This document shows, one piece after another, positions 1 through 64,000 of a stretch of 64,000 nucleotides of DNA; within the stretch, counting starts at the first letter, position 1; each line of letters opens with the position of its first letter. Location: positions 186,001-250,000 of the forward strand of contig JABMLP010000010.1 of NCBI GenBank assembly GCA_013176395.1, read 5' to 3'. A model generated the notes under the pieces. The model was not told the origin of the DNA, made no database searches, and saw only the letters and a list, made by a program, of their open reading frames with translations. Source of the stretch: Venturia oleaginea (Eukaryota > Ascomycota > Dothideomycetes > Venturiales > Venturiaceae). The position numbers were made by a program, and so were the translations under genes.

Positions 1-931
1 TGGCTGCGAGTGTCATCTTCCTGGGGATGTTCGGGATCGTGGAGGCGACGACGAAGACTGTCCCGATCATTCCGCTTCGCATGCTGAGAGGGAGGCTGCC
101 TGTGTTCACCCAGATCACAAACATCTTCTCCGGCATGGCGGCGTATGCTTTCATCTTCATGTTGCCCTTGTTCTTTCAGGTTGTTGTCATGGACACTCCG
201 TCCAAGGCCGGTATGAGACTGATGATTCCTTCCCTCTCTACGCCATTAGGAGGATTGATCGCAGGATATACAATGTCCAAGTGCGGACGACTCGCGCGCT
301 TGATTCACGTTGGGACGCTCTTCATGACAGTCGGGAATCTGCTGCTGGTCCTATTGGACTTTGACAACGCCTCGTGGAAGTATCTTGTCTTTCTGTTTCC
401 AGCCAATCTCGGGCTGGGCATGATGAATCCCAGCGTGCTTTTTAGCTTCATCTCTGCCTTTGAGCACCGAGGTAAAAGGCCTGTCTTTTGAAGATAAACA
501 TTCGCTGACTTCAACCAGAACAAGCCGTTGCGACGAGTCTGGTATACCTCATCCGCTCCCTCGGCAACATCTGGGGCGTCACAATAACGAGCTCCATTGT
601 GCAAAATGTCTTGTCGATGAGGCTTCCAGAGGCGCTGAAGGATATACAGCATCGTGATAGGGTAAGTCCTGGGGAGTTCGAGTTTGGCATTCATAAGGCT
701 GATTATCGTGTGCAGGTTATTGACGAGATTCGACACTCGGTCTTTGCGCTTCGCAGTCTTCCACCTGAAGTTCAATTAGCAGCAAGGCACGTCTACTTTG
801 ACGCAATACGGATCGCCTTCATTGCTTCGACTTGCTTCGCGGCCGTTTCGTTCCTGGCTTCGCTGTTCGCAAATGCAAAGTCGCTGGAGAGGGTACCCGT
901 TGAATGCATTGAAGAGGAGGAAGTGGTCTGA
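1..931 (+). CDS. MFS transporter, VBA/Fnx1-like (3' part)
   Basis: The window opens inside this gene; its reading frame is already open at base 3. It encodes the C-terminal half of a 14-TM major facilitator of the vacuolar basic amino acid/drug-proton antiporter type. Hydrophobic helices are seen around the MAAYAFIFMLPLFFQVV stretch, a loop with GLGMMNPSV, and a conserved helix with the SLVYLIRSLGNIWGVTITSS pattern typical of Vba1/Fnx1 proteins. Two introns restore the frame: 472-518 (47 bp, GT...CAG) and 662-715 (54 bp, GTAAGT...GCAG; it has no stop, so retention would add 18 residues). A final helix is followed by an acidic tail ending EEEEVV. The substrate cannot be told from sequence. The N-terminal half lies outside the window. 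Confidence 0.85.
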
Positions 932-2601
932 ACAGTGTAGCGATGAGGTGTGCTCGTTATACACGGTAGTGCTAGATGAAGACGTGATGAATTGCTGTAT
1001 TTTGAGCTAAGATGGCGTCTTTTGGGCTAGGCTGGATCGGGGTGCTCAGGTGATTTGCGTTGTTTGATTGGCGGCGTATAGGGTTTGATCCGGGCAATAT
1101 GTAAGCCCTTGCCTAATTGGCTCTGCCGTTCGGGTTCCTGTGGATGCAGATCAGCCTTGTAGATATCATTCATTATTCTGAACATGTCATGCCGTGGCTA
1201 TTAACCCCGTACCCCCCAATAACAACACTGGATCTAAAGCTACCGTTGGCTGTACAGTTCTCCACTTCGAGCTCGATGTGGGAAGGCCATGGGTTGACGG
1301 TTCGACTATTATACAGCTGCGCATGTTCGAAAGTTGCGTCTAATCGTTTGCCCATAAACGTTAGCCCTTGGGCCTTGAACATTCGAAGTAAAACGCTAAC
1401 TGACACGACTTGCAATCCTCTCTGAAGCCATGAGTAGAGACTTTTACCCTTCGCTGATTTGTGTTTGTGGATGGCAATAACGAGGCTTCCATAATTGGGT
1501 CTTGTCTAATTTAGAAATGTTGTTGTTTTGTCGTACCAACTATGGGAGGATAGCGTATTGTAACAAACAACATAGCACGTGATATCCTTTGGAAGGCGCA
1601 TACAAAAAGAGCTTTTCTCCATCTCAATTCCTTACTCCCTCAAGTCACACAAATCGATTCACAATCGTATTCATTCTTCACAACCACCCAACAACTCACC
1701 TACGCCCTTCAACCATGCCAGAGACCTCATAGATAGCAGCGACAACGACGATGGATACAAGGATTTGCAAGACGAGAACGACAGCCTCAACAAAGAGCTG
1801 AAGCAGACGACCGAGTTTGCGCGAGGATGCTCTGAAGACGAGTCAAACACGTCAAAATGATGATGGAGTTCGCGGGCGTTTGAATTGAAGTTTGCAGTGG
1901 CTGGAGGTGGTGGACGGAGCGTTTGAGGACGGTTTTGCGCCTCATCAAGTGGAGTTTTAGAGTTAGTGTACCATCTGATGGAAGAAGATGAGGAAGAAGA
2001 GGAGTCGGATAGATTCCACTGTTTGTGTTCCTCATCGACACATGACATGAACGGCCCGCGCAAGAAAAACGTGGACTGCACGCGAGACATGACGCTGCTA
2101 TGAAATCCTAAAAGGTTGGCAATTCCCATCTGAAGCGAGCAGACTCTGCCCAGTAGTCAGGACTTGTCAGGACTTGTCAGGACTTTGTCAGAACTTGTCA
2201 CTTGTAAGTTAGGAGCAATTAGACACAGCCAGGCCCCCCAGAAAAGCCCCGCGAACGGTGGTACTTGCTCTCTGCAAGCTTGATTCAACCAACCCCTCTG
2301 CTCTTTCCAAGCGCTTTGCAAACTCACTTCCACTCTCACTTCCACCACATCAACACCTCTTCCTCCCCCCGAGCCCATTGCTGTGTTTGTATACTAATTG
2401 GGCCCACCGGACCTATCGCTCCCGTGTCCGTGTCCGTGTCCTTCGCCGCCTCCTAACATCAGCCAGAGACCAACCTCTCTCAAGGCCCCATCCACTAGAC
2501 GAGCTCGTCCTAGCTCGTCCTCGTCTCCATCCTCTGCGCGACCAAGTCCTCAACTCCCTCTCCCTGACATTGACGAAGAGAATACAAATCCATTTCCCAT
2601 C
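932..2601. other. intergenic region, no convincing gene
   Basis: I see no supported gene here. An open frame at 1579-1860 (+) has an acidic, coiled-coil-like stretch (DENDSLNKELKQ) but no in-frame ATG upstream of it, so it could be a relic or an unrecognised exon. The last 400 bases are C/T-rich on the + strand, as usual for a fungal promoter and leader ahead of the gene starting at 2602. Confidence 0.5.
2157..2206 (+). repeat. short tandem repeat, 10-bp unit GGACTTGTCA
   Basis: Three to five imperfect head-to-tail copies of GGACTTGTCA (the last ones read GGACTTTGTCA and GAACTTGTCA). The array lies about 400 bp upstream of the start codon of the CBM48-protein gene, so it could be promoter-linked; no function can be shown. 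Confidence 0.75.
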
Positions 2602-5455
2602 ATGGCAAGCTATACCTTCAAATGGTGAGTGCCATCTTCACCGCGCCTTGCTTCAAGCTACAACTACGCGCCTCGCTTCAAGCTACGACTACGCGCCTCG
2701 CTCAAGCTACTCATACGACTAACGCACATTTCTAGGGAACATCCCGAAGCCAACGAAGTCTTCGTCACAGGCACCTTCGATGACTGGGGAAAGACGGAGA
2801 AGCTGGACAGGAAAGGCGAATTTTTCGAAAAGGATGTTCAGCTGCCCAACAAGGACAAAATTCTATACAAGGTAAGCCAAAATATCATCTCCATGCAATA
2901 GAAGCTTGTCGCGCGCTCAACAGCGAAGACGCGCCATCTGGAATTCATCACCGATTTCCTTCCTGCGGGACTGGGCTCCATTTCATTTTCAATGCCAACG
3001 CGCGCATCCTGCCGAAAATTTCGGAAACACCAAGCTAATCAATCGCGTGCTATAGTTTGTCGTAGACGGAAACTGGACCGTCAACTCCCACCTCCCACAA
3101 GAGACCGACGAGCATTACAATGTGAACAACGTCCTCTACCCACACCAGCTCGGAGAGCCATCCATCCTCTCCTCCAGCGCCGCACCCCTCGCTACAACCG
3201 CTGGATTGGCAGGCGCTGTGCCATTGGAATCCGAAAAGGCCGCCGAGAAGTCCGTACTACCCGGCTCCTACCCAGAAACCCCGGCAGTAGAGCCATCTTC
3301 GTTCAGTGTAGCCCCAATTCCTGCCACCGAGGGTGCTGGAAACCCTATCCACCTCGAGCCAGGCGAGAAGGTTCCAGATACATCCTCGTTGACCAAGAGC
3401 ACAATTCAGAGCACTGTTGGGTCTGACGAACCTGCTGCATTCGGCGTTGCTCCAATCCCTGCCACCGAAGGCCCTGGCAACCCAATCCACCTTGAACCTG
3501 GTGAGAAAGTCCCGGATCCAAGCACTTTGACCAGAAACACAATCCAGAGCACCGTCGCTTCTGGCGAGCCTGCTGCTTTCTCCGTGTCGCCTCTCCCAGC
3601 TACTGAAGGCGCCGGGAACCCCATCCATCTTGAGCCAGGCGAGAAAGTGCCCGACCCAAGCACGTTTACACACAATACAATCCACAGCGCCTTTGCTGAG
3701 GACAAACCTGCTGCTGACGTCCCCGAGGTTGTCGCCGAAAGTCAGGAAGCAGCCAAGGCCTCTCCAGAAGCCTCGGCCAATCCTGAAGCTGTAGAGGAAA
3801 AGAAGGAGCTGGAAGAGGAGCTGAAAGCCAAGGTTCCTGAAGAGCCACCGACTTCAGAAAGCGGCCTCCCTACTGCGCAAATATACGGCGCTCTTGCAGG
3901 TGGTGTCACTGCTATTGGTGCCGCAGCAGCAGGCGCCGCAGCTGTCGCCCACAAGCACGCTACGACAGCCGCAACTGAGGCGTCCAAGTCTCTCGAATCA
4001 ACTGGCTTGATGAATAGTTTCGGAACAGGTCCAAACGTTCCCGACGTGGTCAAGGAATCCATCGCCAAAGCCCACGTCAACCCAGAGGCTACAACCAGCA
4101 CAGAGGCTGTGAAAGAGAAGGATGCTGTTGAGACGGAATTGCTGAAGACGGTGAAGCCTTCAGAAGATATTCCAAGGTCTGTAGAATCCACCAGTGCTGT
4201 CCCGGCGGTTGTTCAAGATTCGATTGCCAAAGCACACGTCAGCCCAGAGGCTGCTACTAGCGCGGAAGCCGTTCAGGAAAAGGACGCCGTTGAGGCGGAA
4301 TTACTAAAGACGGTCAAAACGTCCGAATCAAATGGTGCCGTTCCTGACGTTGTCAAGGAATCTATCGCTGTGGCTCATGTCAGTCCTGAGGCCACAACAA
4401 GTGCGGAAGCTGTGGAAGAGAAGGATGCCGTGGAGGCTGAGCTATTGAAGAAGGTCAAGCCTGCGACAGAATCTGGCGAGCCAGCACCCACAGTCACAGC
4501 TTCGACATCTGCCCAGGCGCCCACAGCCTCTAAACCCGTATTCGGTGTCGCCCCTCTCCCAGCCACAGCTGGCGCTGGTAACCCCGTTCATCTCGCACCA
4601 GCAGAAAATGTTCCAGAGCCAAGCTCAATCACCGCGAGCACTTTGACCAGCAACGTTCACACGGACAAAGAATCATATGAGAAAGCTGATGCGACGTCCA
4701 CCAAAGCACCTGAAGCTTCCGACTCTGTCTTCGGTGTTGCTCCTCTCCCTGCGACAGCCGGCACCGGCAATCCGATCCACCTTGCCCCAGGAGAGAAGGT
4801 TCCAGAGCCCAGCTCAATAACTGCAAACACTTTGACCAGCAGCGTTCACACGGACAAGGAATCATACGAGAAAGCCGACGCTTTGCCAACCGCCGCCCCA
4901 GAGGCTCTCAAGGAACCCACCGACGCGTTGAGCGTCCCACCAGTCGACAAGAACACGATCCCCGAGTCAAGTCTGCCAATGGGCAGTGCAGCTGTCGGCG
5001 AGACCGACCCAGGTGTCACTATCCAGTCTGCGGCACCAACAAGCACCACCGCGATTTTGGCAGGCCAAGTGCCTTTGGAGCCAAAGGTTGGATCATCGAT
5101 TACTGCTTTGGCCAGCAGCGAGCCTCTCAAGTCGTCTTCAGCATCTGAGGGCCTCAACGCGCCTGCCTCGGCACCTGCCGTATCAGAGGTTACTAAGGAG
5201 AACATCAAGCCAGAAGCTGGTTCGCCCGTGGAGCCAGTCAAGAACGGTGGGCCAACTGTCACTTCCGGAACATCTACCGCACCAATCGCTACAGAAGACG
5301 GTCCAGCTACTCCAAAAAAGGAGGCCGAACCCAGACCGTCAACAAACACTGCAGAGACAGGCACACCGAGTTCTGACGCTGCGACGCCAGACAGTAAATC
5401 CGCTAAGAAATCCAAGAGGAGAAGCATTTTTAATAAGTTGAAGAAGATGTTTTGA
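2602..5455 (+). CDS. Crp1/Mdg1-like protein with N-terminal glycogen-binding (CBM48/AMPK1) domain
   Basis: Three exons: 2602-2624, 2736-2871 and 3056-5455, giving about 852 aa. Introns are GTGAGT...TCTAG and GTAAGC...TATAG with a GCTAATC branch site. Residues 1-85 form an AMPK-type carbohydrate-binding fold: YTFKW, then VTGTFDDWGK, then YKFVVDGNWTVN, matching yeast Crp1/Mdg1 (cruciform-DNA-binding and pheromone-signalling proteins). The rest is low complexity and repeated. About five copies of a ~24-residue module around PATEGAGNPIHLEPGEKVP and about four copies of a ~40-residue acidic module around VKESIAKAHVSPEA. An Ala/Gly-rich stretch (GALAGGVTAIGAAAAGAAA) sits near residue 310. The C terminus is strongly basic (SAKKSKRRSIFNKLKKMF), suggesting membrane or nucleic-acid contact. 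Start chosen because ATGGCAAGCTATACC joins the CBM fold directly. Role in this fungus is inferred from family only. Confidence 0.85.
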
Positions 5456-5967
5456 TTCGAGGTCTACTCTGATGCTAATGCAGGGCCAGGTGTCTTTCTG
5501 ATGTCTCGGCTAGTGCGGAAGAGGCCCCCATCAACGCCGAAGCAGTGCGCTCTGAGATCGGATCAACGCCTGCGTGCTTGGATGGAGGGCCCCCAATTGG
5601 AGTTGCTGATGGAGTGAGGGAAGCTGCGCCTTGCGTGAGGTATAGCAGGCTGGACAACAAGAAGGCTGGCGTGGCTGGATGCTGTGTCATTGTATGATGG
5701 ACGGGTGTGGGGTGGTGGCTTCTTACTAATACCTCTGGCTTATCGCGCGTGCTGTTCTTGGCTTATCTTGTGTTTTCTCATTACCCTCTGCATAGCTGCG
5801 ATAACCCTTGTGCTTTTCGTTGTAATTAATATTTTGCCGTTTTTCCTTTGCGAACTTGAAAGCCTAATTCATTGCCTACTCGAAGATTTAAGGATGCTTG
5901 TTTGGAGGGGTTCCGTTATCAAAAGGTCTTCTCCATGCCGGTGAGATATAGATTTCATGAAATTACA

Positions 5968-6090
5968 ATAGCATCTTCTTGACTGATTCGAAAACTACAT
6001 GATGCCGAGCCACAGTAGCAAGGACTCACCGAGCATATTCTTGACTGATTCGAAACTACATGACGCCGGGCCACAGTAACAAGGACTCAC
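5968..6090 (+). repeat. tandem duplication, ~60-bp unit
   Basis: Two adjacent ~60-bp copies share CTTGACTGATTCGAAA, then CTACATGA, GCCACAGTA and CAAGGACTCAC with a few substitutions (GATGCCGAG versus GACGCCGGG; GTAGCAAGG versus GTAACAAGG). Non-coding. Confidence 0.7.
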
Positions 6091-7668
6091 GCTCTGTTTC
6101 TTCGGTCTCTCAGAGTTCCATGGATTTCTCATACTTCTCCCAGGGAATTAGCTTCTCACTATCCTGTTACTCGTTAGATCCGCTGGATGTTCAACCACGA
6201 CGCAATATCATCTTCAACTTCTGACTGAAGGTCACCTTGACATCTCTACATTTGCCTTTGAATTTCTTCATCTTTCTTCCAGGCATCTTCTCATAATTGT
6301 CAGCGGTGTTGCTGGGCGTGAGAGGCTCTGAGATCGTGACGCTGACCGATTTGCTAGTAGTAGGGCGTGTTAAACATCGTTGGTATCTGCTGGGCCTGAT
6401 GCTAAAGTAGCAGGCTCAAGGATTTAAGTGGAAATTGCGGGCTTTAGAGTCTCGCCCCGGAACAATCGCAGCTGGCTGGAAGGGATTCGTGGACGGAGAA
6501 GTATATGTGAGCTTTGTCGCAATGCCAGTCTCCAACAGTTGTGGTGAAGGCACAGGTGTCGAGGTTTCAAATAGAATTGCTTCGTCTTGTGTGGTAGAGG
6601 CTTGGCTTGCTGGTTGGAACGATGCCATAACAGCTTCCGGGATGGCATCACCGTGCGTTGCTACTTCCAGAATGATTTCAGTGTTTACTTTAGACGGAAA
6701 TATTTTTGCATCCCGTTATGGTGACGGTGATAGAGGAGCTATCACATTGTCGATGACAGCTGCCTCCTCTTGTGTGGTGGAGACCCGGAAGGATATGAAT
6801 TGAAGCTCCCAGGATAGATGTGTATGGCTTTACAGGTAGGCTCCTTTAATGTCTCGAATTCGATGACAGTACTCGACTTTCCCGATGCCTTGATTTTTTG
6901 CTGAATTCGAGGAGGTGAAGCGGTGAAAAAAGGGTCGGGAGTGCTTGGTCTAGAACGTCTAGGATCTGGCGTTTGCTGTCATGATCACCTTCAATAGTTA
7001 ACGCTGTAGAATTGCAATCGTCAACTGCGCTCGTCGTCGATGAAGTGCCGCTGTTGCTGTCTTCTGGATCGAAGAAGCCGGAAGCGAACAGCTCTCGCGA
7101 TGGAAGGCCATAGCGAAAGAATCATGCCAGAATCTCATCCGTGAGACCATCTCAAGTTCTTGACAGAGGTCGACTCAGCCCTTGCAGGAGAGCCTTTTAA
7201 AGAAATTGCGAACACCTAATCCTGGCAAAGCCATGTCTAGGAATTGGTTGCACCACAGATCGAGATTCGTAAATACGTAGGCCTCGTAAAGAGAGCTTAT
7301 GAGGTAAGACATCGCTGGATAACTACCTTCACACTTATGGTCTGGGACTTCAATATTCGACTGTGTGGTGTACTGATTTTGATGACCCTGTATCAGGAAG
7401 GAGATAGACTAAACTTGTGGAATGGCTAGTTGTAGTATTTCCCCCAATCAGCCCCTAACCACAAGGGTAGAGCTGCCCAACCGAGGTGCTGGTGCCTGGC
7501 TGTACATCTCTTCCAGTCTACGATTCCTGTAACATTACCCAAGTCATCACATTATAGAAACTGCAGGTTGAGATTATTATAAGATAGACTAAATATTTTA
7601 GTTTAGCTTAGGTCGCTGAAAATACGATGTAACACGGGGATCTACTTATATAGTAGCTATAGAAAACT

Positions 7669-8130
7669 CTATTTATCTAGAGTTTCCCCCATTCTTGATC
7701 CAGTATTCGAAGAAGTGGGCTGTGGAGGAGAAAGTTGGAACCTCGATCCATTCTCGGCGCTGGTAAGGTGCAAAACTCTGTTCTTCAAATTGATCACTCT
7801 CGATAATCGAGGTAGAACATGCCAACTCAGGCCTAATATGAGGTTCCAAGCATTTGCCATAAGGCAATCCGGCAATCTGATGACCTCAGATTCTATATTC
7901 TTCAAATTAGCCACAGCACGAGTAAGGCCTGAAAGTAGATTCGATCGTATTGGGTCGTCCGAGTGAATCATCGTCCCCTGCGAATCCCTAGACTATATGA
8001 ACCGGTCGACCTTATAGATGAGTCATGTGCAGGTAAGGGGCTTTGACCTCAATATTGAAGGTAGTATCGTCTGGTACCATTTTTGGAACGAACGCAAAAT
8101 CGTCACCATGCTCTTGATGAATATAGTGCA
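7669..8130 (-). pseudogene. decayed protein-coding fragment, unknown family
   Basis: On the minus strand, adjacent frames give plausible but broken protein. First a stretch with HYIHQEHGDDFAFVPK, a stop near 8015, then a frame with SGLTRAVANLKNIESEV, then a change of frame into EWIEVPTFSSTAHFFEYW. The pieces read as one former protein, loosely like the LRR or F-box-type fungal proteins, but I cannot assign a family. No start codon or consistent splice sites link them. Confidence 0.3.
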
Positions 8131-9689
8131 AGGTCAAGGCCTCTCAACGTAGGTAGACAGCGTCGCCCATCCAGCTGCAGGAACTTTCAGAGCGACTTTC
8201 GAGCATTCCGAACCGTTTCCTTTGTGCCATTGGCCGCGGGAAGATGAAAGAAGATGAAAGATAATGGTGGTGATGTTTGCGAGGTGAGATGCGCATTGGC
8301 ACGTGATTGGGAGCATGCCATATTCTGACTCATCAGCCACGCCAAGACGCGCTAGTAAATCGCATCTACAAACTCTTCAACTCTTGCCCTCCTTCCATTT
8401 CCTCCCCAAGCGTCGTCCTCAACATCGCCACGTTTCTTTGCTACAAACAGACACCCGAGTACCTTGCCGTCACTCAGACAGTCCATCAATCGCAAATGAG
8501 AAATTCGGAGTAATCTCTACCTCTCGCTACCTCTTTTCCCTAGCTTGCAACCATCAGAGCTCTAGCAACTGTCCTTGCGGACCTGGCGCGAAAGCGCTTG
8601 CACACGGCACAAGAAAACTCGGGGCACCCCCTTGCTCTTACGCTTGGGGTGTTGCAACCATGGGAGCCGGTGCTGAGATTGTGTGCATGTCTTTTTGGAG
8701 ATATGTGACACTTTAGTGCAATACGTGGCGTGCTGGAATCCTGCGCTCTACTTGTCCCATGGATAAATGACGTGGATTCCATGTACAATTCGATTCCGAT
8801 TACTCTGTCGAGGACGACGCTTCATTTCTTTTCTTTCAGGTACGTTTGCGCTTGTTATGACGGAGAGACTCATGGATACTACTAATTTACCCACTCGAAC
8901 TTTGCACTAGGTCTTTCTCATTGATATGGCTTTCCCTACGCTGCCTGGGAGCAGTGGAGAGAAATCAGCCATGAACGGCGAATAGCTTCAAGGATTGTAG
9001 CGACAAATTGGCAAGCACTTCCTTGATACATCGCATCACAAGCACCATTTCACCTCCATGCCGCAATCTTCCTCGACATCGAAGACGGTGATAAGATTGG
9101 CCATTTCGACGGAACGGAAGTGTCCAGTCATCTTGCGTCGCTAGTCTCTCCGATCTTCTTCATCAGCAATCAGGCGCTATCAATATCGATCACGGCGGGA
9201 CCGCGTCAATATCGCTGGAGTCACTTCGATCCAACGACCTCGTCCTTTCGCGAGCACCATCCTCTCTCATAAACATTTTTGTGCGCAGTCATGCGTCGAC
9301 CATGGCTGGACAGTCGAATGGTTTGGTTGTGGAGGACGAAATCCTTACTGAAGTCTCCCAGGACGTTGAACTCTAGGAGTTGAACTAGATGTGTGGAGGT
9401 CACGGGAGGAGTGTATGCGCAGCTTTTAAGAGTGTGTCAAGCTATGGTGACGGGAGGAATGATCATGGTCCTCAACAAGGCTTCTGTCTCAGTACCATGT
9501 CTGTCATTCAGCTGGGTCACCTGCTCATGCTACATACAAAGAGCTGTTGTTGAATCCATGTAACCTGTGTCAACATTAGCAGGAATTTAGCGATGGTCGT
9601 TCGTGACTCAACATCCTAGATTATCAATGATAGTCGCAAGGATGTGCACCATCGCTTCTCCCTTTCCTTGCAACGTCAACGTCAATGTC

Positions 9690-9890
9690 ACTAGTTTCTC
9701 AGTGTCAATGCTGCCACCGACGCTCCGATGGAGAACATCCTGCCAACATAAAAGGTGAGTTTATCATGGCCAGTGCTCGTTATGTCAACACAACCCTAAG
9801 ATTTGATCCTGTTGTCGTCATTAGGGCCGGTAGAATTGCTGAGATAGGACCGCCTGATGCCTTGATGAAGAAAGAGCTTGGATGTTCAGA
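9690..9890 (+). pseudogene. possible relic of an ABC-transporter C terminus
   Basis: The plus frame carries VVVIRAGRIAEIGPPDALM, which resembles the end of an ABC nucleotide-binding domain (the usual pattern is a hydrophobic strand, then GRIVE-G-TP-LL). No Walker A, signature or Walker B motif is found upstream, so at best this is a fragment. An ABC gene of different sequence lies 3 kb away. Confidence 0.2.
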
Positions 9891-10139
9891 ACGTTGGTTG
9901 AGAGGTAAGACGGGCACTGAGGCTCTTCGTTGTCTCTCACAGGGGTCATGGACCAGTCTTTTTTTTTTTGCAAGTTTCGACCATTGGTTCCCGCAAATTT
10001 CACTCGATAAGACAGTGACCTTGAGTACAACGCTGGTGAGTGACCCAATAGGTTGGTTCATGAAATGGGACTTTGAAGCTGCCATGAATTTCTTCTCAAC
10101 TAATGGGCTCGACAATACCTACAAGTTCATCAGCTTCTA

Positions 10140-11527
10140 TCATTGATTCGTAGAAACATACTTACCTGGTGGCACCGCAACCAGCATCATCGCGACTCCC
10201 ATGACCGAAGAATACTTGCCATCTTCCTGGTTTCCCACACGCTGCGCAAAGTCATATTGCGCCTTGATCACCCATTTCTGATCTCGCTTCAAAACCCATC
10301 CCGGTTTTGTCTCGCATCCTGCCATCGAGGAAACATGATCCTTTGCGATGATACTGTTCTTCATCTCCATTCCTGTCCAGAGAAACTCTGGTTTCTCGGA
10401 GTACTTAGCAGCTGATCTACAGATCTGCTCGGATGGATTGAACATGACATCGACGTGTAATCCCCCATCATGAACATGACCTCCAATGTAGACAATCTTG
10501 CCCTCAATGATGGGCGTCCATGGTTTACTCTCAAGTGTGAACTGAGCTGGGCCTGGAGGGTGCACTTCGCTGTCGAGACAACTTTTGACGTCCAAGAAGA
10601 CAGATTTGATGTCTTTCCAGCCTGTGGGCAGCGGACCATCGATGAAATCATACGTTTGCGTGACGTAGACGATCTGGTCCTCCATGCTCATGTTCATTAG
10701 CTCGAGAATGAAGCGAAAGGAGTCCTTGGTATCCACGTGATAGGCTGATGGCTCGAGTCCAATGTCGCCTTGGTAGTAGTTCAGGGGCGTACGCTCGTTT
10801 CCGGAGACGAAGAAGCGTTCGGACTTTGAGGGGGTGGTGCCGGCGAAGAGGAAGGGTGTGCAGACCGCAGGCCCTACACCCATTGCATCCCATCTTCGGT
10901 CGCCGGTGTTCATCATCACCATGTGATGCAGCCTGCTTCGTATCAGCCACTTCTTGAGATTGCCTGGCTGGGCTTCCAGTCCCGTCTCAATGCCACAATC
11001 CCAGGTCGACATGAAGACTCACCACATCCCCGTGTTGATATTGGCAACAGATCCGTTCGCATACTCCAATCCACCAACCAACCTCAACAAACTGCACTCG
11101 TCATTACTACAAGGCTTTTCGGCATCTCTTTCCAAGTATCCCTCGAGCATTCCTGAATGCCCGCTCAAAGATTTGACGCCCATGTTAGGCACGCGGTAAG
11201 GGCCACTTCTAATCTTGACCCCCTTCGCGCCGGGAATGGTGAAATCGGAGGTGAGTTCTTGCCGTCGGGGGAGAGCACCCGGTGGGTCGGGGACTTTGCC
11301 TGCGCCGCCACCTGAATGAAGTGAGCTTCTAGCGCCGAAAAGAAATGCCTTTGGTCGGCAACGGGTTGGAAGTACGTACTGCGGAGTATTCCCAATGCTT
11401 CAGCTGCTGCCCCAAAAAGGTCGACACCTTGCCGTTTTTGAACATTTTCATCTCTCTGACTGATGATGGCGCATTGCAAGGTATTCGCCAGCGCCAGTAT
11501 CGCTGATGCGAAACTGGTGGTCTTCAT
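10140..11527 (-). CDS. secreted SURNod19-domain protein
   Basis: Three exons on the minus strand: 11527-11380, 11311-11023 and 10932-10140; introns of 68 bp (GTACGT...TTCAG) and 90 bp (GTGAGT...GCAG). All phases match, giving about 409 aa. Residues 1-19 are a signal peptide (MKTTSFASAILALANTLQC). The body matches the 'stress up-regulated Nod19' family: RSGPYRVPNMG, MWLHHMVMMN, GKIVYIGGHVHDGG and a late DFAQRVGNQEDGKYSS region. The His-rich HHM and GGHVHDGG motifs suggest a copper- or metal-binding fold, but catalysis is not established for this family. The 3' end is uncertain. A GTAAGT donor at 10160 could splice to a TAG acceptor near 10116 and end at 10096 with VPPGIVEPIS instead of reading to the stop at 10140. 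Confidence 0.8.
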
Positions 11528-12408
11528 GACGTTGATCAGAGCGGGAAGATGCTCGCTCGCTCGCTCGCATCTATGATAACCGAAAAGGTTAGTCGCGCAG
11601 TATTGAATGTATTCTGTTGAGGCGGCGACGCGACATATTTATTTCGTAGAGCGAAAGGGCCCGCAAAGCTCGGTACGCGTTTAGATTGGCGGTTCCTAGG
11701 GATTGCGTGTCGCGGATTAGAGTCGGTTTGCAGCTGCAAATTTGCAGAATAATATCCCAATTTGGACGTTTCAGGTCGAACTCATCTTGTAGTGGATGAA
11801 TCGTTAGCTGAGACGCAGAGAAGCTAGAAGCAGATAAGGCTAGAGTCTGTACCGGCTGATAGCAGATCTAGCTATAGTCGATATCGGAAGCTTACATGTT
11901 AGAGAGGCCCGGAACTGCCATGAAACCTGGACTCCACGTAGCGCGAATTATAACTCCCAAAACGATTCTTGCAGACTCAAGAGGAATAGTAGCTACCCAA
12001 TCAAGTAATATGTCTGCTTAGTGCGACGACGGGAGTCTCAGGACCGAATACAAGCAAGGGATCCCTGAACCTAGGCGCTATATTATAAATCTCGAAGCGG
12101 ACTGAGTGCAATCTGCAAATTTGTAGCTGCAGACTCTATTGAGGCGACTGGTCCGAGGAGCCGGACCCCTAATTTGATATATGACACGGGAACTTCAACC
12201 TCGAAGGGATTCAGATTGACCCATCGCAAAGCTATTTCAACAAAGAAAAGATGGAGAACGAAAGACAAAAATGTCGATGAGAGTCGAATTCGGAGTAAGG
12301 GCCTGGTAAAGTTTACACTCGAAAAGTTTCACAGCCCAACTTTCAGTCAAAAAGTGCAACAGCATCACCACCAACAATAAAATACAGCACCAAACAGGCA
12401 AAAACATA
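11528..12408. other. intergenic, nothing recognised
   Basis: Upstream region of the SURNod19 gene and downstream flank of the tRNA gene. A short GCTCGCTCGCTCGC run lies at about 11551-11566. I see no gene or repeat that I can support. Confidence 0.5.
12400..12404 (-). terminator. RNA polymerase III T-run terminator
   Basis: Five T residues on the minus strand start five bases after the discriminator base of the tRNA-Leu gene. This is the normal position and form of a Pol III stop signal and supports transcription of the split tRNA gene by Pol III. Confidence 0.7.
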
Positions 12409-12430
12409 TGATGAGAGTGGGATTCGAACC

Positions 12431-12483
12431 CTGCAGGAATGTTAGTTTTGATTCGAGAAACGTGAAGGATGAGGTTATCGTAC
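12431..12483 (-). other. spliceosomal-type intron in tRNA T stem
   Basis: 53 nt on the minus strand with donor GTACGA, a perfect ACTAAC branch site 13 nt before the end, and acceptor CCTGCAG. Its removal converts a T stem with two mismatches into a perfect five-pair stem GTGGG/CCCAC. Confidence 0.75.
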
Positions 12484-12505
12484 CACGAGGATCACTCCAC
12501 TAGGA

Positions 12506-12526
12506 GTTTGATGCTAAGGATGTTAA
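12506..12526 (-). other. classical tRNA intron (37/38)
   Basis: 21 nt directly after anticodon AAG and G37. It contains CCTTA, complementary to the anticodon-loop TAAGG, the usual anticodon-intron helix recognised by tRNA splicing endonuclease. Confidence 0.7.
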
Positions 12527-12541
12527 CCTTAACCTAGCGCC

Positions 12542-12593
12542 CTGGAAGAATGATTAGAACACATCAAATTGATCTGAGTCAGGGTAGACTTAC
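12542..12593 (-). other. spliceosomal-type intron in tRNA D loop
   Basis: 52 nt on the minus strand with donor GTAAGT, branch-like TTCTAATC 14 nt before the end, and acceptor TTCCAG. Length and signals match introns in the protein genes of this window. Removing it joins TCTAA to GGCGC and restores an ordinary D loop. Confidence 0.7.
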
Positions 12594-12616
12594 TTAGACC
12601 GCTCGGCCATCTCACC

Positions 12617-12980
12617 AATGGATGACAGATGAGATGGGTATTGTAGAGCATACTGTGCGAAAGTGGGGAAAGTTATACCACAGATGGCAGCCGAGGATTC
12701 TCTGGATACAATGATCATGTAAACAGGCAAGTATCGAGCCGCCATTCGTGTTGATCTCTTATCGATACGCTTTTCTGTTCAGACTGGGCATGTCCATCTA
12801 GTCCGGTGTATCGATAGGGACGACAAATTGTGGAGTCAGACAGTCACGCTTGGAAAGATGGAAAGTATGGCTATGATACATGTAGGTGTGTGGTATATAC
12901 ACATGATTATCTAAGAGGAATCTACCTTTTCTTCTCATGCTCCAGTGGAGAGCAATCGCCTCCATCTTCCGGGGGCGATG
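12617..12980. other. intergenic, tRNA 5' flank and ABC gene 3' flank
   Basis: No gene recognised. It lies between the 5' end of the tRNA-Leu gene and the stop codon of the ABC exporter. Confidence 0.5.
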
Positions 12981-15900
12981 TTATCGATCCAAAGCTTGCG
13001 CTTGGCACTGTCCCCAGTCAGTATGTATACAAGAAACCAAAATGATTGACATACCATGGAATAATACACGCCCTTAGCCTTCAACAAACTCTGGTGATCG
13101 CCCTGTTCAAGAACCTTCCCAGAACCTAGCACGAAGATGACGTCGGCTTTTTGAATGGTAGCCAGACGATGAGCTACGGCGATGATGGTTCTCTCCCCTT
13201 CCCCAGCAGCACGCTCGATCGCCTCCTGAACGAACTTCTCCGATTCAGAGTCCAAGCTTGAAGTGGCCTCATCGAGGAGTAGCACTCTGGGTTTTCGAAG
13301 CAGAGCGCGTGCCAGAGCAAGTCGTTGGCGCTGCCCTCCGCTCAGTGAGACACCCTTTGGACCGAGAGTTGTTGAATAGCCATCCGGTAGCGAAGAGACA
13401 AACTCGTGAATTTGCGCATCTTTGCAAGCCGCATGGATGGCTTCATCGGTCGCAAGCGACGCGTCGACAGAAAGCGCTACATTCTCTCTGATAGTACCTT
13501 CGTACAAAGTCGACTCCTGGGCGACCAAAGAGATGTTGCTGCGATAAGCTCCGACATTCAAGTCTCTGATGTCGGCACTTCCATACGAAATGCTTCCAGA
13601 ATCGGCATCGTAGAAGCGCTCCATCAGAGAAATGATCGTTGACTTCCCACACCCAGTTGCGCCTACCAAGGCGACGAACTGACCGGGCTTGATCGAAATG
13701 CTGAGACCATTCAAAACTGGCACGTCTCTCGTCTTGTAACTGAAGTAAACATCTTTGAACTCAATTCCCACAATGCCTGGATCTGGTGCGCGTGTTTGAG
13801 CTTCATGCTCTGTGTTTTTGTCTCCTGATCGTGAGCTGAGGATGCGGTTTGCGCCAGAAGTGGCTTCAGAAATGTTGGGAGCCATTGAGAACCAAATGCC
13901 AGCAGCTTGGCTTCCTTGCATGAGAGCCATGTAAATGACGAAAAACTGAACCAGGTTGTACTCTTTCGAGCCCATTAGTCTTCCTCCGTACCAGAATATC
14001 AGTGCCTGACAGCCTATCTCCACACTGTCCGAGAGCGCGAAGACAAGCGTGGAGGGCCATGCTTCATTGTAAGCTTTGGAGACGTGAGTATCCAAGAGGG
14101 ATTTGTATCTGTTGATAATGGTATCCTCCATGATGAGGGATGTACATGTGCGAAAAGCGCCAACTGCCTCGGTGGCAAATTGAGAACTTTCTTCGAATAC
14201 TGCGGCGTTCATCTTTTCAAATCGGGTTTCGAGGCGGACGCGAAAAAAGCCTGCGACGAGTACGACGGGTAGAACTGTGCAAGCGCCGACCAAGGACAAC
14301 TTCCAGCCGTAAACGAACGATATGATGAAACATCCGACAAGGTTGAATATCGAGACGTATGCCATAGTCATCTGGCCTCCTGTAGTGTCGTTAGCGGGAT
14401 TTGCTTGGGAATTCCAAGTGATCTTCTCACCTAGAAGCTGCTCAACTTGCGTTGGATCAGAGGAAAGCCTGGAAGTGAGAGATCCTGCTGAGTTACCCTC
14501 AGAGTCAAAATAGACGATGCGTTTACGGATAATGTTTTGCATGTATTCTTGTCGGTAAGCCGTCGTGACCACAGTTGACACTACATGAGCGGCATAACCG
14601 AGGACATAGTACGCAACAAAGCTGCCAAGGGCCATCACAAAGAACATAAGCGACCAGAAGTTTCCTTTGTCAACGAGTGCCTGACCTGTCAATGTAAATG
14701 TTTGGATCAAGTTTGCGAAAAGAAAAGCCTTCCGGGGATTAGCTAAGGCAAGCATAATGGGAGTCAAGATACATACCTGGATCGGATAGATGGCTGTTGA
14801 AGAAGTTAGCGAGAGGTTCTCCTGCGGGGCCAATGAAACATACCTCCTCCTGCAGCAGAACTCAGAACGATCAAGCTGTACAGAATCCAGTGAGAGCGTT
14901 GCTCATATATCAGCCGCCCGAAGCTACGAAAGAAACCAGTGTCTCTGTAGCCCCTTTCGGCTTCAACAGACCCTCGTGTGATTGACTGGACTGTTGCATC
15001 GATGACCTTGGATTTCTTCTCTTCTTGATCAAGAATTTCGTCATCACTAACGATGGTATCAGTAGTCAGACTCTCTGCGCCCATCGAGATGGCCTGAGCG
15101 CGCACAAGACCATAATAGACGCCGTCTTCGTTTTCCAAAAGCTGATCATGGGTTCCTTCTTCCACGAGCTTCCCTTGTCTCATAACGATGATTTTGTCTG
15201 CTTTCTTGATTGTGGCGAGTCGATGTGCGATAACGATTGTTGTGCGATTCTTCGAAACGCGATCGAGGGCGGCCTGCACAATTCTCTCTGTTCGCACGTC
15301 GATCGCACTTGTTGCTTCGTCTAATATGAGGATCTTTGGCTGCTTGACAATGGAACGGGCGATAGCCAGACGTTGCCTTTGGCCACCACTAAGCTTAATG
15401 CCAGATTCTCCCACAAGAGTTTGATAGCTCTTGATGAGGCTGTTAGCAAACTTCGAGAAACATGGTTCCAGGACACACCTGGGGTAGCTTTTGAATAAAC
15501 TCGTCTGCAAATGCCTCCATGCAGGCGTCCTTGACCATTTGAAGCTTCCGTTCCTCCGACAGATTCTCCAAATCGGTGCCACACAATCCATAGGCTACAT
15601 TTTGCCAGATAGTATCGTTGAATAAGAATGGCTCCTGTTGGACGAGTCCGATCTGCGCTCTCCACCATTTGGCGTCGATCTCGGCAAGATCCGTTTGGCC
15701 CACCAAAATTGCGCCTTCGAGGGCAGTTTTTGGAGGCTCAACTTTGATCACTTCGTCTGTCGAGCCAGAATCGTGACTCGCTCCATCTTTCTCCGACGTG
15801 GGCGTCTTCTTTTCCTTCTTCACTTTCTCAGGTGGAGCCTGATGCCTGTGCCTCATCACTTTCATCATGGCGGCAGATGGCTCTGCTTCCGGAACAAGGC

Positions 15901-17481
15901 CGTACCATTTTTCGAGAAGTCCTACAATCGTACTCTTGCCTGATCCAGAAGGTCCTACGATGGCAGTGACCTTTCCCGCTTCGAATTTGAGATTCAATCG
16001 ATCCAATACCTGCACTTCTTTACGACTTGGATACACAAAGGATACGTCCTTGAACGTGATGTCGTGCTCTGTGGAGACCCGAGGAGCTTTCAGCCCGGTC
16101 TGATCTGGTTGAGCTGCATCGATGGTAGCAAGTAATTCGGCCGCGGCGGTCGATGCTTTGGCCATCGAGATGATCGGTGTGGCCAATCGTCCAATTGAAG
16201 CCACGGCCATGACGACCGAAAACAGAACGCTAGTATAGGGTTAGCCCACCCCTTTTTTTTAAGCGACTCAAAAAAACCAACACTGTAATCGGTCCGATGC
16301 CACCAATCGTTCCATTGTTGACCAGTTTGACACCATACCAGAACGCTGCAATTGCATTAGCCATGGCTCTGGACAAGATGGATGTGATGAACTGACCCAA
16401 CGCGAATGTGCCATAAGTGCTGAATAGAACTGGTGACATGAGAAGGCCCATCAAGGGAGAATTCTTCATTTCTGCTTTTCTAGCATCTTCAACAAATTGA
16501 TCATAACGAGATGTCAAACGTCTCTCAGCACCAAATGCCACAACTATTCGTATCGAGCTCAGAAGTTCGAAAGCCAGTGATGATGCTTTCTCGAAGTGTC
16601 TCATGGTGGCAGCATGGTTCTTGAAGAAGAATGGGATAATTGTTCCATAAACAATCAAAATGAAGGGCAGACTGGCGGATGCAACGAGCGTCAAACGCCA
16701 TGATTTGATGAAGCTCACAACATAGAGGCCTATGGTTAATGACAATGCTTGAAAAAACATTGTCAACTGCTGCGAAATGCCTAGCTGGATCAAGTTCGAG
16801 TTTGTCGTGATTCTTGTGGAGATCACGCCAGGAGACACGGTATCGACGACGCTAACAGATTGGTTGAAAAGCGCTTTGATGTAGGCAAACCTCAGGGCTG
16901 CTGATATTCGGAGGCCGCTAATCCTGATGGAAAACTAATGTAGCAGATCAGCTTTGTCGAGTTTTGATGCACTTGTCACGCACCATAGAGATGTAACTGA
17001 GACAAAAACGGCCAATGAAGATGTATACCATCAAAAGCGCCTGGTCCTTCAATGCTTTATCGAATTGTTGGCGAGTCACGCCAGAATCTGGGGTAAAGTA
17101 CCCTGTAAAGTTGCCCACGAGATTACCCAATACTGCAAGTAGTGAAGATTAATCGGTGCCCAGCAAGTGTTGAGCTTCTCACGAAACATACCTACAAACA
17201 TCAAAGGCATAGCCACTCCGGCTCCCACAGCTGTGAGTACGCACAAGCCAACTAAGAAATAGTCCAATTTTGTGCCAAACGATAACACTCGCTGGTGGCG
17301 AGCCCATCAGCATCCTCGACGTTAAAAACATAACATGTATCGAACTTACGAAGAAAGTGCCAAAACTAGAAGGAGCAGCTTTCCTTTCAAATCGCTTGTC
17401 TGCATCCTTCTCCAATTCCGTCTTCTCGCTGACCACAGCTGTCACGCCACTGGCAGAGTCCTTTTTCTTGAAGATGGACAT
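12981..17481 (-). CDS. ABCB-type full-length multidrug exporter
   Basis: One multi-exon minus-strand gene (about 1,300 aa; roughly nine short introns). Order: TMD1, NBD1, TMD2, NBD2, as in fungal P-glycoprotein/Pmd1 exporters. Start ATG 17481 ([12 protein letters not shown]); first introns at 17292-17349 and about 17132-17192. The start of TMD1 contains [12 protein letters not shown]1 has Walker [24 protein letters not shown] and [15 protein letters not shown]1 carries a Lys/Glu-rich insert ([15 protein letters not shown]) just after Walker A, absent from most relatives. NBD2 has GATGCGKST (usual form GSSGCGKST), [14 protein letters not shown] and [12 protein letters not shown]. An in-frame 51-bp intron lies near 14430. 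The last intron is 13008-13054, giving the typical C terminus [12 protein letters not shown] and stop TAA at 12981. Both ATP sites look competent; the substrate is unknown. Confidence 0.9.
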
Positions 17482-18588
17482 CACGGCGACGCAAGAGAAT
17501 TGTGCATAACAGAAGGGAGTAGGTAGGAATCAATGATTATCTTGCCATGTTGACATGCGCGGCAGGGGCAGTAGATGACACGTCCTCGACCGTCTTCTTC
17601 TAGGAGGCCGAGGAGGCGTCGTTGCCCAGCACCACATAAAGCCAGAGTCGGAGTTTATTTAATGCCGAGGATCTTTACGAGGCTGTGTGAATCATTGGCC
17701 AGACTCTGCTCCATTGCCCGAGTCGTCCCATGGTCGATGAATCATGAGGTGCCGTCCCTGCGTTTAGACAGATTAAATGCCTTGGGTCAAGGGAGTGAGG
17801 TTGGCGATGCGACTCGAACTGTGGGGGAAGCCGATGTGAGACCCCTCGATTCCGGTTGTTAGACTCTCGTGAACTCGGATTCTCATGAACTCGGATTCGC
17901 ATTCGATGCGATGTTGCCTTTCTTTGTTTTCATTCGCTTGTCTGCACCCGACGCATGCATGGTCAGGATGTCTGCAGTCACGTGTAAGAAAGAAGATTCG
18001 TGGCATCCCAGCACACTCCACTTCACTCTACCGGGTACTACCGTGTATTATAAATCATCTCCGGAACGCAAGGAAGGCATGACCAAAAGGCATTTCTCGT
18101 TTCAGTTTGCAGCTGATGCGCCAGGAAAGAGAGCAATTCAATAACACCTCTAAACTATTGCACGAATCCGCAAGCCATTCACCACGAATTCAATTCATAC
18201 CACCATTTTCCGAGTACCAAGACGTGCGTCTGCCAACACCCAATCCAGTCCTCGCCACTCGTGAAGCGAGTTCAAAGTCAACAATTCTACGATGCCGACC
18301 TCGAACACAAAATTAACGCGCTCATCCAAAGTCAACTTGATGAGATGGTGAGTTGAATATATGATCGTAGCCGTGTGAATTAATATCATAAGTGATTGCT
18401 GTCATAGCACTCCGACATTCTCTTTGGGAAAAATAAATTAGAATTGGGAAGGCCGCTTAAAAGCCCAGCACACTACATACACCTAGGAGACTAGGCAAAA
18501 GCAGAGATTGGAGAAAGAAAAAGAGGGTTTGTACATAGTCGATTCAATGTCGACTCGTTTGCTGATATACAAAATCAGTAAGGTATAT
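17482..18588. other. intergenic, ABC promoter side and ALDH 3' flank
   Basis: About 1.1 kb without a supported gene. A small direct repeat occurs at about 17871-17900 (two copies of TGAACTCGGATTC). Short frames here lack domains. Confidence 0.5.
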
Positions 18589-20141
18589 TTACTTGAAAGT
18601 GTGGGTGGCATGGCTGTTGCAATAGGCCAGGAGGCCATGAGGACCCCATTCACCACCGACACCCGACTCTTTGTGACCTGCGAAGTGTGCTTGTGGAATA
18701 GGCTTGGTGAACGAGTTGACAAAAACGTTGCCAGCTTCCAATCGCTTCGCAATCTTCTGAGCATGAGCAATGTCCTTGCTGAACACTGAAGCACCAAGAC
18801 CAGCGTTCGAGTTGTTGGCTCGGGCGATGACTTCTTCCTCATCGGACCATGGCTGTGTGGGCACGATTGGACCGAAGGGCTCTTCTTGTATGATTCGAGA
18901 ATCATTGGGTGGGTTGTCGATGATCGTTGGTTCTGTTGCGGTGCGTGTTATTAAATAGAATCATCAGAGAAACCTGCTGAGAGGACAAGGTAACGTACGA
19001 ATGAAGAAGCCCTTGCTTGTTGCAACGGTATCAGCTCCTTGGGCAAACTTGTACCCGTGGTTCTTGGAATCCTCGAAGAATGTCTTCACCCTTTCATACT
19101 GCATGGAGTTCTGAATTGGTCCGAGCAGCACACCGTCTTCCTCGGATGTGCCAACTTTGATGTTCTTCGTGAACTCTACCATTCGCTTCACAAACTCGGT
19201 ATAGATAGACTCGTGGATGTAGATACGTTTAGTAGCAACGCATACCTGTCCAGAGTTAAAGAACGCGCCCATGGCAACCTCAGGCACCGCCTTGTCCATG
19301 TCGACATCCGGGAGAATGATGCAAGGATCGTTTCCACCAAGCTCGAGAGTGACACGCTTGAGTGTCTTTGCGCAGGCCTCCATGATCTTCTTGCCGGTGG
19401 CGATGGAGCCAGTGAACGAAATTTTGGCGATGCCAGGATGGGCTGTGAGAAGAGGACCGAGCTTGTCGTCACCTCCGACAACTTGGATGACGCCGGGCGG
19501 GAAGACATATTGGGCGAGTTCTACGAGTTTGAGGGCTGTGTACGGCGTGAACGGAGATGGCTTGACGATGATCGTACATCCTTTACAAGTCAGTGGTTGA
19601 TATCACGGCAAGATGAACGAATTTACTCACCAGTAAGAACAGCTGGAGCAATCTTGCCAGTAGAGAGCAGCATTGGGAAGTTCCATGGGCAAATGGCACC
19701 AACGACGCCCAGTGGCACGTAGGTGGTGACAACGCTTCGCTCATCGTTCTCAAAAGTCTCGGTGGGAATGTCCAAGGAGACGTGATACTTGAAGAAATCA
19801 ACCACACCAGCGACTTCATCCTGAGCGAACTTCTTTGGCTTTCCCGTTTCCTTGCACAGAAGTTGGGTAAACTCGTCTTGATATCCGGAGTACAAATCGG
19901 CAAACTTGCTCATATATTCCTTTCGCTTCTCGATTGGGGTCTGAGACCAGCTCTTGAATGCCTTCAATGCTGACTCGACCGCGTCGTCGACATCCTGTTG
20001 GTTGGCGATTGGTACATCCCATAGCTTCGCTTGAGTGGAGGGGTTGATGCCATTGTGAATGTTCTTACTGCCGACATTCTTGCCATCGACGACGTTGAAG
20101 AATTCCGTGAAGGAGAGGTTGATTGATTTCGAGGGAGACAT
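18589..20141 (-). CDS. NAD(P)-dependent aldehyde dehydrogenase
   Basis: Three exons 20141-19631, 19580-18999 and 18932-18589 (introns of 50 and 66 bp, phases match), 478 aa, the usual length for the family. It oxidises an aldehyde to the acid. Seen: ICPWNFPMLLSTGKIAPA (substrate/cofactor entry), CTIIVKPSPFTP, FTGSIATGKKI (NAD-binding loop), VTLELGGNDPCIIL with the general-base Glu, and FFNSGQVCVATKRIYI with the catalytic Cys. C-terminal EEPFGPIVP and the end GPHGLLAYCNSHATHTFK. No signal peptide, so probably cytosolic. The start MSPSKSINLSF was preferred to a far upstream in-frame start at 20351, which adds 70 unconserved residues. Substrate preference is unknown. Confidence 0.9.
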
Positions 20142-21084
20142 TTTAAAGGGAGTGGAGTGAATTGGAAAACGTTGGAGTGCAGCGGCGCATCGTGATGTCA
20201 GATACTTATAAAAGAACAAGCCGGCGGGGAATTGTATAGGCATCGGCCATGCGGGGTCGGCGGGAGGATCGGCGGAGGGACGTTGCTCCGATAAGGACAC
20301 GGCCATGTCATGGCCGCCGCAGTAAGAATCAGGCACGCCTTGATGATACATGGATTTTCACGTCCATGTTGCTCCCGTCGACAGTGTATTGGCTTGTCGT
20401 TGAGCCTTGGTCGACGTTTCGGCTGATGAAATCTTCTTCATCTTCAGTCGCGATGCAGAGGAGGATGACAGGGGCAGTTGTGAAATTGGATGCTCGCCAA
20501 TAATGTGGGGTTGGCTTGACTCAAACATGAAGATTCATGTTGTGGGGAATGGAGTTGCAGCTGATTCGTCTTGGCTGATTCAGTACTTCCTTTATTCCTG
20601 TTCGAGTGAGCATCATAACGCTGATCTATAGATCTCTATCACGTGCAGCAACATCAAGACTCCGTTTCAAGTTCTACAGTGTACATTGCGGTATGAAGAC
20701 TTAGAGACAGCGTGTAAAGTACTAGATAAAATTAGGCTTATAGCCCTTATCCTCGAGTCTCCCTATCTAGTCTTGATCTGATATTCAAACGAGACGGGAG
20801 GAGGGAGTAACTTAGAAGTATTTATAGTAGGCGGGTGTGATTCTCCGGTAGAACGAGTATTGGTAATCCACTCACTCCATAACAAAATCATCTGTCTTTC
20901 AAGCAGGCATCTTGGATGCTTATACTCTTACACTCCACAAGGTAGTAGCTGACGACGGCCTTGCAGTTCGAGGGACCCAGCTTCAGTTCCTATTACGGCT
21001 AGGTTGAAGTCACAGACACAGTCAGCAAGGGAGAGTCTCTCTATAACATATCCTAGTCGTATAAACGTTGATATTCCTGCCTGA
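20142..21084. other. intergenic, no gene recognised
   Basis: Divided between the ALDH promoter and the 3' flank of the UstYa-like gene. I looked for a short repeated peptide precursor with KR or KK/RR cleavage sites, as expected beside a RiPP oxidase, and saw none. Confidence 0.5.
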
Positions 21085-22052
21085 TCAGTGTATCCCCGTC
21101 TTATTACTAAACCGGTTCTGCACCACCCAGCCCAGCAAGGTCTTCTGATTCTTGCAAATATGGGTGTCTCCCCATCCATCAGTCATCTCCAGGCCCGGAA
21201 CCGCACTCTTGCCTTCCAGCGCCGAGTCTCCGGCACAATACATGCTCTGCCTCAAATAATCAAAGCAATGTGTAACATGCCTCTCCATATCTGCATCGTG
21301 TGATGGGCGTCCGAATCGATACTGTCCATGTGATCGCATAATCATGTAGAGGCAGTGGTACTGATGTAAGTATGCTATGCTGTAGCCGTCGAGACCTGGG
21401 GATGAGGAGAGGTGCCAGGGGCGTTGAAGGGTCGCGTAGGAAGAGGCATTATGGACTGCGACGAATCCGCGGCCGACTGCCAGGCTTGTTAGTTGTTTCG
21501 GGACTCGGGGGAAGAAGAGAGTGGCCGAGGGAGACCTACGAGGCATATCTTTTTCCCATGTTGAGAGGATTTTGTTAAACTCCTTTTCATTCTTGAACAT
21601 TTTTTCGTTTGAGTACCGAGAGTCGTTCATGAAGACTACTTTCTGCGTGGGGACTTTGATACATTAGCAACAAGTTCACATTGATGATTGGGGGACAAAT
21701 CCATACACTCTGGAACAATTTTGTTCACGTCGCCCATCAACTGCCCCTTCGCCTCTACCATGTCCATGACTTCTATCACCTCCTCCTGTGACACGCCTCT
21801 CTTGTACACACAAGTCCGGGCGCTGAAGAAACATGGGTGGGATAGCTGGAAGAGTATTACGACGAATAAGAGAAGATTCAAGCCCAGACTGAGCGGCAGT
21901 AGATATCTCCGTGACTTGGAGGGGGCGTGTAGTGCGCTTTCCGTTCTGGGTAGGTCTATCGAGTCGAAATGATGTAGCATGCCCTTCCTCTCTTCATCTA
22001 TGGTCGAGCAACTTGGGTCCGGACTGTCCTCGTATGGGTTCGTGATTGTCAT
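21085..22052 (-). CDS. UstYa-like (DUF3328) oxidase
   Basis: Two exons, 22052-21707 and 21653-21085; the 53-bp intron (GTATGG...CAAAG) joins VPE to FPTQKVVF in frame. About 304 aa. An N-terminal cytosolic segment is followed by one membrane helix (YLLPLSLGLNLLLFVVILF, about residues 53-72) and a lumenal domain. Both hallmark motifs are present: HQYHC (HxxHC) and HCFDYLRQSMYC. These are the residues proposed to bind copper in enzymes that oxidise or cyclise fungal peptides (ustiloxin, cyclochlorotine). A region around MPRRSPSATLFFPRVPK could be a further in-frame 51-bp intron with a weak donor, which would give the tighter W-x5-P to GRGFVAV spacing of the family. The ATG at 22052 was chosen because the upstream in-frame codon at 22070 is GTG. 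Confidence 0.85.
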
Positions 22053-22734
22053 CTTTAGGATACTGAACACGTCTGACTAGGTCTAGATTCCTAGAAGACT
22101 AAAAGAAAAGCAACTGGTGGGTAAAGGTAAGTTTATAGGGTGTTGTAGAATCACCAAGGACCGAAAGACAGTGACACCCTCAGAACTTGAGATCTGTGTG
22201 AGGGTGTATGGATTAGATTAATTGCGAGGCAAAGGCTCTGGATGCTAATATCCGTCGATCATGTGGGAAGCTTAGCTTGGGTGAAGCTCCATACTTAGAT
22301 CATCGACAGGTGGGCAGCTGATCAGGCGGAAAATTGAATATACAATGGTAGATTGACAAGAGGCGTATACAGTGTGTAGACAGTCTTTTGGAGTTTCGAG
22401 CTCCATCTCCCCTGACTGGATGGCTCCTGTCGCACATCACAGCTACCTTAAGTAAGGAATAGGCTGAGAGAGTATGGTTTCTCATAGCACTTTGAGCGTT
22501 GTTATTGAGTAAGAGATCGCGGAAGCGGGTGGTGTTCGTGAAAGTGCGATTTGAAGCTCAGTGTACAAACTGTACATTGGCTGCATCGCCGCCAACAGGG
22601 GTCTGTTCGTGATCAAATAGAGATTCTCCATGCAATTAAACCCATATGCACTTAATTGTTCCTACAAGCGCCGCTAGTTGTATTTAACCAATCAGGCCCT
22701 CGGGGGGCCGGGAATAACTTGAAGTTCGCTCGAT
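22053..22734. other. intergenic between divergent genes
   Basis: Shared upstream region of the UstYa-like gene (minus) and the coiled-coil gene (plus). No gene or repeat recognised. Confidence 0.5.
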
Positions 22735-25339
22735 ATGGCAGCTTGCAAGGATTCACCAAGTCATCGTTCATCGCGTCCCTTTAGGGCCCAAGCTACGGAG
22801 AAGTACACAAACATACCTAAAGTAAACACACGCTCCTGAGCCGACTCAACACCCACACAGATACTCCCAAGACGCCTATGACATGATCTCCCACGACTAT
22901 CACTCCAATATCCTCAGCTCGCCTTATGTTCAACGCTATGGACCCAGACCGACCTGGAGGCGCCCTACCAGAATGCGACGACCGAGATAGCGGCCACTCC
23001 AATTGCCTTTCCTGCTGTTGTGGCCGCCCAGAATGTCCCTACCTTCTCCGCTCAACCCGAATACTGGGCCAGGTCCAGAGTGATGCGCAGAAAGCGGGAG
23101 AACTGGGTCAGGTACGTGGACAAACGTGTGCTGGCAGATCCTGGAATGCCAACCAGCATGCATGAAGAATTGACAGCGATTGTGAGCCGTCTATCGGAAA
23201 TGAATAGTTACTGACTTTTCACCACCCTTGTAGGCTCTCTTACATCGCCATGAATTCTACGTCGCAGATGCTGAAAACGATCGAAAACGAATGTTGGAAA
23301 ACCTCGAAACCCTGGAGCAGCAGAAGCGGAGCGTGGAGGAGAGAAATGCGCACACCATCAAAGAGAACAGGAAACTCCTGGATCAACTCGAAAGTCTGAA
23401 TGCTGCCCTTGTGGAGTCGGATTCGAGAATCCTCTCGTTGACTGAATGCTTACGGTCTGCAGAGGCTCAGATTGAGTGGTTGACGGGACTTGCTGCGCGA
23501 ACTGACTTGCTGAACGCCGAGTTAGCGAGGTTTGAGGATGAGCAGGAGGCGTTGCAGCAGACTTTCGAGATCACAAAAGAAGATGAGCGAACGGCAATAC
23601 TGAGGTTTCAGCGTGCGGAGAGAACGATTGCGAGTTTGCAGGATCAGATGGACAGCATTGAGCGGGACGCAAGAGAAGAAAGAGAGAGACATGTTGAGGT
23701 TCTAGCACGTATGGAGAGGAGACGAGCAGTTGAGCTAGAGTTATCGACCGCGGCTGGAAGACTCAAAGGAGCGGCTGCGTCGAAAACATTGCCGAATACC
23801 AAGAATGGAAGCAGCGTGGTTTCGCACTTTGTAAAGGATATCCTACAAGACAACGCGAACCTGCAGCTCGGCATCGTCGAGCTCAAGGAACTACTGGATC
23901 GATCGAATGACGAGGTGGAGAAACTCCGCCAGATGATGGTGCAGAAGGGAGTTCAGGAATCACCACCAGCACTGGCAGCAACTACACCAAACCTGGGAAC
24001 AGAACTCGGATCAAAGGAGTTGCATGTACATCATCATTATCATGCAGCATCGACAATCGAGCAGCCGAAGCCAGCTCGAAAAGAGATCGTACGAAGATCG
24101 CGGAAGAAGCGGATAAGTCTTACGACCTCACATTTTGCACCTCCTTCTGGCACCCATACACCGAGATCGTCTGTTTCCATGGGGCATTTAAATGATCCCA
24201 GCACATCGTCTGCTATATTATCTCAGACATCAGTCACCATTCCCAACCACCGGGCATCGATCAAACGCTGGTCGATGCAGTCCAGTCAGACAGCAATGTC
24301 ATCTGTGCCGAGCTCTCCATACAGCGAGTCCATCTTTGATCGAGTCTTCAGCGACAATGCCACTGATTTGTCACGGCCTACTAGCCCGGAAAGCAATGGT
24401 ACTTTCTCTCCATTGGCCTCGGGACCCATTGAGCCGCGTCATGATTCTGTTTCCCGATTCTCGCTGGATGTTGGGATGAGAACATGTTCGGAAGGAGCAA
24501 TGCCACTATCTCAGCAACTTCTTGGTGCCTCTAGAAGCAAAGGAAAACCGAAACGAGAATCGGCCGGTGCTGAACTTGATCCCCGGTTGAACGGCTATCA
24601 CTCTATCATTCCCGAAGAGGAGAACGAGGAAGTGCAGCAGACAGAATTACAGGTTGAGTCTCAGAGATTCAACCCTAACGTCGTCATGAGACCCGGCCTC
24701 CGCCGAGCTGCTTCAGATGAAAGTCTCATATCTATCTCGGGTATGCATATACACACCCTACAGCCACGGCCTTCGCAACTACTCACTAGCGGTGGCCGAC
24801 GCGTTTTATCATCAGGCAGTTCCCAAGCAGCCTTGACTGGTACGAGTGTTGTTGCCATCCACGCCTCATCACGGCCGTCACACAACAACAGCAGTCTTTC
24901 ATATCTCTCCAGCATCGCAGAATTGCAGCGAAAACCTGCCGGAATTGAGAAGAGAAAGAGCATGAGCAATCTTGGATTCAAAGTCGGCTGGGTTCTTGGA
25001 CGATGGGGTTACGCTGCCTCTGAAACGCCTACCATTACTTCCACTGCCGAGCAAATCGAGCCATCGGAAGGAAGGAAGAACACTGATCGTTCTCAGCCTC
25101 GAGAAACTCGAGGCAGCGAAGGCGTTAATACTCCTAAAGCCACGACGGCCTCTCTCCACTCGATGGATTCGGCCAGGAGTCTACCGCTGACTGGCCAGAG
25201 ACAAATTGTTATGCGGCCGGCTGGAATCAATCAGTCTGGTCCTATTTTCGGTTTTGGGCCCGAGGTCCCGCTGCCCAGAGAACCGATCATCAAATCTCTT
25301 GACGTTGATGCGCTCAGGGAGAGTTTGAGTAGTGACTAG
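22735..25339 (+). CDS. coiled-coil, Ser/Pro-rich conserved fungal protein, unknown function
   Basis: The last exon 23232/23234-25339 is clear; an intron of about 50 bp (GTGAGC...TTGTAG, about 23181-23233) links LTAI to ALLHRHEFYVADAENDRKRM. Residues through about 250 are a long heptad-rich coiled coil (KRSVEERNAHTIKENRKLLD). Next come a conserved-looking SHFVKDILQDNANLQLG segment, an HHHYH patch, a basic RRSRKKRISL patch, then a disordered Ser/Thr/Pro tail and a C-terminal NLGFKVGWVLGRWGY motif. The 5' end is unresolved. The coding frame is open from about 22884 but has no ATG. A tentative first exon at 22735 (ATGGCAGC, ending before GTAAAC at about 22818) splicing to an acceptor near 22953 would fit the phase; that join is a guess. 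No catalytic domain seen; a scaffold or cytoskeletal role is only a possibility. Confidence 0.7.
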
Positions 25340-25522
25340 TATCAAGATAACGGCGTTGGATACATTTCTTTCGTTCCATCTCATATGTCGTTATGTATGC
25401 ATATAGAGAAGGTGTACACGTACGCGTGTATTTTTGGAAAGTGGAAATAATTTTCAATGACATACGAGGCTTCTACTTGTACTTAGAAAAATAATAAACT
25501 TTTTTTAATAACTTATATAATA

Positions 25523-25800
25523 ATCAGGATTTATTGTTGTATGTAGGGCTCTGATGTGCCTGTGCCAACATCCACTGTATTTACAAGGGGTATAAAACCA
25601 TGTGAGACCAAAGACATGGAAAATTCCCTTCTGTTTCTTTCCTGGAAGTTTGATAACCGTACTAGTCGGCCTCTCCCTTCCCTTTCTGTTTGTCTCTGAG
25701 TGCTATTCGGGTCAACACTATAGCGAGGTCGATTGCTCCAAAACCGTGTCGTAACACCTCTATGTAGAGTGACTGCATTTTAACCGTACCCAGGCGGGCC
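25523..25800 (-). mobile_element. relic of a LINE 3' end
   Basis: The plus strand reads ATCAGGATTTATTGTTGTATG then TAGGGCT...GCCTGTGCCAACATCC, which is the reverse complement of the 3' untranslated end of the LINE at 40.08-40.15 kb. Further on, CGGGTCAACACT is shared at a similar distance in both. So a diverged, strongly 5'-truncated copy of the same or a sister LINE family is inserted here on the minus strand. The upstream limit is not clear and could extend to about 26.4 kb, where a Pro/Arg-rich minus frame (25985-26341) is open. Confidence 0.6.
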
Positions 25801-28153
25801 TGGGTGGGAGCGGTTATTCTGTAACTGTTGTTCGCCTTTCCCTGGCGATGACTTTCTGTGTGTGCCCATTATCCTTGATCTAAATTCAAGCCTGAATTCG
25901 TTATCTGCTTCTTTACTGTTCCTCCGTGCTTATACCGTGTCTGTACCGTGCCTTCGCCCGCCTATATCCGCATGCCTCTCGCCCTTATCCGAAAGGGCAC
26001 CTAAGAATCCTCCTATCATCTTCTTTCCGCCTTCGAAGTTCTTCCCTACTGTTTGTTGATGGCACCCTGGAGGACCAATCCAGTTCCGTACCTAGTTTTC
26101 TGTCCGTGTAGGGTTGAAGGGTTTTATCGCGATATCGTGCGGAGGAGGATAGAGGTCGAGGACGGCTCGATGCTCGCCTGGTACGTGGGAGGTCGTTCTT
26201 TACGTTTGTTTGATTGATCCTGTTGTTGCCGGTGTGTCTGGGCCTTTTCGGCGATGGTGTGCTCGCGGTACGGTCGTGGTGCGCGAGTGCGACGACGGGC
26301 AACCACCACGAGCGTGCGTTGATCTGATCGGCTCTGGTCACTGCCCTACATCTGAGATGTGGCGAGATGAATACAGGTTCGTAGCCTCCGCCTCGTACAG
26401 GCTCAGATTTCGACTTTGGAGGCCTTTTTTAATATATAAGTTACTCACGGAAAATCTAATTATTATTATTCTTCTTCTTCACGCCCGGATATATCTTGAA
26501 ATTATAATCCACCTTGAAATAAGTTGTATCCCCTTCTACCTTGCTATAATCCGGAGGGCACCCTCAAGGCACTCGTAAGTATCCTATTTCACCTAAGTCC
26601 ACTTCTCTTTATCCTCGATATCCATCAATTGCGTCGTAAGAATGAAATCATGCTCCGGCGCCAAGCTATAACCAGATTTAATCGACGAACTGGGAAGCGC
26701 AAAAACGCTATAACTGCATTCGTTTCCTGACATTCCCTGCACGACAATTTGGTTCGATGACTGCAGGTCCGAAATTTAAGAGGACGACATTGTGTAACCA
26801 AGCTCCATTCGATATACTGGCGGCACTCTAGATCCGCCTTGAGACATAACATAGCACACGCCTGATCACAAGGCGTCATCGCTCAGAACTTCGGCGTATT
26901 CGACTTGCCTTGTATACTGGGAATCTGCTATTTAATTTGATCTTCGAGCTAGGAGGAATACGATGAGGTCCATATCTAATCTTGGGACGTTGTGCTTTCT
27001 TCGAAGCTTGTGATGGCATATGGACCGTTTCTGAAATAGAAGACTTTGGCTGGTCTTTTATTTGGTGCACCTTTCCTGTTAGTTGGCCGATGAGTTTTGC
27101 GAGGTCTGGGTTTGTGGCGTCGGATAGTTTGGAGGTGGATATGCCTGTGGGTGGTACTTGGCGCGGATGTCATAGAATTCCGTGTGTGGTCTCTCGTAAA
27201 ATGCGGTTGGTTGGTGCACATCCAGTGTTTGAATATGAAGACGGATGTTTGCTTCAACAAGCCACTCGGAATGATCGACCTCTTTCAATTCCTGGCAAAT
27301 TCTCAAGATCAGAACTTCCTCAAACTTATTTCTTCAATATAAGTTCGAAGCACAAGGGAAGGGCCTCGGGTGGCGGAAAGCTGATAAAATATCCAAAATT
27401 GATGGCGTGAACAAGGAGCAAAACCATGTGCACGTGATCTTGACCCAATCCGGATCGTTGCTTCAACTTTGGAATAATCTGCCTTCTAAAGACAAACAGT
27501 CGTGTTTCATGAGGGAATGAGCACTCTGACAACGATAAGAGTCGACGAAGATCGATGATGATGATGATGATGCCAAATCTCTCTTTGGTCAGGCGATTTG
27601 GTTGCTGGGCCAAATGTGGGGCGCAAGGCCGAAATCAACATGTAAACAAAGAACTTTTTCTTTCCACGACACAATTTCTTCATACCGTGTTTTCCATTCT
27701 GATAAGAGTTAGCTTCTTAATGACTAAGTTTCAATATAGCTCTTTGAAATTGGCACAGAACCTCTCATACTGGGAAGTTGGAGCCCCAAACGGAGACCTG
27801 ATTCAACATCGATATCGCTACATTGCTAGCGATCCAGTTCAACGGATTTGCCACAAGTTTATACATCTCGGTCTCGAATCAGAGGTGGCAGCTTGCGTTG
27901 AAGGGTGGCTCAGAGAAACAAAGTTTTCCGTACCGTACCTGCCGTTGCCCGGACAAGGCTGTCCAGAATTTAACAAAATACCCGCTCGACTGCGCAGAAG
28001 GTTTCTTCTCTCTCTTACAACTCTCAACCTCAGCTCTACATTGTTCGCAAACATCTTCAAAGCCAACAATCTCAACCATCCACTCATACTCATACAATCA
28101 TCCCATTCTCAAAGCTCATAGAAGCCCAGTCATCATCATACAAGCTTTTCAAC
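25801..28153. other. region without a secure gene; one minus-strand candidate
   Basis: Most of this stretch shows nothing recognisable. Between about 27600 and 26876 the minus strand shows several coding-like segments in different frames, for example HSEWLVEANIRLHIQTLDVH followed by YHPQAYPPPNYPTP and then KVFYFRNGPYAITSFEE. A donor at GTACCA and an acceptor at CTAACAG could join two of them, but no start or complete structure could be built. It could be a small unknown gene or a relic. Confidence 0.3.
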
Positions 28154-29598
28154 ATGTCTGCCTTTGGTGCGAACAAAACCCGCACGGCACAAAGTGGTCG
28201 CGCAGCAGGCAGACCTCGACCATACAATGCTGCAGACCGCTTCATACCTAACCGCACAGCTAGCGAAGCCATCAACCACATCGGCACCGCCAAACTCGAC
28301 CTTGTCGACTCCATCCACAGCCTCGACTTGGATGACGAAGAAGAGCACACATCCTCATACGCCAAGCCGTCACCAAACACGGTCAAATATAAAGCATCGA
28401 TTGCTTCAGCTTGTGACGTTTCACTCAACCAGCGCATCCTGGCTTTCAAGCCTGCGCCTCCAGAGTCGTCAAAACCAATAGACCTCAGATCTCAATACAA
28501 TCACCCACTCAAGCCCGCCAGTGCAGTCTCAGCTGAGCGTCGTCGCCGCATCCTCACCGCCCCAGAGCGCGTTCTGGATGCACCAAACATTGTCGACGAC
28601 TACTACCTCAACCTTCTCGACTGGTCCTGCAATAACCAAGTCGCCATCGGCCTTGGCCAGTCCGTCTATGTCTGGTCCGCAGAAACTGGAGAAGTCTCCT
28701 CACTACTCGAGAGCTCGTCCGACACATACATCTCCTCGCTCAAATGGAGTGGAGACGGAGCCTACGTCAGTGTCGGCCTCGGTACTGGCGAGGTCCAAAT
28801 CTGGGACGTCGAGGAGCAAACCAAATTACGAAGCATGTTCGGACATGAGTCCCGTGTCAGCGTCATGGGTAAGTTCCTTTACTTGTTCTTCTTTGTATCA
28901 TCTCAGCTAACATCGCCATAGGCTGGAACAAGCACATGCTATCCACCGGCGCTCGCAATGGCTGGCTATTCAACCACGACGTCCGCATCGCGCAGCACAA
29001 GATTGCCGACCTGGAGTCTCACACAGGCGAGGTTTGCGGTTTGGAATGGCGCGCCGACGGCTCTCAACTAGCTTCGGGCGGAAACGACAACTTAGTCTCT
29101 ATTTGGGATGCTCGCAGCTTGCAGGCTCCTAAATTTCAGAAGACTAACCATAACGCCGCTGTCAAGGCCCTCGCCTGGTGCCCATGGCAGCATAACCTCT
29201 TGGCAACCGGCGGTGGTAGTCACGACAAACACATTCACTTTTGGAACACGACCACCGGTGCTCGGGTCAACTCAATCGACACCGGAAGCCAAGTAACCAG
29301 CCTGCGATGGAGCACGCACTACAAAGAGCTCGCTAGCACATCTGGCTTCCCAGACAATTCCATTTCAGTCTGGTCCTACCCAACACTGGTCAAGAACATC
29401 GAAATACCCGCCCACGAGAGCAGGGTGCTACACTCTTGTCTCAGCCCAGATGGCCAAACCATGGCTACTGCTGCGGCAGATGAGAGTTTAAAATTCTGGA
29501 AAATCTTCGAAAAGAAGGCAGGTTCGGGTTCAGTAGGAGGTCTGGCAAGTGCTGGTCGGGAGAAAGAAGGAAAGATTATGGGTCGTACAATCAGATAA
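28154..29598 (+). CDS. cdc20: Cdc20-type activator of the anaphase-promoting complex
   Basis: Two exons, 28154-28868 and 28922-29598, with a 53-bp intron (GTAAGT...CATAG) that keeps the frame across MGWNK; 463 aa. Cdc20 brings substrates to APC/C at mitosis. Seen: a C-box DRFIPNR near residue 30 for APC/C binding; then RVLDAPNIVDDYYLNLLDWS leading into WD40 blades (VAIGLGQSVYVWSAETGEV; GEVCGLEWRADGSQLASGG; HDKHIHFWNTTTGARV; NSISVWSYPTLVKN; TMATAAADESLKFW). The protein ends in the Ile-Arg tail (TIR) that docks on APC/C. The VDDYY and QVAIGL wording fits Cdc20/Slp1 better than Cdh1 (usually DDFY, LGVGL). The N-terminal region before the WD repeats is short compared with yeast Cdc20. Confidence 0.93.
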
Positions 29599-31915
29599 AA
29601 ATAAAGCATTGGGTCTGTTTTGTAGCGCATACTTGTTCATAGTTGGGCGCTGGGGCGTTGGAGCGATAATGATTGGGTTATTTGTATATATGTAACTTGT
29701 AGGCTATCGCTTCCATACTGGGATACGTTAGAGATCCCAAAGCCGAGATCGAAAAGCTTCCACGAATCGAGCGACTTTTCAATTTGATTCTTCTATGCCC
29801 ATCAGTCAGTCTCTCTCCAATGTAAGGTTTTTGGACAGATGAATGAGATTCTCGATACTATCCGAGACTTCATCATCCTACGAAGAAATTCTGGATATAT
29901 TCTTGTTAAGATGAGCTTTAAGATTACTTACTTGGGAGTAGTGAGATTTTAGGAAAGGAATGCATGCAATTATGTGGGGAGATCTCTTGAATCTGTTCTG
30001 CACTTGATATTATGGTCAAGTATAGGATGAATCGATGGATGTAGGCCTGTGTGTGATAATTTATGTTAGTCCGCGCCTTTTACTTAGCTGCTCCGTCAGA
30101 GATTAGTATCCACCTTTGCAAGAGTGTCTTGCTTCCGGTGGTCGAACTCCTCAAACCCCAGACATTCCGGCCTATCTCGACTTGTCTCTCGTCTTCGTCT
30201 CCGTCTTCTGAATTGAGAGGTGCTTCTTGAGATCGATATCGATAAATGTTTGGCGATTTTCGATATCGAGATTACCCCAATTGAGCTTGTCTCTCGAGTC
30301 TGAGGGTCTTGTCTTTTTTTGAGTATACTGAAAATTCCCAAAGCTTAGCTATGATGGTTGAGTACAAGTGGTTCTCGATTGAAATCGGCTTTAAGAACTC
30401 CAGGTATTGACTTTTCAGGCTTTTTTATTGCTGTACACTTAATCAATCTTGGTAGATTGTTCATCTGCGATTGGTGTATTCGTGTGCTAGAGTGGATGAT
30501 TGAATCTCACAGATGCATCGGAACTCAAAGACGCCAATGATATCGCCCGTTCATCCATCTTTAGTATCAATCGACAATGGCCTCGATGATTGCAGGTCCT
30601 GATTTTTTATCGTGGCAAGCCAGGCTTTTCGCATCATCAAGAAACCATGGCAGCTGCTTAACCTATGTTCACCCAGGTCGCAGATCCCAATCTCGATGAT
30701 GAGCTCGAAATCATTGTGAGCTTCGCCAACCATACGCCCATCGTTCGAGTTCAAAACGAAACAGGCTAGCTCTTTCCTCTGCTCATGGACACTGTGTCCT
30801 TCATGAAATTTTCAAGAAATCAAGTTCGGATCGAGTGTGTCCGTATAATTGATCATGAACAATGATTCCTTGGTTCTGACGAAAACTCTGCAAAGAACGG
30901 TTGTTTTTTTGAGCTAATTTTCGAGGCTGCCGAGCTGGATACCGCGTGTGGGACGTAGTCATGCTGCTCTTGGGGTCTGGTACTGGTCGTGTGGTGGGGT
31001 TGTTGTGTTTTGGTTCTCATGCAAATTTGCAAAATATTAATTTCTCGATCCAGGGTTCGAGGCGCACGATCATACTCTGGCTGCCGGCTGCTCTCACGGA
31101 GTGATACCGATACTCGCTTGCTGAGGGAGTTGTGGTGCGATTTACCAAGGTTGCACGAATCCTTGGTTCGAAAGAATTTTTGCAGAACATGCGCCTCCAG
31201 ATCTATAATTCGAGGCTTGCAATCATGCTTCAGCTGTTCAGCTGCTTTTATACACTGGTTTGTCACTCATGGAAATAGATATACCCCTGGTTTTGGTGGC
31301 CAGATATTAGTGATTTGGACGCCCTTCTCATGGTAGAGATGGTCCTGCAGCTGTGCATATGTTTCGTCTCGTCTCGTCTCGTCTCTTCTCTGCGATGGTT
31401 TTTGAGTGTATTGGTTCGGTGGGTCGTGAGTATGTTTCGTTGTTTGGCTCCGGGCAGCCTCAGCTTTACCACCAACACCAGAACCAGAATCTTAATGGCA
31501 ACTCCACTACTTAGACTTTTTTGGCCCAAGTTACGAGTAGTTTGCAATATAAAAGATCTTCGCCAGCCGTCTACCATTCCTCATTTCAATTCCCCCAACA
31601 TCAATCTTCACCACGCACACCACCACCACCACCACCACAGTCTTGAATGCGCTGCATTCCTGGCTTCTCTTGGCCTTTGCCTCCATCAGCACAATCGCCT
31701 CTTTATCTTCTATTCACTTTACAGCACTTTTGTGTCCTTTTCCAATCTCGTCGTCGTCGTTGTCGTCGCCGCTGTCGATGTGCGACAATGTCGCAAGTTC
31801 TTCAAGTAGGCACCACATTCAAGCCTCTTCTTACGCTGACCATGCACAGTCTCTTGCCTTCGACCGCAATGTTGTTAATCTACTTCCGTGATTGAAGCAA
31901 AACTAACTGTCCTGG
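29599..31915. other. intergenic, no supported gene
   Basis: Short frames only. A CAATATAAAAG TATA-like box at about 31547 is followed by a C-rich leader with a CACCAC run and a small frame (31643-31891) that looks like a signal peptide (WLLLAFASISTIASLSS) but begins with TTG. It may be a decayed secreted-protein gene. Nothing else stands out. Confidence 0.4.
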
Positions 31916-31919
31916 ATAT

Positions 31920-32660
31920 GACGTTAAAGCTGTCTGACCTGGAATGTCTTAAACTTGAGCCCGACCATTGGTATGGCGCTGGGCTTCGGCCCAGCGGGTG
32001 TTTCACCGGTCGTTAAACCTCCCGACCTTCTTACCAAGTCGTTAAACTGGCGGACTTGGGAGGTTTTTAAGCTCATCCCGGCCGCAAGTGCCGTAAAACT
32101 ACTTGCTGAGATGAAGCGCAACTCACTCCGTCTGCAACGACGTAAATCTACTTCCTGAGAAGAAGGGAAACTCATTCTCTTCCGAAATGAAGCGAAACTA
32201 CTTCCCGAGACGAAGCGAAACTCATGCCAACCGCAACGTCGTAAAACTAGACTTGACCGCAATGTCGTAAAACTACTTCCTGAGATGAAGCGAAACTTAT
32301 TCCGACCGTCTTCGGATTGTCGTAAATCTACTTCTTGAGAGGAAGCGAAGCTCATTCCAGCCGCCTTCGGGCTGTTGTCAATCTACTTCTTGGGCCGAAA
32401 CGAAAGGCATCCTGACCGTGACGTCGTTAAATCTAGTTCCCCATCCACCTTCGCCCTCCTTCTCTCTCTGCCCCAGTTGACCTGAGATGTCGTGAAACTC
32501 ATTCTGACCGCCTTAAGGCTGTCGTTAATCTACTTCCCGGGCCGAAGCGAAAGGCATCCTGACCGCGACGTCGTTAAACTAGTTGCCCCCATTCACCTCC
32601 GCCCTCTCTCCTCTCTCAGCCCCAGCCAACCTGACCTGAGATGTCGTTAAACTCATTTGG
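31920..32660 (+). repeat. degenerate tandem array, ~50-60-bp units
   Basis: About a dozen imperfect units follow each other, recognisable by GTCGTAAAACTACTTCCTGAG, then GAAGCGAAACTCATTC and CCGACCGC. Some units contain short inserts such as GCCTTCGGGCTG. No frame stays open, so the array is non-coding and looks like an old satellite. Confidence 0.7.
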
Positions 32661-33427
32661 ACTTGGGAGGTCTCGAAGCTCAGCCATCCCCATCCATCTC
32701 CGCCTCCCTCTTTCCTCTGCCTATCCACGTCCACCTCCGCCTACCTCATCTCTCTGCCCACGACCTGAGACGTCGTCAAACTCACTCGGACTTGGGAGGT
32801 CTTGAAGCTCAGCCATCCCCATTCACCTTCGCCCTCCTCATTCCTCAGCCCCATTGCCATCCCCATCCACCTCCGCCCTCCTCATTACTTAGCCCCATTG
32901 AAACTGCTTCGTCCTCAGCAAGACGTAAAACTACTACTGCTATTTACTCGCCATATTTTGCCATTTTTATCCTTCGTCCTCAGCAAGACGTAAAACTGCT
33001 GCAGCTATCTACTCGCCATCTTTTGCTATTTTTGCCATTACTCTGCCATTTACTCTGCCATTTTTGACCCATCTTCGCCATCTCTTGTTTACCCTTCGAC
33101 TTCAGCAAGATGTAAAACTGCAGCAGCTATTTACTCGCTATCTTTTGCTATTTTTGCCATTTACTCTGCCATTTACTCTACCATTTATTCTGTCATTTAT
33201 TCTGCCATTTATTCTGCCATTTACTCTGCCATTTACGCTGCCAGTTTCGACCTATCTTCGCTATCTCTTGCTATCTTATACTATTTCCCCCATCTTCGCC
33301 ATTTCCATCTCTTACTATTTTCACCATCTCCTGCCATTTTTACTATCTCTTGCTATTTTCGCTATCTTCACTGTCTCTCGCTATCTCCTACTATCTCCTC
33401 TATCTCTCAATATCTCTTGCTATTTCC
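32661..33427 (+). repeat. pyrimidine-rich low-complexity repeats
   Basis: Contains C/T-rich blocks with CCCCATCCACCTCCGCC repeats, then three copies (from about 32908, 32971 and 33095) of a ~63-bp unit with CAGCAAGACGTAAAACTGC and CTCGCCATCTTTTGCTATT. A run of TTTACTCTGCCA and CTATCTCTTGC motifs continues up to the solo LTR. Non-coding. Confidence 0.7.
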
Positions 33428-35743
33428 TGTTACGGGGAACTCGTTTCTCAACACAGTTGATTATGTCAAGACCTTCTTGACGCCTGTGTTCTCTTGTTCT
33501 GGTCCGCGGGTTTGGGGTAAGGGCAATATCAGTCTGGAAGTACTTACCTTAAGTACCTTTCCTTGCTCAGGTTCTTTGGAGGCTCACTAGATCCTAGCCG
33601 TCCGATGTATCTCCCAATTCAATTGTCGTCTAACCGATTTGATCCTCAGATCAATCCTGAACGCTTGTCGGTTAGTATGAAGGTTGGGGGTGGGCTTGCT
33701 TCGTGTGCATATGACTTGTGCTTGATTGTATCTAAGTAAAAGGTCGTTACTGTAGTAGGTTGAAGAAGCTCCTATGTGAGAAACATAACATGAGATAACC
33801 ACGAAGAGAGAAAGGAAATTCCGTCCAACGTCCTCCCTATATACCCTTCTGGTTCTGGGTGCCAAGGTGTATTCCCACACCTCTTGGCTCTTCCCACACT
33901 TCCCACACTGATTGATTGATTGATTGATTTTATCCTACTCGGTTGCAGCCGCTTAATCACGCAGCTATGTCCGGTTAGGAGGACTTCATCAGACAGCCGA
34001 CACGTGATAGATTATATAATCCACCGCGCCCCACTTCGCCCCGTTCACTGAAACAAGACCAGCTGTCCCCTCCGTCCTCCCTCTTTTCCCTTAACCAGTA
34101 TCTCCAAATGCCCGCTGGCTCTTGTAGATACTGGTTATTCTGCTAGTATATCTGTGCTATGTAGACTCAAGAGGCAATGCCTCGTGTTTCGCTATCCTTC
34201 TACCTACAGTCTCCCTCTAATGCTCAGCTTTGTCTATCTGTTTCGCCTTATCCCTCAAGGCCAATGGGTTCCCTAAGTATGTTTCTGCTTGTGAAAGTTG
34301 CCTTGCACCAGATTCCTATGCGGCGGTGTATTTGGTTGTGTGATGCTGGAGACAATAGTAACCATCGTAGTCGTGATTTCGCTGCTTGGGTGTGATACTC
34401 CGGGTATGCCCGTGGACGAGGCTGTCTGGTAGCTGCCGTATTGTATGGCGCCGATCGTGCTATAGACCTGCCGTCTTATAGTCGGAGCCTATCTGCTGCT
34501 AGTCGCTCTCCCTACTTGCTATATCGCGCTCCTACTCTTGCCAATGCCATAACTGGGACGCAACAGTCTGGGGAGAGGCTCAAGGCTACGTCTGCTGGCT
34601 TGTAGGGAGGGGATTTGCCGCCAATAAGCTCCTTCTATACGTCCTTACTGCTTACTGTGTTGCGCACCTACTCTTGCCAATGCCATAACTGGGACGCAAC
34701 AGTTTGGGGAGAGGCTCAAGGCTCTGGACATTAGCTTGCAGCAGGACGGTTTGCGGAGACGATAGTAGATGAGGTTCTCTAGCAGCTGCCGTATCGTGTC
34801 GCACCGATTGTGTTGTAGACCTGTCGTCTTATAGTCGGAGCCTATCTGCTGCTAGTCGCTCTCCCTGCTTGCTATATCGCGCACCTACTCTTGCCACTGC
34901 CATAACTGGGACGCAACAGTCTGGGGAGAGGCTCAAGGCTACGTCTGCTAGCTTACAGGGAGGGGATTTGCCGCCAATAGGCTCCTTCTATGCGTCCTTA
35001 CTACTTACTGTGTCGCGCACCTACTCTTGCCAATGCCATAACTGGGAGGCAACAGTTTGGGGAGAGGCTCAAGGCTCTGGGCAACAGCTTGTAGCAGGAC
35101 GGTTTGCCAAGACGTTGGGAGAGGTTGTCTAGTCGTTGCAGTGGTGTGTGGTGCCGATTGTTGCGCACCGGGCGTCTGGTGTTTGAGTTGTGTTGAAGGT
35201 ATTGCCGTTCTAGCAGTGACTCGTCGACTCGGAGCGTTGCAGTGTCATCTGGGGTGATGGACTAGCCGGGAGATAGTGACTAGATGGTTGCTGTTGTCTT
35301 TGGTGGACGCATCGTTCGTGTAGCTTGCTCATGTATTCGTCTGCTTGCTCTGCCGTGGCCGCGACGGCGACTCTAGAGATATCTCATCGACGCTGAGGGA
35401 CGCGCGATGGCCTCTAGAGGCCGGAGCGGCCACTGGCAGAGGTGTTTTGATGATCCTTAGATGATACTTCTGTAAATTCCAAAAATTGAGTTCTCGCTGT
35501 GTGTGCTGTTTTTTTCACACTTCCCACACTGTGGGCAATGCCAAGTGCTGTGGGAACTGTGGGAATATCACGTGACTCCTGCACGTACTATTCTCTCTTA
35601 GGACTGACCTGGTTGCACCAGTCCCCTCTTGTGCGCCCAACGGATTCCAACTCCACATCAGTCCTAACAACAACTTCTTGTTATCCAACCATCCTCTGCA
35701 AGTCCCGTTGTCCCTGCTCTTGGTCTTGAGGTGATCTGTAACA
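33428..35743 (+). mobile_element. solo LTR (about 695 bp) split by a retroposon
   Basis: It begins TGTTACGGGGAAC and ends GATCTGTAACA, so the ends are TG...CA with a TGTTAC/GTAACA inverted pair. Directly outside are identical 5-bp target copies TTTCC (33423-33427 and 35744-35748). The 1.6-kb retroposon plus one 15-bp target copy (33910-35530) interrupt it. Removing them leaves about 695 bp with no coding content, as expected for an LTR left behind by recombination. The orientation of the parent element is unknown. Confidence 0.7.
33910..35515 (-). mobile_element. 1.6-kb non-coding retroposon, copy 1
   Basis: Flanked by perfect 15-bp duplications CACACTTCCCACACT at 33895-33909 and 35516-35530. 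One end is (GATT)5, which on the minus strand is a 3' (AATC)n tail; the other end has a few extra T's. A variable-length TSD with a simple-repeat tail at one end and no terminal inverted repeats fits target-primed insertion of a SINE or non-autonomous LINE. No long reading frame exists on either strand. The middle holds a ~356-bp tandem duplication (copies from about 34528 and 34886), each with two ~140-bp sub-units containing ACTCTTGCCAATGCCATAAC. A near-identical copy lies at 47717-49322. Confidence 0.75.
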
Positions 35744-35938
35744 TTTCCCCCATCTTCGCTATTTTCACCTTCTCTTACCATTTTCCCTATCCTCGCCATC
35801 TCTTGCTATCTCTTACTATTTTCCACGTCTTCTGCATTTTTACTATCTTTACTATTTTCCCTATCTTCGCCATCTCTTACTATCTCTAATATCTCTTACT
35901 ATTTCTAATATCTCTTACTATCTCTAATATCTCTTACT
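35744..35938 (+). repeat. pyrimidine-rich satellite with 19-bp units
   Basis: CATCTTCGCTATTTTCACC-type motifs pass into about three copies of the 19-bp unit TTACTATCTCTAATATCTC. The last 13 bases (35926-35938, AATATCTCTTACT) also occur directly after the LINE at 40154-40166 and can serve as its target duplication, although inside a satellite this is ambiguous. Confidence 0.7.
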
Positions 35939-35939
35939 G

Positions 35940-36173
35940 CAGTCGAGAATCAGCGAAGCCTTCACCGGCCTCCCAAACATCCTCAGTAGGAGTATGGACC
36001 CCGCTAGGGCCTACAGCGTACCGACTGACTGCCAGAGGTCGGACAGTATCCTCATCAGCTCTACTCAGGAGACCGATGAGCCAGCTGATAGCGATATGGC
36101 AGGAGACAACATGACGGCCGACGGCAACAGGGAAGCGGACCGAACACGGACAACGGGAACACCTAATGTCTAG
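35940..36173 (+). pseudogene. LINE ORF1, last 77 codons
   Basis: An open frame without start enters at the 5' truncation and ends at TAG 36171-36173. It is hydrophilic, rich in Ser, Thr and Asp (for example ISSTQETDEPADSDMAG), and shows no zinc knuckle, which would lie further upstream. The stop overlaps the ORF2 start as ATGTCTAG, suggesting reinitiation or termination-coupled translation of ORF2. Confidence 0.65.
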
Positions 36174-39100
36174 CGAAGCCAGAACATTCGAACTCATACA
36201 GTATAACTGCGGAAACGCAAACTACAAGAAAGCACAACCACTGTTCAAACAGCTCAACCACAAGACCCAGATGGTGGTAGCGATCCAGGAGCCAATGGAG
36301 AAGAACCGAACCACATACTGCCCTCCCGGCTACGCCCTCGCGTACGAACCCAGCCCAGAAAACAAAGTAACTAAGGTCGCGTTTCTAGTCAGCAAAGGCA
36401 TCGACCCGGGGTCGTGGGAGGCCCGATTCTACGGGACAAACGTGATATCCCTGGACATTACACTCGCAGATTTCAACCTTACGATCATCAATGTCTACAA
36501 CCCTATAGCTAACACAGTCCGGCTACCCGCCTGGCCAGACATCGCACGAGCTATTGCAGAGGCCAAGGAAAACTACATCCTTCTTGGGGACATGAACGCC
36601 AAAAACGTCCGATGGGGAGGGGTCGGTACAGCTACGGACCGCCAGGGGACACACCTCTGGGAGAAAGTCGAAACACACGAATTATATATGATGACCGCGA
36701 AAGGTAAACCTACGTGGGAGAGAGATGGGAGGTCATCCGTAATCGATCTAACCTTCGGCACCGAAACGGTAATGGACCGTCTTCGCCTATGCCATCCTGA
36801 ACCAGGCTGGACCCCCTTTGCAGACCACCACCCTATCAGAATCGTCCTCGACGTAACTGCAATACCCCCACGGGCCCCCGACAGGTACGATACATCAAAA
36901 CTCGACGTTTGTAAACTTCAAGAGATGGTTACTTTGGATAAGTGGCAAGAGAAGGAGGACAAAATCCACGGCCTCCAGCAGGCAATTATGAACGCCCTTA
37001 ACAAGCTATGCCCCAAGAAAGGAACAGCGACCAGAGAACGCCGGGATTGGTCCCCCCTCGCGGCTGAGCTACTCCGGGAGAAGAACGAAGCACGAGTACT
37101 CTTAAGGAGGAGACTCTCAGAAACGAACAAGCAGAGAGTCCGCGACACTACACAGGCCCTAACCCGAGAGCTGCGAAGGCTTAGCACCGACAACTGGAGA
37201 GCATTCCTAGACGACTTCTGTGAGAAGTCTACAGAAGCACACGACAAAGGGCTGTGGACGATGAGCAAATGGAGTCGACGAGGCCCGGTACAGCTCCCAC
37301 AAATGCCGAGCCTCGTGGATCCTTCAACAGGAACCAAGAGTAAGAACAAGGAGGAAATCTCCAGAATCCTAGCGACAAAGTTCTTTCCAGGAGACCAAGA
37401 TGCAGACCTCAGCGATACCCTAGAGACGCCGGGAGCGGCCCGCCCATGGGCAACAAAGACAGACAACGAGAAGATACCTAACATCACAGAGGAGCTCATC
37501 GAAGGAATTCTCCAGGATCTACCAAACAACAAGGCCCCTGGCCCGGATCTGATTACTAACGAAGTCCTGAAGATGCTCGCGCCCTGTATTAAGAAACCTT
37601 TCGCCGAAGCGGTACAAACAAGCCTTGCCAATGGAGTCATCACCCCAACCCTCAAGGAGTCGATTACCTGCATACTCAAGAAAGAAGGCAAAGGCGACTA
37701 TACTTCGCCGGGGTCGTACCGGCCTATCGCCCTCGAAAATACGCTCGGGAAAGTCCTTGAAACGATCGTTGCTAGAGAGCTCACTAATGTCGCCGAAAGC
37801 TCGAAGCTACCCTGGAATCAATTCGGAGGGCGCCGTAAGAGGTCTACCCTCTCAGCCATATCGTTCCTCCGGAATATCATCGAAACAGCTTGGAAGACGA
37901 AAAACCACAAAGTAGTATCGATACTAGCTCTAGACCTCACAGCAGCCTTTGATAATGTGTCTCTGAAAAGACTGCTCCATATCCTCTGGCGCAAAGGGGT
38001 AGCGCCGTGGATTATCCGATTCGTGGAAAGCTTCCTCACAGAACGAAAGACCAAGATCTCCTTCACGGGATATAAGAGCGAGTGGTACCGGGCTCGTACC
38101 GGCATCCCCCAGGGCTCCCCTCTCTCCCCTATCCTCTTCCTGTTCTTCGTCTCCGAGCTCCTCGAAGAATTCCTTACCCCTCAAGATAACACAATCGGCT
38201 TTGGGTTCGTTGACGGTACAAACCTCGTAGCCTGGGGTCCCTCGGCAGCGGACAACTGCAGACGACTAGCCGAGGCCCACGAGAAGTGCCTCCTATGGGC
38301 TAGGAGGCACGGCGCAGCATTCAATCCTACGAAGTACCAGCTTATGCATTTCAAGCAGCCAGGCAGCCCCGAGGCCTCCCCGGGAGATATGAAGTCGGCT
38401 ATCAACATCAATGGAGTCTCTACCAAACCAGAGAGTAAGGAGCTCAGACTGCTCGGCGTGTGGTTTGATCCACAGCTCAAATGGGATGCGCAAATAACGA
38501 AAGCAGAGGCTAAGGGAAGAGCAGCGATGGCAGCGATGGGCCGGATAGTTGGAGTCAACTGGGGACCAAGCTTCCGAAAGAGCCGAATGGTCTATATCGC
38601 GGTTGTGCGGCCGACTATGCTATATGGCATCCAGGTCTGGGGGTCAAACGACATCCAGGGAGGAGGAATTATGAGAGCGCCGCTGATGGAACGGATAGAG
38701 AAAGTTCAAAGACAGTGCCTCCGAATGGCTACAGGAGCCTACAAGAGGACACCTCTCGCAGCGATGGAAAGAGAGCTCTGCCTCCAGCCAATACCCCTGT
38801 ATATAGAACAGCTTATCCTGGAGAGGACTGGCTCGGTAGAGAAGGACCCAGTAGAAGCAGAGATGAGAGCTGCTCTCAACAAAATGTGGATAGGAATCAT
38901 GATGGAGGAAAGACCCCGCCGGCCGGCTGGCAGCCGAGGGAGGCCGCCTACGGCCAGATGTAAGCCAGATACGTCTACGGAGAAGCGGGCGAAGAGATAT
39001 ACCCAGAGGAAGGAGGAAGCCAATGACCTCCCGGAGTACACAGCGCCCGAAGGAGAGTACCTCGGGGATATCAATACTGACGGGTGGCGCCGGAGGCGCC

Positions 39101-39795
39101 GGAGGCGGATTACTACCGTACGGAACAATCCTGACAACCCCTACCCGAGGAGGAGGATCACAACGCAAGAAATTGGACCGTACAATGAGATACGCAGCAC
39201 TACTGGCCCCCGACGGTTTCGAGGCGACCCCGCACCGGGAGACCCGGGGCACGCAATCCGAGTAAGGAACTCGAGGAAAGGAGGAAACATCCATAAGCGG
39301 GTTCTACCCAGCAAAATCTCGAAGCTGATGGAAGAGATCTGGCGTACAAAATGGGAAGCACTGGGCCGGAACCGGAGGGCGAAGACTTGGAACGAGCCAT
39401 GGGAGAAGTCCCCAATTGAGCTATACGACGGCCTTACGAAGGTAGAAGCACATACAACGTTCCTACTCCGAGTCGAAGTGCTAGGACTCCGGTCCTGGCT
39501 CGCATCGATACATGTCCCAGGGATTACCCCCGAATGCGAATGTGGATGGCAGCAAGAGACGGTAGAACACATTTTTACGTACTGTACTAGATTCAATAGG
39601 AGAGGCCTATTCAGCGCCAGGGGAGGCTCTCGAGGGGTGAAGGGGCTACTAGGAACGAGGGAAGGATGCAAGGCCGCGACCCAGTGGTTTTTGAAGAATT
39701 CGGTACTCCCATACCTTGCTAGAGCAAACGCAGCAGTAACAGAGAACCGGTCGGGCTTCGGAACGGCGCCGGAGCTGGAAGGCACAGGACTATAA
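36166..39795 (+). CDS. LINE ORF2: AP-endonuclease and reverse transcriptase
   Basis: A single uninterrupted frame of 1209 codons. Residues 1-235 are an APE-type endonuclease with all landmark motifs: IQYNCGN, AIQEP, LLGDMNAKN, SSVIDLTFG and FADHHPI. About 440-760 is the reverse transcriptase: NNKAPGPDLITNEVL, SYRPIALENTLGKVLE, LALDLTAAFDNV, GIPQGSPLSPILFLFF. The catalytic box, normally F/Y-x-D-D, reads FVDG here (Gly codon at 38215-38217), so the second metal-binding Asp is missing and the enzyme should be inactive. After the thumb comes an Arg-rich linker (WRRRRRRRITT), then a C-terminal CCHC-like knuckle CECGWQQETVEHIFTYC. I see no RNase H domain, although many Tad relatives have one. Confidence 0.9.
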   Translation: MSSEARTFELIQYNCGNANYKKAQPLFKQLNHKTQMVVAIQEPMEKNRTTYCPPGYALAYEPSPENKVTKVAFLVSKGIDPGSWEARFYGTNVISLDITLADFNLTIINVYNPIANTVRLPAWPDIARAIAEAKENYILLGDMNAKNVRWGGVGTATDRQGTHLWEKVETHELYMMTAKGKPTWERDGRSSVIDLTFGTETVMDRLRLCHPEPGWTPFADHHPIRIVLDVTAIPPRAPDRYDTSKLDVCKLQEMVTLDKWQEKEDKIHGLQQAIMNALNKLCPKKGTATRERRDWSPLAAELLREKNEARVLLRRRLSETNKQRVRDTTQALTRELRRLSTDNWRAFLDDFCEKSTEAHDKGLWTMSKWSRRGPVQLPQMPSLVDPSTGTKSKNKEEISRILATKFFPGDQDADLSDTLETPGAARPWATKTDNEKIPNITEELIEGILQDLPNNKAPGPDLITNEVLKMLAPCIKKPFAEAVQTSLANGVITPTLKESITCILKKEGKGDYTSPGSYRPIALENTLGKVLETIVARELTNVAESSKLPWNQFGGRRKRSTLSAISFLRNIIETAWKTKNHKVVSILALDLTAAFDNVSLKRLLHILWRKGVAPWIIRFVESFLTERKTKISFTGYKSEWYRARTGIPQGSPLSPILFLFFVSELLEEFLTPQDNTIGFGFVDGTNLVAWGPSAADNCRRLAEAHEKCLLWARRHGAAFNPTKYQLMHFKQPGSPEASPGDMKSAININGVSTKPESKELRLLGVWFDPQLKWDAQITKAEAKGRAAMAAMGRIVGVNWGPSFRKSRMVYIAVVRPTMLYGIQVWGSNDIQGGGIMRAPLMERIEKVQRQCLRMATGAYKRTPLAAMERELCLQPIPLYIEQLILERTGSVEKDPVEAEMRAALNKMWIGIMMEERPRRPAGSRGRPPTARCKPDTSTEKRAKRYTQRKEEANDLPEYTAPEGEYLGDINTDGWRRRRRRRITTVRNNPDNPYPRRRITTQEIGPYNEIRSTTGPRRFRGDPAPGDPGHAIRVRNSRKGGNIHKRVLPSKISKLMEEIWRTKWEALGRNRRAKTWNEPWEKSPIELYDGLTKVEAHTTFLLRVEVLGLRSWLASIHVPGITPECECGWQQETVEHIFTYCTRFNRRGLFSARGGSRGVKGLLGTREGCKAATQWFLKNSVLPYLARANAAVTENRSGFGTAPELEGTGL

Positions 39796-40153
39796 CAGTA
39801 GGTCTTACCTCGATAGGAGGAGGAAGAGGGCGGAAGTGATGCCCCCCAGGGTCCCAAGATCCTTGCCTCGAGGAAATACCACGGACCGGGACCGGACTAC
39901 GCCCGGACTTGGATGGCAATGGACTGAAATGGATACCAGGGAGCTAGGAGAAGCTGCTTAGGCAGTGTTGACCCGGAAACGCTTCGATATATACGAATAG
40001 GATGGTAAAGCTCGCGGATATGCCGCGGGCCGCAGCCGGGGTAGCAAACAAACGGTTTTTGTCCCCGAAAAGAGGGGTTTTTCTTTGTAGATAGAGGATG
40101 TTGGCACAGGCTTAACCTAGCCCTACATACAACAATAAATCCTGACTATTATT

Positions 40154-40203
40154 AATATCTCTTACTATCTCTAATATCTCTTACTATCTCTAATATCTCT
40201 TAC
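40154..40203 (+). repeat. 19-bp satellite fragment
   Basis: About two and a half copies of TTACTATCTCTAATATCTC between the LINE and the gypsy 5' LTR. Its last five bases CTTAC are the left copy of the gypsy target duplication. Confidence 0.75.
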
Positions 40204-40558
40204 TGTTAAGGGATGGAATCCTTCTCTCTAGCTTATCCATGACTGGATTTCCAATTGTTCTCTTGTTATTCTGCAAGCTGTCATGTTCTATTTTGCAAGC
40301 TGTCATGTTCTATTTTGCAAGCTGTCATGTTCTATTTTGCAAGCTGTCATGTTCTATTTCGCAAGCTGCCATGTTCTATTTTGCAAGCTGTCACGTTTCC
40401 ATTTAAAGATACTTTCTAGAAGGATCTATTGTAAGAGGAGGATTATATATACGAGCTATCCTTCCTGTACTTACACTTTCTTCTCTGTACTTAGATACTT
40501 CGAAATACAAGCAGTCTTCTCTCACTTGCGAAACACCTTTGAGGGTTGAACTCTTACA
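40204..40558 (+). repeat. gypsy 5' LTR (355 bp)
   Basis: TGTTAAGGG...CTCTTACA. Contains about six tandem copies of a 22-bp unit (TTTTGCAAGCTGTCATGTTC core) and then a TATA-like ATTATATATACG that probably drives transcription from the R region. It differs from the 3' LTR mainly by two extra 22-bp units (355 versus 311 bp). Confidence 0.9.
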
Positions 40559-41220
40559 TTATCTAAGTACCTCAATCTTACAAAGGAAAAAAGGCTCACA
40601 GAGAGCAAGCTCCAAAAGGAATTTCAAGAAGAGGACACTTGTCCTGATCCAAGAAGCGAGGGCCAACCGAAAGGGCCAAACAGAAAGGAATTTCAAGAAG
40701 AGGACACTTGTCCTAACTCAAGAAGCAAGGGCCAACCTCAAAGGCCAACCGAAAGGGCCAACCGAAAGGGCCAAACAAAAAGGGAATTCAAGAGAATTCA
40801 AGCTGAGATTTTCTAGAAGGTGCTAGAATCTCCAAGAAACAAGGGCCTACCGAAAGGGCCAATCCAAAAAGGGAATTCAAGAGAATTCAAACTGAGATTT
40901 TCTAGAACGTGCTAGAATCTCCAAGAAGCAAGGGCAGGTCATCCTAAGACAGCGTAGTCTTAGGAGTTGAAGCTGTAATAAGCTGAGGAAAGAAAGAGCT
41001 AGGAAGAGAGATTTAATACACTTGGCCTTCACAGTCCCTGGGAGCTCTGTCCTTAGTAATAAGGATTGCAGAGCGGACTATAGTGTAAAAATCCTTCTGG
41101 GATTCTATAGTCACCTTCCTATACTAATAGGCATTGACTCTATACTGCCTAGCAAATCTCTAGAGTAGAGCCTAGGAGTGTGTATAGTAGTGCTCTCTAT
41201 CATCTCTCATAGGTGAAAAT
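40559..41220 (+). repeat. gypsy leader with tandem repeats
   Basis: Untranslated leader. Two partial copies of a unit around GGAATTTCAAGAAGAGGACA (40617, 40687) are followed by two of AGGGAATTCAAGAGAATTCA (about 40780 and 40868), joined by GGCCAACCGAAAGGGCC spacers. I did not find an obvious tRNA-complementary primer site directly after the LTR. Confidence 0.65.
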
Positions 41221-42900
41221 ATGGAAGGAGAAGATCAGGAACAAAGAGTTCCTCAAGAACCCCAAGCCCTACAAGAAGCTATGGCAGCATTACAACATCA
41301 ACTAGCCATTCAGAACGATGCTATTACGCGTATTCTTACAATCTTGCCTAACACTACTCGCTCTGAGAACGTAGTAGAAGGACAAGAGACTAAGAATCCA
41401 CAAAAAGACAGAATACATAGGAAGAAAGCTGTACTTCCTAAGCTCCAAGAATTTGATGGCAAGCGTTCTGAATGGGCTCAGTGGTTTCAACAAGCAAGGA
41501 TGAAGTTGGAGATAGACGCAGAATCTATAGGGGATAGTAGAAACCAATTTGCCTACATCTTCTCCTCTCTACGAGGCTTCGCAGCTCAGGCTACTCTGGC
41601 CTACGTAAAGACAGCTCCAGAGGAAGATAAAACGGGACAGAAATTGTTACAGTATATGGACAACTTCTATGGCGATCCAGTACAACAACAAAGAGCTACT
41701 GTAAGCCTGTCCACAATCAAACAAAAAGAGAAAGAACCCTTCTTCTCTTTTCTTCCCCGTTTTGAAACCACTCTTGCTAATGCTGGAGGAATGACTTGGC
41801 CTGACGCTGTTAAAATTGCATTTCTACACAAAGCAATAAATCAAGAGCTGCGAAACCAGAGAATAGGCCAATCTCAGAGTACCTCCTACCAGCAGTTTGT
41901 GTCCGATCTTTTGAATACAAGTATGCAAATCACTACAGCAAAGATGCTCTCTTCCTCAGAAGATAAGTTACGATTCAGAGATAAGGAGAAGTCTTTTAAA
42001 AATCTGAACGCTATGGACTGGGAGCCTACACGCGTAAACAAGTTAAAAATTTCGTCTAAAGCCTATGAATATAGGAAGGCAAATAACCTCTGCTTACGCT
42101 GTGGGAAGGCCGGCCATAGAATGAAAGACTGCTGGTTGGATACAGAGGTAGAAAGAGTCACGCAACTTGGTTCAAAAAGGGCCAAAGGAACCACTGAGGA
42201 GAATGAAGAAGTTGAAGAAGAGGACTACTCGGAAAAAATAGTAGCCTCTATCCAAAGTCGTGGATGGAGGCGTAGAGTAGATAGAGCAAAATTGTCGAAG
42301 GAGTCAATTGAGAGGGTAAATAGTATTTTGAATTCGAACAAAGACAGTGATTCACACCGTTCTCGGATAGAAAAAGAATGGAAGCAGTTCAGACCCAAGA
42401 TGCTCTCCCGCCTTTTCTACACAAATACTATAGTGAACGATATATACTCTCTTAAAACTCTCCTTGATAATGGATCTAGCTGCTACGCATCAATAAACGA
42501 GGAGAAAGCTTCGCAGATGGATCTTGAAGTACTCCCTATTAGTCCGCGTACTATAGGTGGAGTTCTTAAGGAAGAAGGACAGACCCAAGTGACAAAAATT
42601 GCGAAGTTGAACCTAGATTTAGGGGGACTTATATGCAACGCTTTTGCTTATATAGTCCCGGGACAATTTGAGGATCTTCTACTAGGCAGGCCTTTTCTCA
42701 AGGACACCAAAGCCGTTATCAATGAATCTAAAGGTACTCTTACCTTTGCAAACGGGATTAGCATTCGCGATGCTAAATTTGAAGACAAACTTGATATACA
42801 ACAAGTAGCGCCCGTAAGATTCCACCGCCTTGTCACTTCTACACTTGAGAAAATCAAAGACGCCTCTAGAGTATTTGCTGTTACTCTTCGAGATAATTGA
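41221..42900 (+). CDS. gypsy Gag plus protease region
   Basis: 559 codons. An N-terminal Gln-rich segment is followed by a retrotransposon Gag domain (about residues 75-260; [46 protein letters not shown]). One intact zinc knuckle [14 protein letters not shown] (C-x2-C-x4-H-x4-C) lies near residue 295. An acidic linker follows. A retropepsin-like segment [17 protein letters not shown] lies near residue 415, with D-N-G where D-S/T-G is usual, and a second strand [17 protein letters not shown]. The frame ends at TGA 42898-42900. The pol frame is shifted by one base, and reading past GAGAT into ATTGATATTGCC would make one continuous Gag-Pol. Confidence 0.85.
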
Positions 42901-43346
42901 TATTGCCTTGAAGCCGAAAGTCCCTTTGACAACAGAGCAAATACTGGAATTGCTACCTAAGAGGTTTCATAAGTACGCTGCTGTCTTTGATCCTAAAAGG
43001 GCCGAGAGACTACCACCGCATCGCCCTGGGATTGATCACGAAATACCTATAGAAGAAGGAAAACCACTTCCTTGGGGACCTCTATATGGTATGGGTCGAG
43101 AACAACTCCTTGTTTTGCGAAGGACTCTTACAGAGCTACTAGATAAAGGCTTTATCCGAGAGAGTAAATCAGTTGCTGCGTCTCCAGTTCTCTTTGTGAA
43201 GAAACCAGGAGGGGGCTTACGCTTTTGCGTAGACTACCGAGCCTTAAACGCAATTACTCGAAAGGATAGGTACCCGCTACCGTTAGTAAAAGAGACTTTA
43301 CTAACCTTAGCTCGTGCTAAGTATCTTAGTAAGCTTGATGTAAATG

Positions 43347-44749
43347 CACGGGTTGGCCGGAATTGACGGCGCATAGACCCCTGACCTTCATCCGATCTCT
43401 AAAACAACACGTAGATTCCATGTGAACCACCACATTATGGCTCCCACAACGCCGAAAAAGAAGCTACCAAAGACTGATCGTCGAGAATATGATACCGTGA
43501 AGCGAAATCGATTTTTTCAAGCCCTTGACTCCGCTAGTCCCTCCTCTAGCTTTAGATCTATTTGCCACCTTCCTGGAATCAACATCCCAACTCCCACCGG
43601 CCGTAGATGGCGGAAAACCCGAGAAGATTGGGGCAATAAAGCGCTTAGAACAACAAGAAAGAGGAGTTCTATCTTAGGAAGAAAAAGCTTGGTATCTGCC
43701 TCTGATTTAGAGAAGATAATTGACCAAGATGACCCAACACACGAGATGGGCTACCGAGATCAAGTCGAAGAACTCAATTTGGAAGCCGCACCACGAACTT
43801 TACGTCGCCACGCCAATCAGATAGGAGCCAAACGATTCAAAAAGAAGTTTCAAAAGAGAATTAGCAAAAAGAATCAAGCCCTCCGCCGTCAGTACGGCCA
43901 AGAACACCTCACCGCCACGATTTCAGGCTTTTGGTCTCGCATTTGGTTCACAGACGAGGCTGACTTCCAGTCAAAGCAGCTGATGGAAGAGCCCGAGTAC
44001 GAGCTACGTAAACCCGGGCAAGAAAAGTCTATAAATGAGTCAAAAGGCACAGGTTTAGACATCACAATCCACGTCGCCGGCGGAGTCAACTACAACCACA
44101 AAGGTAGCCTCATATTCTACAAAGATCCTGTTGAGCCCTCAGAGAAGCAGCGGGCTCCTACCAAGCCTAAGCAACTCAAGTACGAGCTGGATACTGCCTT
44201 TGCAGAGCGCTGCAAGGTCTACGATGACTGGAAGGCAAAACAGGATGCTACACCAAAAGGAAACTGCATGTCGCATGTCTTTTACGCTGAAAAGATACTG
44301 CCACAACATATTAAGGCTATACAGGACTTGGAGGCAAAGCACAAGTGCAGATACTGGCTACAGGAGGATGGCGATCCATCGCACGGAATCAACTCACTAA
44401 ACTCACCTCCAGCCCTCCTTAAACGCGAAGCAGATCTCTTATTACTCACCCACCCTCCAGAGTCACTACATTTGAACCCTATAGAAGCTTGTTGGAACAT
44501 CATGAAGGGTAGATTGGTTGGTAGAAAGTGGACAACGGTGGCCCAATTCAAGGCAGATATTCAGGCAGAATGGGACTGTATTACACTTAAACAAATTCGT
44601 GACCGCATGAGGGAGATGCCCCAGCGCTGTAGATCAATTATTGAGCAGCCTCAAGTGCGAATTCAAAGCGCTTTGTGGTGATATCTGTACATTACTCTAA
44701 AATCACATATTGAGGCGGTCTGTGCGCCGTCAATTCTGGCCAACCTGTG
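43347..44749 (+). mobile_element. IS630/Tc1-type DNA transposon inside gypsy RT
   Basis: 1403 bp with ~32-bp terminal inverted repeats: CACGGGTTGGCCGGAATTG at the left and CACAGGTTGGCCAGAATTG at the right when reversed, three mismatches in the repeat. Bases ATG flank both ends (43344-43346 and 44750-44752), giving a 3-bp target duplication, or 4 bp (ATGC) if the first C is host DNA. Excision of element plus one copy restores the RT sequence LDVNAAFHKIR exactly. The single transposase frame is intact, so this is a young insertion. Confidence 0.85.
43437..44681 (+). CDS. DDE-superfamily transposase (IS630/Tc1-like)
   Basis: 414 codons, no break. ATG 43437 (MAPTTPKKKLPK) is preferred because the 15 bases of open frame upstream start with GTG. 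The N-terminal part (FFQALDSASPSSSFRSICHL, then GINIPTPTGRRWRK) looks like a helix-turn-helix DNA-binding region; a second basic region is RRHANQIGAKRFKKKF. Catalytic triad: WFTDEADF, YWLQEDGDPSHG and LNPIEACWNIMKGRLVG, with about 38 residues between the second Asp and the Glu. An insert of charged residues between the first and second Asp (PVEPSEKQRAPTKPKQ) is longer than in animal Tc1. Its intact frame and clean terminal repeats suggest it may still be active. Confidence 0.85.
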   Translation: MAPTTPKKKLPKTDRREYDTVKRNRFFQALDSASPSSSFRSICHLPGINIPTPTGRRWRKTREDWGNKALRTTRKRSSILGRKSLVSASDLEKIIDQDDPTHEMGYRDQVEELNLEAAPRTLRRHANQIGAKRFKKKFQKRISKKNQALRRQYGQEHLTATISGFWSRIWFTDEADFQSKQLMEEPEYELRKPGQEKSINESKGTGLDITIHVAGGVNYNHKGSLIFYKDPVEPSEKQRAPTKPKQLKYELDTAFAERCKVYDDWKAKQDATPKGNCMSHVFYAEKILPQHIKAIQDLEAKHKCRYWLQEDGDPSHGINSLNSPPALLKREADLLLLTHPPESLHLNPIEACWNIMKGRLVGRKWTTVAQFKADIQAEWDCITLKQIRDRMREMPQRCRSIIEQPQVRIQSALW

Positions 44750-45266
44750 ATGCTGCCTTCCACAAGATTCGAATCGCAACGGGAGATGAGTTCAAAACTG
44801 CCTTTCGAACTAGATATGGTCTATTTGAATGGCTAGTTACTCCCTTTGGCTTAACCGGTGCACCTGCATCTTTTCAACGGTATATAAACTATATCCTTCG
44901 ACGATACCTAGACGAGTTCTGCTCAGCTTATCTAGACGATATAGTAATATACTCTTCAAAGAACCTTAAAGACCATGAAGAAAAGACTGAAAAGATACTT
45001 CAAAGCTGCCTTAACGCTGGGTTATACCTTGATATTCGGAAGTGCGAGTTTAATACCAAACGAGTCAAGTATCTAGGCTTCGTTATAGATACTGAAACGG
45101 GCCTACACATGGATCCGGAGAAGATCAAAGCAATTAAAGAATGGGAACGTCCTACTAATCTACGAGGAGTACGTGGCTTCCTAGGCTTTACAAACTTCTA
45201 CCGTGACTTTGTAAAAGATAACTCAACAATAAGGGAGCCTCTGGTTCGCCTTACAAAGAAGAATAC

Positions 45267-45498
45267 TGTTACGCTGAACGAGCAAAACAGAGTTATTCGG
45301 AAGTAGATTCAACACGAACTTAACGATAGGAGCCGATGAACAGAACGAGTGTCACCCTGTGACTTGACTGTATTGACTGAGGAGGTTATCGTACACCGTA
45401 GCATCTGCATGCATATATATGCATGTCAATGCATTCCTTGGCATCTATCACGTGCACTATGCCTGAGGTATCAAGGACTGGCATGCCACTGTTCAACA
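45267..45498 (+). mobile_element. 232-bp solo LTR inside gypsy pol
   Basis: TGTTACGCTGAACG...CTGTTCAACA, with TG...CA ends and an exact 5-bp duplication AATAC on both sides (45262-45266 and 45499-45503). Deleting it plus one copy restores TKKNTPFLWGKEQ, the expected join from RT connection to RNase H. It contains a palindromic ATGCATATATATGCAT. No coding sequence, so it is a lone LTR or a very small TRIM-type element of a family not otherwise seen here, apart from sharing TGTTAC with the solo LTR at 33.4 kb. Confidence 0.75.
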
Positions 45499-45503
45499 AA
45501 TAC

Positions 45504-47724
45504 TCCATTTTTATGGGGAAAGGAGCAAGAAGAATCTTTTCAAAAACTTAAGGCAGAGTTTTGCAAAGAACCTGTCCTGTCTGCACTTGATGAAGATAAG
45601 CCTACGCGAGTAGAACCTGATGCTTCAGGCTGGGCTTCCGGAGCAGTACTTAGTCAAAAAGATGAGCTAGGTAACTGGAAACCATGTGGTTTCTTCTCTA
45701 CTAAGCACTTGCCAGCCGAATGCAATTATGATATCCACGACAAAGAACTTATGGCTATAGTCAAAGCTCTAGTCCATTGGACTAGCGAGCTACTTAGCCT
45801 AAGTAAGCCATTCATTATCCTCACAGATCACAAGAACCTTGAGAAGTTTATGGTAAAAAGGGAACTAAATGAAAGGCAAATGAGATGGGCGCAGATACTA
45901 GCTAAGTTTAACTTCAAACTAGGCTATCGCCCAGGCTCTGAATCTGTAGTTCCAGACGCCTTAACTCGAAGGGATCAAGATCTCCCAAAGGATATTCAAG
46001 ACCCAAGAATCGTTGAAAGAACTAGGACGTTATTACCTCCAAAGCTTTGGATTAACGTTCTAGAGGATAAGACTCCTGCAAGAGAAGAAGCTGCCCAAGA
46101 AAATGCTCAAGAAGTAGACAAAGAACCTATCCCCTTTATACAAAATCCCTTTCTCTCAGGTGATCTAAGGGATAGATGGGAAACTGCACTCGAAGGAGAT
46201 CTAGACTATAGACGTATTTTCCAAAGCGTTCTAAAGCAAGATAGGCAGTTCCCATCTAAGCTAAAGGTTCCTACTTCTATAGGAGATTGTAAAGTCGAAA
46301 ATAACCAGCTCTACTATAGAGACCGAATCTGGTTGCCCTCCTACGAGCCTCTCTTAACAGGAGTAATTCAAGAAATACACGATTCAGTCCTATCAGGGCA
46401 TCCTGGACGAGAAGCTACTATTGCTATTCTCTCCAGACAGTTCTACTGGCCGGGATTTGCTCAAGATATACGTCAGTTTATACGCAATTGTGACGTCTGC
46501 GGAAGAACTTCAGTCTGGCGAGACAAAAAGAAAGGTTTACTTAAACCTCTTCCTGTCCCTAGCCGTATCTGGCAAGATATTTCAGTAGACTTCATAGTCG
46601 AATTACCAGAGAGCCAAAGATGCACAAGACTCTGCGTTATTATTGACCGCTTGGGTAAAGGAACTATCCTGTTCCCAGTGCCTAAAGAACACTTTGGAGC
46701 TGAAGGATTTGCAAAACTATTTATGCAGAACTACGTAAGATTACACTGGCTTCCTAGATCTGTAGTCTCAGATAGGGACACGCAATTTGTTAATGCTTTC
46801 TGGAAAGAAGTTTGTCACCTTCTTAAGATAGAGAGAAGACTCTCTACAGCGTATCACCCTGAGACTGATGGATCTACGGAAAGAAGAAATCAAGAAGTTG
46901 AAGCCTATCTACGTAAGTTCTGTACATTTAGTCAGAACGACTGGGTCGAGCTCCTGCCTATTGCTCAAATATGCCTCGATAATAGACCAAACCAAGCTAC
47001 GGGCCTATCGCCTTTCTTCTTAACCCACGGTTATAACATTGAGCATATAGGAACTGTTGAAGCTCCCCAGGAAACCCCTAAGAATCCAAAAGAAAAAGCA
47101 CAAGATCTTGTAGCAAAATTGAAGGACGCACAAGAATGGGCAGAAACGTCAATGGTATCAGCTCAGCAACAGCAAGAATACTACTCTAATAGAGATCGTG
47201 CTCCGGCTGACTCTTTTAAAGTGGGAGACAAAGTCTGGCTCAACCTAAAGAACGTAAAAACCCTACGTCCTTGTAAGAAACTAGACTGGATTCATGGGAA
47301 GTATACAGTTACACGAGTTATCAACTCAATGTCTTACGAGCTTGATACACCCAGAGGAATCCACAACCGATTTCATACGTCTTTACTTAGGAGAGCTGGC
47401 ACAGATCCCCTACCTTCACAAATACAAGATAATACACAGCCGCCTCCTATAGTAACTGAACAAGGAGACGAGGAATACGGTATCGAGGCTATTCTAGCCG
47501 CAAGATGGCGCCGGCGAGGTCGACAACAAACGCGAGAAGTCTTAGTTAAGTGGGTAGGCTACGTTGATCCTACGTGGGAACCCCTTAGCGAACTCCAACA
47601 AACTACAGCTCTGGACGCTTTTGAAAGTGCCTACGGCAACGTTCTTGAAAACGACGGACCTATACTACGCCCTCAGAGACTACGCTCACATCGATCTACA
47701 AGAGAGGGGGGGAGGGTTGATTGA
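45504..47724 (+). pseudogene. gypsy RNase H, integrase and chromodomain
   Basis: An uninterrupted frame that has lost its upstream part. RNase H-like domain: PTRVEPDASGWASGAVLSQ (Glu where Asp is often seen at the first position), ECNYDIHDKELMAIVKAL, ILTDHKNLEKF, RPGSESVVPDALTRR. Integrase: zinc-binding part with HPGREATIAILSRQFYWPG and CDVCGR; catalytic core SVDFIVELPES, SVVSDRDTQFVNAFW and TERRNQEVEAYLRKF (D, D, E present); the GPY-like part ends near DTPRGIHNRFHTSLLRRA. A C-terminal chromodomain is EYGIEAILAARW, then REVLVKWVGYVDPTWEPLSE, which in chromoviruses directs integration to heterochromatin. The frame ends in the retroposon. Confidence 0.88.
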
Positions 47725-49322
47725 TTGATTGATTGATTTTATCCTACTCGGTTGCAGCCGCTTAATCACGCAGCTATGTCCGGTTAGGAGGACTTCATCA
47801 GACAGCCGACACGTGATAGATTATATAATCCACCGCGCCCCACTTCGCCCCGTTCACTGAAACAAGACCAGCTGTCCCCTCCGTCCTCCCTCTTTTCCCT
47901 TAACCAGTATCTCCAAATGCCCGCTGGCTCTTGTAGATACTGGTTATTCTGCTAGTATATCTGTGCTATGTAGACTCAAGAGGCAATGCCTCGTGTTTCG
48001 CTATCCTTCTACCTACAGTCTCCCTCTAATGCTCAGCTTTGTCTATCTGTTTCGCCTTATCCCTCAAGGCCAATGGGTTCCCTAAGTATGTTTCTGCTTG
48101 TGAAAGTTGCCTTGCACCAGATTCCTATGCGGCGGTGTATTTGGTTGTGTGATGCTGGAGACAATAGTAACCATCGTAGTCGTGATTTCGCTGCTTGGGT
48201 GTGATACTCCGGGTATGCCCGTGGACGAGGCTGTCTGGTAGCTGCCGTATTGTATGGCGCCGATCGTGCTATAGACCTGCCGTCTTATAGTCGGAGCCTA
48301 TCTGCTGCTAGTCGCTCTCCCTACTTGCTATATCGCGCTCCTACTCTTGCCAATGCCATAACTGGGACGCAACAGTCTGGGGAGAGGCTCAAGGCTACGT
48401 CTGCTGGCTTGTAGGGAGGGGATTTGCCGCCAATAAGCTCCTTCTATACGTCCTTACTGCTTACTGTGTTGCGCACCTACTCTTGCCAATGCCATAACTG
48501 GGACGCAACAGTTTGGGGAGAGGCTCAAGGCTCTGGACATTAGCTTGCAGCAGGACGGTTTGCGGAGACGATAGTAGATGAGGTTCTCTAGCAGCTGCCG
48601 TATCGTGTCGCACCGATTGTGTTGTAGACCTGTCGTCTTATAGTCGGAGCCTATCTGCTGCTAGTCGCTCTCCCTGCTTGCTATATCGCGCACCTACTCT
48701 TGCCACTGCCATAACTGGGACGCAACAGTCTGGGGAGAGGCTCAAGGCTACGTCTGCTAGCTTACAGGGAGGGGATTTGCCGCCAATAGGCTCCTTCTAT
48801 GCGTCCTTACTACTTACTGTGTCGCGCACCTACTCTTGCCAATGCCATAACTGGGAGGCAACAGTTTGGGGAGAGGCTCAAGGCTCTGGGCAACAGCTTG
48901 TAGCAGGACGGTTTGCCAAGACGTTGGGAGAGGTTGTCTAGTCGTTGCAGTGGTGTGTGGTGCCGATTGTTGCGCACCGGGCGTCTGGTGTTTGAGTTGT
49001 GTTGAAGGTATTGCCGTTCTAGCAGTGACTCGTCGACTCGGAGCGTTGCAGTGTCATCTGGGGTGATGGACTAGCCGGGAGATAGTGACTAGATGGTTGC
49101 TGTTGTCTTTGGTGGACGCATCGTTCGTGTAGCTTGCTCATGTATTCGTCTGCTTGCTCTGCCGTGGCCGCGACGGCGACTCTAGAGATATCTCATCGAC
49201 GCTGAGGGACGCGCGATGGCCTCTAGAGGCCGGAGCGGCCACTGGCAGAGGTGTTTTGATGATCTTTAGATGATACTTCTGTAAATTCCAAAAATTGAGT
49301 TCTCGCTGTGTGTGCTGTGTTC
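47717..49322 (-). mobile_element. 1.6-kb non-coding retroposon, copy 2
   Basis: Matches copy 1 at a constant offset of 13,809 bases from 33909/47718 to 35509/49318 with no gap; I noticed one substitution (C/T near 35456 versus 49265). Flanked by a 14-bp duplication AGAGGGGGGGAGGG (47703-47716 and 49323-49336) that belongs to the gypsy polypurine tract. (GATT)5 lies at the left end again, i.e. an (AATC)n tail on the minus strand, and there are a few extra bases (GTTC) at the other end. Non-coding on both strands. Confidence 0.8.
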
Positions 49323-49341
49323 AGAGGGGGGGAGGGGATAA
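49323..49341 (+). promoter_or_regulatory. gypsy polypurine tract
   Basis: Purine-rich AGAGGGGGGGAGGGGATAA ends exactly one base before the 3' LTR (TGTTAAGG at 49342), the position of the plus-strand primer for LTR retrotransposons. Its upstream part was duplicated by insertion of the retroposon. Confidence 0.75.
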
Positions 49342-49652
49342 TGTTAAGGGATGGAATCCTTCTCTCTAGCTTATCCATGACTGGATTTCCAATTGTTCTC
49401 TTGTTATTCTGCAAGCTGTCATGTTCTATTTTGCAAGCTGTCATGTTCTATTTCGCAAGCTGCCATGTTCTATTTTGCAAGCTGTCACGTTTCCATTTAA
49501 AGATACTTTCTAGAAGGATCTATTGTAAGAGGAGGATTATATATACGAGCTATCCTTCCTGTATTTACACTTTCTTCTCTGTACTTAGATACTTCGAAAT
49601 ACAAGCAGTCTTCTCTCACTTGCGAAACACCTTTGAGGGTTGAACTCTTACA
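49342..49652 (+). repeat. gypsy 3' LTR (311 bp)
   Basis: Same sequence as the 5' LTR except for about four instead of six 22-bp units and a rare substitution (TGTATTTACAC versus TGTACTTACAC). Followed by target copy CTTAC. Confidence 0.9.
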
Positions 49653-49905
49653 CTTACTATCTCTAATATCTCTTACTATCTCTAATATCTCTTACTATCT
49701 CTAATATCTCTTACTATCTCTAATATCTCTTACTATCTCTAATATCTCTTACTATCTCTAATATCTCTTACTATCTCTAATATCTCTTACTATCTCTAAT
49801 ATCTCTTACTATCTCTAATATCTCTTACTATCTCTAATATCTCTTACTATCTCTACCATCTCTTACTATTTTCACTATTTCTATTATCTTCTGCTATCAT
49901 TACTA
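49653..49905 (+). repeat. 19-bp satellite array
   Basis: About ten perfect copies of TTACTATCTCTAATATCTC, then degenerate CTATTTTCACTATTTC sequence. The same unit is found at 35.9 and 40.15 kb, so gypsy and LINE were inserted into one array. Confidence 0.88.
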
Positions 49906-50197
49906 TGTCAAAGGATAGATCCTTTCTCAACTTATCCTGGATGGATTCTTAGCACTACCTGGTAGTTTCCTGGTAGTCTTTCACATGCGCCTAGCAGGGA
50001 TTGTTTGAGGATTGTTTCACATGTATTTCTATTCCTTTCCATACTTGTCTGGACAGCATGTCCTTTTTTCTTATACGGAGGACATATATACTAGTCGTCC
50101 TTCCTACACTTACACTTTCTTCTCTGTACTTAGATACTTCGAAATACAAGCAGTCTTCTCTCACTTGCGAAACACCTTTGAGGGTTGAACTCTTACA
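49906..50197 (+). mobile_element. solo LTR of a related gypsy subfamily
   Basis: Begins TGTCAAAGGATAG and ends GAACTCTTACA, with a TATA-like ACATATATACTAG at the position where the gypsy LTR has ATTATATATACG. The 5' two thirds resemble the gypsy LTR only loosely, while the last ~90 bp (from TACACTTTCTTCTCTG) appear identical. The flanks do not match (TACTA left, CTTAC right). Confidence 0.65.
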
Positions 50198-50207
50198 CTT
50201 ACTATCT

Positions 50208-50336
50208 CTTCACCATCTTCACCATCTTCACCATCTTCACCATCTTCACCATCTTCACCATCTTCACCATCTTCACCATCTTCACCATCTTCACCATCTT
50301 CACCATCTTCACCATCTTCACCATCTTCACCATCTT
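50208..50336 (+). repeat. 9-bp minisatellite (TTCACCATC)n
   Basis: About fourteen perfect head-to-tail copies. All frames are open through it because the unit is a multiple of three, which explains the repetitive FTI, HHL or DGE open frames; none has gene context. Confidence 0.9.
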
Positions 50337-51724
50337 TACTATTTCTATTGTCTCCTACAATCTTCGATATCTCTTCCACCATTTATTCACTATCTCCTCG
50401 GTATATCTTGTAGATCCGGCATTCCAGGCTCGAGATCACGGCTTCACGTTGCCGCCTGGCGTAAGTAATTGGAAGCATCTTGGTTCTTGAAATAACCTTG
50501 ATGTGAGATGAAACTAAGATGATCTCAAACTTGCTTGTAGGTAAGAATAGATAAACGGACTTGGAGTTTTGAACTTTTCTTCTTATGGAACTGTACTGCC
50601 CGTGGGGTATAAGAAGACGTTATTTCCAATTCTTCCAACTCGAGATCGATCGCTAAATTTCTAGTACTTTAATACTTCTTCAGAAAATTTTCGCTATCAA
50701 TCTACTATCAAGAGATCTGGTTTCCGATCGATCAGGGCGTACCGAGACTCGTTATCCTCGCAGTGTCTAGATACTATCGAAAGTCGGACCAAGAAGAGAT
50801 CGCTTACGGGTATCGTCCATCATTGCTCTAGGCTGCGGCCTGGATCTTGAAGGGTGACATCCTATAAAGTACAGTATATTAAATAGCGCTATCGGATTTC
50901 AGTCGGGAGATATCGATTCTTATAGGATCTCTGACTAAGTTTAGAATTGTTCTTCCATTAGTAAGTGTTCACAAAGTATTAGAGGTTTCTCAACTCACCA
51001 CAAGCAAGGGTTCATATTTAAGAGCTGTTGTTAAGCATTTTGTCACGGCGAGCATTGAACCAGACAGAATGAACTAAGATTCCTTTTACTCAGTGTGATG
51101 AGAGAATATCAGATAGAGAGTAAGTGACTACGGGGCGCGCGAGTTGATGTTCCTCTCGCCACAGTGTGGCTGCGACACGTTGTCATGTGACAAAGATGGC
51201 CACCATGCCATGCCGTCACACATTGTCTCTACACGTCTACATATAGCTCTTTGACAAGGCCGCGTTTAAAAGGCGACCATAGACTTCGTTTAGAACTTGT
51301 AGATTTCCCAGTAAAACGGAGTGTCAGAATTTCCAAATATCGAATGATATCAATATCGTTTTGAGCGTGGATTTTCAATTTAGCTGGAACCAAAATGGAT
51401 AGGATCAAGAGAACTCAATGTGCGAGCACGTTTCGATGGAGGAGAGATAGAGCTGGAAGATTCAAGTATACTCGAATTAGTCTAGACAGCAGTAGCAATG
51501 CAGACCCTACTCAAATATCCCAACTTCTGCCGCGCCATTTTTCATCGATAACGACTTGATCTACATCACTATTGATTCAGTATATTCATACAATTCCCAC
51601 GTATCTAGAAAGCGGTATACGTACATGAGCATCCACACATCCCCCATGCGCAGAAGAGATTTCATCCAAACCTCCCCATCCCATCCCGAAAACGCCCTCG
51701 CTATACAAAAACCCAAACACGCCC
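50337..51724. other. intergenic, no gene recognised
   Basis: Right flank of the repeat island. AT-rich, short frames only; nothing I can support. Confidence 0.5.
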
Positions 51725-52334
51725 CTATTTCCTCGGCCCCTTAACCTTAACCTCAGGATGCTCCTTAACAACCTCCTCCGAAACCCTCACCTCCCCCAAC
51801 AACCCCCCAAACTTATCCACTCGTCTCCCCTGCTCATCAAGCCCCCACCACTCCCTATGAAACTTCTCTTGCTCCCGTCTCCTCTTCTCCTTGGCCTCTC
51901 TTTCCGCTCCGCGCTGATCGCGCGTGGCGAACCATTCTTCCCTCGCGCGGTCTTGTTCCTCTTGTGTGGCATGTTTGACCATGCAGGTGTTCATGCGGTT
52001 TTGTTCGGGGCGGCAGAAGAAGGTGGCTGTGAAGGTTCGGTTTAGGGCGCAGGCTGCGAATTCTAGAGGGTAGTTGTTAGTTTGGAGGTTGGGTGGTGGG
52101 ATGTGCAGTAGTGAAGAAGGATTTCAGTACATGTACGCTGTTTAGGTTCTTCATAGTGACAGGAACAAGAATTGACCTACCTCTGATCTCATCCGCGCAT
52201 ATCGTCCGTACTTTCTTGTAGTATATATCTCTGACTTGCTGTTCCTGGCTCGCGGAGAGGGGAAGTGGTGTACATGATTTCGATGGATCGCGAGATAATG
52301 ATTTCGGTATTTGCGGCTGTGGAGAGGTGGCCAT
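51725..52334 (-). CDS. cmc1: Cmc1-like twin CX9C mitochondrial protein
   Basis: Two exons, 52334-52181 and 52062-51725 (119-bp intron, GTAGGT...CTCTAG), 163 aa. Cmc1 acts in the mitochondrial intermembrane space in cytochrome c oxidase assembly and copper handling. Both CX9C motifs are complete: C-ADEIREFAA-C, whose second half is created by the splice, and C-RPEQNRMNT-C, each with nine residues between cysteines. The following MVKHATQEEQDRAREEWFAT is characteristic of fungal Cmc1. The C-terminal half is charged (EKRRREQEKFHREWWGLDE), longer than yeast Cmc1 (111 aa). No N-terminal presequence, in line with Mia40-dependent import. Confidence 0.88.
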
Positions 52335-52734
52335 TTAGTATATATTTGCGAGAGTCCAGGACTCTTGGATTGGGGTCTGAGAGCCAGTGCGGGATGTGTT
52401 GGAAGGATTGGACGTTTTGATGCTCGATTTGAGGTTCGCGTTCTTGAAGCTTCAAGCGAAGCACGGCTGAAGCATTATTTATTCGCGTACCCATACACCA
52501 AAGAGGGAAAAAAACATGCAGTTCACTTTGAGCTCACAATTTCAATTGTTGCGAAAGGAAGGGTGAATACACTAAGAAGAAGCAAATGAGTTGATTTCAT
52601 CCTTTGCAGGAGATAATGCACCACACAGGGTATATCCAACGCCTAGAAATGCTGCCAGTAACCCATTTTCTGCAGAATCCGTCCTTGCAGTTCAAACGCC
52701 TTAGTAGTACATCCCAGAGTTATCAGACAACAGA
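52335..52734. other. intergenic between Cmc1 and TAF9
   Basis: 400 bp holding the 5' flank of cmc1 and the 3' flank of taf9, both on the minus strand. No gene seen. Confidence 0.5.
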
Positions 52735-53493
52735 TCATGCATCTACCATAGCGCTGTCTCCTCCTCCATCCGGTCCCGTACCCATGACTGATTCAAATTC
52801 GTCGTTGTCAATATCCTCATCCTCTGCCATACCGCCATCCAGATCCACATCCTTCATCTGTTCGTCTTGAACCGGTGCCGCAACCTCTTCGTCGTCATCT
52901 GTCTCGCTGTCCCATTCCTGCTTCAAACCCCAGCCAGTACCAGTGAAAGTATACTTCTCCGGTGGTAGTCTCACACCGAAATCCCGTTCCGGTTTAGGCA
53001 AAACAACTTTGTTGCGCTCCTGCGCCATCTCAAGCAGGACTTCTTTTGGTAGACTCGGCTGGAATTGGTAATGTTGTCGTGCAGACATAGCTAGTCGTAA
53101 ATGCTGCATGCTGACTGTTGCCTGGTCCTTGTCCCTCCCTCGTTCCGTCGCAGGAAGTCCATAGCCATCTTGCGTGAGTTGGAAAGCGTCGCTCAATATG
53201 CCTGATGTATACCGGTATGCGAAATCCATGATCATCAGTGGTACCCGTTCCTGGTAGGCGCTCACGCCTTGTGCGGCGAGCAAAAGATGTATCAATCGCG
53301 CATCGCGTGGTCGTTTTGTGGAGAGTCCGTCGTCTTTCAGTGAGGTCGCTTGAGCAGCTGGGAGTGCTGCGGAGGGGCCCGCGGGCGCATTGTTGGCGCT
53401 GGCACTGGCCTGGGTTGTGGGTGGGCTTGCTTGCGCCTGAGATGGAGGTGTTGAGACGCCGTTGGCTCCGTCAGCAGGAGCTGGGGAAGCCAT
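52735..53493 (-). CDS. taf9: TAF9, histone-fold subunit of TFIID and SAGA
   Basis: Intronless frame, 252 aa from ATG 53493 (an upstream in-frame GTG was not used). An N-terminal disordered, Ala/Pro/Ser-rich stretch of about 60 residues precedes the histone fold: STKRPRDARLIHLLLAAQG, VSAYQERVPLMIMDFAYRYT, SGILSDAFQL and the TVSMQHLRLAMSARQHYQF helix, which match TAF9/TAFII31. A C-terminal acidic tail (DSETDDDEEV, DLDGGMAEDEDIDNDEFE) ends at TGA 52735. TAF9 pairs with TAF6 in the core of TFIID and SAGA. The pogo relic begins 230 bp upstream of its start codon, on the promoter side. Confidence 0.92.
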   Translation of the reverse strand: MASPAPADGANGVSTPPSQAQASPPTTQASASANNAPAGPSAALPAAQATSLKDDGLSTKRPRDARLIHLLLAAQGVSAYQERVPLMIMDFAYRYTSGILSDAFQLTQDGYGLPATERGRDKDQATVSMQHLRLAMSARQHYQFQPSLPKEVLLEMAQERNKVVLPKPERDFGVRLPPEKYTFTGTGWGLKQEWDSETDDDEEVAAPVQDEQMKDVDLDGGMAEDEDIDNDEFESVMGTGPDGGGDSAMVDA

Positions 53494-53722
53494 TGCGACC
53501 ACAGTTGCTAGAAGTATAGATGGAGGGAGAGTTGCTCCAGGACGCCGAAACTGTGAGTGGTGGAGCTGTAGGTGGTTGAGCTTGAAGCGGTGGGTGAACA
53601 GTAGTAGATGGTGGAACAGACTTGGTGTTGATGGGGGTCTAGTCCGTGAGTTCGGTGTGCGCGGAGACTGAGATTCTAGTCAAGTGCTAGCCCGATTCCG
53701 AATAGGCGAGCTTGATAAATTA

Positions 53723-55566
53723 ACGTATTCGATCACCCAACCCGTCAGATCACCCAACCGGTCCAAATTTGCCAAGACCCCAACTACTCTTCTTATTCTA
53801 CTATGTCCCAACAACGTAATGAGTTACTACTCCAACACGAAGGGAGAATTCAGCTTGCAATCCAAGCTTTGAATACCGGCCAACTCCGAAGCCAACGGGC
53901 TGCTGCGAGCGCCTTCAACGTTAAACAACAAACCCTCTCCGATCGCGTCAGAGGAGTCCCATTTATCCTCGAAAGACCACCAAACGGTCGGAAACTTACC
54001 CTTACCGAAGAGCAAACGCTTGTCCGATATATCCTCGACCTCAATTCGCGAGGATTCGCACCCCGGCTGTGTGAGGTGGCAGATATGGCGGATAAACTAC
54101 TGGGTATACGCGGTGGAGAGCCAGTAGGCAAAAAGTGGGCTGAGAGGTTCGTAAAGCGCTCAGGTGAGCTCAAGACAGCCTTCAATCGAGCAAAGGATAG
54201 GCAGAGGATACTACAGGAAGATTCAGAGATTATTGGCACGTGGTTCAAGCTCGTTGCAGACACCAAGGCAAAGTACGGCATCAACGACGAGGATACGCAC
54301 AACTTTGACGAGATTGGCTTCCAGATGGGTATTATTGGGTCAATGAAGGTCGTTACAGCCTCTGAGAGACGTACAAGGCCTGAACTCATTCAGCCGGGCG
54401 ATCGCGAATGGGTTACGGTTATTCAGAGCATTTGCGCAGCTGGGTATGCGACCCCGCCATTCATTATCTACAAAGGACGAGTTCACATCTCTACGTGGTA
54501 TGAGGAGGCAGATATACCGCGCAATTGGAAGCTCTCAGTCTCTGAGAACGGCTGGACAAACAACGCGCTGGGTCTTGAGTGGTTGAAGCACTTTGACGCG
54601 CATACAAAGGCGCGGCAGGTCGGGGTGTATAGGCTGCTTATTTTGGACGGCCATGAGAGCCATCTCAGCCAGGATTTCAAGGACCACTGCCTCTAAAATA
54701 AGATTATAACCCTCTGCATGCCATCGCACTCGTCGCATATACTCCAGCCCCTTGATGTGGTCTGCTTCTCGCCGTTGAAGCGCAAGTACTCCCAACGCGT
54801 CCGGGACTTGGCACGCCGACGCGTCTACCATATCAACAAGGCTTTCTCCCTGCCTTTAAACACGCGTTTTTCGACGTGTTTACAAACGAGAACTGTCAAA
54901 AGGTCTTTGAGGCAGTAGGGCTGGTCCCTATCGACGCGCAGGTGGTGCTGGATCGCCTTGAAGTACGGCTACGTACCCCGACAGAACCCCGTCTCCCAGA
55001 AACGCCGTGGCAGTTAAAGACACCAAGCAATACTCATGAATTTGGATCCCAATCCAAGCTCGTAAGCGAGTCTTTTACTCGGTCACCAGTTACTGCCCAG
55101 GCAGGCTTTTCCCAGCTTGTCAAGGGCGCTGAATTGATGCTACACCAAAACGCTCTACTCGTTGCGCGCAACCGCGAGCTTGAAGAGCAATTGGCAGTAA
55201 TGACGAAGCGAAAATGGCGCAAAAGGAAGTGGATCCAGCAAGGTGGTACTATGGAGTATGGGACTGCAGCAGCGCAGGTAGCTGCAGAGGCGTCTGTAGC
55301 GCCTCAGGGATCGAAGAAGGCTCGTGGTAGTGGTGATCAAGAAACAGCCCGACCAACTCAACGGCGCTGTGGGAATTGCGGCGCGACTGGGTATAATGCG
55401 CGAACTTGTAAAAATATATCATGATATCTTCTGAATCAGATAGCAGCACGACGGACTTAGAATCTATTGTTAATAGCGATGAAATTGAAGAGTCGTAATA
55501 TAAGATGGTCGTGCCAAGAAATTTTGACCGGTTGGGTGATCTGACGGGTTGGGTAATCGAATACGT
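53723..55566 (+). mobile_element. Fot1/pogo-type DNA transposon, decayed
   Basis: 1844 bp with ~47-bp terminal inverted repeats (ACGTATTCGATCACCCAACC on the left; the right end reversed differs by one base here) and TA target copies at 53721-53722 and 55567-55568. The repeat contains two ATCACCCAACC half-copies that could bind transposase. Size and structure match fungal Fot1-like elements. It lies between the Cmc1/TAF9 pair and a gene-poor stretch. Confidence 0.88.
53803..55424 (+). pseudogene. pogo transposase with stop and frameshift
   Basis: The first 297 codons are intact: N-terminal HTH (QRAAASAFNVKQQTLSDRVR), CENP-B-type HTH (KLTLTEEQTLVRYILDL through VGKKWAERFVKR), DDE core with NFDEIGFQMG and LLILDGHESH. 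A TAA at 54694-54696 interrupts between DHCL and NKIITLCMP, where relatives have an amino acid. The frame then continues through PSHSSHILQPLDVVCFSPLK, which holds the third Asp. A one-base shift near 54855 leads to the frame with DVFTNENCQKVFEAVGL. The C-terminal zinc knuckle reads CGNCGATGYNARTC with Tyr where His is usual. The copy is therefore inactive. Confidence 0.88.
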
Positions 55567-55568
55567 TA

Positions 55569-58038
55569 CTCAAAACCTGGACATCTTGAAACAAACATGC
55601 TTTCAATCCCGCTTGAAATTAGAAGAGCTCATCGTCATGTAGACCTCGAAGGCACCGGTGCATAAGTATCTTGTCGAAAGAGGAAATCGACGACTAGCAA
55701 CTGCGTTATGCCAACTACATTCCATTTATGTTATGTATACTAACTCTTCGAAACGGATATGAACAACTTCAAGATAATACAATAGTTGTTATATTCTACG
55801 CTTATGATATTGCTAAGTGCTCTAGATGCAAGTGGGCAAGGCTGAGATGAGAGCTCAAGCCAGCTTGATTGCAAACACGTTACCCACTGACGGAAAGCCA
55901 CGATATAACCACATAATTTCTCGAAAAGTTGTCCCAAACTGAGCTATTACTACAATTATTTTCCACCTTTCCAATTGAGAATTGACATGCAGCCTCAAAC
56001 ATCTAACCCTATCGAGCTACTAACCATATTTCACAGTCACACCCAGCTCCTGGAGGCCTGCGATACAAGCACTTGTAGTATCAGTTCCAGCAGGATTAGA
56101 CCAGCGCTCCTCATGAGCCTTTTAGTTACTCCCTCTTACTTTACTTGATCTTACAACAAAATACCGATAGCGATGAAATCCCACCATCCTTCCAAACCCA
56201 AAATCATCAGAATTAGGTCGACATCTAATCCAATTTCCAGGCCACAACACAGACCCAAGTTCTGTGAGTGGCAGAGAACTGAATTGGGGAAGTTGCCTCG
56301 CTGCCCCCATCTACAAGCACGCTTATTATTCACACCAAGTCCCGATCCTGCATTGACATGGAATTACTTCCGTCGAATGATACCTCATCGCACGAGAAGA
56401 AACGTAACAAATCCCAGAAATTCCTCGTATATCAAAAAATTAGTATCGATGAAAAGACCAAAACAAGTATTCCCATGTCTCTTTCAACACTTATTGAAAG
56501 CCTCAGAATGAAGCTATTAATTATGCCATGTCTTCTTTACACCGCGGTAGTAAGACCCTTTGAAATTCGCATCTCTCAGAGACCGAGGAGGGGCTTGATC
56601 GCCTCCATGCAGAGCAGTTCCAGAAAGAAGGGAAAAGAAAAGAAGGGCATCAGAATGATCTTGGTCTGTTTAAACTTGCCTATCACCTTTGGCAAGAGCC
56701 CTGTCAGGTAAAGCGCCGTATCGAATTGCTGTCCAGACGAGCAAGCTCGCATGATAAGACAATATGCGAATATCTTGAGCGAGAGTGAGTATCACGCATG
56801 GTTAATTGAGAAGTATCAATATCACACCAGCCCACACAGTGAGGCAGGATATTTTCGCCAACAACAATTCTTTAGGCCAGTCGCTTTCCATAAGCCCAAA
56901 ACGAAGGGGAAGATGATGAAGATCCGAGAAAGCCGTAAGAAATAAGAAGGCAAGCGAATTCCTTGGACTTGGAACGGCCCGAACCACATACCGCCTCAGA
57001 CGCACTGCTTAGCCACCTGTAGCTTGACTGAAGATGCAACCAGCCACGGTCTAATACATCTTCAGCGAAGGTCCGGAGGACTCGTATATCCAGTGAAGTT
57101 GCAAGATTGTATTGCGACCTCCACCTTCATGAGGCCTCATTCTCCATGGAATCGTCCAAGACTCCTGTCGCCTTAAGACTAAATCTATGCGATATCTGAC
57201 AGAGAGGCAGCAAATTGAGATATTGCGATGTCCTCAAACTTTACTTTCCTGGCGTGTAGCCATTCGGTGGCCACGCGTGGCCGTGAGTATGCATTGCAGT
57301 GGTTGACGGTTGTAGCAGGAAGCTATTATTGTGTAGGAGAGTGCTGACAAGTGAGGGCGTGAATGACAAAATTATTGTTGAGTGATAGCGGTGAGAAGAA
57401 GGCGTGAAGTATCTGAGATCTTGTAAGCATTTGCTGTAAAAATGTCGCCTTACCGATGGAGAGCTGCACACCGATGTTAGTCGCTACGGAGCAGTCATGT
57501 TTCGAAGCGCGAGCCGCATCGACCAACTCTAATTTCTAGCATTATCCAAATCCTCCAGCTTGGAATTCCGGCTCGGTGTTCTGGAAAAGAAGTGACCGAG
57601 AATGGATGTCTTCATGCATCTCTCCCTCCCGCAATATAATCACATGTAATGAGCCTAAAGACCCACCGAACGCCAGTCCGAATGCGCCACCTCAAACATC
57701 ATAACGTGTGATCAAAGGCATCATGCATGGTACTTGCTAGCAGTACGACATCAAGCTATGATGATAAAATCCCGAAAAGCAATGCAGCTTGTAAAAAGTT
57801 CCACCACCACCCAGCAACGCAAAGACTTCTGCCAAATATCGAGGTTTTCTAAGTTGGCTTCTAGAATGAAAAGCATGCTACCACCCATCGAAATAAAGGA
57901 GGCCGTGAGACTATTACTTTTGCTCTTGTTGGTGCTTGAGTGCCTGGTCATGACAATCGAAACCGCCCATAGCTTTCTTGTCTATGTTCGTGTGCCATTT
58001 TGTTCGTCTTTTGGTTTGAGGAGAAGAGGGAAGGATCT
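55569..58038. other. gene-poor stretch, one possible small gene
   Basis: No secure gene. A plus-strand segment at about 56577-56778 reads as a plausible exon (GLDRLHAEQFQKEGKEKKG, then LAYHLWQEPCQVKRRIELL) and is followed by a GTGAGT donor and a GAGGCAG acceptor leading to GYFRQQQFFRPVAFHKP, but upstream parts are broken. It could be a relic of a fungal gene. Otherwise nothing recognised. Confidence 0.35.
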
Positions 58039-59659
58039 TTAGTCGTAATGAAAGAGAACGCTGATGCTCTCGCCGTGGTGGACACGTCTGATTGCCTGAT
58101 CCCTTTTTAGCTAACATTCCCATGACATTAATCGGTTGAAAGAAAGAGTACACACCTCAGCAAAGACACTGCCAACTTCCAGAACCTCCAACTGGTCGCC
58201 CAGAGCCTTCTTGTTCTCTGTCTGGTCAACGGTATTCGTGACAAGCACCTTGTCCAATGCGCTGGCCTTGACCCTCGCTATTGCGTCGCCACTAAGCACG
58301 CCGTGTGTGACAAGCGCAATGACTTGGGTAGCCCTCTCTTTCTTCAACAATTTTGCGGCTCGGGTGATGGTATTGCATGTATCCGCCAAATCGTCGATCA
58401 GAATTGCCGTTCGGTTGGCAACATCACCGACTAGCATCATCGTCGCGTTCTGACGTTCGTTGATCTGGGTGGGACGTCGCTCCTTTAGGGAAATCAGTTT
58501 CATGCACATGCTTGCTATCCAACCGCATTGAAGAGGGATGGAGGAGCTGCATGGAAGGGGTGTATGGGACTACAAACCTTGTGTATGAGAGCGAATGGCA
58601 TGCCCAATGCATCCGCAATCGCCGTTGCCCGCTTTGCACCTCCAGCATCAGGACTCACTATCACCGCCTGCTGGTAATTTGGTATCTTGTATTGGATGTG
58701 TCTGCGCAACAAGTGGCGGCCATACAGATTGTCCACCGGGATGTCAAAGAAGCCCTGATATTGAGGATCATGGAGATCCATTGTGATGACATGGTCGGCT
58801 CCAGCGCAGGTGAGGAGGTCAGCGACGAGCGTACCAGCCTGGGCAACCCATTGTCTATAGCCGCGTTGCGGCTCAAAATGTGGTGGCTTGGTGCGCTCAT
58901 GTGTTTGCTTCTCGGTAGAGCCTCCATTCACACGGTCGTTGAAATAGCTCGATTTTGAACTGTCGCCATTCGTGCCATTCGTGCCATTCGTGAGGACATG
59001 GCTGTTGGCGCCATTGGCTCCCTCTGCCAACTGTAGCCGTCCGAGCTGCTTGTGAAGACCGTCCGTTCCATTTGTGGTTAGCTTGCGGTCAGCGGCCTCT
59101 ACCTTTGGTGTCTGAGGCCGGCTGTCAAAAGTGTAGCCTCCATTCGCCTGCGCCGTTACCAGTCCTTTCGACAAGGGGGCGCCGACCTTGTTGTATGGTA
59201 TATCGCTCTGTCTGGAGTATGGGAAAAGTGGTAGTACTGCAGTTACCCGGCTGGCGGAGGCTGTTTTGCATGCGGAAATGGTAATGAGGAGTTCCATGAG
59301 GTGGTCGTTGACTTTTCCACCGCCAGACTGGATGATGAAGACATCTTTGCCTCGAATAGACTCCCGGATCTCAACTCGAGTCTCGCCCACAGCAAACTTT
59401 CCGAGGAAAATTTTCGCGGGTGGTACGCCGAGCTAGTAATGATGTTAGTTGCGATATCTCGACTCGGCTTGGGTGCAACCTTACCTGGCTGCAAATGGTC
59501 TCGACTAGCTGGGCTAGTCCTGGTGTTAGCTGTTATTCTTTGCTGGCTGCTGGTGAAAAGCTTACGGTGCGAGCTGCCGCCCAGCACGACCATATTCCTG
59601 GTTGGAAAGGTCAGCGCAAGATATGCCGCAACATGGAGCGTCGGTTCTTACCTGACCAT
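58039..59659 (-). CDS. prs1: ribose-phosphate pyrophosphokinase, PRS1-like
   Basis: Makes PRPP from ribose-5-phosphate and ATP for nucleotide, His and Trp synthesis. Six exons: 59659-59652, 59597-59566, 59519-59485, 59432-58578, 58482-58154, 58087-58039; phases match and give 435 aa. Seen: MVVLGGSSH; FAVGETRVEIRESIRGKDVF; FIIQSGGGKVNDHLMELLI; VLPLFPYSRQSD; GADHVITMDLHDPQYQGFF; AVIVSPDAGGAKRA; AILIDDLADTCNTI (PRPP loop); C-terminal HHGESISVLFHYD. A ~105-residue insertion follows the PYSRQ region, rich in Asn, Gly and Thr (TNGTNGTNGDSSK). Yeast Prs1 carries a non-homologous insert at the same place, so this is the Prs1 type, which needs a partner subunit. The first three exons are very short (8, 32 and 35 nt). 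Confidence 0.92.
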
Positions 59660-61114
59660 TTTGAAGATTGGGGCGCTCGGGGGATAGATGCGGGTGGTTG
59701 AGATGGGAGTAGAGGTTTGTCTCGGTATGCAGTTTGTTTCAAGAAGTATATAGCCCTCGGCTGCTGGGATGCGGCTTTGTGTAGTGTTGAAGGCGAATGT
59801 TCAGTCTGCTCGCGATGTCGTCTTCGGGGATCACCGGTCAAAGCTCTTCTCTCTGGGGCAGATAGAATAGTGGTGTGGTTAGCGTTTTCTGTCGAGGTGG
59901 TGATTGTACGTAAATGAAGCCATCGAGGGGGACTCTTGGTTGAGCTTCATGATGCAGCAGAGGCAGTGGAAGTTTTTGGCTCAGGTCCGCAGAAAAGCCA
60001 AACTGAGCGCCCGATTGCGCCATGGAAATGTCGACAAATCACCGCAGCTGAACTGCTTTACGCACGCGACATTTACCCCACAGAATGCGAAGCTTAGTAC
60101 CGACGTCTTATTGCAGACTCTGCAGAGCTACCTGCCGTTGTGCTATCAAGCTGCAAGAACGACGATTTCCCTACTTTGCTGCGTAACGGCTGCATCCATC
60201 ATCGCCATTCGCCATTCGCCATCACCATGGCCCAGTCGAGCGGGGGGACGCATCTGCCAGGCGAATGCCATGCCTGCTTATGGTGTCTTATAGCATTGCG
60301 TCAGATCTGGTGAAACGTAGCCTTCCCGGAATAACTGATAGATTTACTCCCTCGTAAAAAGACCAGATTGAGTAGTCTTACATGCCCCGCCTTTTTAACT
60401 AAAACGTTTCCGTCCTTTCTCACACCGACAGTTTGTTGGAACTCCGGGTCCGACGACATCCCGCTCAAAGCCAGATAATCGAACAGCCTCACCCAACATT
60501 CTCGACGTGACACAAACAGAACGTCACAACGGCAGTGAAAAGGCACACCAGAATGTACGAACAAGTAATTAAAAAAACAAAAGCGGACAAAGCCATTAGC
60601 TCATCACTCAGCCTAGGCTCATCATGTAAAAACAAGTTAGATGAACAAAAGCCCTTAGGCACCAAAACCCCAAAATGACAGCTCTCTTGAAGCTGGAAAT
60701 CCCAACAATACCATCCCAAACAAGAACCCAGAATCACCGCTTAACGCATCCAAAAAATCCCAGCAATGAACAACATTCAATCTCGCCAGGAATTTACTGA
60801 CCCCCCAAAATGTTTCCGCCTTTCATCCGACAACCGCAGATGCCAGCCGGCCCGAAGGCGGCAGGGACATCTGTGCGAAATTTGTGGGTGAAAGGGAGAA
60901 AACAATCCAGAGGTACCGAAAATCCAAGCTCATATACAACAGTGTATCCGAAAACAAAATCATGAACGCCAAACAACGCTTTCAAAGACCCTGGCGATTG
61001 CAAATGCGAATCCTGCCGGGAATGTATCGCCATGGCGATATCAAATAAAAACATGAACTCCATCAGACAGCTCCAATGATCCTGGCAATCTCGAAGCATG
61101 ATCTCGCCGGGAAT
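59660..61114. other. intergenic, no gene recognised
   Basis: Upstream of prs1 and downstream of the disordered-protein gene. A small frame at 59904-60293 has no features. A GCCATTCGCCATTCGCCATC repeat occurs near 60204. Nothing else supported. Confidence 0.5.
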
Positions 61115-63603
61115 TTATCGTCCACTCATGACAGGGGAGATGAACTTCACAACCGAAAGCAGCGCTTGAACCCCCTGCTCTATCTCGTCCTCAGGAGGGG
61201 ACGGATATCGTGCACCAAACAGGAAACCATGCTGTTTAGGTGTGGGGATGATGATCACGTCATCCTCGATGGACTGCCGGACTGGGCTGTAGGTGGTAGA
61301 CTCTCGAAGGCGAGATGGCTTCTTTGGTGCGTATTTGTTCTGTGGCGCTGGAATTGGCGCTGAGGTTGGCGCTGAGACTGGTGCTGGGGTTGGCGCTGAA
61401 ACTGGAGCAGGTTTGGGTAGCTGCGCGTGTTGTAGAGAAGGTGTTGGAGGTGGTGGCTGAGTCCAGGCGGGCACTGGAGGTATAGCAGCAGCAGCCTTTT
61501 GCTTCTCGGCTTGCTCTGCATGGAGGCGATTGAGCTCTTTTTCGGTTTCTGCGATACGCGCAGCGCGGCGAGTGTTCTCCTTTTCTCTTCGTGTGAGCTC
61601 TTCCTCCTCGTCTTCGATTAGCTTTCGCTTCTTCTGCGTGGCTTCACTGACGACAGGGGCTTCGGTGACTTGAGCGGTTTCAGGCTCTTCCATGGACTCG
61701 TCCTCGCTCTCGCTACTGCTGTAATCGGGAACAGCGAAGGTCCTTCCGATGGAGACTGCTTCTGACGCGTCTTCATCATCTTCAGAGGGGACCTCGAAGG
61801 TTCGACCGGGAGATAGCTGTTGCTCTGACTCCCTTGGAGGTGGTGATGGCGAGGCTGGCTGTGGAGGAGCTGGTGGCGGAGCAGTTGGGTTTTCGAACGC
61901 GAGCCGCTGTTTCTTCATTGGCGATCCTTCATTGGTCACTACCGTTTCTGCATGGCGCTTGATCCCAGCATTAAAGGCAGTGATTCTAGGTGTTGCGCGA
62001 GGGCTTGCGTCCGCCTCTTTGTTGATAGCCTGCATCCTTTTCGAATGGGCAAGAGCTTTGTCCACCAGAGCCTTCTGGTTCTCCATGACACGGCGTTCTT
62101 CTTGCTCTGAGGCGGTCTCTGGGAGCCCGGAACGTATGCGAGCCTGCTCTTGGACTTGCCATACTTCCCATCTGGCGAGAAATTCCTGGCGTCTGCGGCG
62201 GTATGAAAAGATCTGCCACGGTTCCCTGGTAACGGTGGCTGGGGTTGGGGCTGCTGCTGCTTGCTCCGGATCTTCTGAGTGGGCACGTGGGACCACTGCA
62301 TTGAATTTGACCGTTTTGGAGGTCTTGTGGGTCTGCGATTGTGCGTGTTGAATGGGTCTGCCCGGTGTACGAGGTGACCTTTGGTGACGATTTGTCGAAT
62401 TCGGCTTCAAGGAAGGTATCTTGTTAGGCTCCATGTTTGTGGTGATTGTGATTTCCGCCATTGGAGAAGCTGTCCTGGCAGAGCTTCCCCAGAGACCTTT
62501 GAAAGGGCTGGCAATCCGAGAGAACAAGGACTTTGTTTCGGGTGAAGTTGAGACGTCTAAAGATGGAGCTGTAGTAGGGCTTAGTGTGGGATGGGCTGTA
62601 AGACACACAACAGTAGCCTCGAGAGCCGCAACCTTCTCCTTCAGTTGCTTGATGGTCAAGTCCTTCGCAGCAAGCTGTGCTTGGAGTTGACGCATTTGCA
62701 GCATCATGGGAAGAGGGGTAGACGCGCATGTGGGCTGAAACGGCGAACTTGAAAAATCATACTCACGCATTGGAGCGTTCTCTCTGGCATCCTGCTGGCC
62801 GTCGGCACTGGAGGAAAATTAGCATGTCTCAAAGGAAGAGATAAGTAAGGATAAGTATTCAAATTGAGATCGAACCTCCAAAATTCCTGGCGGTTTAAGA
62901 AGAATCTTGGCCGGGAAATTTCGAAGCACGATCTCAGCTTGAAGATGTGAAATAAAATAACATACCTTTCTTCTTCCGAATCTGAGGAGAGTGGGACAAC
63001 AGTCTCAGCGAATGTACCGCGGGTGTACTGTGTTGCAAGAATCGACTCTTCTGTTGGCTCCTCCATAATGAGACTCAAATTGTGGTGTGGGTAGAAGTGA
63101 TCGATTGTGGCCATCGCAAGGTTGGATGCGCTTGCTGGCACAATTGGCTCATCAATGGCTTGTGATTGTGGCTCTTGTTGTTGCTCTTGCTCTTCCTCTT
63201 GCTGTTGCTCTTGCTGTGGCTCTGATTCTGGTTCTGGCGCTGTCTCCATCTGGATCTCTGTGGTCGGATGTACAATGGCGTCTTCGGGTGCAGATGAGAG
63301 TATGATGTCCTCTTTGGTTGTGGATGAGGGTATGATGTCTTCCTCTGGCTCCTGGGTGGATGCGCGACTCGAAGTGCGGCTTGACGTGGACAGCTTATTC
63401 TTGCGCTTGTTCTGCCGCATTATCTGCTCTGGGTCCTGCATTTGAAGGGCCTGTGGCTCCTCAGAATTAGAGCGAAGCTCGCGAGGTTCGGATGAGGCTG
63501 CGCGAGCGCGACTCGACTTGCGAACGCCTGCGGTGGGTGGTGCAGAGGCTTTGTTGGCGACCCTTGAGGTGCCGGAGGACTTTGGGGTGCGCTTGGGTGC
63601 CAT
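61115..63603 (-). CDS. disordered, charged nuclear-type protein of unknown function
   Basis: Two exons, 63603-62966 and 62807-61115 (158-bp intron, GTATGT...CTCCAG), 776 aa. Start MAPKRTPKSSGTSRVANK is basic like a nuclear protein. It continues with a Ser/Arg/Glu-rich stretch, a Gln/Glu tract (EQQQEEEQEQQQEPQSQ), then a short coiled coil (MLQMRQLQAQLAAKDLTIKQ). Next comes a conserved-looking block FKGLWGS, a basic-aromatic block WQIFSYRRRRQEFLARWEVW, two copies of GRTF-VP (GRTFEVPSEDDED, GRTFAVPDYSSSE) and an Ala/Pro repeat of APVSAPTPAPVSAPTSAP. No enzymatic domain is visible. A possible extra 32-bp in-gene intron at GTGAGTATG near 62764 would be unusually short. A chromatin or RNA role is only a guess. 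Confidence 0.75.
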
Positions 63604-64000
63604 TTTGAAGTCGTTGGCCTTGGTCAGCGACTTTTGAGGATAGGGTTAAAGCTGCATGCAGTGGATTGAAGTAGACAGTTGCTTGTAGATGGGATGATTG
63701 ATTGGGAATTGGTTGGATTGGAGTTGAGTTGAGAGCTGAGTGGTGTTGTGCGTTGTGGTTCTGAGTTACGTTGCAGTGCAGAGTTTTGTGTTGTTGGAGC
63801 GAGACATTGGGCGGGGGATGGGTGGACTAAGTGTTAGCTGTGTTGAGTCTGATGGGTGAGCAAGTTGTTGTGTTGAACGTGTTGACGAGCTGGGAATTTT
63901 GAATCATCAGAGTCGCGACGCGCAAGCGGTTTAGCGCGGGAGATTGTTAGATCAGATCACGCCGGCCGCACGAACATTGCTCCTGGTTTGCAGTCTTGCA
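63604..64000. other. upstream region of the last gene
   Basis: G/T-rich on the plus strand (C/A-rich on the coding strand), as expected for a fungal promoter and leader. No gene seen before the window ends. Confidence 0.5.

Follow-up and report, generated by a model that had tools for sequence, protein, structure and literature searches.

The ribosomal DNA of some ascomycetes carries spliceosomal introns, and a paper from 1993 reportedly, by its title, concerns an mRNA intron in 18S rDNA. Among small structured RNAs, U3 and U6 are the only ones named as often intron-interrupted in the consulted portion of a 2017 paper (PMC5832005). Removal of introns from nuclear tRNAs is held to be the work of a dedicated endonuclease and ligase (PMC4090602, in the part consulted), and ectopic tRNA introns of the bulge-helix-bulge (BHB) type are described in algae in the accessible part of PMC3978253. 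Here, a tRNA-Leu(AAG) gene in a 64-kb stretch of Venturia oleaginea DNA (referred to as the window) was analysed, together with the tRNA genes of the complete assembly (46 Mb, 61 contigs). The sequence indicates, with a probability put at about 0.9, that the window gene is a working tRNA gene interrupted by two ordinary spliceosomal introns of the U2 type. Most of the other interrupted tRNA genes, of which there are at least 26, are best read in the same way.

The window gene extends over 208 nt, made up of 82 nt of mature tRNA and introns of 52, 53 and 21 nt, and is arranged 5' to 3' as an exon of 23 nt, the 52-nt block, an exon segment of 15 nt, the 21-nt anticodon-loop intron, a segment of 22 nt, the 53-nt block and a final exon of 22 nt (Table 1). 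The preliminary description held that the tRNA pairs only once the two blocks are removed, and the coordinates that it gave proved to be exact. ARAGORN returned no tRNA from the unspliced 64-kb window, whereas excision of the 52- and 53-nt blocks resulted in a complete tRNA-Leu(aag) whose acceptor stem includes one G-U pair and which has the standard 21-nt anticodon-loop intron that had also been described. By reading, a CCTTA within the latter could pair with the anticodon region. The elements TGGCCGAGCGG and GGTTCGAATCC, which we take to be the A and B boxes, are uninterrupted, as is the T5 terminator run; here too the initial account was accurate. Many genes were modelled wrongly when ARAGORN was combined with automatic removal of GT-AG blocks, and a stricter fold score was therefore written. 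The window tRNA-Leu scores 28.1 after removal of the GT-AG blocks, the uninterrupted tRNAs of the genome scoring mostly about 25-30. A chance origin of the cloverleaf was ruled out by a scan of 1160 tiles on both strands of the window, in which GT-AG blocks of 45-75 nt were removed singly (27,420 cuts) or in pairs (125,243 cuts) without revealing a second place in the 64 kb with a tRNA fold score of 18 or more.

Table 1. Coordinates of the window tRNA-Leu(AAG) gene and of the mRNA introns used as a yardstick.
Feature	Position in window	Strand	Remarks
tRNA-Leu(AAG) gene, class II	12409..12616	(-)	Two GT-AG introns and one canonical 37/38 intron
Exon 1	12594..12616	(-)	Mature nt 1-23; contains A box
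A box TGGCCGAGCGG	12599..12609	(-)	Uninterrupted; by reading
D-arm intron	12542..12593	(-)	52 nt; GTAAGT...CTAAT...CCAG; between positions 22/23
Branch-like CTAAT, D-arm intron	12553..12557	(-)	12 nt 3' of branch A
Exon 2, 5' part	12527..12541	(-)	Contains anticodon AAG
Canonical anticodon-loop intron	12506..12526	(-)	21 nt
Exon 2, 3' part	12484..12505	(-)	Contains long variable arm
T-arm intron	12431..12483	(-)	53 nt; GTACGA...CTAAC...GCAG; between positions 51/52
Branch-like CTAAC, T-arm intron	12441..12445	(-)	11 nt 3' of branch A
Exon 3	12409..12430	(-)	22 nt
B box GGTTCGAATCC	12420..12430	(-)	Uninterrupted; starts exon 3; by reading
T5 run	12400..12404	(-)	Pol III-type terminator
mRNA intron, CDC20/Fizzy-like gene	28869..28921	(+)	53 nt; GTAAGT, CTAAC, TAG
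mRNA intron, ABC transporter gene	14794..14843	(-)	50 nt; protein homology
Four further ABC transporter introns	15430-15478, 16230-16281, 16935-16983, 17133-17191		Protein homology

The window contains several other recognisable features. A nuclear RNase P RNA gene lies at 8415-8815 (+) (Rfam RF00009, 49 bits), in which no clear GT-AG insert was apparent by eye. The ABC transporter adjoining the tRNA gene has its best match in Tothia fuscella (57%), with Venturia proteins at 45-46%, and a NUDE-like protein encoded at 23291-25336 is 80% identical to that of Venturia inaequalis, 79% to that of V. nashicola and 83-84% to two further sequences; these protein identities point to Venturiales. Long ORFs at 36166-47724 (+) resemble, by eye, a non-LTR reverse transcriptase, retrotransposon gag/pol and a DNA transposase, and an ORF with a Pfam UstYa match is present at 21088-21630 (-).

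The size, donor, branch and acceptor of both blocks had been likened to those of mRNA introns, a comparison that is upheld by the donors GTAAGT and GTACGA, the branch motifs CTAAT and CTAAC and the acceptors CCAG and GCAG. The six mRNA introns located in two genes of the window are of similar character, with lengths of 49-59 nt and, in five of six, a CTRAY motif 11-13 nt from the intron end; that in the CDC20/Fizzy-like gene is one of seven in-frame placements, selected by a protein motif. Genome-wide, GT-AG ends are found in all 37 introns of the tRNA genes by selection, and since they served as the search criterion the ends alone prove little. Among signals outside the selection, a G at +5 is present in 34 of the 37 introns and a perfect CTRAY (5/5) in 31, with the best branch motif lying 10-13 nt from the intron end in 34. 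When insert-free related tRNAs were used to place the ends, GT-AG was one of the placements that tied for best (one to six in number) in 23 of the 24 comparisons. These covered 23 introns, the T-arm intron of the window gene being compared twice. The sole exception was L110, the D loop of which differs in length from that of its reference. Some references were genes for another isoacceptor, namely an intact Leu-CAA gene for the D arms of the AAG and CAG genes, and others were interrupted genes in spliced form, restricted to arms in which they lack an insert. Near-equal donor or acceptor choices in four genes (L043, L069, L109 and L110) were set by hand from related tRNAs. A structure-only test that permitted any cut placed GT-AG among the best-scoring ties in 14 of 31 cases (D arm, 4/16; T arm, 10/15); this test is too loose, particularly for D-arm introns, and was replaced by the comparison with insert-free tRNAs described above. 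Stem pairs that span an intron are standard in 288 of 292 cases and non-standard in four (26 genes, L066 being left out).

That mRNA-type introns reside in a Pol III tRNA gene, as the preliminary description proposed, is very likely right, and the window locus does not stand alone: the 37 GT-AG introns are spread over at least 27 tRNA genes, which represent many isotypes. Eighteen of these genes have one such intron, eight have two and one has three. The introns are 47-89 nt in length (median 53, n=37), and 19 are located in or beside the D arm, 16 in the T arm and two in or at the anticodon stem, with none of the 37 in the acceptor stem or variable arm; the clustering near the A and B boxes, in and around the D and T arms, is perhaps partly a search bias. 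A canonical 37/38 intron is additionally present in 21 of the 27 genes. The most heavily interrupted gene, L142, encodes a tRNA-Leu(AAG) and has three GT-AG introns plus a canonical intron of 34 nt, its spliced product scoring 28.6. At L142/L144 (C59, about 99900-100190), use of the assigned acceptor of one intron would mean skipping an AG closer to the branch A, at a distance of only 5 nt. Spliced fold scores of 26 of the 27 genes are between 25.1 and 29.5, which is the range of intact genes, and the remaining gene, L066, which is counted among the 27, lacks one T-arm base and scores 20.1. A T4 run within 40 nt is present in 22 of 25 interrupted genes and absent in three, as against absence in 10 of 48 intact genes. 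The B box is split by introns of L041 and L122, and the A box is interrupted by introns of L057, L130 and others; an intron at these sites should weaken the Pol III promoter. The B-box-splitting intron of L041 (C60:649647 region) itself contains the B-box-like AGTTCGAATGC, which may be due to chance. The interrupted Leu(TAG) gene at L111 (C23:763620-764260) has as its neighbour a further B box accompanied by an incomplete, tRNA-like copy.

The set was assembled by several searches. A genome search with the window locus as query recovered two further copies with a D-arm insert. The gene list is a lower bound, another search having been scored for 63 of 1697 candidates. A 14-base core motif, with one mismatch or fewer, matched nine places, comprising five tRNA genes and four non-tRNA sequences (25 in the reversed-pattern control), and added two copies, a fourth that has both inserts and a divergent fifth whose insert is in the T loop. 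A scan for a B box followed by a T run gave 148 matches, 100 of them listed (reversed-pattern control, 49), and a second such scan gave 50, all listed (control, 11), while a search with a tRNA query was scored for the best 40 of 78 candidates. A search for the D-arm junction without insert, three mismatches being allowed, gave 11 matches, the same number as its reversed-pattern control. Because the controls also yielded matches, these were accepted only after individual reading. Excluded from the 27 were L118 and L121 (broken stems), L098 (T loop one base short) and L097, L058 and L105 (ambiguous), as well as L092 (C19) and L113 (C60), near-identical tRNA-like sequences on two contigs that probably represent a dispersed repeat. 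Uninterrupted tRNA genes number at least 50, of which 48 are nuclear genes from 49 loci (one not folding) and two are further ones.

Every one of the six Leu(AAG) genes found has one or more GT-AG introns, and both genes found for Leu(CAG) and both for Pro(CGG) are interrupted. The same is true of the single genes found for Leu-TAG, Glu-CTC, Arg-TCT, Arg-CCG, Ile-TAT and Gly-CCC. Intact copies are present for Leu-CAA, Ser-AGA, Ser-GCT, Lys-CTT, Ala-AGC, Ala-TGC, Gly-TCC and Glu-TTC. An uninterrupted tRNA-Leu(AAG), the presence of which would bear directly on the standing of the window gene, was not encountered in three non-exhaustive searches: the 14-base core with one mismatch or fewer yielded none; the D-arm junction with up to three mismatches yielded none but recovered intact Leu(TAA) and Leu(CAA) genes; and the spliced 82-nt query gave partial matches only. 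The window copy and L037 were absent from the matches of the last search, which was therefore of limited reach. The matches listed included no gene for a Tyr, Cys, Trp, Val-AAC, Arg-ACG or Pro-AGG tRNA; such genes may be hidden by introns, or may merely lie beyond the limits of the searches or have been missed by ill-suited queries.

It could be supposed that the interrupted copies are dead tRNA genes with insertions, and that intact copies serve translation. Eukaryotic tRNA genes with an insertion in the D or T arm have mostly been regarded as pseudogenes, according to the consulted part of PMC4090602, and intact copies do exist for several isoacceptors, such that their interrupted counterparts could be dispensable. 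Furthermore, L066, L121, L098 and L118 appear decayed, and the searches for intact copies were non-exhaustive. Nevertheless, this explanation is improbable. It is difficult to reconcile with the Leu(AAG), Leu(CAG) and Pro(CGG) families, in which every gene found is interrupted, or with the six isoacceptors represented by one interrupted gene. Moreover, exons are conserved while introns drift. Exons of paralogues with the same anticodon are identical at 73-82 of 81-82 positions, those of the AAG copies within the genome at 76-82 of 82, and the spliced window gene is identical to L003 at 82 of 82 bases. The D-arm introns of the latter pair are unrelated (identity of 0.39, versus 0.48 for shuffles), and the T-arm block is absent from L002 and L003, both of which run uninterrupted through CTCGTGGGTTC. 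Thirteen comparisons of intron cores stripped of their signals, partly non-independent, were not clearly above shuffles (z from -2.9 to 1.6), and canonical introns vary also (6/17 to 17/21 identical), but the splice and branch signals persist in introns that are otherwise saturated. Stem changes flanking an intron likewise retain pairing, with two-sided changes within isoacceptors at A3 in L041/L142, at A5 in L043/L140 and at A4, A5 and T52 in L089/L114; some of these may be older than the introns. Pseudogene decay as a general answer was rejected on the fixed GT-AG ends, the conservation of exons and the intron-spanning pairs.

If the genes are alive, the blocks might still leave the transcript by another route, as ectopic introns cut by the tRNA splicing endonuclease in the manner of Cyanidioschyzon or the Guillardia nucleomorph. 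D- and T-arm introns, several per gene, are known from those lineages in the parts of PMC3978253 and PMC4090602 consulted, and the insertion sites overlap those observed here. This would, however, be very surprising in view of the pairing potential at the intron ends: the BHB central helix, which was scored alone without the outer helices, has three or four of four pairs in 11 of 32 introns, compared with 12.8 expected with shuffled partners, and is thus at shuffle level. To our knowledge, the endonuclease route requires neither GT-AG ends nor a CTRAY motif at a fixed distance. Just as little credence is given to the blocks being recent, mobile introner-like elements spread by transposition, whether spliced or not. 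Their presence or absence does differ among paralogues and their sizes are fairly uniform, but among 32 tRNA introns one pair alone matches at E <= 0.01, over 13 nt, and hence no sequence family is seen among them. An introner-like origin would in any case be compatible with splicing.

Under the preferred reading of spliceosomal introns in working genes, Pol III would transcribe the entire window gene, from the intact A and B boxes through to the T5 run, and the spliceosome would remove the D-arm and T-arm introns in the nucleus. The cloverleaf could presumably form only after both had been removed, and once it is formed RNase P, RNase Z and the tRNA splicing endonuclease, the last acting on the 37/38 intron, could complete the tRNA. 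The introns themselves may have arisen by reverse splicing or another route of gain. It is probable, on the gene complement described above, that decoding of several codons in this fungus, including the leucine codons CTT and CTC, depends on the spliceosome.

If so, the Pol III transcripts of 27 genes would need mRNA-type splicing, and those of 21 of the 27 endonuclease splicing as well; the L142 transcript would lose four introns via two unrelated machines to arrive at 82 nt. Pol III transcripts would be routinely spliced, and a requirement of essential tRNAs for the spliceosome would tie translation capacity to splicing. The introns would in addition form a class of tRNA intron removed by the spliceosome, would attest to Pol III genes having gained introns in a wave, and would offer natural insertion sites of known sequence at which reverse splicing as a source of new introns could be probed. 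Software that finds tRNA genes or filters out pseudogenes can overlook such genes; ARAGORN, for example, reported no tRNA in the raw DNA of the first three copies (L001-L003).

Introns of the genome extend also to U6. At least seven U6 matches are present (best 47 of 2907 candidates scored). By reading, L135 (C12:1178060-1178290) is a U6 snRNA gene with one GT-AG insert and L136 (C36:59810-60040) a U6 snRNA gene with two; the inserts have CTAAC 11-12 nt from their ends, and one is located directly 3' of ACAGAGAA. The U6 gene at L138 is uninterrupted, three more full-length U6 matches occur in the genome, and L137, only a fragment of U6 that may hold an insert, was left out of the count. The introns of L135 and L136 show that the introns of this genome reach another class of Pol III gene. 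Introns in U6 are of a known kind and provide a precedent for Pol III transcripts.

No paper on spliceosomal introns in tRNA genes was found by title or start of abstract among the matches listed from the open-licence PMC literature, a body to which preprints and subscription papers do not belong, in agreement with the preliminary description, to which no such tRNA was known; PMC4090602 contains no word beginning with "spliceosom". The introns reported here resemble those of fungal U6 snRNA and U3 snoRNA genes in being short, with GT-AG ends and a branch motif, in genes for small structured RNAs, but differ in that the hosts are tRNAs of many isotypes, with up to three GT-AG introns in 82 nt and an ordinary tRNA intron besides. 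They share with those of ascomycete rDNA the mRNA type and a non-coding host RNA, although the latter is a Pol I transcript and not a tRNA. As described in the consulted parts of PMC3978253 and PMC4090602, Cyanidioschyzon merolae and the Guillardia theta nucleomorph have introns in the D, T and anticodon arms, several per gene; those introns, however, are of BHB type or of undefined structure, with lengths of 3-24 nt in Guillardia, whereas the introns described here are 47-89 nt with GT-AG ends and a branch motif. The canonical 37/38 intron differs from all 37 GT-AG introns in position, size, signals and presumed enzyme. The mechanism is of a known kind, that of spliceosomal introns in small RNA genes, and the tRNA hosts are new to the literature searched.
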